A stretch of 41,126 nucleotides of DNA, taken from IMG/VR virus record IMGVR_UViG_3300022885_000039, positions 1 through 41,126 of that record; one strand, 5' to 3'. A program made the translations under genes and the position numbers. Under the pieces are notes generated by a model that saw only the letters and a program-made list of their open reading frames with translations, did no database searches and was not told the DNA's origin. Origin of the DNA: a virus. The number at the start of each line of letters is the position of its first letter. Position 1 is the stretch's first letter. Positions 1 through 41,126 of the stretch are shown piece by piece.

Positions 1-131
1 TCATCTCTCTGCCAAACATCTTCAACAATAACATTATTAGATATACCGACAATATCATTGTATTTGTAAATATCGGGATTGCCGTGCCAAAAATCACCAT
101 AAAATTCTATAATGCACGTATTTTTAACAAT
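1..131 (-). CDS. Vsr-like (EDxHD-type) homing endonuclease fragment, runs off the left edge
   Basis: Reading leftwards from 131, a frame -1 to the uvsX-intein frame encodes IIEFYGDFWHGNP followed by VEDVWQRD. The EFYGDFWHGNP block is the core strand/helix motif of the very-short-patch-repair-like homing endonucleases known from phage introns and from fractured split-intein genes. The frame is open from 131 to the window edge. It has no ATG, GTG or TTG upstream of the motif, and a TAA sits at 134-132, so the N-terminal part of the fold is absent here. Either the gene is truncated, or it is reached by a -1 shift from the intein frame at an A5 run (121-125 on the plus strand). The C-terminus lies outside the window. 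Confidence 0.6.
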   Translation of the reverse strand, partial: MVKNTCIIEFYGDFWHGNPDIYKYNDIVGISNNVIVEDVWQRD

Positions 132-946
132 TTATCGGTTTTTTTAATACGCTGGGCTTCTATATATATTAACCTATCACCGCGTTTCACCAATAGTCTG
201 TGATTTTTCGATAATAGTATTTCGGAATTTTTAGTCTTGATTTTTAGATAAGACGTATGGGTTGTTTCCCATTTGTCTATAACATTTCTAAATCTTCCTA
301 AATGTGTTAAAACTTTATCACCAATACTAATATCGGATAATTTTTTAATTCCTTTATCGGTCGTAATTAACGTGTTAGGGCACAAACACGCCTTTGCCCT
401 ATTTCCCATATCAGGTGCCTCGTTTCCTTCATCCATTTTCTTCTTTTCTTGAGCGGTTATTAAATTACCTACCGAATCGATGGCAATAAGAACCTTTCCG
501 AACAATTTCTTTTCTATAATACTGTTCAGAAATTTAACAATTTGGTTACGACATTTTTCAGTTACTTCAACCGGACAGTGTTTAATTCGGGATACGTCAC
601 ACCCTAACCTTTCCGCCGTTACGGAATCTAGTGCCCCCTCAGTGTCAAAATATGCAACACTCATCCCCTTCTTTTGAGCATTGGCCATGATCTTATTAAT
701 GATGAAAGTTTTACCACAAGATTCGGGACCGATAAAGGCGGTTAATCTCCCCATAGGGACTCCACCATAAACAGAACCCGAAATAATTGTGTTTAGAGCC
801 ATTGATCCAGTATCTATCCATTCTGTTACATTCGATAAAGAATTTTGGTCTAGAAAGGTGGCCTCTGGGTTCATCTCGTCTAATGTCTTGAATGCATCAT
901 TCATCAACTTTAGATCAGCTTTTTCGATAGCACTAGCTTTTGACAT
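107..946 (-). CDS. uvsX: UvsX/RecA-like recombinase, N-terminal half fused to a split-intein N-segment
   Basis: Residues 1-186 are a RecA-fold recombinase that polymerises on ssDNA for strand exchange. Walker A is GPESCGKT (73-80), the DTEGA element is at 101-105 and Walker B VLIAIDS is at 152-158. After GNRAKA the reading frame switches at Cys187 to an intein: block A CLCPNTLITTDKG, block-B-like SKNHRLLV, ending KTDKLLKIRAL and a stop. The intein part is 93 residues, the usual length of a split-intein N-fragment, and it ends where HINT domains are normally split. The recombinase C-half and intein C-fragment are not in the window and should lie beyond position 1. The ATG is 6 nt below a -10-like box. 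A splicing-dead remnant cannot be excluded. Confidence 0.87.
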   Translation of the reverse strand: MSKASAIEKADLKLMNDAFKTLDEMNPEATFLDQNSLSNVTEWIDTGSMALNTIISGSVYGGVPMGRLTAFIGPESCGKTFIINKIMANAQKKGMSVAYFDTEGALDSVTAERLGCDVSRIKHCPVEVTEKCRNQIVKFLNSIIEKKLFGKVLIAIDSVGNLITAQEKKKMDEGNEAPDMGNRAKACLCPNTLITTDKGIKKLSDISIGDKVLTHLGRFRNVIDKWETTHTSYLKIKTKNSEILLSKNHRLLVKRGDRLIYIEAQRIKKTDKLLKIRAL

Positions 947-980
947 ATATAGATATTAACACAAAAACCCCAAAAGTCAA
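947..980 (-). promoter_or_regulatory. near-leaderless promoter of uvsX
   Basis: On the minus strand, TTGACT (980-975), a 16-bp spacer and TAATAT (958-953) lie 6 nt upstream of the uvsX ATG. Transcription would begin at or near the start codon. The same spacing recurs at ten other genes in the window. Confidence 0.6.
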
Positions 981-994
981 AAAATTCCTTTGGG
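963..994 (-). terminator. possible intrinsic terminator after the 1022-1423 gene
   Basis: Read on the minus strand, CCCAAAG and CTTTTGGGG form a stem with one bulge around an AT loop, followed by five T. It follows the stop of the upstream minus-strand gene and overlaps the -35 region of the uvsX promoter. Confidence 0.4.
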
Positions 995-1021
995 ATTTTA
1001 TGTTGGGGATATGTTACTAGA

Positions 1022-1423
1022 TTATTCGCTATCGAATAAATTAACGACATTACCACTTTTTGGAGTCTCTGGTGTTACAACACCACCCTCTGGTGGGACA
1101 AAAACATTTCCGGTTCCAAACAACTGATTGTATTGAGCCGTAAGTCTAAAATCAAGGACATCGAGACTAGACATAGTAACATTAGTCTTTTTGTATTCGA
1201 ACACAACGGCATCATCTTTTGAGGCCAGGAATTCTCGGAAAAATACTGGAAGTAGTTGAACACTCATTCGTCCTGAATTATCAGGAACAACATGAAGAAT
1301 CACCGGATTCTTGATCGATAAAAGATCTGGTGTGGTGTCACATGTGACATCCTCACCGAGAATTGTTCTACCGATTTGGTCCAAAAAGACCGTTAATTTA
1401 TTATTTTGTTTGGTTTCGCTCAT
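1022..1423 (-). CDS. conserved hypothetical phage protein
   Basis: 133 residues starting MSETKQNNKL. I chose the internal ATG at 1423 because the longer reading would overlap the divergent plus-strand gene and its promoter. The protein has an NKLTVFLDQIGRTILGED-type start, a beta-rich middle (NPVILHVVPD, SVQLLPVFFREFLA) and a Pro/Gly-rich tail ending VVNLFDSE. No catalytic motif, signal peptide or membrane segment is visible. Similar short proteins occur in T4-like marine phages as I recall them, but I cannot assign a function. It lies just upstream of uvsX in the direction of transcription and is separated from it by a terminator-like hairpin. Confidence 0.7.
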   Translation of the reverse strand: MSETKQNNKLTVFLDQIGRTILGEDVTCDTTPDLLSIKNPVILHVVPDNSGRMSVQLLPVFFREFLASKDDAVVFEYKKTNVTMSSLDVLDFRLTAQYNQLFGTGNVFVPPEGGVVTPETPKSGNVVNLFDSE

Positions 1424-1447
1424 ATGTAACAAAAACTTATTAACCGA

Positions 1448-1457
1448 ATAAGTAATT
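1448..1457 (+). promoter_or_regulatory. late-promoter-like box ATAAGTAATT
   Basis: ATAAGTAATT lies 6 nt upstream of the ATG at 1464. It matches the T4 late box TATAAATA with one A-to-G change, and the window encodes a gp55-type sigma factor. Confidence 0.5.
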
Positions 1458-1463
1458 GCAACT

Positions 1464-1682
1464 ATGAATAATAAAAAAATCGGAAAAATTGGTAATTTTT
1501 TTGTCATATTTTTACCTGATACAAACCAATATTACGGGAAACACATTCACAATGATGATGTTACAGAGCTTCGCTATTCAACAAAGGAAGTGAAAAAAGA
1601 TATCGAAGAATATCCGGTTAAAATGGATGCATGGTTTGCAGACAAGATCCGACGTATGAAATCAGATCTAGATAGAGTTTAA
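1464..1682 (+). CDS. small hypothetical protein
   Basis: 72 residues, basic, with no recognisable domain. It starts MNNKKIGKIGNFFVIFLPDTNQ and ends in a charged helix (ADKIRRMKSDLDRV). The ATG sits 6 nt below a late-promoter-like box, which favours this start and a late expression time. The 3' end overlaps the convergent DUF4326 gene by 15 nt. The first 20 residues are moderately hydrophobic but interrupted by an Asp, so a membrane segment is doubtful. Function unknown. Confidence 0.6.
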   Translation: MNNKKIGKIGNFFVIFLPDTNQYYGKHIHNDDVTELRYSTKEVKKDIEEYPVKMDAWFADKIRRMKSDLDRV

Positions 1683-1982
1683 ATATAATTCCAACCCATT
1701 AGCATATTTACTCAAAATATCACCATGACATTTCTGAGGACTACACCAACAACCCAAAATCTTACCACGTAATTCATGGAGATGGTTGAACAATTCTTTA
1801 TTACCTAAGAGGTATTTTTCGAATTTATCGATAACATCAGATCTATTACCATCAACACCTACCACATATGGATTTCCCCACTTTGTGGTTCGGTCTATAA
1901 GGACATCATAAGATGATTTCTTAATATGAACTACTAACTGATTTGGCACCGTCTTGTTGTTGGAGACTGTAAGATATTCCAT
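1668..1982 (-). CDS. DUF4326 family protein
   Basis: 104 residues that match the pattern of DUF4326 proteins: VVHIKKSSYDVLIDR, then TKWGNPYVVG, a helix with DVIDKFEKYL, and LRGKILGCWCSPQKCHGDIL near residues 70-90. The clustered Cys/His residues (CWCSPQKCHGD) suggest a metal site or an active centre, but the family has no established biochemical role that I know of. It is a complete single-domain copy. Its 3' end overlaps the convergent gene at 1464. Upstream it is separated from the AAA ATPase gene by about 80 nt that hold a 13-bp tandem repeat. Confidence 0.8.
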   Translation of the reverse strand: MEYLTVSNNKTVPNQLVVHIKKSSYDVLIDRTTKWGNPYVVGVDGNRSDVIDKFEKYLLGNKELFNHLHELRGKILGCWCSPQKCHGDILSKYANGLELYLNSI

Positions 1983-2024
1983 AAGTGGTTTTGACTAGAT
2001 CATCCAATCGTGAACACTTATGAC

Positions 2025-2056
2025 TTTTTTAGTTTCATTTTTTAGTTTCATTTTTT
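2025..2056 (+). repeat. 13-bp tandem repeat
   Basis: TTTTTTAGTTTCA is repeated exactly (2025-2037, 2038-2050) and followed by six further T. It lies between the AAA ATPase stop and the DUF4326 gene. No role is evident; replication slippage would create it. Confidence 0.7.
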
Positions 2057-2059
2057 GTA

Positions 2060-3022
2060 TTAATCGCTAAAGCCTACACGGCCCCCAATTTTGAAATCAT
2101 CTGAATGAACTTTAATATCCAATAGATCTCGAACTCGTCCCACCGCTTCATCAAAATCGTTTCCAAGACACTTAACAGAAATCACCAACTCGGTCATCCC
2201 GGCGAATGTGAATGAGTCGGTTGATTCCACCCATTTATCAACCTCTTCACCTGTGATTTGAAGTTTCTGTTCAAAGTAATATCGTCGCATATCGGGTTCT
2301 GGATATCCAATTTTGATGATGCGATCAAATCGTCGAGGTCGTCCAATTAGACGCCTATCGAGCTTTTCTGGGTAATTTGTTGATGCAACATTTAGGACGT
2401 GATCAACGGAATCCTCACCATCGAGAAGTGCGAGCAAATCGGATTCACCATATCGATCAATAATGGCATCGATATCTTCGAACACACAAATGATGTTTCG
2501 TTTAGGTTCAATAGAACTGAAAAATTTAAGACCATTTGTGATGATAGATGGTGATGTGTCACATAGAAAGACGATACCACCATCGTTTACCAACTTTTCC
2601 ATCAACTGCTTCAATAGGATGGTCTTACCGCTACCGGGAGGTCCATAAAACATGTAACCTCGACGTTGCATGAATCCATATTCGGTGAAGGTGTCTCGTC
2701 GATCCCAAAAATTACTGATTTCTGTGGTGACATCAGTAATCAAACCATCTCGAAACGTCAACCATTCGTCCGATTTAACCGGAGATGGTTCAAAAATTGG
2801 AAGACCGTTATCCATTCGACCGATTTTAAAAACGCCGGGGGTTAGTTTTTTAGCGGTATTTCCACAAGGGATGTAATTCCCACCATGTTTGGAATATTGG
2901 ATGTAAGATGCGTTATCTTTCACATATTCCTCGGTATTTCCATCCGATGGTACATGTAGGTCAGGTTTAGATGAATTGGATTTGACAGATTTACCGAAAT
3001 CGGATAGTGTTGATTTGCTCAT
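2060..3022 (-). CDS. AAA+ ATPase, BCS1/FtsH-like core
   Basis: 320 residues. A roughly 115-residue N-terminal region, Ser-rich at the start, precedes a classic AAA module. Walker A is GPPGSGKT (127-134), Walker B ICVFEDID (178-185), the sensor-1 Asn sits in VASTN (212-216), and the arginine-finger region is LIGRPRRFD (225-233). The family remodels or unfolds proteins as hexameric rings. Lack of a protease or helicase domain leaves the substrate unknown. It is not a T4 clamp loader, because there is no SRC motif. The ATG is 6 nt below a -10-like box and the gene lies immediately downstream of DNA polymerase, so it may belong to the replication programme. Confidence 0.85.
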   Translation of the reverse strand: MSKSTLSDFGKSVKSNSSKPDLHVPSDGNTEEYVKDNASYIQYSKHGGNYIPCGNTAKKLTPGVFKIGRMDNGLPIFEPSPVKSDEWLTFRDGLITDVTTEISNFWDRRDTFTEYGFMQRRGYMFYGPPGSGKTILLKQLMEKLVNDGGIVFLCDTSPSIITNGLKFFSSIEPKRNIICVFEDIDAIIDRYGESDLLALLDGEDSVDHVLNVASTNYPEKLDRRLIGRPRRFDRIIKIGYPEPDMRRYYFEQKLQITGEEVDKWVESTDSFTFAGMTELVISVKCLGNDFDEAVGRVRDLLDIKVHSDDFKIGGRVGFSD

Positions 3023-3056
3023 GGGTATATACTACCGATTTTTTAGAATCTATCAA
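3023..3056 (-). promoter_or_regulatory. near-leaderless promoter of the AAA ATPase
   Basis: On the minus strand, TTGATA (3056-3051), 16 bp, TAGTAT (3034-3029), then 6 nt to the ATG. It fills the short gap between the polymerase stop and this gene. Confidence 0.6.
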
Positions 3057-3068
3057 GAATTTTTTCGA

Positions 3069-5636
3069 TCAACTGAATAATTCCATGATATCGGTCACAT
3101 ATTCTACCCCGACTTTGGGTGTAGGCCAACCGATAACGGCATAAACTCGGCCAATAACCGGAGAAACCAGTTTTTGATACATCAACTTGTAATCGGGTTT
3201 GATGATATCCATAAATTCTGGTGGATATTCCTCATAAAATGCCATAGATTTGTAGTTGTGTGCATTTTTCAAGGTGTAAAAGAATTTAAACTTGTTGCCG
3301 TTCCCTATTTTCACATATCGATTATCGATTTCAAGTTTTTCCAACATTTTGTTGTAATTGATTGCTGCCTTAGTATGATACGGTGTCCCTTTTGCGAAAA
3401 TATTATCAACATATCCACTTTCACCTTTATCGTAATCATTGACCTTTTTTCTAAATGAAATCTGATCATGGTTCATTGCGCAAAAATCATCGTAACTTTT
3501 TGTAAATAGTTTTCGTGATGCGTTTTCGTCTCTAGACATGATTGCTGTTTCGATATTGTGTTTGATTAGTTTCTTAACATCTTTCGACATGATAGACTTA
3601 GCAACTTCGATCCCTTTATAGATAAATTTATTACACGGAATTCCATCATTGTCCCTAATGTGAAGAATATAGAATTTCTTTTTCTGTAGAACCGCAATAT
3701 CACAGATTTTTTCTCTCTTGAAAAAATACCTTGGATCGGTAGAATTCAATTCTGATATAGCCCATTTTTGAATATGTTCATTTAAATATTCACCATATTC
3801 CTCAATGATCCTTTGAGATTCGTTGGTGATAATATCATCCTTCAATAAGGTTGTATTATGATGAGCTAGTGATTTTGAAAATTGAAAAAATAATGAGTCC
3901 GTATCCGAATATTTACAAACATCATCAAAAGTGCATTCAACACCATCGGATAAAAACTTATCATATAGAATTTGTGCTCCTTGTTTTACAGACGCTTGTC
4001 CGGTCAACGTGATAGATTCTGCATGATCGATATCAAACAATGGAGAATATATCTGACTAAAAATTCCATAGGTAGAGTTTAGAACTACTTTATACACATC
4101 AGAAAGAGTGTTATTATCTGAAATCTTTTCCTCATAAAATTTTATTTTATTAGGATCGGTTTCTATCATTTTAAGTTTACTATATTTAGAGACTTCGTTT
4201 TTGGCATCAACCCGTTGAGCATATAGATTATCAATAAACTTAGGAATGATTCCCTTATTCTTTTGGGAATATAAAACATTAGACTTTGATAAAGACAGTT
4301 CTTCGGTTATAATAAGTTTGTCAAATTTTTCTTTGCTAAGTGTTACCGTTTTATGATTGGATAACAGTAATCGATATTCATCATTATCAAAGCTCGTAAT
4401 TTTGGCTATTTTGGTTTCGGGTGAAATATTAAGTGTAATGATCGTATTGGGATACAGTGAGTTTGCGTCATATGTAACAATGTCTTCATAAAGAGCCGGA
4501 ACGGGTTCTTTGACGTATCCCCCTTCAAATGAAGTCTTTTGATTCTCTACATTAAAGGTTGGTATGATAAGTCCATCTAATGATGCTTGATGGGCTACGG
4601 CACCTGTAATAAGAGAAACCTTACCCATCGCCCTTTCCGGTTGAACGAATCCTTTGTTTGCTAAATTTTTGGTTAATTTTAAAAATTTTAACCTGTTTTC
4701 TAGTTTGATTAGGATGCGTACATCTTGAATATTATATTTTACAAATTTTTCCCAATCTTGGTCGGCTAAATCGGTCAAAGATACTTGGTTGAATGATGTT
4801 TTTTGTTCGCCTAATTCATATTCTGCGATATAATTCAATGCATACGATTCTCGATCACCGAGAGAAAATGTTTTATATACATCCATATAATCTAAATGTG
4901 TAACACCGTAAATGATCCATCTATCTTGTTTTTGTCCTTTAAAATTGACGGATGCATTCGGCCTTAACCAAATTTTACGGACAGGAGATAATCGATCTGC
5001 TTCCTCGTTCCCGATAATTCTTTTGATTCTGTTGATGATATATGGTATATCATAACCCGCACTATTCCAACCAGTCACAATATCGGGATAATCATTTTCC
5101 CAAAATTTTAAAAAATTTTCCAATAAATCTTCTTCGGTCTTACATTTCATGTAAATAACTTCCGATAAATCTGATTTATATGAATTTTTCAATCCCCATG
5201 TATAAAATTTTTGGGATAAGCTATCGTAAATCGTAATCAAATTAATAGGGTCTGTTGCCTCTTCCGGAGATGAAAATTTTCGATCTGTTGCGTATGTCTC
5301 AATATCTAAATAAATCGTTTTTAAAGGATATTCATCATGTATACCATCTTTGTATGAGTCTAGGAGAAACTGTTGTTCGGGTGGAAGATTTCCGAAAACA
5401 CGTTTAATTGGGTTGGTTTCCAAAAATTGTTTCTTTTTGAAGTTGTTCTCGAAAGTAATCTTTTTTAAATCGGTGTTAAAAATTGATTTTCCATCAGGAT
5501 GCGTCGTTTTTGTTTCGATATAAAGGTATGGTTCAAAAGATGTTACCGATTCTATCCGTTTTCCCGAAGAATCCCATCCCCATAAATGAATAGATTCTAG
5601 TTTGCTGTTATAAAAAATATTCCGAAATCCTGTCAT
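3069..5636 (-). CDS. 43: family B replicative DNA polymerase (gp43)
   Basis: 855 residues with the full set of family B motifs. The 3'-5' exonuclease motifs are YLDIETYATD (109-118), IVTGWNSAGYDIPYI (186-200) and YNIQD (301-305). The polymerase motifs are A DANSLYP (390-396), B KVVLNSTYG (516-524) and C YSDTDS (576-581). All carboxylates needed for catalysis and proofreading are present. It is slightly shorter than T4 gp43 (898). It should copy the phage genome with the sliding clamp and the gp44/62 loader; a likely gp62 is at 36615. No intein or intron interrupts motifs A-C. It is expressed from its own near-leaderless promoter. Confidence 0.96.
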   Translation of the reverse strand: MTGFRNIFYNSKLESIHLWGWDSSGKRIESVTSFEPYLYIETKTTHPDGKSIFNTDLKKITFENNFKKKQFLETNPIKRVFGNLPPEQQFLLDSYKDGIHDEYPLKTIYLDIETYATDRKFSSPEEATDPINLITIYDSLSQKFYTWGLKNSYKSDLSEVIYMKCKTEEDLLENFLKFWENDYPDIVTGWNSAGYDIPYIINRIKRIIGNEEADRLSPVRKIWLRPNASVNFKGQKQDRWIIYGVTHLDYMDVYKTFSLGDRESYALNYIAEYELGEQKTSFNQVSLTDLADQDWEKFVKYNIQDVRILIKLENRLKFLKLTKNLANKGFVQPERAMGKVSLITGAVAHQASLDGLIIPTFNVENQKTSFEGGYVKEPVPALYEDIVTYDANSLYPNTIITLNISPETKIAKITSFDNDEYRLLLSNHKTVTLSKEKFDKLIITEELSLSKSNVLYSQKNKGIIPKFIDNLYAQRVDAKNEVSKYSKLKMIETDPNKIKFYEEKISDNNTLSDVYKVVLNSTYGIFSQIYSPLFDIDHAESITLTGQASVKQGAQILYDKFLSDGVECTFDDVCKYSDTDSLFFQFSKSLAHHNTTLLKDDIITNESQRIIEEYGEYLNEHIQKWAISELNSTDPRYFFKREKICDIAVLQKKKFYILHIRDNDGIPCNKFIYKGIEVAKSIMSKDVKKLIKHNIETAIMSRDENASRKLFTKSYDDFCAMNHDQISFRKKVNDYDKGESGYVDNIFAKGTPYHTKAAINYNKMLEKLEIDNRYVKIGNGNKFKFFYTLKNAHNYKSMAFYEEYPPEFMDIIKPDYKLMYQKLVSPVIGRVYAVIGWPTPKVGVEYVTDIMELFS

Positions 5637-5670
5637 GGTTAGAGTTTATCACAATGAATGGAATTGTCAA
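5637..5670 (-). promoter_or_regulatory. near-leaderless promoter of gene 43
   Basis: On the minus strand, TTGACA (5670-5665), a 16-bp spacer and TAAACT (5648-5643) stand 6 nt above the polymerase ATG. It diverges from the HNH-associated RNA that begins at 5687. Confidence 0.65.
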
Positions 5671-5678
5671 GAGGTACG

Positions 5679-5688
5679 ATAAGTAGAT
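5679..5688 (+). promoter_or_regulatory. late-promoter-like box ATAAGTAGAT before RNA copy A
   Basis: ATAAGTAGAT immediately precedes and slightly overlaps the outer strand of helix P1 of the RNA element. It resembles the ATAAGTAATT boxes found before late-type genes in this window. By analogy with T4, transcription would start a few nt into P1. Confidence 0.35.
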
Positions 5689-5764
5689 AGACAGGAGTAA
5701 GGATATGTATCGAGAAAATACCTATCCGACCGAAATAATTAAAACGGTTTGTCCTCCTGCCTAT
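5687..5764 (+). ncRNA. HNH-associated three-way-junction RNA, copy A
   Basis: Helix P1 pairs ATAGACAGGAG (5687-5697) with CTCCTGCCTAT (5754-5764), with one A-C mismatch. A TAA joint follows, then P2 (GGATA/TATCC and GTAT/ATAC, 5701-5727, loop CGAGAAA), a GA joint, and P3 CCG/CGG (5730-5747) with an A-rich loop. The joint TTTGTC leads back to P1. Copies B and C keep the same layout with different paired sequences, so the helices covary. It ends 9 nt before the HNH start codon. I do not recognise it as a named RNA class. It lacks hammerhead core motifs and is too small for a group I intron. Confidence 0.75.
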
Positions 5765-5773
5765 AAAATAATT

Positions 5774-6556
5774 ATGAATACTGATACAGAACTCAAGGAG
5801 AAAAATGATGATCTCAAACCGCCGTTTGATCGTAAAAAATATATGAGCGATTATAGTAAAAAATATTATGAGAAAAATAAAGATGATATAAAACAATACC
5901 ATAAAATGTATTACGACGATAATTCCGACGCAATTAAAAATACTGTTAAAATAAATAGAAATAAAAATTTATCTCGTTGTAAAGATAGTTGTAAAAAATA
6001 TTATGATAATAATAAAGAAAAAATTAAGGAATATCAGAGAATATATCAAGAAAAGAATAAAGAAAACCTTAAAAAATATCGGATAGAATATAAAAAGAAT
6101 AATACCGAACTTATTAAAGAATCAAGTAAAAAAAGTTATCAAAAACATAAAGATTTTTTGAAAATTAAACAATACAAATACCAAAAAAACCGACTTGATA
6201 CCGACCCATCATATAAATTATTAAAAACGTTAAGACGCAGAATATTAAATGCTTTAAAGGGGAGTTCTATAAAAAAATCACGACGAACTTTGGATCTGTT
6301 GGGTTGTGATATTGTTTTTGCAAAACAGCATCTAGAATCTAAATTCGGAGAAGGTATGTCATGGGACAACCACGGAACGCACGGTTGGCACATAGACCAT
6401 ATTAGACCGTGCGTGTCTTTTGATCTTTCAGATCCCGAACAACAACGCGAATGCTTCCATTATACAAATCTACAACCACTGTGGGCATCGGAAAATCTAT
6501 CTAAAGGTGCGAAATTTACCCCAATTTCTGATCAGGATTCAGTTCAATTAGCCTAG
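5774..6556 (+). CDS. free-standing HNH homing endonuclease A
   Basis: 260 residues from the ATG at 5774. An upstream ATG at 5705 lies inside the RNA hairpin and is rejected. Residues about 20-165 are Lys/Tyr/Asn-rich repeats of the type KKYYEKNKDD, KEKIKEYQRIYQEKNKE, probably a long basic coiled helix that grips nucleic acid. A conserved LLGCDIVFAKQHLESKF block follows, then the HNH core WHIDHIRP (205-212), FHYTNLQPLW and SENLSKG. The family makes nicks or double-strand breaks that drive gene copying into cognate sites. Its last 41 nt overlap the convergent glycosyltransferase gene. Its C-terminal half is nearly identical to copy B. The ATG follows the RNA element by 9 nt. Confidence 0.88.
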   Translation: MNTDTELKEKNDDLKPPFDRKKYMSDYSKKYYEKNKDDIKQYHKMYYDDNSDAIKNTVKINRNKNLSRCKDSCKKYYDNNKEKIKEYQRIYQEKNKENLKKYRIEYKKNNTELIKESSKKSYQKHKDFLKIKQYKYQKNRLDTDPSYKLLKTLRRRILNALKGSSIKKSRRTLDLLGCDIVFAKQHLESKFGEGMSWDNHGTHGWHIDHIRPCVSFDLSDPEQQRECFHYTNLQPLWASENLSKGAKFTPISDQDSVQLA

Positions 6557-7835
6557 GAGACATTTCATTGCGTTCTTTTGATCCAAAAGATGTATAATAT
6601 ACCGCACAATATTCTTGTATATGATCCTCTAACCACATACCCTCTACATATTTTCGAGAACGTTCGGATGCACCCATATAAGTGTCTAAGTCTCCGGTGA
6701 TGTGTTTCAATTGATCGATCAAGTCTGAACCATTATCGAATTTATATTCTGCATTATCGTATGTACATAGGTTTTGGAAAGCTCCGGGTATTCCGAGAGC
6801 ACCCGATTCTATGGTTTTGATATTGGATTTACTCTTGTTAAAGATATTCCGGGTTAACGGCGCGTAAACTGCCTGACATCCAGTATCATAAATTCCTTGT
6901 GGGAGATCCATTAAAGGACTCCAATCAACAAACATCATTTCCCCATTGTCTATGTATGGCTTGAGTTGGATAGGATAACATCCCTTGAAAACAAATTTAA
7001 AATCTTTTCGAGCTTTAATAATAGATTGTAGAACGAATTCAAAATCATCTTTACCATTGGTTTTATTCAGAACATCGATGTGGGTTCCAGATCCAGCATA
7101 AAGAATTCTCGGACGTTTTTTATTTTCTTTCCAAAGTCTTTCGATTCTTTCGGGATGATAAAATCGGTCGAGCCAGAACCGTGGAGCATAGTTAGGCACA
7201 ACCGTAACATTTTTATTACCAGTCTTATTTTTATAATATTCCTTCATGAAAGGACATGTCACGGTAATTTCATCCATCATTCCCATAATTTCCATGATAT
7301 TATCTGTGATTTTTTTATCAACAAATGCCTCTTTACATCTATTGTAGTCTGGAATGTCTTCGGAAAAAACAATATCATCAATTTCGTATATTAGTTTCAA
7401 TCCAGTTTGTTCTCGGAGTTTTGTAAGTTCTTTAATGAATTGATTTTGGTGGTCGGTTGCTTGTCTCTGCATTCTGACAGATTTTAATGGTAAATAAAAC
7501 TTAACATCGGTGATCATTTGAGTCAATGTTGACAATATTCCTTTATTGTAAGAATTCATAACCATTTCAGGCCACATAAGTCTCCAATATCCACATCCAC
7601 CCATATCTGCTGCGTAGTTTAGTGATCTTGGTAAACCAGTTTCAGGCATTTCGATTGCTGGTGCAGCAGGAATCTTAATAACCTTTGCTCCAACATAAGA
7701 GAATGTTGGTAATCCAACGGGCGAACCTTGAGGTAGATTAGGAATTCCAGCCCTTAGTGGTTGATATTCGTAGACAACACTACTATCTGGATGTGTTAAA
7801 ATTTGAGGTTTATTTTCTCGGATTGTAATAGCCAT
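6516..7835 (-). CDS. glycosyltransferase, GT-B-like
   Basis: 439 residues. The features are those of GT-B sugar transferases found in T4-like phages: MGGCGYWRLMWP (about 98-109) near the acceptor side, LIYEIDDIVF, VTVVPNYAPRFW, RILYAGSGTHIDV, and a donor-site region KSNIKTIESGALGIPGAF near residue 345. There is no signal peptide or membrane anchor. It should move a sugar from a nucleotide donor to an unknown acceptor (DNA base, virion protein or host glycan). It is flanked on both sides by HNH endonuclease genes on the opposite strand and overlaps copy A at its 3' end. It is separated by endonuclease B and gene 46 from the main glycosyltransferase cluster. Confidence 0.72.
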   Translation of the reverse strand: MAITIRENKPQILTHPDSSVVYEYQPLRAGIPNLPQGSPVGLPTFSYVGAKVIKIPAAPAIEMPETGLPRSLNYAADMGGCGYWRLMWPEMVMNSYNKGILSTLTQMITDVKFYLPLKSVRMQRQATDHQNQFIKELTKLREQTGLKLIYEIDDIVFSEDIPDYNRCKEAFVDKKITDNIMEIMGMMDEITVTCPFMKEYYKNKTGNKNVTVVPNYAPRFWLDRFYHPERIERLWKENKKRPRILYAGSGTHIDVLNKTNGKDDFEFVLQSIIKARKDFKFVFKGCYPIQLKPYIDNGEMMFVDWSPLMDLPQGIYDTGCQAVYAPLTRNIFNKSKSNIKTIESGALGIPGAFQNLCTYDNAEYKFDNGSDLIDQLKHITGDLDTYMGASERSRKYVEGMWLEDHIQEYCAVYYTSFGSKERNEMSPRLIELNPDQKLG

Positions 7836-7873
7836 ATTTGTCTAATATTTAGTAATGTATTTGGAAATATCAA
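7836..7873 (-). promoter_or_regulatory. promoter of the 6516-7835 glycosyltransferase
   Basis: On the minus strand, TTGATA (7873-7868), 16 bp, TAAATA (7851-7846), then 10 nt to the ATG. Confidence 0.5.
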
Positions 7874-7880
7874 TCTATGG

Positions 7881-7888
7881 TATAAATA
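7881..7888 (+). promoter_or_regulatory. canonical T4-type late box TATAAATA before RNA copy B
   Basis: TATAAATA is followed after 4 nt by helix P1 of the RNA element. T4 late transcripts start about 6 nt below this box, which would place the RNA 5' end almost exactly at P1. Confidence 0.5.
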
Positions 7889-7892
7889 GTTA

Positions 7893-7960
7893 AACAAGAG
7901 TAAGAAATATTATCTTATGAATAGTATTTCGACCGGAATAACTCGGGATGTCCTCTTGTT
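7893..7960 (+). ncRNA. HNH-associated three-way-junction RNA, copy B
   Basis: P1 pairs AACAAGAG (7893-7900) with CTCTTGTT (7953-7960), 8 bp perfect. A TAA joint follows. P2 pairs GAAATATTA (7904-7912) with TAGTATTTC (7922-7930), including one G-T pair, around a 9-nt loop. After a GA joint, P3 is CCG/CGG (7933-7946) with loop GAATAACT, then joint GATGTC. P1 inner pairs GAG/CTC, the G-C pair opening P2, and the GAAYAA-type loop are shared with the other copies, while most paired positions differ compensatorily. The HNH ATG is 11 nt downstream. Confidence 0.78.
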
Positions 7961-7971
7961 CAAATATAATT

Positions 7972-8676
7972 ATGAATAACAAAGAAAAAATCCAATCGGA
8001 TACATTAGATAGAGAAAAATATCTCCAAAAACGTCGAGAATCTTATATAAGAGATAAAGATAAAAGGAAAATTTATCTATTAAAAAATTGTGATCGAATA
8101 AAAGAAGTAAGAAAATCTTATAAAAACTCAAATTCTGAAAAAATAAAATCCCAAAATAAAGAATATAGAGATAATCATAAAAATCATATACGAGATTATA
8201 ACCGAGAATATTATATCAACAATGTAGAAAATATTGATAGATGGATCAACCAAAATCAGGAAAAAATTAAAGGTTACAAAAGAAAATACCAAGAAAAAAT
8301 TAAACCTATTCGTGGTAAGCTTAGGAAAGAAAAAATTTTAAAAAATCCGGTTTATAAACTTGAGGAAACCCTTAGAGGTAGATTATATTCAGCAATCAAA
8401 TCACAATCAACGAGAAAATCCCAAAAAACTATGGAACTATTAGGATGTTCTTCCGATTTCGCTAAAAAACATTTAGAATCACAATTCCGTGACGGAATGA
8501 GTTGGGACAATCACTCCCTTTTCGGATGGCATATCGACCATATAAGACCATGTGCTTCATTCGATCTTTCAGACCCAGAACAACAGAAAGAATGTTTCCA
8601 TTATACCAATCTACAACCCCTATGGGCATCTGAAAATCTTTCTAAAGGTGATAAATTTATAACCGCAAAGACGTAA
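7972..8676 (+). CDS. free-standing HNH homing endonuclease B
   Basis: 234 residues from the ATG at 7972. An earlier in-frame ATG at 7948 lies inside the RNA element. It has the same architecture as copy A: a Lys/Tyr/Asn-rich N-terminal half with motifs such as REYYINNVENI and GYKRKYQEKIK, then LLGCSSDFAKKHLESQF, HNH core WHIDHIRP (186-193), FHYTNLQPLW and SENLSKG. The N-terminal halves of A and B have diverged far more than the C-terminal halves. The sequence around the ATG (ATAATTATGAAT) is shared with copy A. The last 20 nt overlap the convergent gene 46. It is predicted to cut DNA at a nearby target lacking the element. Confidence 0.88.
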   Translation: MNNKEKIQSDTLDREKYLQKRRESYIRDKDKRKIYLLKNCDRIKEVRKSYKNSNSEKIKSQNKEYRDNHKNHIRDYNREYYINNVENIDRWINQNQEKIKGYKRKYQEKIKPIRGKLRKEKILKNPVYKLEETLRGRLYSAIKSQSTRKSQKTMELLGCSSDFAKKHLESQFRDGMSWDNHSLFGWHIDHIRPCASFDLSDPEQQKECFHYTNLQPLWASENLSKGDKFITAKT

Positions 8677-10498
8677 TACCATCTTTCTTTACCAATAAAA
8701 GAGTGTCGTCAATATCAAACTTAGAAGTGTTTGGATTGTGACTAACTAGATACACACATAGATTGTTTTTAATAACCAAATCTCTTAAAATTTCTAATAT
8801 TTTTCCCAACCCTTTTTCAGAGACGGCACTATCAAACAATTCATCAGCAACGAAAAGATTAAAATTGATACCAGTATGTTGTCGAAGTAAATCTTGGAAC
8901 GTGAATATAATTGCTGAGTCAACTCTCTTACGTTCACCACCAGATAAATTCCAGTAATCTATTTCTTTTCCGGTTAAGGTGGTGATCGTATTATCAAATG
9001 TCTCATCGAATAAAACAGAGCACGGTGCATCCAAAATCGTTAGATAATGATTCAATCTACTATTCAAAAATGTTAAGATTTTTTTGATGATAATAGTTTT
9101 AACACCGTCTTCACTAACAACGGCTTTGGCATGATCGAGAATATCCAATCGTTTATATAATTCCTTTATATCTTTTTGATATTCGACTATTTTTTCTTCT
9201 GATTCGTTGATTAATACATCATAATTGTTACCTTTATTCTTTTCATTTGATATATAGATCAAAAGTCCTTCGTTTTTAGTCTCGATAATTTTAATCTTAT
9301 TATCTAAACCAGTAAGTCGATCAATTTCTTTTTGAAGAGTTATGATATCATTTTTTAATTGGGCCTTTATTACCACAACATCACCTAATGATTTTTTCTC
9401 AATTTTTATTTCATCATCTATCGGAACAATAGATGTTCTAACACTTTGGATATGTGTGTTATATTGGGTTAATTCTAAATCAAGTTCTTTTATACGATCT
9501 TCGGTCCCACAATTATCTTCTGCATAAGGTCTTTTACATGAAGGACATTCACCAGTAGTTTTTTGAAGCTTTTTAATTTCTACTTTTTTAAAATCTATAG
9601 AGTTTTCAGCTTGTTCAATATCTCGGGTAAGTAATCTTTTTTGATCGATCAGAATATCGATCTTACCTTCGATTTCAGGAATTGTGAAATCTACTTTTAT
9701 ATTCAATTCTGAAGTTTTTTCATCTATTAACTTTTTACAATTGGTTAAAAGTTTCTCAACATCTTTATCTCGATTTTGTAGATTTTTGATCTCTAATTTG
9801 TTGGTCGATATTTGATCTTCCAATTCCTGAATAGCCTTTTCCTTTTCTTTTTGAAAAATTATCTTGCGGTTTTTATATCCTTCGAGATTCTTTTGTTCGT
9901 TGATGAATAGTGCTGTAGTAGTATCGGATTCCTTTTTGGTCTCGATATAATCTTTTCGGATCTTCAATAACATTTCACCAAAAATACTAAGATCCATAAC
10001 ACCTTCGATAAATTTTCTTTTGGTGATTTTATTTTGAGCCATGAACGGAATAGTTTTATCATTGGTCAAAACTACCGAATTTTTAAAGACTTCTTCGTTC
10101 ACACCGATCAGATCTTTAATGTAATCATTATTCTTATCGATTGTAGAGATGGTGATAACTTCTGAACCACGCTTTATTTCGACCGAGGATGGGTCTAAAA
10201 CTCGTTTGATCGTATATTCTATATCATCAACCGACAGAACCAAATATCCACCACATTCACCTTTTGTAATATTGTTAGAAATTTGTGATTTTTTGAGATT
10301 TGTGATGGTCTCACCAAAAACAACCCAATAGATAAAATTAAGAATAGTGGTTTTACCGATACCATTCTTACAACCAATATTATCCAAATTTTCTCCGGTG
10401 ATAATATTTATACCTTCGGTGAATTTGATCTTTAATGGATCAGAACCAACCGATAAAAAATTTTGAAAAGATATTTCTTTAAATTTTACGGACTTCAT
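8657..10498 (-). CDS. 46: recombination nuclease subunit gp46 (Rad50/SbcC-like)
   Basis: 613 residues of SMC/Rad50 layout. Walker A is GCKNGIGKTT (42-51), followed by coiled-coil arms around a zinc hook CPSC (about 316-319), the ABC signature LSGGERKR (about 516), Walker B FVADELFD (about 550) and a terminal LVSHN switch. With gp47 it forms the ATP-driven nuclease that resects DNA ends for recombination-dependent replication. Its ATG overlaps the FkbM-like gene stop by 4 nt, so here it is the last gene of the glycosyltransferase operon. In T4 it adjoins gene 47; here 47 begins 10.2 kb away. Confidence 0.94.
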   Translation of the reverse strand: MKSVKFKEISFQNFLSVGSDPLKIKFTEGINIITGENLDNIGCKNGIGKTTILNFIYWVVFGETITNLKKSQISNNITKGECGGYLVLSVDDIEYTIKRVLDPSSVEIKRGSEVITISTIDKNNDYIKDLIGVNEEVFKNSVVLTNDKTIPFMAQNKITKRKFIEGVMDLSIFGEMLLKIRKDYIETKKESDTTTALFINEQKNLEGYKNRKIIFQKEKEKAIQELEDQISTNKLEIKNLQNRDKDVEKLLTNCKKLIDEKTSELNIKVDFTIPEIEGKIDILIDQKRLLTRDIEQAENSIDFKKVEIKKLQKTTGECPSCKRPYAEDNCGTEDRIKELDLELTQYNTHIQSVRTSIVPIDDEIKIEKKSLGDVVVIKAQLKNDIITLQKEIDRLTGLDNKIKIIETKNEGLLIYISNEKNKGNNYDVLINESEEKIVEYQKDIKELYKRLDILDHAKAVVSEDGVKTIIIKKILTFLNSRLNHYLTILDAPCSVLFDETFDNTITTLTGKEIDYWNLSGGERKRVDSAIIFTFQDLLRQHTGINFNLFVADELFDSAVSEKGLGKILEILRDLVIKNNLCVYLVSHNPNTSKFDIDDTLLLVKKDGITSLRL

Positions 10499-11109
10499 TT
10501 TTTAGTTAATACCAAATTTTCACCATTATGTGACGCGATATTGTATAACGGGCTAAATTTTGACATCAATTGATTTTGTCTAAAATCATGTTCAATACAA
10601 ATACAAGCTGGTTGAACTTGTTCAAGATCCAATGTCATCGCCAAATCAGCCGAGAAACCCTCAACATCTATAGATAGAAAATTAATTTCTGATGACCTTT
10701 TCAGGACATCACTGATAAGAGTTTTTAGATCAATTGAAGGAAGTAAAAGTTCTTTACTATTCTGTTCAAATTCATCCTTATCGATAAAATATTTTTTAGC
10801 ATGATCTTTATCCACCGAAGATACGGCAGAAAAGGGATATTCAAAAAAAGATGTTAGACCATTGGTTTCTTCCAACGTGATAAGGGATTGGATAAGATTA
10901 ACCTTATCATTTCCTTTATATGCTTCGAAAAGTTTCGTTACACAAAACGGCGAAGCATCCACTAAGAAAGCACTCCAACCTTTTTCGATCAGTGCTTTGG
11001 AATTGGAAAACGTTGTGCTATCATAAGCACCAATTTCTAACAGTGTTCCACCATTAAAATCTTTAAAATATTCTAAGAAAAAATCATCTTCATCGTTCTG
11101 ACTATACAT
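10495..11109 (-). CDS. FkbM-family methyltransferase
   Basis: 204 residues. LLEIGAYDST (23-32) is the SAM-binding loop, WSAFLVDASP is the second acidic strand, and INFLSIDVEGF (about 142-152) with CICIEHDFR is the typical FkbM ending. The family O-methylates small molecules or sugars, so a role in capping or decorating the glycan made by the neighbouring glycosyltransferases is plausible. It is translationally coupled to gene 46 (4-nt overlap) and follows the 11120-11797 gene after a 10-nt gap. It is single-domain and complete. Confidence 0.8.
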   Translation of the reverse strand: MYSQNDEDDFFLEYFKDFNGGTLLEIGAYDSTTFSNSKALIEKGWSAFLVDASPFCVTKLFEAYKGNDKVNLIQSLITLEETNGLTSFFEYPFSAVSSVDKDHAKKYFIDKDEFEQNSKELLLPSIDLKTLISDVLKRSSEINFLSIDVEGFSADLAMTLDLEQVQPACICIEHDFRQNQLMSKFSPLYNIASHNGENLVLTKK

Positions 11110-11119
11110 GAGATCATTA

Positions 11120-11797
11120 TTACATACCTTGTGTGACTAAGCAAGTTTTTTCTTCATATGATCCATCGCCTCTACGGTATTGGAAAAATTGACCATTCTC
11201 ATCTAATAGTCCCAATTTATTGGCTATAAGACTTAGACCGCTTTGATCATGTCTATGACCACAACATCTAGGGTCTATGGATTCTGTATTGCCAGAATTA
11301 TCCCATGAACCTTTAAAATATGGAACAGCTTTTCCGAATTCTTGGAAAAATTCGGAAAATTTAGGGTGATGTGTATTTATACCATAACACCCACTATAAA
11401 TGTGTCGAGTTCTTTCAGCATCATCCCGACTTATATCAAAATGTTTTAACATATTATCGTTCGTCCATTGTGCATTGTTGTATTCAGACCACACGAAGAA
11501 ATAACCATTTTCATCTAGGTGTTGAAAAAGTGGGTCGATGGATTTGATCGCATACATCGAACAATCGGCCCATATAATATTCTCATACCCCAAATCTACA
11601 GCGTGTTTAAAGGCATAGTATTTGAAAGCATAATGAATCTCTTGATGGTGTGGGCTATTAATATCGGAATAGTTACCTATAAACAAAAAATCGAAATCAT
11701 ATTCGGGGTTAAATGATTTTACGGTTTGGTATAAACGGTCTTGCCCTCTCGGATACCAAGCACCATTAGCAAAATTTAGTAAACACGACTTTTTCAT
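11120..11797 (-). CDS. glycosyltransferase-like protein, GT-A type
   Basis: 225 residues. It starts KKSCLLNFANGAWYPRGQDRL. It contains NIIWADCSMYAIKSIDPLF, where WADCS takes the place of the DxD metal/nucleotide motif, then YSGCYGINTHHPKF and DPRCCGHRHDQSGLSLIANKLGL. The RHDQS-LSLIA element is typical of small GT-A-like sugar transferases, where it follows the acceptor loop. No membrane segment is seen. Neighbours on both sides are sugar-transfer or methyl-transfer genes in one tight operon. The exact family is not certain, and neither donor nor acceptor can be read from the sequence. Confidence 0.55.
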   Translation of the reverse strand: MKKSCLLNFANGAWYPRGQDRLYQTVKSFNPEYDFDFLFIGNYSDINSPHHQEIHYAFKYYAFKHAVDLGYENIIWADCSMYAIKSIDPLFQHLDENGYFFVWSEYNNAQWTNDNMLKHFDISRDDAERTRHIYSGCYGINTHHPKFSEFFQEFGKAVPYFKGSWDNSGNTESIDPRCCGHRHDQSGLSLIANKLGLLDENGQFFQYRRGDGSYEEKTCLVTQGM

Positions 11798-12591
11798 TTG
11801 TAAAACCTCATAAAGTCACCATCTTTATAACACTGAGAAACTCCTTCTAAATTTGCCCGATAAATGATGGGAATTATCCCACCATTACCAGAGTGGGTTA
11901 CAATCTTTTTACATTTTGATATGATTCGCATGATTGATTCGTAGTCAATCGCCCACTGAACCTTATCCCTATGTGGTGTTACATAACCATCCCTGAAAAT
12001 CATTTCATCAAATGTAAACCCAGACTCACCATAAGCATCTAAGAACCCATCTTTAAAAGACTTTTCATCTGTCTGTATTAATATGCGAAATGGTTCATCC
12101 GTTTCACCCCTAATGTTATCGATCCACCAACCAAGAGGTCTTAATGTAGCCTCTATACCCTTATCGGTTCCTCGGTGAAAAATTGCCAATGTGTTAGAGT
12201 AATCTATATCATATTTTTTTTCTAGTTCGACGACCCTCTCTTGGACATAATCCGATGGTAAAAAATAAGCGTTTTCAACCTTTGAGGCATCATCATAATC
12301 TAACCAACTAAGATTTAACTCCGTTGGGCAAAAATATTCAAAGTCAAAGTCTTCCGATTTTATAGATTCCATAGACTCTTCACATTTTTTATATAGGATA
12401 GGATACAAGTCTTCATTACCCCGATACCACCCTAATGTTTCCGAAAATGATATATCTTTAGGATATATCTTATGGGTCACAAGTTTATATAAGGTGTTTC
12501 TTACTTCATTGATGCATGAATAAAACCCTGAATGGTGTGTTCCATACAAAATTTGTGTTATTTCGTCATATCGAGAATGAAATAAATGCAT
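11794..12591 (-). CDS. possible GT-B (fucosyltransferase-like) protein
   Basis: 265 residues. LAIFHRGTDKG (about 133-143) resembles the HxRRGD-type donor loop of fucosyltransferases. Later segments FRILIQTDEKSF and KIVTHSGNGGIIPIIYRAN correspond to the strand and nucleotide-binding end of that fold. Conservation is weak, so this is a fold-level guess. It overlaps its downstream neighbour by 4 nt and its upstream neighbour by 1 nt, and so is part of the glycosyltransferase operon. It has no signal peptide or TM. It could instead be an unrelated nucleotide-sugar-binding protein. Confidence 0.4.
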   Translation of the reverse strand: MHLFHSRYDEITQILYGTHHSGFYSCINEVRNTLYKLVTHKIYPKDISFSETLGWYRGNEDLYPILYKKCEESMESIKSEDFDFEYFCPTELNLSWLDYDDASKVENAYFLPSDYVQERVVELEKKYDIDYSNTLAIFHRGTDKGIEATLRPLGWWIDNIRGETDEPFRILIQTDEKSFKDGFLDAYGESGFTFDEMIFRDGYVTPHRDKVQWAIDYESIMRIISKCKKIVTHSGNGGIIPIIYRANLEGVSQCYKDGDFMRFYK

Positions 12592-13856
12592 TAGTTATAT
12601 GAAGTTGTAGTTGATCTGTTAAAAATGTAAAAATGCAAAATTTTATCGATCCGGTGTTCGGTCTTGGCGATCTTGCAAAGTTGTTCTAACCAAAACCAAT
12701 CCTCGGTCTTAGATATATCTGGAAATTTTACCTGTTTGGTAATCTTGGTGTTCCAAACACACATATGAAATGGTTTCCTGTGTATAACACTGTTCTGACA
12801 ATACTCTTCGTTGTCGTATTCTAAACCAAACTTGATTATTGATGGGGCATCATCATTGATAAACGTTTTTTGTTTGAATGTAATCACATCGATGTTAGAA
12901 TCTTTATTGATTGCCTCATATATCTCTTTGATGTAATCATCGGAAATATCATCATCATCATCGACAAAGGCAATAAAATCCCCCATTGCGATGTCTAAAA
13001 GGGCTTGTCTCTTGGCACCCACCGACCTATGTTTGTTATCAATCAGTGCCAAGACTTCTATTTCGGTGTTTTTATCTAAATCGGTAATCTGTTTATCCAA
13101 TTTATCAACCAATTTGTTAAGTTTATCCGCTCGTTCGGGGATACCTAAAAGTAGAACCGAAAATTTTGTAGAATTTAACACCAAATCGAAGTTACGTTCT
13201 GATCGTTTCTTATATGTTTCGTTATCGATGTTATAATATGACTCATTCCTAACATAAAGTTCATCATAACCAGATTTTTGGTAAGCAGGGTGTTGGTGTT
13301 CTATGATAACCTTATCAGATTTATAAACTTTATTTAACTGAATTGCTACATCGGTGTGTTCATTATCACACCATAAGCTTATATAGTCAGGATGGTATAT
13401 ATAACCGAGCCTATCATAATATTTTTTTCCTAGAATCGAAAGTGTGCTGATATTGCTCTGTCCACCATCATTATACCATAGGACTCCATCCATATCACGG
13501 AAATGGTCGTTCATATCCTTTCTAATGATGTAATCATACCCCTTGACCACAGGTATCATATCATCAGAAGCAAGAAGAACTATATCCCATCCAGATACGG
13601 TATCCATGTCAGCATTGATTGCCTCAATTTTGGTTTTACTATCACCAAAAAAATATAATAGTTTACACCTTTTCTTATAAGATTCTAATCGATCAACGCA
13701 ACCATTCATTGAAACGTCATCAGAATCTAGAGTTATCAGGAATGCAATCTTTGATATATCTTCGGCCATATCAATATATCTATCTAATGCAGTAAAAAAT
13801 TTCTCGGGTCTTCCCCTAGTGGGAAATTTGATTAGTAGTTTAGGATCTGTTTCCAT
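12591..13856 (-). CDS. two-domain GT-A (family 2-like) glycosyltransferase
   Basis: 421 residues. The N-terminal domain has FPTRGRPEKF, ITLDSDDVS and VLLASDDMIPV. The C-terminal domain starts about 230 with KFSVLLLGIPERADKL and carries VGAKRQALLDIAMGDFIAFVDDDDDISDDYI, with the DDDDD metal-binding run near residue 300. Both halves look like GT-A folds, so this is probably a bifunctional or duplicated transferase. The C-terminal domain closely resembles the next gene upstream (IPIGKKRNDLL and YVCFVDDDDVIS), suggesting duplication and fusion. The gene is in the middle of the operon and leaves only a 1-nt gap to its upstream neighbour. Confidence 0.75.
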   Translation of the reverse strand: METDPKLLIKFPTRGRPEKFFTALDRYIDMAEDISKIAFLITLDSDDVSMNGCVDRLESYKKRCKLLYFFGDSKTKIEAINADMDTVSGWDIVLLASDDMIPVVKGYDYIIRKDMNDHFRDMDGVLWYNDGGQSNISTLSILGKKYYDRLGYIYHPDYISLWCDNEHTDVAIQLNKVYKSDKVIIEHQHPAYQKSGYDELYVRNESYYNIDNETYKKRSERNFDLVLNSTKFSVLLLGIPERADKLNKLVDKLDKQITDLDKNTEIEVLALIDNKHRSVGAKRQALLDIAMGDFIAFVDDDDDISDDYIKEIYEAINKDSNIDVITFKQKTFINDDAPSIIKFGLEYDNEEYCQNSVIHRKPFHMCVWNTKITKQVKFPDISKTEDWFWLEQLCKIAKTEHRIDKILHFYIFNRSTTTSYN

Positions 13857-13857
13857 T

Positions 13858-14406
13858 TTATCGATTATTGTTGTATGGATAATAAAAATATATCGGTTCT
13901 TTAATATACACTTCGGTCTTCAAATGTTCTTTAACTCTCTTTGAAAAATCAACATCTTCATGATATGATATATCCGGAAATCCCACAAAACAGGCGATAT
14001 CGCGTTTGATTGGATTCAGATGGTTAGGACATCGATAATATATATCATTTTCTTCGAACCAATCATCATATTGGATCGAATGTATAAATTTTCTAGGTCC
14101 GATATTTTTTTGAATTATAATCCCTTCTAACCCAACACAATCGGGTTTGGATTCAATAGCTTCCAGTATCTTACTAACATAAAATGGTGATATAACATCG
14201 TCGTCATCAACAAAGCACACATATTCCCCCCTAGAATTGTTCAACAAATCATTTCTTTTCTTCCCTATAGGGATTGCGCCATCATCGATGTTTGCCAATA
14301 TCTCAACATCGCTATTACCTTGCATTTTTAATTGGTTTCCGAGATGTAATAGAAGTTCTTTCCGTTCCTTCAACCCACAAATTAATATAGATAATTTTTT
14401 ACTCAT
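13858..14406 (-). CDS. GT2-like glycosyltransferase, short
   Basis: 182 residues. It has LSILICGLKERKELL at the N-terminus, ANIDDGAIPIGKKRNDLL, the metal motif VDDDDVIS (about 91-98), a HEDVDFSKRV catalytic-side segment near 155 and a Tyr-rich tail. It is about the length of a minimal GT-A domain. It is paralogous to the C-terminal domain of the 12591-13856 protein, which it precedes in the operon. It overlaps the upstream tagged gene by 4 nt (ATGA), so translation is likely coupled. Donor and acceptor are unknown. Confidence 0.75.
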   Translation of the reverse strand: MSKKLSILICGLKERKELLLHLGNQLKMQGNSDVEILANIDDGAIPIGKKRNDLLNNSRGEYVCFVDDDDVISPFYVSKILEAIESKPDCVGLEGIIIQKNIGPRKFIHSIQYDDWFEENDIYYRCPNHLNPIKRDIACFVGFPDISYHEDVDFSKRVKEHLKTEVYIKEPIYFYYPYNNNR

Positions 14407-15110
14407 TTATGTAATAAAATTTGAGTCGAATCGTTGCCTGATTCAATTCCACCCTTAATATATTCAAAATATATGGGAGATTCGACACCAATAAAGGTAT
14501 AAAATGTTTTAAGATTCGTCATATATGTTTCGTTCGGCATATCTCCCCATATTGACACATAAGATGCGTCTAAATCCCGATGTTTAGGAAAAATACATCC
14601 AGAATAATCATGTCTCATCTCTTTTCGATAGTCAAAAGTATCTCCAAATAAGAATAGAACGTCATCGGGTATTCCTTTTTTTCTAATAATATCGCCAAAC
14701 AATATCGAATGGGATTTAATTCTAGATACTGTAGAATAATAAAATCCCGTTCCGTTAATATTTGTCGTAAATATAATGCAACGGTCGGCATATTCGTTTC
14801 GATCATAGATTTTCCCATCGATTGCCCCTCTCACCGCATCGGGAGACTCGTTATATAAGAATTTTCGATAGAAAAATGAATTTTTTCGTAATACTTCGGG
14901 GGTTTTATCAATTTCCCAATTTTTTCCGTGTGCATATACCGAAAATCTACCCCATATTTTTAAATCGGATGCTTCTAGAATATATTTTAAGTCAGATTTT
15001 TCATTTTTATCATCAGATGATATGAAATTTTCAGCAAAAAATTCGAGATATTTACGATCTTCGATCTTTTCATATGCTTCGGTAAGAGTTTTGGTATCTA
15101 TATCATTCAT
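14403..15110 (-). CDS. unknown protein with N-terminal LxEAY helix tag
   Basis: 235 residues. The first 17 residues, MNDIDTKTLTEAYEKIE, match the tag on the proteins at 16682, 20081, 20304 and 20620 (D-T-x-x-L-x-E-A-Y). The body has no motif I recognise: it holds SVYAHGKNWEIDKTPE, CIIFTTNINGTGFYYS, LFLFGDTFDYRKEM and SYVSIWGDMPNETYM. It overlaps the neighbouring glycosyltransferase genes by 4 nt at each end, so it is made with them. The tag ends in possible prohead-protease sites (LTE, KIE), which may mean packaging into the virion, but the operon is not obviously late. Confidence 0.7.
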   Translation of the reverse strand: MNDIDTKTLTEAYEKIEDRKYLEFFAENFISSDDKNEKSDLKYILEASDLKIWGRFSVYAHGKNWEIDKTPEVLRKNSFFYRKFLYNESPDAVRGAIDGKIYDRNEYADRCIIFTTNINGTGFYYSTVSRIKSHSILFGDIIRKKGIPDDVLFLFGDTFDYRKEMRHDYSGCIFPKHRDLDASYVSIWGDMPNETYMTNLKTFYTFIGVESPIYFEYIKGGIESGNDSTQILLHK

Positions 15111-16567
15111 AATTTGATTTTGTAGTGTTTATATTTCCTTTTATCGTCATAATTAATGATAAATCTGGAAATGTCAAGATTATTTACTCCATTATCTTCC
15201 AATAGTGTTAAGCCCTCGATTTCGGATTTCCATTTTTCAGAATTTTTAAGATGTTGTTCGTGTGCGCCGGATATTTCTAAACGATGTTGGTGGGGGGTTG
15301 AAAAATATTTACCAAATGGGTGTTGATAGATTGTTAATCCTTTTCTAATAATTCGATGGTGTAGACACGAATCCTCTTTACCCCACCCAACATAATCATT
15401 TGGATATCCATTCACCATTTGGAAATGTTCTTTCTTAAAAAGAACAACACCACCCATAATTGCCGCAGGATCTTCGATATAATTGAATTGACTACAATAT
15501 TTGCTCAAATGTGTGGGATTTTTAGGGTAAGAATAATCAGAAAATGTTGGAATTAGATCCACATCATGAATACAGTGATAATCAGAGTCCTGATTCAATA
15601 AAAATCCGAGATTATTGAGCAATCCCTTATTAAAAAGTTCATTATCATCTTGTTCTATGACCGAAATATCGAAGTTTTGGACCTGTCGGGCTATATATTC
15701 ATGTAAAATCGGAACAACGGTCTTTAAAGCCTCTTCTCGGTCCCTATAAGGTATGATCACAGACAACTTCTTATCGGTATTTACCAGTTTCTTTCTTGAT
15801 AGTCGGGTTTCGATATCGATTAATGTTTTTTCTAACCCCTTTATCCCGACATCGGTAATTTCGTTGGTGAAATGTCCATGTTTTTTGATGAAATAAGACG
15901 CTGATCGGTCCCAATTCTCTTTATAGTTGGGTTTATTTGTGATTGTGCTATTTTCATCAGATCCTTTGATGGTGGTGAGGTATTTTTCAGAGTTTAATAC
16001 ATCAGGAAAATACCAAAAATTTGGATTTAATGCTTTTTTTGATAAATCATAAGAGTACGATATATGTTCGAAGCTATTGACCATATTTTCATCATATAAT
16101 CCTATTTTTTTAAAAATATTGGAATGTGTATAACAAAAAGCAGCTTGGGGGTTCCTATATAGACCCAATGACGCCCCATTCGTTGATGTGTATGTATATT
16201 GTAAAGATTTCTCATTTCCAGCAACTTTTTCGAACGAAAGTTGATATATTCCAAAAATATTTGCGGTATCTATGTATTTTTGGAACACATTATGGTCCGT
16301 AATAATTACATCGTCGTCCATAGTGAATATATCAGTACATCCAACATCTAAAAGTTTTTCAATCCCCCTATTTTTAGCCCATGCTACACCATTTTGTTTA
16401 TCGGAAGTGATAATATGGTCAGCGTCCGACGGATTTGTATAATGGAAGGTTCCGTCATTAACAATAACAAAAAAATCTATGACATTTCTCGGAATAGCCG
16501 ACAACACCTGTTCATAATAATCTTTTCTATTGAATGTCGTGAGACACAACCCTATTTTTTTTACCAT
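15107..16567 (-). CDS. two-domain glycosyltransferase: GT2-like plus beta-1,4-galactosyltransferase (GT7)-like
   Basis: 486 residues. Residues 1-250 are a GT2-like domain with LCLTTFNRKDYY, VVNDGT, GVAWAKNRGIEKLL and the metal motif FTMDDDVIITD (near 81). Residues 265-470 resemble the beta4GalT fold: SVIIPYRDREEALK, HCIHDVDLIPTF, AIMGGVVLFKKEHF, VNGYPNDYVGWGKED, with the DVD and WGKED motifs in the right order. One polypeptide may thus add two successive sugars. It is first in an operon running through gene 46 and lies downstream of a near-leaderless promoter with an AGG Shine-Dalgarno remnant. Its N-domain is paralogous to the 17533 and 19036 proteins. Confidence 0.8.
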   Translation of the reverse strand: MVKKIGLCLTTFNRKDYYEQVLSAIPRNVIDFFVIVNDGTFHYTNPSDADHIITSDKQNGVAWAKNRGIEKLLDVGCTDIFTMDDDVIITDHNVFQKYIDTANIFGIYQLSFEKVAGNEKSLQYTYTSTNGASLGLYRNPQAAFCYTHSNIFKKIGLYDENMVNSFEHISYSYDLSKKALNPNFWYFPDVLNSEKYLTTIKGSDENSTITNKPNYKENWDRSASYFIKKHGHFTNEITDVGIKGLEKTLIDIETRLSRKKLVNTDKKLSVIIPYRDREEALKTVVPILHEYIARQVQNFDISVIEQDDNELFNKGLLNNLGFLLNQDSDYHCIHDVDLIPTFSDYSYPKNPTHLSKYCSQFNYIEDPAAIMGGVVLFKKEHFQMVNGYPNDYVGWGKEDSCLHHRIIRKGLTIYQHPFGKYFSTPHQHRLEISGAHEQHLKNSEKWKSEIEGLTLLEDNGVNNLDISRFIINYDDKRKYKHYKIKL

Positions 16568-16600
16568 AACCTACCTTATCATCTTTTTTTAAATTGTCAA
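16568..16600 (-). promoter_or_regulatory. promoter of the glycosyltransferase-gene 46 operon
   Basis: On the minus strand, TTGACA (16600-16595), 16 bp, TAAGGT (16578-16573), then 5 nt to the ATG. The -35 and spacer are made of the decayed 3' coding end of an HNH endonuclease. Confidence 0.6.
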
Positions 16601-16640
16601 TCCACCAAAGAAGTTGTAAATTAGTGTAATGAAAAATTAT
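16575..16640 (-). pseudogene. HNH endonuclease C-terminal remnant D
   Basis: The minus-strand frame encodes FHYTNLQLLWWIDNLKKDDK, which aligns with FHYTNLQPLWASENLSKGDK of the intact HNH proteins A and B. The HIDH core and the whole N-terminal half are missing, and no RNA element is seen beside it. It is the tail of a former homing endonuclease gene on the same strand as, and directly upstream of, the glycosyltransferase operon. Its DNA now carries that operon's -35 and spacer. Confidence 0.75.
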
Positions 16641-16666
16641 TTTTGTATGGATATCACTCAAAAAAA

Positions 16667-16680
16667 TATAAATATAAATA
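16667..16680 (+). promoter_or_regulatory. two overlapping T4-type late boxes
   Basis: TATAAATA occurs at 16667-16674 and again at 16673-16680, ending 1 nt before the ATG at 16682. The upstream copy would start transcription at or just before the ATG. Confidence 0.55.
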
Positions 16681-16681
16681 T

Positions 16682-17545
16682 ATGATAGACAATGACGATA
16701 CAATTTTAGCCGAAGCATATTCTTCGATATTAACCGAGATGCCTATAAATTCCTTCAACCTTAAAGGTGAATGGGATAAAGATTCTAAACCGAGAGGTTA
16801 TGATAAGGCTAGTCGAGGAATATTGACCAGTGAAAAAGGTGTTGAAAAAATAAAAAATTTATGGAATAAGATCCCTGTTGATGTTGATATTTACATGGTT
16901 TCGTCGAAACATGGGTGGAAACATACAGAAGTTGGTAAAGTTGATCCTGTTTTTATTCTTGATAAATTAAAATTAGATATTCCAATCGATAACGATAATA
17001 CCACAATTTTTTATACCAATAATAAAGGGTCCGAAAAGGTTCCGACCACTGCATGGACTCTGGCTCACAGATTTGGCCATGCTCTTCGAAGAACACCCAA
17101 TTACCAAGGGAACTATGAATATACGATGATAGAAAAAGAAGTAGCACGGCTGGTATCCAGTGTCGGTAGTATGCTTTATAACATATTACATAGAATTGAT
17201 TCTCATGATTATTCACCTATAAATCGTATAAATAAAAGAGAAATTGCCAATGCTCTAGGAACATTTAAATCCGCCAGAGATAGAAAACTTAGAAATTATG
17301 AAGAATTTACCAATGAACTTATTGCTCAATATATCATTACCGGAAAAATAGAATTTAATCGAGAATTCCCAAGAATTTTACCAACGAGTTTTGCATGGGG
17401 TAATCCTAACGGGCCATATAAACAAAAAATGAACGACGATGTTGCCGAAGATTTTGAATATATAATAACACAGGCTGAAAATGATATTTACAACTCAATA
17501 GAACAATTAATTTACAGTTCTGTTGGGTCTGTTTACGTGATGTGA
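16682..17545 (+). CDS. tagged protein with a degenerate zincin-like motif
   Basis: 287 residues starting MIDNDDTILAEAYSSIL at 16682. A longer reading from 16643 begins before the late boxes and is rejected. The N-terminal 17 residues are the LxEAY helix tag, with protease-like sites LAE and LTE. Residue about 127 onward reads TTAWTLAHRFGHALRR. HRFGH resembles the HExGH zinc-protease helix, but the catalytic Glu is Arg, so hydrolysis is doubtful. A second segment, LIAQYIITGKIEF, is hydrophobic but not a membrane span. Late boxes directly upstream suggest late synthesis and possible packaging. The 3' end overlaps a convergent glycosyltransferase gene by 13 nt. Function unknown. Confidence 0.7.
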   Translation: MIDNDDTILAEAYSSILTEMPINSFNLKGEWDKDSKPRGYDKASRGILTSEKGVEKIKNLWNKIPVDVDIYMVSSKHGWKHTEVGKVDPVFILDKLKLDIPIDNDNTTIFYTNNKGSEKVPTTAWTLAHRFGHALRRTPNYQGNYEYTMIEKEVARLVSSVGSMLYNILHRIDSHDYSPINRINKREIANALGTFKSARDRKLRNYEEFTNELIAQYIITGKIEFNREFPRILPTSFAWGNPNGPYKQKMNDDVAEDFEYIITQAENDIYNSIEQLIYSSVGSVYVM

Positions 17546-18342
17546 GAAGATCTATAAAGATCTTTCATAAATTTTAAACAATCTTTTTCGTCGGTGATAG
17601 GTTCTGGTGGTCCATAACCTCGAACAACACTAAAACCATTCTTAGATATAAAATTATCTAGACCATTTTTAAAGGTTTCTTGAAAATTTTCATTCCTGAT
17701 GATACTTTGTTGGTGATCAGGCACGATGTCTTTTAAATACTTTTCGGAGTCGTGAATATCAGCAAACCATCTCCATGGTGATGTAAAACCCTTTAGACTT
17801 GCTTCGTATGTGCTATGTACGTGTTCCAGTGCATTATAGAAGGATTCATCCATTACACCAATTTCATCAAAAACAGACCTATGGTAATAACTAAAAGCTC
17901 CTAATATCTCCGAATACAAGTCGATCTCAGTTCCGTCTGGATATTTTACAGTTTTTCTAATATTCGGGGAACCGTCCAGATTTCTATTGTGGTTTCCATG
18001 CAATCCGAAATTGAAATGTTTAATCCCCGTAGATTTTGCGGTGTTTATATAAGCATCAAAAACACAAGAGTCGGTAATTTCGATATCATCTTCCATTAAG
18101 AATATATCGGTGCATCCTGAGTTCAATAGATACCGGATACCTAAATTCTTTGCCTTGGCTACTCCAATTTTACCAGATGTTCTAATAAAATGGGGTGGAT
18201 CATATGGGAGTTCAATAGTTCCATCATTAACCACAACATATTCTAATTGTTTTTCTTTACACGTTCTTAAAAGAGAATCGCTAGATTTTTTGTAGAAGAT
18301 CGGTCGATCACATGTAATAAGGACTGCCCCGATTTTGTTCAT
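17533..18342 (-). CDS. GT2-like glycosyltransferase, single domain
   Basis: 269 residues starting MNKIGAVLITCDRP at 18342. This ATG overlaps the upstream stop as ATGA; a longer reading from 18399 lies inside the upstream gene. It has VVVNDGT, TSGKIGVAKAKNLGIRYLL and the metal motif FLMEDDIEITD (about 85-95), followed by an ALEHVHSTYEASLKGF acceptor-side segment. It is the closest relative of the N-terminal domain of the 15107-16567 enzyme (same VNDGT, AKNxGI and SGCTDIF blocks). The C-terminal stretch (DEKDCLKFMKDLYRS) reappears in the degenerate 19036 paralog. It likely transfers a sugar; the acceptor is unknown. Confidence 0.78.
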   Translation of the reverse strand: MNKIGAVLITCDRPIFYKKSSDSLLRTCKEKQLEYVVVNDGTIELPYDPPHFIRTSGKIGVAKAKNLGIRYLLNSGCTDIFLMEDDIEITDSCVFDAYINTAKSTGIKHFNFGLHGNHNRNLDGSPNIRKTVKYPDGTEIDLYSEILGAFSYYHRSVFDEIGVMDESFYNALEHVHSTYEASLKGFTSPWRWFADIHDSEKYLKDIVPDHQQSIIRNENFQETFKNGLDNFISKNGFSVVRGYGPPEPITDEKDCLKFMKDLYRSSHIT

Positions 18343-19049
18343 AATGTATTTTTTATCTTGTTGGGATGTATATTTTTTAGAACGAATCCTGCATAACATT
18401 TTCCTTTGACATGATCGAATGATTCATCGACAAATACATCTTGTGATATATCAAATAATTCTAATATAGACATTTCTGCTATATTTTTATGATCTGATAA
18501 AACCATTTTAAATTTTTCCACTGGTCTAATAGTTTTAGATATGAGTATATAAATCCGATTGCCTTCGTGTTTAAACAATGTTTTACTCGTTCTAGGAGTG
18601 ATCCCAATTTTCTTAATTTTTTCTAGATTAATTGTCGGTGTGATATGATAAAAATTTATAGATGGTGGGAATTCGCCATAACGGACCGGATATTTAGGTT
18701 CTATAGTAACATCATATTCCTCTTCCACCGATTTATCATATGTTATAAAATATCCATAAAGACTTAGAATTTTATTCAGAGCATCTGTATTGGGTTTAGT
18801 TTTAAAGGTGATAAAAATACTATTAGCCTTCCCATATTTTGATGGATTGGTTGGAAATAATGGACAGTCTTCGATATATTTTACATCATTTGAATATGTT
18901 TGTGATATTTTAGATATCAATTGTTTGGAATCGTAAGAAACTATCAGACCTTCCTCCAATATATTCTTTTCTCTGGTCATAGTTTGTAAATTATTTTTAA
19001 GAATTTTATTCGCAAAATAAGTCCTTAAATTTTTATTATGATTTTGCAT
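18339..19049 (-). CDS. unknown protein with an ADP-ribosyltransferase-like segment
   Basis: 236 residues. INFYHITPTINLEKIKKIGITPRTSKTLFKHEGNRIYILIS (about 128-170) resembles the H-T-x7-I-x4-G-L-x-P core of Tpt1/KptA and other ADP-ribosyltransferase-like folds found in phages. Without a clear catalytic Glu motif this stays a guess. A possible internal start at 18980 (MTREKNILEEGL) would resemble the LxEAY tag. The gene overlaps the upstream degenerate glycosyltransferase by 14 nt and the downstream one by 4 nt, so the three are co-translated. If it is an ADP-ribosyltransferase it could modify host proteins early in infection, as T4 Alt does. Confidence 0.55.
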   Translation of the reverse strand: MQNHNKNLRTYFANKILKNNLQTMTREKNILEEGLIVSYDSKQLISKISQTYSNDVKYIEDCPLFPTNPSKYGKANSIFITFKTKPNTDALNKILSLYGYFITYDKSVEEEYDVTIEPKYPVRYGEFPPSINFYHITPTINLEKIKKIGITPRTSKTLFKHEGNRIYILISKTIRPVEKFKMVLSDHKNIAEMSILELFDISQDVFVDESFDHVKGKCYAGFVLKNIHPNKIKNTL

Positions 19050-19806
19050 AATTCGTTTGGAGGTCTCCCATAAAAATCATCAATTCATCTTTAGATGCTG
19101 ATTTTCGATCATCCATCGATGGAACATAACCATAAAGATGTTTAAAATAACCATAACTCATACCCACACTTTTATTATTTTCATCCAATATATCAGAATG
19201 ACCGATTCTTTGGTTTTCAGAATCGGTTAATTTGTAAAAATTATCCAATGTCGGAAAAAACGTTTCAGGTGGGAATATCCCAAGTTTTATAGCTCTATGT
19301 GTATAATCGAGAACATCCAAATACGAAGAATTTATAAATCGTTCATCGAAGTATCCTAAATTCCCAACAACACCAGATCTAATAAAAAGTGCTTCGGTGT
19401 TTAATTTAGTATTGACACAAAGTGACTGTCCCTTTTCTGCATCATCTAGAACCGTGGACCCTTCACCATATCCTGTTAGAAACCATGTTCCAAATGCTTC
19501 GGCAATCTTGATAGTCTTCTCGATAAAATTTGGATCGGTTACGACCACATTCGAATTGAAAATGAATAAATATTTCAACCCCAAACATCTAAAATGAGCA
19601 ATTGCATGATTACGAAGAGTTGCCATGCTGACTTGGTGAGAAATTTTCTTATCGTAAATGAATGTAGGATCAGGTGTCGTCCTGTTGGTGATAATATACG
19701 ATGATGCCTGAATTCCGGCTAACGAATTTACACATTTTTCTAAAGATTCGTTATCATAAATATCGAGAATTGCTATTCCGGTATCTATAGTTGATGGTTG
19801 TTCCAT
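19036..19806 (-). CDS. GT2-like paralog with a lost metal motif
   Basis: 256 residues. Its order of segments mirrors the 17533 protein: an N-terminal TGIAILDIYDNES strand, a SMATLRNHAIAHF helix in place of GVAKAKNLGI, and a C-terminal DELMIFMGDLQTN. Where the relatives have MDDDV or MEDDI, this protein has FNSNVVVTD, so two of the acidic residues that bind the metal-nucleotide are gone. It may be a catalytically dead partner subunit or a decaying copy. The reading frame is intact, which argues for selection. It is second in a four-gene minus-strand operon. Confidence 0.65.
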   Translation of the reverse strand: MEQPSTIDTGIAILDIYDNESLEKCVNSLAGIQASSYIITNRTTPDPTFIYDKKISHQVSMATLRNHAIAHFRCLGLKYLFIFNSNVVVTDPNFIEKTIKIAEAFGTWFLTGYGEGSTVLDDAEKGQSLCVNTKLNTEALFIRSGVVGNLGYFDERFINSSYLDVLDYTHRAIKLGIFPPETFFPTLDNFYKLTDSENQRIGHSDILDENNKSVGMSYGYFKHLYGYVPSMDDRKSASKDELMIFMGDLQTNYAKS

Positions 19807-19811
19807 AATGT

Positions 19812-20021
19812 TTAAATTCTTTCGGTTAGTTTGGTAATGCTATTAACAATTCCTTTGATTCGGATATTTTCAAGAACATAATCACATAATCGTCTATCGG
19901 TTCCTATGAATAGAGCATTTGGAGAATTGTTTATACCTTCGAATAATGTCGTGGTGCTCCCACTTTGCCTGTTGTTCCGTAAAACATCTAATAGTTGCGA
20001 TATATCATATCTATTATCCAT
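19812..20021 (-). CDS. small hypothetical protein
   Basis: 69 residues, starting MDNRYDISQLLDVLRNN, with a Ser/Thr-rich linker (RQSGSTTTLFEG) and a C-terminal helix. No known domain. It begins 9 nt below a -10-like box and is the first gene of the minus-strand operon 19812-19036-18339-17533, with a 5-nt gap to the next ATG. The middle stretch ALFIGTDRRLCDYVLENIRI could be a small alpha/beta unit. Nothing else can be said about function. Confidence 0.6.
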   Translation of the reverse strand: MDNRYDISQLLDVLRNNRQSGSTTTLFEGINNSPNALFIGTDRRLCDYVLENIRIKGIVNSITKLTERI

Positions 20022-20058
20022 ATAATAATCAATATAACACTATTTTGAATAAAATCAA
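20022..20058 (-). promoter_or_regulatory. promoter of the 20021 to 17533 operon
   Basis: On the minus strand, TTGATT (20058-20053), 16 bp, TATATT (20036-20031), 9 nt to the ATG. It diverges from the tagged-gene cluster. Confidence 0.5.
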
Positions 20059-20068
20059 ATAAATAATG

Positions 20069-20078
20069 ATAAGTATCT
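20069..20078 (+). promoter_or_regulatory. late-promoter-like box ATAAGTATCT
   Basis: ATAAGTATCT ends 2 nt before the ATG at 20081 and is a variant of the ATAAGTAATT box. It decides the start in favour of 20081 over the in-frame ATG at 20066, which lies upstream of the box. Confidence 0.45.
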
Positions 20079-20080
20079 TT

Positions 20081-20299
20081 ATGCGCGAAAAAGACACAGA
20101 CCTATTAGAAGAAGCCTATGATAAAGTTCTTGCTAAAGAAGCACTTTATCGACCCGAAATTCAAGATGCCCTTAGTCATGCACTAAGATATATCGAATCT
20201 GGTCAAAATGTTCCTGATGCTATAAAAGATGTCATCAAAGAAGATCCTTTGGCCCATAAAACACTTTTGAAAGCTATAAACGGTAGAGATTTAACATAA
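20081..20299 (+). CDS. tagged small protein 1
   Basis: 72 residues from the ATG at 20081. Residues 1-17, MREKDTDLLEEAYDKVL, are the LxEAY tag, shared almost exactly with the next two genes. The body (ALYRPEIQDALSHALRYIES, then VPDAIKDVIKEDPLAHKTLL) looks like a small helical bundle with no known family. Possible prohead-protease sites (LLE, LEE) lie in the tag. Together with the two following genes it forms a plus-strand triplet wedged between two minus-strand operons. It is possibly an internal virion protein injected with the DNA, by analogy with T4 internal proteins; this is inference. Confidence 0.7.
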   Translation: MREKDTDLLEEAYDKVLAKEALYRPEIQDALSHALRYIESGQNVPDAIKDVIKEDPLAHKTLLKAINGRDLT

Positions 20300-20654
20300 T
20301 ATTATGAGAGAAAAAGATACAGACCTATTAGAAGAAGCCTACGATAAGGTCGTAACGTCTGAAAAATTTAACGGTAGAGTCGAGACTCTACATGCAGCAA
20401 TAGATTATATCGAATCCCAGATTGCGGCTAATGGTATTCTTCCTGCCGAAGATTGGAAAGATAAATTTTCATATGGTGGGATTTCTTATGGCGACACCAA
20501 GAATTCTGATTTCGAAATCGAGACCATCAAAGGTAAAAAGACTCGTAAATATGGTCATGTGACTATTACGAGAACCGATGGAGGTGTATACGAACCAATT
20601 TTTTACGTTTTATAATATTATGAGAGAAAAAGATACAGACCTATTAGAAGAGGC
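20082..20654 (+). repeat. tag-coding DNA repeated three times
   Basis: The roughly 35-45-bp start of each small gene (from 20082, 20305 and 20621) is almost identical, differing mainly at third positions and near the end. The shared core includes ACAGACCTATTAGAAGA. Downstream bodies are unrelated, so this is a repeated 5' cassette, not a simple gene duplication. Confidence 0.75.
20304..20615 (+). CDS. tagged small protein 2
   Basis: 103 residues, ATG 4 nt after the previous stop. It has the tag MREKDTDLLEEAYDKVV followed by an unrelated body (VETLHAAIDYIESQIAANG, then a beta-rich end FEIETIKGKKTRKYGHVTITRT). The tag is conserved at the DNA level with the neighbouring genes while the bodies differ, so the tag behaves as a mobile 5' module. 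No enzyme motif is present. Its lack of a promoter of its own suggests co-transcription from the box at 20069. Confidence 0.7.
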   Translation: MREKDTDLLEEAYDKVVTSEKFNGRVETLHAAIDYIESQIAANGILPAEDWKDKFSYGGISYGDTKNSDFEIETIKGKKTRKYGHVTITRTDGGVYEPIFYVL

Positions 20655-20721
20655 ATATAATACACTATTAAGCAAAGAATCTATTATGAATCGTGGTTAT
20701 GACGGATTCTACGACGAATAA
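20620..20721 (+). CDS. 33-residue protein that is almost only tag
   Basis: The ATG at 20620 is 4 nt after the previous stop. It encodes MREKDTDLLEEAYNTLLSKE followed by 13 more residues ending YDGFYDE and a TAA at 20719-20721. The tag DNA is nearly identical to that of the two upstream genes. Either this is a real minimal packaged peptide, or it is the 5' remnant of a third tagged gene whose body was lost. The stop precedes the convergent gene 47 stop by only 3 nt. Confidence 0.55.
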   Translation: MREKDTDLLEEAYNTLLSKESIMNRGYDGFYDE

Positions 20722-20724
20722 TAT

Positions 20725-21783
20725 TTATTTCAAACTATTGAAAACATCGTTTAAATAATCTTTAAGATCTTCCTTATTGGGAGTATCCATTGCTTCAACA
20801 TAATCGTCTAGGAACTGACTCAGATCCGAAACATCCCCAACATCACCATCGGTTGGTAAAGAGTCTCCTACACTATCTAGAAGCTCGAATTCGATGGTTA
20901 AATTTTTAGGTTCATATTTCTGAATCTTACTAACCAAGATGCTATGGATGTCTGGTGTTATTTTTTGATCTACGATCAATCGGATAATATTATCGGGTAT
21001 AGAATTTTTTAATTCTTCTGCCCCTATTTTTTTCTTGGTGATATCCGATACTTTAATCTTTTTATGAACCGATGACACTTCGTTCTCGATAAAGTCGAAC
21101 GATTCATCTTCTAAATTAAATGTGTAGATCCCTCGTTCATCACCACATTCTCCAAAGTTCATCTGGAATGGACTTCCAACATACATGATTTTACCACTAC
21201 TATATTCACGGTAATCTTTCTTATGAAAATGTCCCGAAACTATGAACTTAGATTTTTTAAAAAGGTCGGCTGATTCGAATCCTTTTTCACATACATGATA
21301 ATTATTTTGATAGAAACTTTTGATATCTAAATGTGAAAAACATATATCAGATGTTGGAAAATCTTCCAACTTGGTTCCCCATGGAATAATCGAAACGACC
21401 TTATCAACAAGGGTTCCAAATAATTTGGGTTCCGAGTCTATAATGGTAATATTTTGCCATTCTTTGAATATCGATAAAGAATGTATTTCTGACGAGTCCC
21501 TATACCATGCATCATGATTTCCGGTGGAAATAATCAATTGAAATTCTTTAAACATATCAAAGAACTGTTTTGCAATATCTAAAGTCTTGACTGAAATATC
21601 AGATCGATTATGAAAAATATCTCCGGTAATCATTATTTCAGAAATTCCTAAATTCTCGAATTTATCCGATGCCCATTTTCCAAAGGTGAGGATATTATCA
21701 TGCCATAAAGTGCTATCTTGTCCATAACCAATATGGATATCGGAAAACAATCCAATTTTTTTCGACCTGAATGATTTTATCAT
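20725..21783 (-). CDS. 47: recombination nuclease subunit gp47 (Mre11/SbcD-like)
   Basis: 352 residues with the calcineurin-like phosphoesterase motifs in order: FSDIHIG (13-19), GDIFHNR (54-60), GNHDAW (88-93) and SGHFHKK (183-189). These bind two metals for 3'-5' exonuclease and hairpin opening. The acidic C-terminal tail (residues about 310-345, SVGDSLPTDGDVGDVSDL) is unusual and may contact gp46 or a partner. It partners gp46, encoded 10 kb away. It is last in the uvsY-uvsW-55-47 operon, with a 4-nt overlap to the small gene before it. Confidence 0.93.
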   Translation of the reverse strand: MIKSFRSKKIGLFSDIHIGYGQDSTLWHDNILTFGKWASDKFENLGISEIMITGDIFHNRSDISVKTLDIAKQFFDMFKEFQLIISTGNHDAWYRDSSEIHSLSIFKEWQNITIIDSEPKLFGTLVDKVVSIIPWGTKLEDFPTSDICFSHLDIKSFYQNNYHVCEKGFESADLFKKSKFIVSGHFHKKDYREYSSGKIMYVGSPFQMNFGECGDERGIYTFNLEDESFDFIENEVSSVHKKIKVSDITKKKIGAEELKNSIPDNIIRLIVDQKITPDIHSILVSKIQKYEPKNLTIEFELLDSVGDSLPTDGDVGDVSDLSQFLDDYVEAMDTPNKEDLKDYLNDVFNSLK

Positions 21784-22097
21784 TGAGCAAATAAAATATC
21801 ACCACACTTGATTGTGTATCCACCCAAGTAAAAATCTACAAAACACCTAATCTCACACGTTGCGATGGATATGGATAGATATTTGGTTTTATTTATCGAT
21901 GTTTCCAAGGTTGTCGAGTAATATAATTCTTCGAGGTATGCTATGGCTTTGACGCTACAATCGAAGTTAACAATCGGTGATTCATAACGATCTAGGAAAT
22001 CTAATAAATGTTCCCTAATATCGATGCCGGTGATACCCTTGACGTGGAATGGTTTAAATGTTTCAAAATCCATTTCTAATTCTATTTTATCTTTCAT
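21780..22097 (-). CDS. small hypothetical protein between 55 and 47
   Basis: 105 residues. Acidic N-terminus (MKDKIELEMDFETFKPF), a helix GIDIREHLLDFLDRYE, and beta strands YLSISIATCEIRCFVDFYLGG. There is no known motif; the beta-rich end suggests a small single-domain fold. It is coupled to gene 47 by an ATGA overlap and follows gene 55 by 2 nt, so it is made with the recombination and late-transcription proteins. In T4 the 47-46-55 region also holds several small accessory ORFs, but I see no clear match. Confidence 0.65.
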   Translation of the reverse strand: MKDKIELEMDFETFKPFHVKGITGIDIREHLLDFLDRYESPIVNFDCSVKAIAYLEELYYSTTLETSINKTKYLSISIATCEIRCFVDFYLGGYTIKCGDILFAQ

Positions 22098-22099
22098 AA

Positions 22100-22747
22100 T
22101 TATTGATCTGGTGTAATTCTCAGATTCTTATTCTTTACGATTGTATTATAGTTTTCCGAAAAAGTCAATAGTTCTTCTTTGTAACGATCATGGGTTTCTT
22201 GGGTGTGTTTTTCTTTTTTGATTCGGCAGATGAAAGAATTGAAGGCGATTCTTGTATAATATGAAAAAGGATTACGACCTTTAACATGTTGATATTTTTT
22301 ACCGATCAATGCTTTCATCATCTTCACCACTGCATCACCGATCATGTCGGATTTAAACGAATAGTTGATAAAGTTAGGACTAAACGAGAGTTTGTTCGCA
22401 ATCTTATCGATCATGATAGCAAGTTCATCAGATATGTGACCGCTTTCGTAATACTTCATAATTTCGTCATCAAATTCTTTAGGTTGGATATAATATTTCA
22501 ACTTTCCAGTCTTGGTTGGATCTCGTATGATATCCATTTCTTTTTCACCGATATCTTCTTCTTCATCCTCATCTAAGGGTTCTTCACCATCATCTTCTTC
22601 TTCCTCTTCTTCTTCCTTTAAATGATGAAAATCTTTATCTTCAACTTCGTGCATCATAAGATCTATCTCCATTTCATGCAGAGCTTCATCATCAAAAGTC
22701 AGATCAGATTGTTTAATTTTTCGGGGTCTTTTTTTTATTGTTGTCAT
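22100..22747 (-). CDS. 55: late-transcription sigma factor gp55
   Basis: 215 residues. Residues about 100-185 match T4 gp55: LAIMIDKIANKLSFSPNF, YSFKSDMIGDAVVKMMKAL, GRNPFSYYTRIAFNSFICRIKKEK. This is a sigma region-2-like domain that directs RNA polymerase to late promoters with the clamp as activator. The N-terminal 90 residues carry a long Glu/Asp run (about 44-70), which is longer than in T4 and may mask the domain or contact the polymerase. The gene sits in the uvsY-uvsW-55-47 operon. Its likely targets are the ATAAGTA/TATAAATA boxes described here. Confidence 0.88.
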   Translation of the reverse strand: MTTIKKRPRKIKQSDLTFDDEALHEMEIDLMMHEVEDKDFHHLKEEEEEEEDDGEEPLDEDEEEDIGEKEMDIIRDPTKTGKLKYYIQPKEFDDEIMKYYESGHISDELAIMIDKIANKLSFSPNFINYSFKSDMIGDAVVKMMKALIGKKYQHVKGRNPFSYYTRIAFNSFICRIKKEKHTQETHDRYKEELLTFSENYNTIVKNKNLRITPDQ

Positions 22748-22750
22748 AAT

Positions 22751-24166
22751 TTATAAATTTTTTTCTGTGTAAGGATACAATTCCTTCATATAAAGTTTCT
22801 TACGTTCTTCTCGATGGATATTCGCATAATGGGTATTATCAGAAATATCAAAAATTCGAGCCAATTCCTTTGTTGGGTGCAATCTAAGTGCTCTCCCAAT
22901 ACTCTGAATAATTTTTATTTTTGCTTTTCCGGCTGATGCGAAAATAATGTTGTGCAAGTTTGGAATATTAATTCCGGTAGAAAATATTTTAGTTGATGCA
23001 ATTACGATCACATCAGAACGTTCTTCCATCAATTTACGAATAGTTTCTCGATCTTCCAATTCGGTAGACCCTTGGATGAAATAAACGGGTCGATCAGTTT
23101 TTCCTTGCAATTTTTTTAAAATATTGTCACCATTTATAATGCGGTCAACCATGATCACAGTATTTGTGGACAATTTTAAAGAAAGGTTGGTGATAACGTC
23201 ATTACGTCGAGTATCATTGATCAAAAAATCCAATTCTTTAAGATATTTAGATGCAGGAGCATCTGGATCGGATGTGAAAACTTTGCGACCATGGTTTATA
23301 TTTAAAATGTAAATATGAAAATTTGATACATAATCATCATTTTTAAGTTCGTCGGTTTTTTTCTCAAATAAAACGGAACCTATCTTACCTATGATATTCC
23401 ATTGATCTATTTTTTCCGATGGCATCGTTCCGGTGAGTCCAAATTTGTAAGGTGTATCAAGAAATTTAAATATTTTATTTAATTGATTTTGTCTCCGCAA
23501 AACATGGGTTTCATCTATGATAAAAATATCAATATCAGCCATGATCGAAAGATCTGTGTTCTTTCCTACGAGATATTGCGTTCCGGCAATAATAATATTG
23601 GCATCACGATCTAATTTATTCTTCCCGGACCATTTTGTGATATCGGTAAGACCATATTCCTCAAAATCTTTCGAAGTTTGTTCAACCAATTGAAGAGTTG
23701 GAACCGTCACCATGACCTTTGCATCTGGTTTCCCAATATGTTTACGAATATTTGTGATCAATCCACCCGCTAAGAGAGTTTTTCCTCCACCAGTCCCAAC
23801 CAGAATGACCCCACTACGATGCGCAATAGCCGTTCTAATGGCTTCTGATTGAAAATCTCGGTAAGGTATCGATAGTTCGATTAATTTATCATCACCGAAC
23901 TTTAAAGCGAAATAATCTTTAACGAGCATATCAACTTTATATGAAAAACTATGAGCATCTAAAACCGATGTTACATTATCAAGCAATCCAGAGTCGAATT
24001 TACCTGTTGGGGTGATTACATAAAGTCTGGCTGATATGTAAGGTTTTTTCGATATGAATGCAGGATTTGCAACGGAAAAAGCAGATCGAACGATTGAAAT
24101 CGTATCAACATCACCAACCATCTGTAACAGATTTTTTTTCTTACCACTAAATTCGATTGTAATCAC
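22751..24166 (-). CDS. uvsW: UvsW-like SF2 DNA helicase
   Basis: 471 residues. A roughly 95-residue N-terminal region precedes the helicase core: PYRDFQSEAI (Q-like), GTGGGKT (124-130), DETH (218-221), GLTGTMPS (243-250), and QSIGRALRLH (421-430) as motif VI. UvsW unwinds R-loops and branched DNA and shifts T4 replication from origin-driven to recombination-driven. It lies directly next to uvsY, as in T4, with 2 nt between its ATG and the uvsY stop. All catalytic motifs are intact. Confidence 0.9.
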   Translation of the reverse strand: MITIEFSGKKKNLLQMVGDVDTISIVRSAFSVANPAFISKKPYISARLYVITPTGKFDSGLLDNVTSVLDAHSFSYKVDMLVKDYFALKFGDDKLIELSIPYRDFQSEAIRTAIAHRSGVILVGTGGGKTLLAGGLITNIRKHIGKPDAKVMVTVPTLQLVEQTSKDFEEYGLTDITKWSGKNKLDRDANIIIAGTQYLVGKNTDLSIMADIDIFIIDETHVLRRQNQLNKIFKFLDTPYKFGLTGTMPSEKIDQWNIIGKIGSVLFEKKTDELKNDDYVSNFHIYILNINHGRKVFTSDPDAPASKYLKELDFLINDTRRNDVITNLSLKLSTNTVIMVDRIINGDNILKKLQGKTDRPVYFIQGSTELEDRETIRKLMEERSDVIVIASTKIFSTGINIPNLHNIIFASAGKAKIKIIQSIGRALRLHPTKELARIFDISDNTHYANIHREERKKLYMKELYPYTEKNL

Positions 24167-24168
24167 GT

Positions 24169-24564
24169 TTAAGATTCTTCCATTTTTATCAATTTAGCCA
24201 GATTGCTGAAATCAAATGTCATACTAGAAAAAATCTTTTCAACTCGGTCTAAATATTCTACCAACAATTCAGCATTTTCGATTTCTTCATTTATAGCCTG
24301 AATTTTTTCAGATGATTCTATTTTTAGATCTAACGATGCTTTAGGAATTCCTTTTGGTATCTGAGCATATAAAGCCTCCATAACACTTTTTCTAATATCC
24401 CTTTTCTTTTTCTTTAAGGTATTTAAAGATTTTTTAGCCAACATTAAACGAGAAACCCACTTATGTCTAACCGCTGGTTGTTTCAATTGCTTATCTATGA
24501 TATTTAATTGATCCAACTGCGTATCGATATTAATTTCCTTTAAATAGGTATTGAACAATTCCAT
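24169..24564 (-). CDS. uvsY: UvsY-like recombination mediator
   Basis: 131 residues, close to T4 UvsY (137). It is mostly helical and charged. HKWVSRLMLAKKSLNTLKKKKRDIRKSV corresponds in position and composition to the T4 KWLNKHSSIKKEM-type helix, and SSEKIQAINEEIENAELLVEYLDRVEKIF to the C-terminal dimer/hexamer helices. UvsY loads UvsX on ssDNA coated with gp32. Similarity is at the level of pattern and synteny (uvsY-uvsW), not strict identity. Its start lies 10 nt below a -10-like box and has an AGGA sequence in between. Confidence 0.72.
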   Translation of the reverse strand: MELFNTYLKEINIDTQLDQLNIIDKQLKQPAVRHKWVSRLMLAKKSLNTLKKKKRDIRKSVMEALYAQIPKGIPKASLDLKIESSEKIQAINEEIENAELLVEYLDRVEKIFSSMTFDFSNLAKLIKMEES

Positions 24565-24602
24565 ATATTCCTATATACTAACATATTATAAATAAAATGC
24601 AA
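24565..24602 (-). promoter_or_regulatory. promoter of the uvsY-uvsW-55-47 operon
   Basis: On the minus strand, TTGCAT (24602-24597), 16 bp, TAGTAT (24580-24575), then 10 nt including AGGA to the ATG. Confidence 0.5.
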
Positions 24603-24652
24603 ACTTTTTTACTGAATTATATTGACTTATTAATATTTCTATATATCCTAAA

Positions 24653-24762
24653 GGCGGTAGGGAGGGGAGGCGGTCTTTATAATTAATAAATATTCAAAAT
24701 ACTACTTGACAAATTCTAAATTTATGATATTTTGAATGGGAGGCGGACGGGGTGGAGGTGGT
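24653..24762 (+). other. intergenic region with two G-rich tracts around a promoter
   Basis: The 261-nt divergent gap 24565-24825 has no gene. It contains two purine-G tracts (about 24653-24673 and 24738-24762, with GGGAGGGGAGG and GGACGGGGTGGAGGTGG) in an otherwise AT-rich sequence, each able to form a two- or three-tier G-quadruplex on paper. Between them lies a sigma70-like promoter. Possibly an origin-like or regulatory region. Confidence 0.4.
24706..24733 (+). promoter_or_regulatory. sigma70-like promoter between the G tracts
   Basis: TTGACA (24706-24711), a 16-bp spacer and TATTTT (24728-24733). Unlike the other promoters of this class the next ATG is about 90 nt away, so the transcript would have a G-rich leader. 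Confidence 0.45.
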
Positions 24763-24769
24763 AGAATAT

Positions 24770-24777
24770 TATAAATA
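24770..24777 (+). promoter_or_regulatory. T4-type late box TATAAATA
   Basis: TATAAATA lies 48 nt upstream of the ATG at 24826, in addition to the closer ATAAGTAACT box. Confidence 0.4.
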
Positions 24778-24813
24778 TATATAAATTACAAATATTCATG
24801 GCAGAATTTTTGG

Positions 24814-24823
24814 ATAAGTAACT
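24814..24823 (+). promoter_or_regulatory. late-promoter-like box ATAAGTAACT
   Basis: ATAAGTAACT ends 2 nt before the ATG at 24826, which fits the series of boxes at 1448, 20069, 31651, 33094, 35671 and 40338. Confidence 0.5.
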
Positions 24824-24825
24824 TT

Positions 24826-25377
24826 ATGAAGTATGATTTCAACAGATTTTTCAAAAAAACCGTGCAACATTTAACCGAGGAACATGAGACAAAAATGCAA
24901 AGAGCCGAAGATGTTCATAAGATGTTTGGTGCCAAAGAAGAATTTGAAAAGAAAATGTCTGGATTGATCAATGGACAAATGATAATGGATCAATTACCTG
25001 ATATAAAGGGTCCGATCATTGGCCAAATTAAGGACAAGGTTCGTGATTGGATCATCCAAAACCAATTTAAAGTCACTCCCGAAGAAGTAAATAGCAAGAT
25101 ACAGGAGTATTCAACCATGAAAGAAAGCAAATTTAACAAATTAGTCAATAAGATAGTCGAATCTAACACCGCAGGAGGCGCAGCAAGCGTTTTTGGTGAT
25201 GTTTCCTCTACTGAGACTCATTTTTCGGGTGATAACTATGCCACCGGGGACTCTCGATTACCTAAAGCACTAGGCAAAGGAGTTATGCGTAGAACCATGC
25301 CTGAATTGACAGTGTTTGCTACCGGAGTAATTAAGAATAAGAAGAAACGGACGAAGAAGAAAAAAAATGCCAAATAA
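24826..25377 (+). CDS. basic-tailed protein with two helix tags, probably virion-associated
   Basis: 183 residues. The N-terminal MKYDFNRFFKKTVQHLTE and an internal KFNKLVNKIVESN (about 102-114) both match the F-x-x-L/F-x-x-x-I/V-L/V-E tag pattern seen at 30607, 31662 and 33109. The second is followed by a Gly/Ser-rich SNTAGGAASVFGD and DNYATGDSRLPKALGK, a block I recall from structural-type hypotheticals of marine T4-like phages. The C-terminus is a run of Lys/Arg (KKKRTKKKKNAK), suited to binding nucleic acid inside the capsid. LTE and IVE are possible prohead-protease sites. The 3' end overlaps the nuclease gene by 11 nt. Function unproven. Confidence 0.65.
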   Translation: MKYDFNRFFKKTVQHLTEEHETKMQRAEDVHKMFGAKEEFEKKMSGLINGQMIMDQLPDIKGPIIGQIKDKVRDWIIQNQFKVTPEEVNSKIQEYSTMKESKFNKLVNKIVESNTAGGAASVFGDVSSTETHFSGDNYATGDSRLPKALGKGVMRRTMPELTVFATGVIKNKKKRTKKKKNAK

Positions 25378-25891
25378 ATCAAAAGCTAAAGGAAATGCGT
25401 TCGAACGAGAGCTAGTAGATATATTATCGAGAGTATTTGAACTCAATTTTCAACGTGTCCCCAACTCCGGATCTTTCACCGGAGGAAAAAATGCCTTTAG
25501 ATATGATAAAATGACGGATGCTCAGAAATTATTACATGATGGTGATATAATCGTTCCAGAAGAACTATCTCATATCTCAATTGAATGTAAAAACTACAAA
25601 GAATTCGCATTTCATTCATTATTCACAGGCAAAGGTGCCATCATCGATGAATGGATCAAACAATCGGACCATACTAACAAACCAAATTGGTTATTATTCT
25701 TCAAAATCACCCGCAAGAACACCTACGTTTGTCACCCGATTGGATATAATCTCAAAATATCTAATAACACTATGATTTATCAAGGTAAGTATTATATAGA
25801 ACTCGCCGAACCGTTTTTAATTGCAAACAAAGATAATTTGTTGAAAATGAAAACATATGATGATATAAAAACAGATTTAATAGAATTATGA
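25367..25891 (+). CDS. PD-(D/E)xK nuclease, Holliday-junction-resolvase-like
   Basis: 174 residues. The Lys-rich start leads to KGNAFERELVDIL (8-20), the helix with the first catalytic Glu. DGDIIVP (58-64) and IECKNY (72-77) give the D...ExK active site. The spacing fits Hjc/restriction-endonuclease-like folds, which resolve DNA branches or cut DNA. The N-terminal basic residues (NKSKAK) may contact DNA. It overlaps the tagged gene upstream by 11 nt and the zinc-ribbon gene downstream by 4 nt, indicating a co-translated set. Its substrate specificity cannot be read here. Confidence 0.75.
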   Translation: MPNKSKAKGNAFERELVDILSRVFELNFQRVPNSGSFTGGKNAFRYDKMTDAQKLLHDGDIIVPEELSHISIECKNYKEFAFHSLFTGKGAIIDEWIKQSDHTNKPNWLLFFKITRKNTYVCHPIGYNLKISNNTMIYQGKYYIELAEPFLIANKDNLLKMKTYDDIKTDLIEL

Positions 25892-26424
25892 AATGTGTAT
25901 ACTGTGGATCTAGCAATTATGGAAAGCCGTGCATCTTTAGCCCTACGAATACTCATGCCCATATCGACGAAATTTCCAAATGCATGTATTGTGGGTCCAA
26001 AAACATCGGAATGGGATGTTGTTACAACCCATACGGCAAAATGCACATCAGAGGAAGCAATGCAATGATCATAACACAAGAACATTTGAAAAAATCTGCG
26101 GTCATGTCACATCTTTTCGAGATGTTAGAACAAAAACCCGATAAAAAATATAGGTCACCACTTGATCGCCTATATAAGAGAATGGCAGGAACCCTTCAAA
26201 AACTATCAGAACCGTTTTTAGATGCCTTCAAGCTACAAGAAACCCCTATTATGGAGAATCTTGAACCAAACGCCCAAGAAGAAGTCGATCAATTGAGAAA
26301 AAGATTAACCGAACAACTATCGGACATTCGAAAAACGATTTTACATGCCAATTTAAGCTATCCGGTGGAATTGGTTGAAAATATTTTAACATCTGCTATA
26401 ATTAATAGCAATGGAAAATCTTAA
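25888..26424 (+). CDS. double zinc-ribbon protein
   Basis: 178 residues. Two similar Cys/His units occupy the first 52 residues: CVYCGSSNYGKPC with PTNTHAH, and CMYCGSKNIGMGC with NPYGKMH. Each has CxxC, a further Cys and a terminal His, giving one metal site per repeat. The rest is helical, with a MSHLFEMLEQKPDKKYRSPLDRLYKRM stretch and a C-terminal coiled-coil-like EVDQLRKRLTEQLSDIRKTI. Such repeats usually bind nucleic acid or a protein partner. The ATG overlaps the nuclease stop (ATGA) and the 3' end overlaps the next gene by 14 nt. Confidence 0.68.
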   Translation: MKCVYCGSSNYGKPCIFSPTNTHAHIDEISKCMYCGSKNIGMGCCYNPYGKMHIRGSNAMIITQEHLKKSAVMSHLFEMLEQKPDKKYRSPLDRLYKRMAGTLQKLSEPFLDAFKLQETPIMENLEPNAQEEVDQLRKRLTEQLSDIRKTILHANLSYPVELVENILTSAIINSNGKS

Positions 26425-26884
26425 AAGTCATTTTTACTGTGTACTTTCCGAAAGATTGTTACTATTTTCGGTAGAATCGTTATCATATACCCTTGCATTG
26501 CAGTCACTTGACTTCCTTTATGAATGGAACATGATGAAAAATGGGAAAATAGTTGGAAATACGCGATGCATAAATGATTTTCTGGCTAAAACCATTACAG
26601 ACTATCGCATAGGGTGTGAATCATTTGCAAAAGATAGCAACATGAGGTTATTTTATTTCAATATGGACAATTCATTTGGTAACTTATCAACATATATGGA
26701 GGATTCTGATGTTTTTGGAAAAAAAATCCAAAGATTTTGTAAAAAATACTTGTGTAATGGTAAAACCATGCCTATGATAAAGAATAAAGAATTATATGAT
26801 GTATCCAAATACGACGAAATGAATATTTTTTCCCCAAAAGGCGAAGATCTAGAGAAAATTATGAAAAGGTTGACTAAAAAATAA
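26411..26884 (+). CDS. hypothetical protein
   Basis: 157 residues, with several aromatic residues and no recognised motif. It opens MENLKSHFYCVLSERLLLFSVESLSYTLALQ, which is hydrophobic but amphipathic, not a clean membrane span. The middle has YRIGCESFAKDSNMRLFYFNMDN; the C-terminal quarter is basic. Four Cys residues are scattered and do not form a ribbon. It overlaps the preceding gene and ends 12 nt before the foreign G+C-rich cassette, so it marks the last native gene of this block. Confidence 0.6.
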   Translation: MENLKSHFYCVLSERLLLFSVESLSYTLALQSLDFLYEWNMMKNGKIVGNTRCINDFLAKTITDYRIGCESFAKDSNMRLFYFNMDNSFGNLSTYMEDSDVFGKKIQRFCKKYLCNGKTMPMIKNKELYDVSKYDEMNIFSPKGEDLEKIMKRLTKK

Positions 26885-26896
26885 AAAAACTACTTT

Positions 26897-27643
26897 ATGA
26901 ACGCATCGATAGAAGCATACGACCTACACAATCAACAACAAGAGGGACTACAGAAGCCGGAAATCGTCCGATCTGTTTCAGATTCACAGGATCAAATCCT
27001 GTCGAACATCCAAAAACTGCACTGCCCTGAGGGATTTGAGTGCGATATGACGTACGGCAACGGGGCGTTTTGGAAAACACTTCCCCGGCCACGACTGTGC
27101 TTCGACCTGACACCGCAGAAGCCAGAGGCGCAACAGGCCGATTCTCGGATGCTACCTGTTGATGCGGCTTCGCTTTCCAACGTGGTTTTCGATCCGCCAT
27201 TCCTGACGTATGTTAAAAACGGTCGAAATCATCAAGGCGGTCGAGTGGCAATGACTGCCCGATTTGGCGGATACTACCGATACGATGATCTGGAAGATCA
27301 CTATCGAGACTCAATTAGTGAGGCGTATCGAGTGCTTAAACCGGGGGGCAAGATGATCTTCAAATGTCAGGACATCATACATAATCACAAAATGCATTGC
27401 ACTCATTACAAGGTGATAATGATGGCGGAAATCGAAGGGTTCCGGCTGGCTGATATGTTCATTTTGACGGCAAAGCACCGTATGCCGAGTCCGCAGAAAG
27501 GGACGCAGAAACACGCTAGGGTGTGGCACAGCTATTTTCTTGTTCTGGAGAAGGCAAAGAATCGCCGAGGGATCGGAATCACCGTGCCTCTGCAATCTAT
27601 CGACAAGATGACCAATTCTGCCCCAACCAAATCGAAATCATGA
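26897..27643 (+). CDS. DNA methyltransferase (DPPF class), foreign-looking
   Basis: 248 residues. It has motif IV NVVFDPPFLTYV with DPPF at 99-102, typical of amino-methyltransferases acting on adenine N6 or cytosine N4. DMTYGNGAFWKTLPRPRLCFDLTP (50-73) is in the place of the SAM-binding region, and YRVLKPGGKMIFKCQD follows (about 138-153). There is no target-recognition domain, so it may be a small solitary enzyme. The base composition is distinctly G+C-rich (many GGC, CCG and GCG codons) against AT-rich neighbours, a sign of recent transfer. It could protect phage DNA from restriction. It overlaps the next gene by 4 nt. Confidence 0.72.
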   Translation: MNASIEAYDLHNQQQEGLQKPEIVRSVSDSQDQILSNIQKLHCPEGFECDMTYGNGAFWKTLPRPRLCFDLTPQKPEAQQADSRMLPVDAASLSNVVFDPPFLTYVKNGRNHQGGRVAMTARFGGYYRYDDLEDHYRDSISEAYRVLKPGGKMIFKCQDIIHNHKMHCTHYKVIMMAEIEGFRLADMFILTAKHRMPSPQKGTQKHARVWHSYFLVLEKAKNRRGIGITVPLQSIDKMTNSAPTKSKS

Positions 27644-27861
27644 AAACTGAAAAATGCAAATTATACCGAAGTGCACGATGCTCGATATGTTATTGGGCTA
27701 TTTATGACGGAGACTGGTGTCAAAACTCTCGCTGCGTAATGCACGGAAAACCAGTCGGTGAAAAAAATAGAGTCTTTCTTACGAACATTGAAGCGCAAAC
27801 GAGGATGCAGAACACCACTATCACCAATCCATCCCAATCAACACCCAAAAATCATGAATAA
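27640..27861 (+). CDS. Cys-rich small protein in the G+C-rich cassette
   Basis: 73 residues from the ATG at 27640, which overlaps the methyltransferase stop as ATGA. Longer readings lie inside the methyltransferase gene. Residues 6-33 contain CKLYRSARCSICYWAIYDG followed by DWCQNSRCVMHGK, five Cys and one His that could hold one or two zinc ions. The tail is Thr/Asn/Pro-rich. Coupling to the methyltransferase suggests they moved together. No family is recognised. Confidence 0.6.
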   Translation: MKTEKCKLYRSARCSICYWAIYDGDWCQNSRCVMHGKPVGEKNRVFLTNIEAQTRMQNTTITNPSQSTPKNHE

Positions 27862-28124
27862 AATCAAATCTAAATCGAAGCCCAGCCCCGAAGCCCAGCC
27901 CCGAAACCCAAAGTGCCAGCGGGAATGATTCGAGTTCATCGTCTTGTTCTCCTAAGATTATCCAAATCCTGATCGCTCCGAATGACTCCACATGGCAAGG
28001 GATTCTACTCGGACTTGGGGACGATGGGATTACTTACCAAGTCGGGACAGGGACGAAATGGGAACCAATGATTCGCCATCTCGGATTTAAGGAGAACGCA
28101 AAGGTCAGAGGCGGCGGAGGTTAG
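27854..28124 (+). pseudogene. small gene frameshifted by a 13-bp tandem duplication
   Basis: The ATG at 27854 overlaps the previous gene end and opens MNKIKSKSKPSPE, but stops after 24 residues. From 27890 another frame stays open to a TAG at 28122, encoding SPKIIQILIAPNDSTWQG and DDGITYQVGTGTKWEPMIRHLGF, with no start codon of its own. The break is an exact tandem 13-bp repeat. Removing one copy joins both parts into an 85-residue protein. So the gene is inactivated by, or switched through, slippage at the repeat. Function unknown. Confidence 0.7.
27877..27902 (+). repeat. 13-bp tandem duplication that breaks a reading frame
   Basis: GAAGCCCAGCCCC occurs at 27877-27889 and again at 27890-27902. 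The unit length is not a multiple of three, so copy number sets the frame of the gene at 27854. Confidence 0.85.
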
Positions 28125-28158
28125 GTGAGGCGTTGTCCGCCGTTCTCTGGACCGATCT

Positions 28159-28181
28159 TTCGACTATTTTATTTTGTCGAA
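28159..28181. terminator. hairpin between convergent genes
   Basis: TTCGAC (28159-28164) and GTCGAA (28176-28181) form a 6-bp stem with an AT loop between the G+C-rich cassette and the convergent endolysin gene. T-runs are weak on both sides, so termination is only plausible. Confidence 0.35.
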
Positions 28182-28209
28182 TGGTAAAAATGACACTAGT
28201 TGTAAGATT

Positions 28210-28824
28210 TTAAAGACCATCTTCGATAAATTTCGCTTCTGCATCTCTACGACGAAGCAATCCTTTCACATGAGGCCATAATCTTTTCATAGATCGGATC
28301 TGTGCAGGAATTTTAGACCATTTTTTAGATATAAATAAGTTTCGAATTTCCATCATCTCTTTTCTAGAATTTCCGGTCAACTTGGTTCCTCTATTGAACA
28401 CAATAGACACTATAGCATCGCGAACACATTGGGGCGCAAATTCAAAACCAGGGAATGTTTTAGACGCTAGATTATAATATCTCTCGACGGTGTATTTATC
28501 GAACTGATCGTTGGCAATATCCCACGAAATTGTAACATCTATCAAATTACCAAGGTAATTATGAGCGGTTTCTCCATGTAACCCAATAGCACCATTCAAT
28601 TTTTTAATAGTTGATCCATCTAAGAACTCACCCCATTCTTTTTTAAGAGATCTTGATGTGTTATATCCACAATCCCATCCGATACCAATGGTTACACCAC
28701 TGGAAGTGGTTCGCCATGCTGGAACCGTTGGATTATTGAGGAATTTTCGATAGTATTCTCCATTAGAACCACCCGCCTCAAAATCTAAAACTAGATCTAG
28801 CCCTTTTTTGCTTAATAAATTCAT
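28210..28824 (-). CDS. endolysin (lysozyme-like muramidase)
   Basis: 204 residues. MNLLSKKGLDLVLDFEAGG places the catalytic Glu at 16, followed by SSGVTIGIGWDCG with the Asp/Thr side of the site, as in T4-lysozyme/pesticin-like glycosidases. RDAIVSIVFNRGTKLTGNSRKEMMEI near residue 135 is the helical lobe typical of these phage lysozymes. There is no signal peptide, so release depends on a holin. It is last in the minus-strand lysis block, overlapping the holin candidate stop, with an AGGA ribosome-binding site 6-10 nt before the ATG. It would cleave peptidoglycan at lysis. Confidence 0.82.
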   Translation of the reverse strand: MNLLSKKGLDLVLDFEAGGSNGEYYRKFLNNPTVPAWRTTSSGVTIGIGWDCGYNTSRSLKKEWGEFLDGSTIKKLNGAIGLHGETAHNYLGNLIDVTISWDIANDQFDKYTVERYYNLASKTFPGFEFAPQCVRDAIVSIVFNRGTKLTGNSRKEMMEIRNLFISKKWSKIPAQIRSMKRLWPHVKGLLRRRDAEAKFIEDGL

Positions 28825-29255
28825 TATTCTTCCTCATAATCGGGTTTACTTCTACCTTCATCTATTTGTGCAATAGATTGGTTCAAATTTTGAACCAGAT
28901 TAGAATTTTCCCCCGAAAGGTTCACTGCCGATGTCGAACCATATTTAAAATCCAGAGTTGTTTGAGCACCAATATAAACCGCGATAATAACCGCCAATAT
29001 TTCAACAATTTTAGAAAAAATTGTAACATATGGAACTATTATCAATGGATATAAAGATGTTATGAATAAAATCCCAACACCAACAAAAAAGAAAACTACC
29101 AATATAGCAATAGACGAGAAAATAACGAAAAATTTCTTACTTGTTAAAAAATTTAAAGATTCCAGATCCTCATTAGATCCAGCAGTTGGCGGTGATTTAC
29201 CACTTTGAAGCATTGTTGCACCACCAGCGATAATATTCATTATCGATTTCCACAT
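28824..29255 (-). CDS. membrane protein, holin candidate
   Basis: 143 residues. Two strongly hydrophobic stretches (about 43-68, FFVIFSSIAILVVFFFVGVGILF, and 76-98, VTIFSKIVEILAVIIAVYIG) indicate two transmembrane helices. A Gly/Ser-rich N-terminus and an acidic, Asn/Gln-rich tail (about 110-143) flank them. Topology, size and its position directly upstream of the endolysin (1-nt overlap) suit a holin or antiholin, but no family signature confirms it. Overexpressed structural membrane proteins can look similar. Confidence 0.55.
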   Translation of the reverse strand: MWKSIMNIIAGGATMLQSGKSPPTAGSNEDLESLNFLTSKKFFVIFSSIAILVVFFFVGVGILFITSLYPLIIVPYVTIFSKIVEILAVIIAVYIGAQTTLDFKYGSTSAVNLSGENSNLVQNLNQSIAQIDEGRSKPDYEEE

Positions 29256-29259
29256 AATT

Positions 29260-29538
29260 TTAGTAATTCATCTTCTGTAGAATCTCGGCTACTCGATTTG
29301 CACCTTTTTGATAAACTGCCACAACAATAAGTTCTTCACCTTTCCATACACCAAAATTTCTTGAATTTTTATAACGAGCTACTTTGATATCAGACTGTTG
29401 TGATGTCGGTGCCGGATTATTACCGATTTCCGGATTTTGTTGTGGATTTTGTTGTGGATTTTGACCAGATGGTTGAAGATTTTTGATATCAGTCATCATA
29501 CTATCCAAACCTTCGTTTATAAGTTTTTTAAAGTTCAT
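29260..29538 (-). CDS. small protein with Pro/Gln repeats, possible tag
   Basis: 92 residues. The N-terminus MNFKKLINEGLDSMM resembles T4 internal-protein leaders, with INE followed by Gly as a possible prohead-protease site. Residues 24-44 are a low-complexity NPQQ repeat. The remainder (KVARYKNSRNFGVWKGEELIVVAVYQKGANRVAEIL) looks like a small beta-sheet domain. It has no membrane segment. It lies inside the lysis block, 4 nt before the holin candidate. Function unknown. Confidence 0.6.
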   Translation of the reverse strand: MNFKKLINEGLDSMMTDIKNLQPSGQNPQQNPQQNPEIGNNPAPTSQQSDIKVARYKNSRNFGVWKGEELIVVAVYQKGANRVAEILQKMNY

Positions 29539-29542
29539 AATA

Positions 29543-29671
29543 TTAGATAATTAGTCCAAAAATCAAACCGATTACAAATCCAGTGATAAAAATACTGAAT
29601 TTTGGGTTCTTTAGAAGCCAATCCTTGATATTTCGGACAATTGTTAAAAATTTCGATTCTATATTTGACAT
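29543..29671 (-). CDS. 42-residue single-span membrane protein
   Basis: MSNIESKFLTIVRNIKDWLL is an amphipathic start, followed by KNPKFSIFITGFVIGLIFGLII, a clear transmembrane helix ending at the C-terminus. The stop precedes the next ATG by 4 nt and its own ATG is 4 nt after the upstream stop, so it fits tightly into the lysis block. Its size is typical of small lysis-regulating membrane peptides. Confidence 0.65.
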   Translation of the reverse strand: MSNIESKFLTIVRNIKDWLLKNPKFSIFITGFVIGLIFGLII

Positions 29672-29675
29672 AAGA

Positions 29676-29900
29676 TTACTTAGTATTCTTATTCGCCAAC
29701 ATTTCTCTTAGAACATTTTCGAACGAGAATTCTACAACCCCTGTAGGAGATGTTTTAGGAACATCGGGTTCTTTTGGTAATATCGAATGAAAGGTTTCCA
29801 ATAATTTTTTTTCTAAATTATCTATAGTTGGATCTTTTTCGATGGTAGAACCGAACGGTCCAATTTTTTCATTACTAGATATGTATCCATATGGAGACAT
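29676..29900 (-). CDS. small hypothetical protein of the lysis block
   Basis: 74 residues starting MSPYGYISSNEKIGPFG. It contains a predicted helix (TIDNLEKKLLETFHSIL), a Pro/Thr-rich linker and a second helix FSFENVLREMLANKNTK. It has no signal peptide or membrane segment. The ATG lies 1 nt after the stop of the spanin candidate, so translation is probably coupled. No family is recognised. Confidence 0.6.
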   Translation of the reverse strand: MSPYGYISSNEKIGPFGSTIEKDPTIDNLEKKLLETFHSILPKEPDVPKTSPTGVVEFSFENVLREMLANKNTK

Positions 29901-29901
29901 T

Positions 29902-30588
29902 TTAGAGGATGCCTTTTATACGCAAATATGTTGCCCCCAAGATCACAACGATCAGTGCAACAATAACTATATTACGTTGCAAAATAGCCAGATCTTTTTG
30001 AACCAACTTCTTTTGCATGATGTTCAGATCTTTGACCATTTTAGAATTCATTTGACTTTGTTTGGTCAATTCGTTGGTGACGCGATTTTGTAAGGATAGT
30101 AGATTTTTATTATCTCGTTCTAATTGTTTTGAAAACTCTCGGGTTTTCAATAATTCTGACCATTCTTCGGAACCTTCGATCAATAATTTAGCATCTTTGA
30201 ATTTTTCTGGTATGACCAAACGTAAAACATCATTGTTATTAGAATCTAACATAGGATTTACTGGATAAGATTTGGGTGTTTGGATAGACCCAAACCTTTG
30301 TAAAGGTGGGTATACATAATCTTTATCCTTTTCAACGTTCACCTTCAAATAATGTTCTGGTGATTCATTCTTGGTAACAATTGATGAAATCTTTACACGT
30401 TTCTTAGGTGGAAATGCTAATTTTTCAGCTTCTTTAGAATAATGATCAGCAAGATCAAATCTGGCAGCGTCTATAGAATCAGCAGTAGCAGTAACGGCTT
30501 GGGAAAGTGCCTCGCTTCGTTTCTCAGTATACACTGTGCAAGATGTCGTCATAAAAAGACATGCTAAAATAATCATTATTGTTCTCAT
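29902..30588 (-). CDS. lipoprotein with C-terminal TM, unimolecular spanin candidate
   Basis: 228 residues. MRTIMIILACLFMTTSC is a lipoprotein signal ending in a lipobox (Cys17). A long charged, coiled-coil-prone region follows, with ERDNKNLLSLQNRVTNELTKQSQMN near 160-185. IVIVALIVVILGATYL (about 207-222) is a terminal transmembrane helix. Lipid anchor at one end and TM helix at the other is the layout of u-spanins, which link inner and outer membranes and fuse them at the end of lysis. It is first in the lysis block. Some T4-like structural or immunity proteins share parts of this layout, so the assignment is provisional. Confidence 0.6.
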   Translation of the reverse strand: MRTIMIILACLFMTTSCTVYTEKRSEALSQAVTATADSIDAARFDLADHYSKEAEKLAFPPKKRVKISSIVTKNESPEHYLKVNVEKDKDYVYPPLQRFGSIQTPKSYPVNPMLDSNNNDVLRLVIPEKFKDAKLLIEGSEEWSELLKTREFSKQLERDNKNLLSLQNRVTNELTKQSQMNSKMVKDLNIMQKKLVQKDLAILQRNIVIVALIVVILGATYLRIKGIL

Positions 30589-30606
30589 ATTAAATAATTA
30601 GTTCAT

Positions 30607-31653
30607 ATGACCTACGGTAAGTTCGAAATCCTTTATCAAAATATTTTAGAATCCTATAACAAGCCAACAAGAATTGTAAAAACGATTAAAGTTGGTGATA
30701 ATCAATATAAGATTGATCGAGAAATGCCCGATGGTAGCATTATGCGAAGTCCAGAAACATATGATTCTGACATGTTATCTAGAGTCCTAAAAACCTCGGA
30801 AGATATTTTAAAAAATTATGAAGACAATTTAGAAAACCAAAGAATGGAAGAAGAAGAAAAATCTTCTCCTGATTACGAAGAACCAGAAGAAGATTTTGAA
30901 ACCGTTGGATTATCTGGTGAATATTGGTTCGATGATAATGGAACTACCATGTATGCCGATGCTAATGTTAGTGACATGAACCATGAAGCATATGTCGTCC
31001 AAAAATGTGCATCAGAAGTTCTATCCTACTTTGATATGGGATATGAAGATGATCCTAACCTAGAACAAAATGAAGATGCTATTCTACAATATATAGTAGA
31101 TAACGGTGACTACGAAGATGATGAAGATCAATACGAAGCACTAAAACTTATGAAACATGATCCAGCCGATGCCATGATTGATTATCTTAAAAAACAAGGT
31201 GTTGAAAATGCAAACGATTTAGTTATGCACGGATATGGATGCACTAACGATTCTCGGGAATATGCTATTAAGAATTGGGGATGGTCTAGAGTTGCTGGAG
31301 ATTCGATAGAAACAAAAGAATTAACCCGAGATACTTTAAAGACTATTGCCCGAGGAATTAGTAATGCACTTGACGAAGAGGGTAAAATATATGAATATGA
31401 AAGTAACCCCGAAATTCTCGATCAACATCAATATACCATATCAACTTATTTCGGTAATCGATATGACATCACTCTAACAGATATGGAAAGTGGCAATGTT
31501 CAAGGACTAGAACGATCCGATTTAGAAGTTAAGGCAACAGCAGCAACTCAACAAGTGAGACAAATGGATATAGATAGTATGCCTTCATATTATCGAAATA
31601 AAGGAGTTATAGGAGATTCTTACATTTTGCATTATATGAAAGAACTCGACTAA
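30607..31653 (+). CDS. acidic tagged protein
   Basis: 348 residues. The start MTYGKFEILYQNILESYNK matches the KFxxLxxxILE tag of the 33109 protein and the internal motif of the 24826 protein, with ILE-S as a possible prohead-protease site. The body is very acidic, with several Glu/Asp runs (about 78-100 and 140-180), and contains YGCTNDSREYAIKNWGWSR (about 205-223). The C-terminal half (YTISTYFGNRYDITLTDMES) is beta-rich. No enzyme motif is present. Its start is 18 nt from the divergent spanin gene. Acidic packaged proteins are common in T4-like heads, but this role is inferred. Confidence 0.65.
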   Translation: MTYGKFEILYQNILESYNKPTRIVKTIKVGDNQYKIDREMPDGSIMRSPETYDSDMLSRVLKTSEDILKNYEDNLENQRMEEEEKSSPDYEEPEEDFETVGLSGEYWFDDNGTTMYADANVSDMNHEAYVVQKCASEVLSYFDMGYEDDPNLEQNEDAILQYIVDNGDYEDDEDQYEALKLMKHDPADAMIDYLKKQGVENANDLVMHGYGCTNDSREYAIKNWGWSRVAGDSIETKELTRDTLKTIARGISNALDEEGKIYEYESNPEILDQHQYTISTYFGNRYDITLTDMESGNVQGLERSDLEVKATAATQQVRQMDIDSMPSYYRNKGVIGDSYILHYMKELD

Positions 31654-31660
31654 GTAATTT
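31651..31660 (+). promoter_or_regulatory. late-promoter-like box TAAGTAATTT
   Basis: The box lies 1 nt before the ATG at 31662 and overlaps the previous stop codon. With the preceding C it reads CTAAGTAATT, one base off ATAAGTAATT. Confidence 0.4.
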
Positions 31661-31661
31661 C

Positions 31662-32084
31662 ATGTCATCTAAATTTAACGACCTTTTTAAACAATCATAT
31701 ATTCGATTATTCGAAGAAGAATTTCCACCTAAAGATTTTCCCGAAGAAGAGGATGAATTAAATTCACCCGAAAATGTAGTAAAGCCTAAAAATGTTCCAA
31801 ATCCGATGGAAGACGAAGAACAAGATTTTGGAGACGATTTTGCACCTGTTGATCTCCCAGAGGATAACGGTAGTCAATTACCAGATCCTAAAGAATCTGA
31901 GACAGTTACTATCAATCTTCTTAATACCTTTATTGATTTTATGAATCTACCTGAAAATACTAAACAAGAATTTTTAAGAAGTTATACATCACCAACTGCT
32001 AGAGCTAATTCTGAAAATTATAAAACTATGTTAGATGTTTTAAAAAGTATTACTAATGAAAAACTACCAGAACAAATCATTTAA
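31662..32084 (+). CDS. acidic tagged protein
   Basis: 140 residues. MSSKFNDLFKQSYIRLFEE is an F-x-x-L-F tag with LFE as the putative cleavage site. Residues 20-80 are acidic and Pro-rich (EEEDELNSPENVVKPKN, DFAPVDLPEDNGSQ), likely disordered. The last 50 residues form a helical domain (TINLLNTFIDFMNLPENTKQEFLRSY). No family is recognised. It follows the 30607 gene by 8 nt, with a late box in between. Similar acidic linker proteins in phages may be packaged or act as scaffolds; there is no direct evidence here. Confidence 0.6.
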   Translation: MSSKFNDLFKQSYIRLFEEEFPPKDFPEEEDELNSPENVVKPKNVPNPMEDEEQDFGDDFAPVDLPEDNGSQLPDPKESETVTINLLNTFIDFMNLPENTKQEFLRSYTSPTARANSENYKTMLDVLKSITNEKLPEQII

Positions 32085-32087
32085 TAT

Positions 32088-32115
32088 TTGACTTTTAGAA
32101 AAATTACTTTATTAT
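32088..32115 (+). promoter_or_regulatory. promoter of the 32125 gene
   Basis: TTGACT (32088-32093), a 16-bp spacer and TATTAT (32110-32115), then 9 nt to the ATG. Confidence 0.55.
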
Positions 32116-32124
32116 AAATTCATA

Positions 32125-32406
32125 ATGAGTAAAGAAATTATATCAATTGAATTAACAAATGAAGAATATAGAACTATTCTCGAATCTTTATTGTTTTCTT
32201 GTTCTTTGGATGTTTCTTCAAAATGGTATGAAGAAGATGTCATGATTACAAAAGATCTTGCTATTCGATTGAGAACAACACGACCCGACATTTTAACCGA
32301 AAACGTAAAAGTTGTCACAAATATCAACTCGATTGATATCATGGACGACAACCACACCGACGAACTTCTAGAATTTTTTCCAGAAATAGTTGAAAAAATA
32401 AAATAG
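32125..32406 (+). CDS. small hypothetical protein
   Basis: 93 residues starting MSKEIISIELTNEEYRTIL, a beta strand and helix. The middle SSKWYEEDVMITKDLAIRLRTTRP is charged, and the C-terminus is acidic (DDNHTDELLEFFPEIVEKIK). It has no tag, metal site or membrane helix. It is preceded by a TTGACT-16-TATTAT promoter, so it is probably expressed with the early/middle set, unlike the tagged gene upstream. The next promoter begins inside its last codons. Confidence 0.6.
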   Translation: MSKEIISIELTNEEYRTILESLLFSCSLDVSSKWYEEDVMITKDLAIRLRTTRPDILTENVKVVTNINSIDIMDDNHTDELLEFFPEIVEKIK

Positions 32407-32417
32407 TGGTGTATATA
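32390..32417 (+). promoter_or_regulatory. promoter of the P-loop kinase gene
   Basis: TTGAAA (32390-32395), 16 bp, TATATA (32412-32417), then 8 nt to the ATG. It overlaps the end of the previous reading frame. Confidence 0.5.
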
Positions 32418-32425
32418 TTGTTGAT

Positions 32426-33088
32426 ATGAAAATTTGTGTAACAGGTTCGTCTAATTTAGGAAAAACTACATATATCCGAGATTTCTTGAAAAAATGGCCG
32501 ATGTATACAACGCCAGAAAAATCCTACAGGGATGTAATCGAAGAAAAAAATTTGATAATTAATGAAAATGGTAGCGAAGAGTCTCAAAAAATTATTCTCG
32601 ATGCCTTGATCGACCAATGCACCGCTCATTCTAAAGACGACATGGTAATTTTTGACCGATGTGTTCTAGATAATCTAGCATATACATCTTGGTTGCACAT
32701 CAATGATAAAGTATCGAAAAAGTTTTTGGATACTACTAGAGATATCGTCCAAGAATGCTTGAAATTGTATGATCTTCTATTTTTCTTTCCTATTACCAAA
32801 TTTTCCGAAATTGCCATCGAATCTGATGGTCTTAGGAGCACCGATCCGAAATATCGGGAAGAAATCGATCAATTGTTTAAAGCGTTTCAAACATCATATC
32901 ATTCAGGTGATGGGAGAGTATTCCCAACTGGGGAATGTCCTGCAATGATAGAGATTTTTGGTAACCCCGAACAGAGAATTGCGTTAACATCTCTTTACAT
33001 TACCAAAGATGGAACTCATTATGGCGACGAAGACAGTTTGATGTCTGACATCACCATGCCTCCTGAAAAAAGCATTATTGTCCCTTAA
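32426..33088 (+). CDS. P-loop nucleoside/nicotinamide kinase-like protein
   Basis: 220 residues. ICVTGSSNLGKTTYIRDFL has a GxxNxGKTT P-loop (6-14). DDMVIFDRCVLDNLAYTSW (about 71-89) is the acidic strand plus DR motif of deoxynucleoside and NadR-like kinases. LYDLLFFFPITKF and LRSTDPKYREEIDQLF are in the place of the lid region with LRS. Such AAA_28/NadR-like proteins phosphorylate nucleosides or ribosyl-nicotinamide. The sequence alone does not settle the substrate. The last 50 residues, after GNPEQRIALTSLYI, may be an added tail. It has its own near-leaderless promoter. Confidence 0.68.
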   Translation: MKICVTGSSNLGKTTYIRDFLKKWPMYTTPEKSYRDVIEEKNLIINENGSEESQKIILDALIDQCTAHSKDDMVIFDRCVLDNLAYTSWLHINDKVSKKFLDTTRDIVQECLKLYDLLFFFPITKFSEIAIESDGLRSTDPKYREEIDQLFKAFQTSYHSGDGRVFPTGECPAMIEIFGNPEQRIALTSLYITKDGTHYGDEDSLMSDITMPPEKSIIVP

Positions 33089-33093
33089 AAAGC

Positions 33094-33103
33094 ATAAGTA
33101 ATT
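33094..33103 (+). promoter_or_regulatory. late-promoter-like box ATAAGTAATT
   Basis: An exact ATAAGTAATT lies 5 nt before the ATG at 33109. Confidence 0.55.
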
Positions 33104-33108
33104 TATAT

Positions 33109-33894
33109 ATGAACAAGACTAAATTTGATATTTTCGTTGAAAATATTTTAGATATTACCGAGGGTAGAAAACCAAAAACGTACAACAAGATGGTTATTGA
33201 TTTTGATAAACTTGAAAATGATGTCAACACTTTACCTGATAGTAACCCCTTTAAAAAGATTTATACATTCGCTCTGAGAGGATTGAAGCAGTATAACGAC
33301 AATGAGTATTTTTCTAACGAAGAAATGTCTGGAGAATCTAAGACTTTACCAGAATGGGAAGAAGCTATAGTCAATGCATATTCGGGACAAGCCCTAAGCT
33401 CTATAGAGAAAATTCGTTTCGCCGAAAGATTTTTTAATTTTGTTAAAGACCCAGATCGTCAGTATTTTTCCGAATATGTTGGGGAAATCCCTGCTGATAA
33501 ACGTGTTGAAAGTGTTCAACAACACATTTACGATTTTATCCATCAATCCGAAAGTGGTTCTGCGTCGGTTGAAGAAGTTGTTCAGTATATTGAACGTTAC
33601 GGCCATGATGCCAACGAAGTTAAAGATATTATCCAAAAAATGGTATCAGATAATCAAATATCCAACGAAGATAATATATTAACCGTATTACAAGACCCAT
33701 CTTTAGATTCTTTGGACCCCGAAGAGAGTGATCTAGAAAGTTCTGGTGATGATATGGAAGCATTCCGAGATGAAACAGGTGAAGATGAAGACCCTGAATC
33801 TGGTATTTCCGACGACATTGCCGCAGAATTAGGAATCGATAAAAACGATCCGTTCGGTGATGAACAGTTTTTATCGGATAACGAATCTTACTAA
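33109..33894 (+). CDS. tagged protein with a winged-helix-like middle
   Basis: 261 residues. MNKTKFDIFVENILDITEG is the KFxxFxxxIL tag, with ITE-G as a good (I/L)xE prohead-protease site. The middle (about 125-190, QQHIYDFIHQSESGSASVEEVVQYIERYG, DIIQKMVSDNQISNEDNIL) looks like a small winged helix. The C-terminal 60 residues are very acidic and Ser-rich. The exact late box just upstream suggests late expression, so packaging or head morphogenesis is plausible. Specific function is unknown. Confidence 0.65.
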   Translation: MNKTKFDIFVENILDITEGRKPKTYNKMVIDFDKLENDVNTLPDSNPFKKIYTFALRGLKQYNDNEYFSNEEMSGESKTLPEWEEAIVNAYSGQALSSIEKIRFAERFFNFVKDPDRQYFSEYVGEIPADKRVESVQQHIYDFIHQSESGSASVEEVVQYIERYGHDANEVKDIIQKMVSDNQISNEDNILTVLQDPSLDSLDPEESDLESSGDDMEAFRDETGEDEDPESGISDDIAAELGIDKNDPFGDEQFLSDNESY

Positions 33895-33903
33895 TAAGTG
33901 ATT
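33894..33903 (+). promoter_or_regulatory. late-promoter-like box before RNA copy C
   Basis: ATAAGTGATT overlaps the stop region of the preceding gene and lies 6 nt before P1 of RNA copy C, the same arrangement as at copies A and B. Confidence 0.4.
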
Positions 33904-33909
33904 AAAGAT

Positions 33910-33977
33910 ATAGAGAGTTAGAAATATAATTATATAGATTATATTTCAACCCGAACAATTTGGGATTCCCTCTCTAT
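33910..33977 (+). ncRNA. HNH-associated three-way-junction RNA, copy C
   Basis: P1 pairs ATAGAGAG (33910-33917) with CTCTCTAT (33970-33977), 8 bp perfect. A TTA joint follows. P2 pairs GAAATATAAT (33921-33930) with ATTATATTTC (33938-33947), 10 bp perfect, loop TATATAG. After an AA joint, P3 is CCC/GGG (33950-33964) with loop GAACAATTT, then joint ATTCC. Relative to A and B, P3 changed from CCG/CGG to CCC/GGG and P1 and P2 pairs changed on both strands. Downstream is only a decayed HNH gene, so the RNA is preserved better than its ORF. Confidence 0.78.
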
Positions 33978-33983
33978 TTTTAA

Positions 33984-34073
33984 AAAATCATTTGGAGACG
34001 ATGTTTCCACTACACTAACCCACAATCTTCATGGTGGTGGGAGAATTTATCCAAAGGAAAAAGGATAATTTGA
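33984..34073 (+). pseudogene. HNH endonuclease remnant C
   Basis: In frame to a TGA at 34071, the DNA encodes CFHYTNPQSSWWWENLSKGKRII, which aligns with CFHYTNLQPLWASENLSKGAKF of the intact HNH proteins. The HIDH core and the N-terminal repeats are deleted, leaving the RNA element only a few nt upstream. The sequence TTTGGAGACGATGT just before it also resembles the FGEGMS-coding region of intact copies. The final TGA is part of the TTGACA of the primase promoter. Confidence 0.75.
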
Positions 34074-34097
34074 CATAATATAATTCCGTGCCATAAT
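34070..34097 (+). promoter_or_regulatory. near-leaderless promoter of primase
   Basis: TTGACA (34070-34075), 16 bp, CATAAT (34092-34097), then 5 nt to the ATG at 34103. The -35 overlaps the last codons of the HNH remnant. Confidence 0.65.
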
Positions 34098-34102
34098 ACG
34101 GT

Positions 34103-35050
34103 ATGGAATTATCCGAAGAATATGTTTTAAATGCTATATTTACCTATGCAGGTAGCCCCGAAAGAAATCGGTTTGATGGCAATTATAATTGCGGATGTCC
34201 TATTTGTAGAGAAGGAAAAAGTTGGGGTAAAAAAAAGAGATTATTCTATTACCCCAAGACTAAATCATTTTTTTGCTTCAATTGTTCAGAATCATGGACG
34301 GCTAAGAAATGGGTTCATGAAGTTTCCGGTCTTTCCTACACCGAAATGTTATCCGAAGGTGGTCAAGAAGACATTTCTATAGACATTCTACTCAATAAAC
34401 CACTTAAAAAGGTAAATTTACCATCGCTTCCAAGTGATTCTGTTAATATTTCAGATGAAACACAGATATCTTACTATAAAAAAAATAAATGGGTTCGTAA
34501 GGCTCTTTCCTACATTGAAAAGAGGCGTTTAAATACCGCGATAAATGCTCCAAAGAAGTTTTACATGAGCCTCACCGATTATACCCATAAAAACCGTCTG
34601 GTGATACCTTTCTGGGATAATGCGGGGCATATATCATTTTATCAGACTCGATCACTGGATGGATCAAATCCCAGATATCTAGGAAAGTATGGATCGGATA
34701 AAACTATATTTGGAATTGAAAAAGTAGATCCAAAATTCGAATATATCTTTTTATTCGAGGGTGCTATAGATTCCTGCTTTGTTAAAAATGGGGTTGGGTT
34801 AGCTGGATTGACTCTTTCGAAAAAACAAGAAATTCAACTGGCAGAATTTCCATTTCATCAAAAAATATGGGTTTTGGATAATATTTCGGTCACTAAAGAT
34901 GACGAAACTAAAAACAAAACTATAAAGTTGCTAAACGATGGAGAAAAAATTTTTAAATGGTCAAATCATCATAAAGATCTGAATGATTGGTGTATTCAAG
35001 ACCAAATAGATCATATTGACCCAGAAACCATTATTCAAAATCTTTACTGA
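34103..35050 (+). CDS. 61: DNA primase gp61
   Basis: 315 residues. The N-terminal zinc finger has C30, C32, C35, C58 and C61 (CGCPICREGKSW then FFCFNCSESW). The Toprim core starts about 213 with YIFLFEGAIDSCFVKNGVGLAG and continues through KIWVLDN. DnaG-type primases of T4-like phages have this order and length (T4 gp61 is 342 residues). It makes primers with the gp41 helicase, which is not in the window. Its last 7 nt overlap the convergent 35044 gene. It has its own near-leaderless promoter. Confidence 0.88.
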   Translation: MELSEEYVLNAIFTYAGSPERNRFDGNYNCGCPICREGKSWGKKKRLFYYPKTKSFFCFNCSESWTAKKWVHEVSGLSYTEMLSEGGQEDISIDILLNKPLKKVNLPSLPSDSVNISDETQISYYKKNKWVRKALSYIEKRRLNTAINAPKKFYMSLTDYTHKNRLVIPFWDNAGHISFYQTRSLDGSNPRYLGKYGSDKTIFGIEKVDPKFEYIFLFEGAIDSCFVKNGVGLAGLTLSKKQEIQLAEFPFHQKIWVLDNISVTKDDETKNKTIKLLNDGEKIFKWSNHHKDLNDWCIQDQIDHIDPETIIQNLY

Positions 35051-35664
35051 ATAGGTCCGGTGGTTTGAGCCGCATCTCTCTGTTTTTTTGGTGCCGTAAT
35101 TATGAATGTATTCAAAACTTCTTTCAATTTTTCAACTTCACCCGCAATACGGGTAATAGAATCGGTGGCTTTTCTGGTGATACCTCGAAGGACGCTACCT
35201 GCTCGATCAGAATCCGCCAAAATTCGATGAAGTGATGTAGATTTATCAGGATCATTCAGAAAATTTGCAAATTCGTCTAACTTATCAGCCCAAACTTTGA
35301 TTTGTTGAACACTTTGTTGAGTTACGCTAGGGTCAACGCCCCGAACTTCAAAATTATCATTTTCAGTTTCCGGATTTAGAGAATTTTCAAAATCGGATTG
35401 ATTTCTTTCTGGTGTGAAATCGTCGGGAGATGATCCCGTAGAGTCTTCTGACCCAGAACCATCGATAGGTTCAACGGCATCACGACCTTGTTCTCTAAGA
35501 AGTGCCGAAACAAAGCTCTTGATAAACGGAATATCGCTCTCATTTAACTCAATTGTTCGCATATTTGAATTTAAAACGCGATTTACTTCGGAATTTACCT
35601 TTTTAGATGGTTTTGGAATAAGAGATTTCATAGATTTTTTCGTGTTTTTTAATTTTACCGACAT
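35044..35664 (-). CDS. hypothetical, probably late protein
   Basis: 206 residues. The basic N-terminus (KLKNTKKSMKSLIPKPSKK) resembles a nucleic-acid-binding or packaging leader. A long Ser/Asp/Glu-rich linker follows (about 62-105). The C-terminal half is helical with QQSVQQIKVWADKLDEFANFL and GITRKATDSITRIAGEVEKLKEVL. No enzymatic motif is present. An exact ATAAGTAATT late box lies 6 nt upstream of its ATG, so a structural or assembly role is likely. It is an isolated minus-strand gene between primase and a glycosyltransferase. Confidence 0.62.
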   Translation of the reverse strand: MSVKLKNTKKSMKSLIPKPSKKVNSEVNRVLNSNMRTIELNESDIPFIKSFVSALLREQGRDAVEPIDGSGSEDSTGSSPDDFTPERNQSDFENSLNPETENDNFEVRGVDPSVTQQSVQQIKVWADKLDEFANFLNDPDKSTSLHRILADSDRAGSVLRGITRKATDSITRIAGEVEKLKEVLNTFIITAPKKQRDAAQTTGPIQ

Positions 35665-35670
35665 ATATGA

Positions 35671-35680
35671 AATTACTTAT
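35671..35680 (-). promoter_or_regulatory. late-promoter-like box ATAAGTAATT
   Basis: Exact on the minus strand, 6 nt upstream of the ATG at 35664. Confidence 0.55.
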
Positions 35681-35712
35681 TCTTTATGGTGACATATATC
35701 GAAATTATCGAC

Positions 35713-35740
35713 TTGACATTTTCATTTATTGCTTTAACAT
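35713..35740 (+). promoter_or_regulatory. near-leaderless promoter of the 35748 glycosyltransferase
   Basis: TTGACA (35713-35718), 16 bp, TAACAT (35735-35740), then 7 nt to the ATG at 35748. It supports that start over an in-frame ATG at 35667, which lies upstream of the -35 box. Confidence 0.6.
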
Positions 35741-35747
35741 AACAAAC

Positions 35748-36431
35748 ATGACAACCCTTAAAGATGTAATTGATAATTTTATTATAGTAACTGCTACCCG
35801 AGGATCGGGAACTGATTTGTTGATTAATCGACCAATCGGAACATTCTTAGAAAAAACTGGATGGGATAAAAAAACCGAAATCATCGAAAACAATAAGGAA
35901 GGACTTTCAAAATGTTACAATAAATTCTTAACAGATAAGTATAAAGGAAAATATATTTTATTTGTCCACGACGATCTGTTGATAAGCGATCTTTTTTTTG
36001 CTGAAAAAATCGCCTTGGCCTTTGATAAATATGACATCATCGGACTAGCAGGGTCTAAAACCTGTAATTTAGAATCCGATGTTACTGCATGGCACACCAT
36101 GACCGAGCGCAAAGATATGGTGGGTGAAGTTTCTCATACAAAAGATGATAAGGTTTGGACAACTTGTTTCGGACCAACGGATTCTAGGGCACTTGTGATC
36201 GATAGTCTATTTATTGGCGTGAATGTAGACATTGCCCTAGAAAAAGGTCTTAAATTCGATGAACGATTTGACTTTCACCATCTAGATATCGATTTCTCAC
36301 TAGAAGCCAATAAATTAAAAATTAAGACTGGTGTTTTTCAATTATCTGTGATACATTTCGGTCTAGGTGATTCTATGCAGTCTGAAAGATGGAAAGAATC
36401 TTCGGTAAAATTTAAGGAAAAATATAAATGA
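35748..36431 (+). CDS. GT2-like glycosyltransferase
   Basis: 227 residues from the ATG at 35748, chosen because a promoter ends 7 nt before it. It has FIIVTATRGSGTDLL, a helix GLSKCYNKFLTD, the metal motif YILFVHDDLLI (about 67-77) and ERFDFHHLDIDFSLEANKL near 182-200, the usual acceptor-side HxxDxDF element. It is a single GT-A domain. It is more than 15 kb from the main glycosyltransferase cluster and has its own promoter, so it is controlled separately. It is coupled by a 4-nt overlap to the next small gene. Donor and acceptor are unknown. Confidence 0.75.
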   Translation: MTTLKDVIDNFIIVTATRGSGTDLLINRPIGTFLEKTGWDKKTEIIENNKEGLSKCYNKFLTDKYKGKYILFVHDDLLISDLFFAEKIALAFDKYDIIGLAGSKTCNLESDVTAWHTMTERKDMVGEVSHTKDDKVWTTCFGPTDSRALVIDSLFIGVNVDIALEKGLKFDERFDFHHLDIDFSLEANKLKIKTGVFQLSVIHFGLGDSMQSERWKESSVKFKEKYK

Positions 36432-36622
36432 AATCGACAACACCAAAAAATAAAAAACCAAAGACGAAACATTCAAAATTAATCGCCGAGACCGATAAAA
36501 CTATTTTAATCCTTCGCGATGGATGGATCGATGCGAATGCAAAGGCCAAAAAAAAATGGATCGATAAGATCGATGGTGAATTGGATAATAGACTAAAATT
36601 GATGTCTTCATGGGATGGATAA
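36428..36622 (+). CDS. small basic hypothetical protein
   Basis: 64 residues, very Lys-rich (MKSTTPKNKKPKTKHSKLIAETDK) with a Trp-containing helix (DGWIDANAKAKKKWIDKIDGEL). It overlaps the upstream glycosyltransferase by 4 nt and the clamp-loader candidate by 8 nt, so all three are likely co-translated. It could be a nucleic-acid-binding accessory factor, but no family is recognised. Confidence 0.6.
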   Translation: MKSTTPKNKKPKTKHSKLIAETDKTILILRDGWIDANAKAKKKWIDKIDGELDNRLKLMSSWDG

Positions 36623-37013
36623 CTTATTTAAATTTTTAGATTTCATTTTAAAAAAATGGGGATCTGATCCTATTGTTGATACAGACACCGTTCCTCCATT
36701 TATTTTGAATAGATGGATATCTATGACGACACCCACTAATGCCATGATCGTTAATTTGACTCATAACAGATGGAACAATGTAGAAGGGGGTTCAGATTTT
36801 ATAAAATCATCTAGATTTTACCGGACCGTTTTACCCACAACTAATAAAAACGCATCATATATTAAAAAATCCGAAGCAAAGGCTATAAAGGTAGATAAAG
36901 ACGATATCAATTACTTTGACCCAGCGATCATTTGTAGAAATATGGATATATCTATGAGAGAATATATTTCATATAATAAAACACTTGCAGAATTAGAGGC
37001 TATTGGTAAATAG
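36615..37013 (+). CDS. 62: probable small clamp-loader subunit gp62
   Basis: 132 residues. MDNLFKFLDFILKKW is followed by TVPPFILNRWISMTTPTNAMIVNLTHNRW (about 26-54) and an SRFYRTVLPTTNKNASYIKK block. The PPF-x-NR-xx-SM pattern followed by the RTVLP element recalls the short gp62 proteins of marine T4-like phages, which help gp44 load the clamp. T4 gp62 itself is longer (187) and only distantly similar. The synteny evidence is weak, because no gp44 or gp45 is visible in the window. Treat this as a good guess, not a certainty. Confidence 0.5.
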   Translation: MDNLFKFLDFILKKWGSDPIVDTDTVPPFILNRWISMTTPTNAMIVNLTHNRWNNVEGGSDFIKSSRFYRTVLPTTNKNASYIKKSEAKAIKVDKDDINYFDPAIICRNMDISMREYISYNKTLAELEAIGK

Positions 37014-37019
37014 TTTTCT

Positions 37020-37403
37020 ATGATAGAACGTCCTCACAATATTGAAAACCTTAACCGTGGATTGGTTGAACTCGAAAGTTATAAAAATTCTGATATCAAC
37101 TTAGACGGTTGGGAATTAACCACTGTCCTTTATGACACCCTATTTGTGCAATACGCAGACGTATCAGCAGACGGTAGAGAAGTTAAAAGAGGCTCCCTAT
37201 ATGTGCCAATTGATGCTGTAAATTTTGCATGGAGAATTGGCAAGGTTATTTTGGCTGGAACCGATTGCAAAGTCGTCAAACAAGGAGATCATGTTATGTT
37301 CCCAAACGATAAAGGAATTAAAGCCGCGAACATCAACGGAATTTCTAACGTAATTTTCCTAAGCGAAAGTCGAATTTTTGGAGTTGTAAAACCAACAGAA
37401 TAA
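37020..37403 (+). CDS. GroES-like (gp31-type) co-chaperonin candidate
   Basis: 127 residues. The N-terminal 30 residues are followed by VLYDTLFVQYADVS, a loop REVKRGSLYVPIDAV (about 61-75) in the position of the mobile loop, and WRIGKVILAGTDCKVVKQGDHVMFPNDKG (about 77-105), very like the GxVxAxG...VKxGDxVxFP signature of GroES. T4-like phages use gp31 to fold the major capsid protein with host GroEL. The similarity is confined to the GroES barrel strands. Fusion or unrelated SH3-like barrels are possible. Confidence 0.55.
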   Translation: MIERPHNIENLNRGLVELESYKNSDINLDGWELTTVLYDTLFVQYADVSADGREVKRGSLYVPIDAVNFAWRIGKVILAGTDCKVVKQGDHVMFPNDKGIKAANINGISNVIFLSESRIFGVVKPTE

Positions 37404-37828
37404 TGGCCGGAATTTCGAGAGATGGTTTAAAATCTTCTGCGTTTAAAAACGTATTAGAAATAGTTTTTGTCCGGAGAGATAAAAATAGACGACCTACAGT
37501 CAGAAGAATGCTTATGACTCTCGATCCATTGCTTTTAAATTCAGAATTAGGTAAAAAAATTCTAAGATTCCGAAAACCTCGAAATGCACCAGCATATAAT
37601 GCAGCATCTAAAAACCTATTGGTTGTATGGGATATTATCATGCAGGATTGGAGATCAGTCCCATTAGAAAGTATCCGAATTGCTAGGACAATTCCAACCA
37701 GATCCCAGAAAAATCTCAACAATGTTCTGGAAAACAAAAAAGCACAGCACGATTTCTGGGAATATTTTAATGGAACGGTTTTAAAATGGACACCAGCACA
37801 GAAATCAGCATTTATAGATAGACCATAA
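37403..37828 (+). CDS. SH3-barrel-like (DUF2693/WYL-like) protein
   Basis: 141 residues. LEIVFVRRDKNRRPTVRRMLMTLD (about 18-41) followed by NLLVVWDIIMQDWRSVPLESIRI (about 71-93) matches my memory of phage DUF2693 proteins, with their VWD...WRS-x-xxxSI core. The rest is charged and ends in a Trp/Ala-rich tail. It overlaps the GroES-like gene by 1 nt and leaves 2 nt to the next gene, so it is in an operon. The biological role of the family is not known to me. Confidence 0.5.
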   Translation: MAGISRDGLKSSAFKNVLEIVFVRRDKNRRPTVRRMLMTLDPLLLNSELGKKILRFRKPRNAPAYNAASKNLLVVWDIIMQDWRSVPLESIRIARTIPTRSQKNLNNVLENKKAQHDFWEYFNGTVLKWTPAQKSAFIDRP

Positions 37829-37830
37829 TT

Positions 37831-38190
37831 ATGTTAATTAACGGCACACCTTTAGAAAAATGTTGCAAAAATCTTTTGCAACAAAATCTGACATTCGAAA
37901 TCAAAAACAAATCATTAAAAAGCGGAAAGATGATTCTTTTCTACCAAAAGAATTTCTACTTGGTTTTTGTTATAAATACGGATAAGAAAGATAAAGATAA
38001 AATTGAAATTCCTATACCATTTCAAATCGAAGAGCATCCGAGCGATAATCTGATATATTTCGATTATCGAATTTCGACGCTTCAAAAACATTTTCAAGAT
38101 GCCGAGCCTTATATATCTCTATACACACCTAAAAAAAATCTTGTAAAAAACAAATTTTTTGATAATATACTGGTTATATCAAAAAACTAA
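37831..38190 (+). CDS. hypothetical protein
   Basis: 119 residues, Lys/Phe/Tyr-rich, starting MLINGTPLEKCCKNLLQQN. It alternates beta-type segments (KMILFYQKNFYLVFVIN, NLIYFDYRIS) with charged loops. One hydrophobic stretch at about 31-47 is a beta hairpin, not a membrane span. Its ATG is 2 nt after the previous stop and it leaves 6 nt to the next gene. No motif, tag or family is recognised. Confidence 0.55.
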   Translation: MLINGTPLEKCCKNLLQQNLTFEIKNKSLKSGKMILFYQKNFYLVFVINTDKKDKDKIEIPIPFQIEEHPSDNLIYFDYRISTLQKHFQDAEPYISLYTPKKNLVKNKFFDNILVISKN

Positions 38191-38196
38191 AATATT

Positions 38197-38418
38197 ATGG
38201 AAAATAAAGGCACAATTAAAATATCAGGAGGAACTAGTTTTTTCGGTCTTCTCACAATCGCATTCATAGTTTTAAAATTAACCGGATTCATCACATGGTC
38301 TTGGTTATGGGTTCTGGCACCTTTATGGGTTGGGTTCGCCATAGGATTGGCAATTTTAGCAGCAACGGCAGCAATTTTTCTAGTAGGTTTTCTCATCATT
38401 CTAATATTTGATCGATAA
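38197..38418 (+). CDS. small two-span membrane protein
   Basis: 73 residues. After a short GGTSFFGLLTIAF segment, LKLTGFITWSWLWVLAPLW and VGFAIGLAILAATAAIFLVGFLIILIF form two transmembrane helices. The SFFGLLTxxFIxLKLTGxIxWSWxWVLAPLW pattern is a widespread phage and bacterial small membrane family annotated as transmembrane Fragile-X-F-type protein. The function is unknown. It ends DR with no tail. It lies 2 nt before the zinc-finger gene in an operon. Confidence 0.65.
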   Translation: MENKGTIKISGGTSFFGLLTIAFIVLKLTGFITWSWLWVLAPLWVGFAIGLAILAATAAIFLVGFLIILIFDR

Positions 38419-38420
38419 CT

Positions 38421-38660
38421 ATGCCTAACAAATTTATATATAGCGTGTTCTCCGGAACTATTTACCAAGTTCCTGAAAAAGATATAAAAATTCTAGATAT
38501 AGGACAGATTGCCCTACTTAAACAACCGCCCAACAACTGTAAAAAATGCTATGGTCGTGGATATTCTGGACGAGATTCTGATAATTTTGCATACTATGGA
38601 TGTACATGTATTCGAAAAATAGTTGATAATAGGTATACAAATATACTTGCTCAAAAGTAA
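38421..38660 (+). CDS. small zinc-finger (DnaJ-like CxxCxGxG) protein
   Basis: 79 residues. NCKKCYGRGYSGRDSDNFAYYGCTCIRKI (about 38-66) has CxxCxGxG and a later CxC, half of a DnaJ-type zinc site. The N-terminal 35 residues (YSVFSGTIYQVPEKDIKILDIGQIALLKQP) form a separate small beta region. Related short proteins are common in T4-like phages without known function. The metal site suggests protein or nucleic-acid binding. Confidence 0.6.
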   Translation: MPNKFIYSVFSGTIYQVPEKDIKILDIGQIALLKQPPNNCKKCYGRGYSGRDSDNFAYYGCTCIRKIVDNRYTNILAQK

Positions 38661-38681
38661 AAAGTGTGATATCAATTAAAG

Positions 38682-40331
38682 ATGTCATTAAAAGATTTCT
38701 TTCCAAAAGAATACACTCCACGAAAACAACAACTCGACGCTCTAGATAAAATTGAGAGCATCTGGACATCAGGTAAAAAATTCGCAATAGGTGTTCTTCC
38801 GACTGGTTCGGGAAAATCACACATCTCTAAAACTATTGCAAATAGTTCGAGAGATATTGATCCATATCTCGAAAGTCTGATTCTAAATTATCAAATTTAC
38901 AAAAGACGGAGGGATGGCGGATTTGCGGTTGAGGACGATTTCTTAAATGCCGAGTCATATGGTGCATTTATTTTGACGATTACCAAATCATTACAAGACC
39001 AATATCACAATCTATTTTCTGATGACTTTACGATCAAAGGAAAGAGTAATTATCAATGTTTCGTCGATAACGACTTTACTACTGATTTTGCACCATGTTC
39101 CCTATCAACTAAACAAAAACAAACATGTTTTGATGAAAATTGTTGTCCCTATTATAGAAATAGAAATCAAGGTCTTGCATCTAAAGGACCATTTTTAAAT
39201 TACAATGTATTTTTCAATTTACCCGAGTTTCTTAGAAAGAGGCAATATCTTATTTTAGACGAAGCTTCTGAATTAGAAGAAGAACTTGTGGGCAAATATT
39301 CCGTAAAAATCAATTACAAAATTCTAGAGTTTGAAAAGGTAATCGTCAAACCACTAAAAAGCGAAAATTTGAATGTTGCTAAGAACTGGTTGGTGGATAT
39401 CAGAACACAACTCGAAATTTTTTATGATGATGCCGTAGCCGAAGCATCGACCAACAGTTCAAATAATAACTACAAAAACATCAATCCTAAACTGGTTAAA
39501 AAAATCAGTCGATTGAATAATATGATCAAAGAACTTGATCAGGCGTTCACATATTGGACATCATGCCAATATATGGTAGAATCCTTAGATGATGAAGGCG
39601 CAACGTTTACACCTTACGACATCAGACCATTAACTCAAATCCTTTTTGATGGAGCCGATAAAGTTTTGATGATGTCTGCTACAATTTCAAACCCCGTTGA
39701 ATATGCTAAATCCTTGGGAATCGACCGAGACGATTTCGAATTTTTTGAAATCTCATCAAGTTTTGATCCCAAAAAATCTCCGATCTTGTGTAGTAAAAAA
39801 TACAATTTAAGTTTTAAAACCATGGAACAATTTCTGCCAAAAATTATTGAATCCGCGATTAGCGTATGCGAGACTCATGCAAACGAAAAGGGCGTGATTC
39901 ACTGCCATTCTAATAGAATTCTTCAAGAAGTCAGACGACAAATTGGTGACGATCCCCGATATTTATTCAGGGAACCGGGGGTAACTAACGAAGATCTTTT
40001 AGAGATTCATAAAAACTCAACAGAACCCACTATCATGGTTAGCCCATCTATGGATACCGGAGTAAGTCTAGACGACGATCTAGGCCGATTCCAGATCATC
40101 TGTAAGGCTCCTTATCTACCTTTGGGTAGTAATCGAATCAAGAGACTCTTCAAAGAATTTCCAAAACGATATGCTATGAAGATGTTGGATAACGTAATTC
40201 AGATGAGTGGGCGATGCACTCGATCAATTGATGATTATTCAATCACATACATACTAGACGGAACCCTCGTTAGTGCGATCCAGAGAGAGAATTCACACCT
40301 ACCTAAACATTTCTTAGAACGATTTAAGTAA
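38682..40331 (+). CDS. DinG/XPD-like SF2 helicase
   Basis: 549 residues. Walker A is LPTGSGKSH (39-47). A four-cysteine cluster lies within about 124-160 (YQCFV, APCSL, QTCFDENCCPYY), in the place of the Fe-S cluster of XPD/DinG helicases. Next come the DEAS box (ILDEASELEEEL, about 191-202), VLMMSATISNP, MVSPSMDTGVSLDDDLG and QMSGRCTRS as motif VI. These 5'-3' helicases unwind DNA or R-loops. The start has a weak -10-like TATCAA 6 nt upstream. This is a second SF2 helicase alongside UvsW. Confidence 0.83.
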   Translation: MSLKDFFPKEYTPRKQQLDALDKIESIWTSGKKFAIGVLPTGSGKSHISKTIANSSRDIDPYLESLILNYQIYKRRRDGGFAVEDDFLNAESYGAFILTITKSLQDQYHNLFSDDFTIKGKSNYQCFVDNDFTTDFAPCSLSTKQKQTCFDENCCPYYRNRNQGLASKGPFLNYNVFFNLPEFLRKRQYLILDEASELEEELVGKYSVKINYKILEFEKVIVKPLKSENLNVAKNWLVDIRTQLEIFYDDAVAEASTNSSNNNYKNINPKLVKKISRLNNMIKELDQAFTYWTSCQYMVESLDDEGATFTPYDIRPLTQILFDGADKVLMMSATISNPVEYAKSLGIDRDDFEFFEISSSFDPKKSPILCSKKYNLSFKTMEQFLPKIIESAISVCETHANEKGVIHCHSNRILQEVRRQIGDDPRYLFREPGVTNEDLLEIHKNSTEPTIMVSPSMDTGVSLDDDLGRFQIICKAPYLPLGSNRIKRLFKEFPKRYAMKMLDNVIQMSGRCTRSIDDYSITYILDGTLVSAIQRENSHLPKHFLERFK

Positions 40332-40347
40332 TTTTAAATAAGTAGTT
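40324..40347 (+). promoter_or_regulatory. two late-promoter-like boxes before gene 15
   Basis: TTAAGTAATT (40324-40333) overlaps the helicase stop, and ATAAGTAGTT (40338-40347) follows, the latter 8 nt before the ATG at 40356. Confidence 0.5.
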
Positions 40348-40355
40348 CTCATAAT

Positions 40356-41102
40356 ATGAAGAACTACACATATGCATGGGAAGTCCAAACTCTATTAGAG
40401 CAGTTTATTGGAGCATTTAATGATATCACGATCAAGAGATATGATAATCAAAAGAGTGTAATTCCTTCATTAAGTGCCGTGAAGGTGATATATGTTTACG
40501 CGCCAAAATCTAGAGTTTTTGCCACTTTGAATAATCCTGCACCGGGAGGGCTAACTCTTCCAGCAGTTTCCGTGAGTATTGCTAGTATATCTAGAGATAA
40601 TTCTCGGGTATTTAATAAGAATGATGGGTTCGAGATCCCATATAACAACGAAACCAATGTATATGAATACGATAAAAAAATCCCACAACCCGTTCCCATT
40701 AATATATCTGTTAATATGACGATCATTACAAAATATCAAGTTGATATGGATCAGATAATTTCAAATTTTGTTCCTTACAATGACCCGTATATTGTAATTT
40801 CGTGGAAAATGCCTCATGTTGATGCGAAATTTCCAACCGAAATTCGATCTGAAATTTTATGGAGTGGTAACATTGCCATGAATTATCCTATCGATTTAGC
40901 CGGGAACCAATCATATAGAGTCACAGCGGATACATCATTCATTATTAAAGGATGGCTATTTAAAAAAATGGAAGATGTCGTTAGTAAAATATATGTTATT
41001 GATTCTGACTACAATTCGACAAATTTCAATAATGGGTTATTGGTCGATCTAGATACATTAACAACCGAATATCTTAGCGTTTCGGCTCGACCAAATTTTT
41101 AA
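40356..41102 (+). CDS. 15: tail sheath stabiliser and completion protein gp15
   Basis: 248 residues (T4 gp15 is 272). Correspondences with T4 gp15 run in order: a leading IGAFNDITIKRYDNQKSV (T4 MGDLFSNIQIKRQ), VKVIYVYAPKSRVFATLNNP (T4 VPITYASKEHFMMKLN), LPAVSVSIASIS (T4 LPRINLHLVDFS), ISVNMTIITKYQVDMDQII (T4 YELSIFTRYEDDMFQIV), and TADTSFIIKGWLF (T4 WSLTFEVNGWMY). gp15 caps the tail sheath at the head-proximal end and joins tail to head. Two late boxes precede it, as expected. There is no sign of a maturation tag. Confidence 0.8.
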   Translation: MKNYTYAWEVQTLLEQFIGAFNDITIKRYDNQKSVIPSLSAVKVIYVYAPKSRVFATLNNPAPGGLTLPAVSVSIASISRDNSRVFNKNDGFEIPYNNETNVYEYDKKIPQPVPINISVNMTIITKYQVDMDQIISNFVPYNDPYIVISWKMPHVDAKFPTEIRSEILWSGNIAMNYPIDLAGNQSYRVTADTSFIIKGWLFKKMEDVVSKIYVIDSDYNSTNFNNGLLVDLDTLTTEYLSVSARPNF

Positions 41103-41103
41103 T

Positions 41104-41126
41104 ATGAGAAAAGTATATCCATACCA
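41104..41126 (+). CDS. start of the next late gene (partial)
   Basis: An ATG at 41104, one nucleotide after the gp15 stop, opens MRKVYPY before the window ends. Nothing more can be said. Confidence 0.3.

What the first reader, a model, noticed from the sequence alone, without database searches (positions are those of the whole stretch)
1..946. Fractured uvsX: split-intein N-half followed by a Vsr-like homing endonuclease
UvsX stops after a 93-residue HINT N-segment that ends at the usual split point. The next coding DNA is an EFYGDFWHGNP-type endonuclease. This is the fractured-gene layout reported for other T4-like replication genes: N-extein/IntN, free endonuclease, IntC/C-extein. The uvsX insertion point, after GNRAKA close to the nucleotide-binding core, would make recombination wholly dependent on trans-splicing.
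Basis: partly seen in the sequence, partly recalled or inferred. Interest (0 to 1): 0.8.

Follow-up and report, generated by a model that had tools for sequence, protein, structure and literature searches.

The report
Fractured phage uvsX, endonuclease mostly deleted
This phage keeps its DNA-recombination gene in two separate pieces whose proteins are predicted to be stitched together by a split intein, and this copy has lost most of the selfish cutting-enzyme gene that usually sits in the gap, a loss that seems to leave the stitching parts intact.

Summary
The window is a 41-kb virus record that stops inside the uvsX locus. Near-identical contigs extend past position 1. Two of them (L003, L004) carry the complete fractured gene: UvsX-N/IntN (283 aa), a free 370-aa endonuclease with a C-terminal Vsr/I-Bth0305I-like domain, and IntC/UvsX-C (IntC 55 aa, ending SHN|C).

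The window and contig L002 carry a different allele. An 876-bp deletion between two 9-bp repeats (TTAAAAATA) removes the end of IntN and endonuclease residues 1 to about 273, including the invariant Asp271. So the 'endonuclease' at the window edge is a dead remnant. IntN becomes 93 aa (ending KIRAL), the same length as natural IntNs in relatives. In L002, IntC/UvsX-C is untouched.

Five more lineages have uvsX split at this place, one of them one codon earlier. Three keep the endonuclease; one has none; one has a remnant interrupted by an IS607-like element. Every IntN and IntC is intact. Two near relatives (exteins 85% identical) have only 49%-identical inteins, so the element has moved.

This is a new member of a known kind (fractured genes), with a clear view of endonuclease loss after the split. 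Trans-splicing was not tested.

The parts
389..946 (-). UvsX N-extein (186 aa, ends ...GNRAKA)
   Evidence: PF00154 RecA E 1.2e-17; PHROG 97 UvsX-like recombinase E 1.1e-33 for the same 186 residues in L003; 64% (L131) and 63% (L132) identical to relatives
107..388 (-). IntN, 93 aa plus stop: C1 LCPNTL, block-B-like LLSKNH, ending ...DKLLKIRAL; the last residues after KI are created by the deletion (the intact allele ends KISSEILKM, 97 aa)
119..127 (-). Deletion junction: single remaining copy of the 9-bp repeat TTAAAAATA; 876 bp present in L003/L004 are missing here
1..127 (-). 3' remnant of the free-standing Vsr-like endonuclease gene (residues from about 274 on), frame different from IntN; continues in contig L002 to position 386, where it overlaps the IntC/UvsX-C start (L002 349)

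Best explanation
The window end is part of a fractured uvsX gene. UvsX is made as two polypeptides, N-extein/IntN and IntC/C-extein. The two intein halves associate, fold as one HINT domain and splice the exteins in trans, giving ...GNRAKA-CKSMLRAITH.... In the complete allele (L003, L004) a free 370-aa homing endonuclease with a C-terminal Vsr/I-Bth0305I-like nuclease domain lies between the halves and would spread the split cassette into intact uvsX alleles during co-infection. The window and L002 are a derived allele in which recombination or slippage between two 9-bp repeats deleted 876 bp: the last residues of IntN and the first about 273 residues of the endonuclease. The deletion spares the IntN core and the whole IntC/UvsX-C gene, so trans-splicing should persist while homing activity is lost. 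Shown by sequence: the layout, the deletion, its junction, the conserved splicing residues, and recurrence in five other lineages. Inferred: trans-splicing, past homing, and that both alleles live together in the phage population.
For: Contigs 100% identical to the window extend it and contain IntC/UvsX-C. L003 and L004 carry the full three-gene layout. Class-1 residues are present: C1, block-B-like S..H, block-F-like D, penultimate H, terminal N, +1 C. TIGR01443 intein_Cterm is above its cut-off in L131, L028 and L196, and below it in L003 (12.9 vs 15.6 bits). The same site is split in L131, L132, L028 and L196, and one codon earlier in L043. IntN and IntC are under purifying selection (L131/L132: IntN pN 0.13 vs pS 0.63; IntC 0.12 vs 0.82). 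The endonuclease model matches Vsr 1cw0 (Z 12.4) and I-Bth0305I 3r3p (Z 10.9, 97 of 97 residues). The window's 93-aa IntN is as long as those of L043 (93) and L028 (92), and the latter has no endonuclease. L043 and L028 exteins are 85% identical but inteins 49% (p 9e-16), so the element was replaced horizontally.
Against: No splicing or homing was measured. The IntC of the window's own lineage scores below the TIGR01443 cut-off, and its block-F histidine is replaced by Glu. IMG/VR records are fragments, so a second intact uvsX cannot be excluded. The AlphaFold model of the N-half has low confidence (pLDDT 58) and does not test the HINT fold. Both contigs with the deletion end within about 130 bp of the junction, so a sequencing or assembly artefact is not fully excluded.
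Confidence: 0.9

Rival explanations
1. The 876-bp deletion is an artefact: template switching between the 9-bp repeats during library amplification, or an assembly error at a contig end. The real phage has only the intact allele seen in L003/L004.
For: Both contigs with the junction (window, L002) end within about 130 bp of it. L003 and L004 show the intact form with otherwise identical sequence. The name of the window's own record is not shown, so I cannot prove that it and L002 come from different samples.
Against: Two separately assembled contigs carry the same junction to the base, and the 9-bp repeat is too short for a usual assembly k-mer to create the join. The window ends 127 bp after the start of the shared right-hand sequence, the length expected if an assembly graph with k = 127 branched there because both alleles were present (inference).
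Confidence: 0.15
2. The two halves of UvsX are not spliced but assemble non-covalently into a working recombinase, as reported for the split NrdA of phage Aeh1; the intein parts are relics.
For: Split NrdA and split gp43 function without splicing (PMC2988022).
Against: IntN and IntC keep the splicing residues in six lineages and are under purifying selection about as strong as the exteins. They also survive when the endonuclease is lost (L028, L196).
Confidence: 0.05
3. The locus is a pseudogene: uvsX is broken and recombination is supplied by another protein.
For: The reading frame is interrupted and no intact uvsX is seen in the window.
Against: Both halves are complete open frames in each lineage, and synonymous changes far exceed non-synonymous ones. 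IntC/UvsX-C is intact right after the deletion.
Confidence: 0.03

Closest known systems
Fractured genes with split inteins and a free endonuclease (Dassa et al. 2009, doi 10.1093/nar/gkp095; paper not held here, content from memory and from later papers that cite it)
   Same: Conserved DNA-metabolism enzyme broken by a split intein of about 95 + 50 aa at the usual split point, with a free endonuclease gene between the halves; Vsr-related endonuclease
   Different: The gene here is uvsX; whether that paper already lists uvsX could not be checked. The window allele has lost its endonuclease by a repeat-mediated deletion.
AceL NrdHF split intein (PMC7891396)
   Same: Fractured-gene organisation in a lake metagenome; 98-aa IntN and 48-aa IntC; endonuclease between
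   Different: That is a class 3 intein (Ala1, internal Cys) with a GIY-YIG endonuclease in nrdHF; this one has Cys1 (class 1 layout) and a Vsr-like endonuclease in uvsX.
gp41-1 split intein (PDB 6qaz)
   Same: Best intein match of IntN among solved structures (E 0.013)
   Different: Different host gene and site; sequence similarity is weak.
I-Bth0305I / Vsr endonucleases (PDB 3r3p, 1cw0)
   Same: C-terminal domain fold of the 370-aa endonuclease: Z 10.9 and 12.4; invariant D271 and E281-x-x-x-D285-x-x-H288 in the family alignment
   Different: Only 11-16% sequence identity over the domain; extra Cys-rich N-terminal part and a DUF7487 segment; not encoded in a group I intron.
Split nrdA of phage Aeh1 with mobE (reviewed in PMC2988022)
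   Same: Endonuclease gene splits a T4-like phage gene into two reading frames
   Different: No intein; the two polypeptides work without being joined.

Membership tests
Fractured gene (split intein plus free endonuclease) | Conserved enzyme gene broken into N-extein/IntN and IntC/C-extein reading frames on one strand | tested here: met
   L003 8248..7397, 6298..5486; same in L131, L132, L043, L028, L196
Fractured gene (split intein plus free endonuclease) | Free-standing endonuclease gene between the halves | tested here: inconclusive
   Met in L003, L004, L131, L132, L043; in the window and L002 only the 3' remnant is left after an 876-bp deletion
Class 1 intein | Nucleophilic Cys/Ser at position 1, block B T/S-x-x-H, terminal His-Asn, C/S/T at +1 | tested here: met
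   C1, S60-x-x-H63, SHN|C, invariant in the first five lineages; L196 has THN|C; block-F His is Glu or Ser in five lineages and His in L196
Class 1 intein | Splices its exteins | not testable with these tools
   needs expression of both halves
Vsr-related homing endonuclease family (type I-Bth0305I) | Vsr-like fold with conserved acidic and His residues | tested here: met
   1cw0 Z 12.4, 3r3p Z 10.9 over 97 residues; D271, E281, D285, H288 invariant in 23 sequences
Vsr-related homing endonuclease family (type I-Bth0305I) | First Glu of the EDxHD motif | tested here: inconclusive
   wider family consensus SKIExEF; the uvsX-linked members read SKIAKDF/SKIAKKF/SIISQKF; residue-by-residue structural match not made
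Vsr-related homing endonuclease family (type I-Bth0305I) | Cuts the intein-free uvsX allele | not testable with these tools
   no biochemical data
UvsX recombinase | RecA/UvsX core spread over both halves | tested here: met
   PHROG 97 in both halves, E 1.1e-33 and 2.5e-21

The most novel reading that the evidence does not exclude
Fractured uvsX is a selfish element sitting in the recombinase that its own homing needs. The halves persist after endonuclease loss as a stable two-piece gene, in L028 perhaps as two separately transcribed units with a terminator-like hairpin between them, so that trans-splicing becomes a permanent, possibly regulating step in phage recombination. Swapped, poorly compatible inteins (L043 vs L028) would also penalise recombinants that mix halves from two phages.
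Probability: 0.2. Interest if true: 0.7.

Novelty: new member of a known kind. Interest (0 to 1): 0.45.

Why it matters
It adds a split recombinase to the fractured genes of T4-like phages (whether uvsX was already on the published list could not be checked) and shows, among near-identical contigs, an intact allele beside one whose endonuclease has been deleted. Together with a lineage that has no endonuclease and one with an IS607-like insertion in the remnant, it fits the homing-cycle model: splicing parts stay under selection while the endonuclease decays. For tool makers, six natural IntN/IntC pairs (92-97 + 46-55 aa) are on hand to test.

Tried and rejected
Sequencing frameshift inside one continuous intein-plus-endonuclease ORF: rejected, because the intact allele has separate reading frames with their own stops and starts. 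Endonuclease as first gene past the edge in full: rejected by the deletion. IntN search in cultured phages: none of the 60 listed records (62 matched) carries a uvsX/RecA annotation, so no cultured example was found; many of them have no annotation. PDB sequence search with the endonuclease: no relative; only the fold search found Vsr. AlphaFold of the window protein: low confidence; RecA is found, and the HINT part is not tested. Sample identity of the contigs through papers: no hits. Dassa 2009 and the I-Bth0305I paper are not held. Promoter scan of L003: not clearly above shuffles; the terminator-like sites found there are on the strand opposite to uvsX.

Full report
What was checked. The window is the whole of one IMG/VR record (41,126 bases, linear fragment). 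Its first 946 bases, read on the minus strand, encode a UvsX/RecA N-half of 186 aa followed by 93 aa of intein sequence and a stop; the EFYGDFWHGNP reading frame then runs off position 1 in another frame.

What lies beyond the window. A 35-base search with the window's first bases found three near-identical contigs: L002 (IMGVR_UViG_3300022842_000414), L003 (3300022851_000272) and L004 (3300023240_001224). L003 and L004 have a complete fractured gene: UvsX-N/IntN of 283 aa (L003 8248..7397, minus), a free endonuclease of 370 aa (7373..6261) and IntC/UvsX-C of 270 aa (6298..5486), whose first 55 aa end in GIISHN before CKSMLRAITH. The endonuclease gene overlaps the IntC gene by 38 bp. The next gene looks like a gp41-type helicase (named from its translation, not searched).

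The window allele is a deletion allele. The window is 100% identical to L003 up to L003-oriented position 5800 and again from 6668; the two stretches share a 9-bp sequence TTAAAAATA, of which one copy (window 119-127) remains, so 876 bp are missing. L002 has the same junction and continues into an intact IntC/UvsX-C. The deletion replaces the IntN tail KISSEILKM by KIRAL and removes endonuclease residues 1 to about 273. In an alignment of 23 related endonucleases Asp271 is invariant, so the remnant should be inactive. The IntN core is untouched: the new IntN has 93 aa, and the natural IntNs of L043 and L028 have 93 and 92. I infer that splicing is preserved. The right-hand shared stretch in the window is 127 bp long, which would fit an assembly with k = 127 that stopped where both alleles meet; this is inference.

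Relatives. Searches with the three parts found five further lineages split at the same place in uvsX. L131 (3300032287_003869) and L132 (3300036399_001297) have the full layout, endonuclease 46-47% identical to L003. L043 (3300032116_001024) has it at 36%, with the intein one codon earlier (RAK|C ... HN|CIKSMM). L028 (3300042332_001447) has no endonuclease; the gap of about 180 bp between the IntN stop and the first ATG of the IntC frame holds a 14-bp terminator-like hairpin. L196 (3300001525_000224) has an endonuclease remnant without its N-terminal part, interrupted by an IS607-like element (serine resolvase PF00239 and a TnpB-like protein, PF07282). IntN and IntC are intact in all of them. 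Most relatives are intein-free: of 85 distinct uvsX loci for which both halves could be placed, 82 are continuous through this site, so homing targets exist. Searching the records that carry the split gene with an intact UvsX gave only its two halves (the C-half alone in L002).

Selection and mobility. Between L131 and L132, IntN has pN 0.13 and pS 0.63, IntC 0.12 and 0.82, much like the exteins. L043 and L028 have exteins 85% identical but inteins only 49% identical (Fisher p 9.4e-16); the intein was most likely exchanged after the exteins diverged, which is evidence of horizontal movement. In the extein tree L043 and L028 are sisters (100%); in the intein tree they are not (support 62, weak).

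The endonuclease. No PDB sequence relative was found, but the AlphaFold model (pLDDT 78; C-terminal domain mostly above 90) matches Vsr (1cw0, Z 12.4, 127 residues) and the I-Bth0305I catalytic domain (3r3p, Z 10.9, 97 residues). PF24308 (DUF7487) is the only Pfam hit above cut-off, in the middle part.

Mechanism. Shown: anatomy, deletion, conserved splicing residues, purifying selection, divergence of inteins between near-identical exteins. Inferred: IntN and IntC associate and splice by the class 1 path; the intact endonuclease cut intein-free uvsX in co-infections and spread the cassette through recombination repair; after spread, the endonuclease is free to decay. That is the homing cycle described for inteins and introns (PMC1654191). 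In T4, intron homing needs RecA or UvsX (PMC2988022), so this element sits in a gene its own spread may depend on.

Place among known systems. The organisation is that of the fractured genes (Dassa et al. 2009; the term is used in the same sense in PMC7891396). I recall that the 2009 paper reports several DNA-synthesis and repair enzymes and a Vsr-related endonuclease family, but it is not in the library, so I cannot say whether uvsX is among them. I file this as a new member of a known kind.

Limits. No splicing data; all records are fragments; the deletion rests on two contigs whose ends are near the junction; the sample names of the contigs could not be tied to a paper.

Noticed in passing
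L028 5701-7619 (IMGVR_UViG_3300042332_001447): The gp41-like helicase gene next to the endonuclease-free fractured uvsX is itself split by an intein without an endonuclease: the N-half/IntN ends at 7098 and the IntC/C-half ORF 7082-7619 reads ...DILTKN|SIGLAATCDVICSLWQ (penultimate Lys instead of His). Two adjacent split genes in one phage.
   Followed up: partly
L196 4528-6471: IS607-like element (serine resolvase plus TnpB-like gene with a Cas12f1-like TNB domain) inserted inside the decaying endonuclease of a fractured uvsX; its ends were not mapped to the base.
   Followed up: partly
window 5705-6556 (+) and 7948-8676 (+): Two paralogous free-standing proteins (47% identical over 250 aa) with the C-terminal motif HIDHIRPC.SFDLSDPEQQ, HNH-like in appearance but without a Pfam match; a glycosyltransferase-like gene lies between them.
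   Followed up: partly
window 10495-19806: Long run of glycosyltransferase-like and related genes, mostly on the minus strand, near the replication genes (impression from the translations; no family search was run on them).
   Followed up: no
L043 4540-4541 and 6073: Intein of L043 sits one codon upstream of the site used in the other lineages.
   Followed up: partly
L003 7383-7426: Two imperfect 21-bp tandem copies (TTAAGTATTTCGCTCGACATT on the + strand) at the end of IntN and start of the endonuclease gene; possibly a trace of how the endonuclease entered.
   Followed up: no
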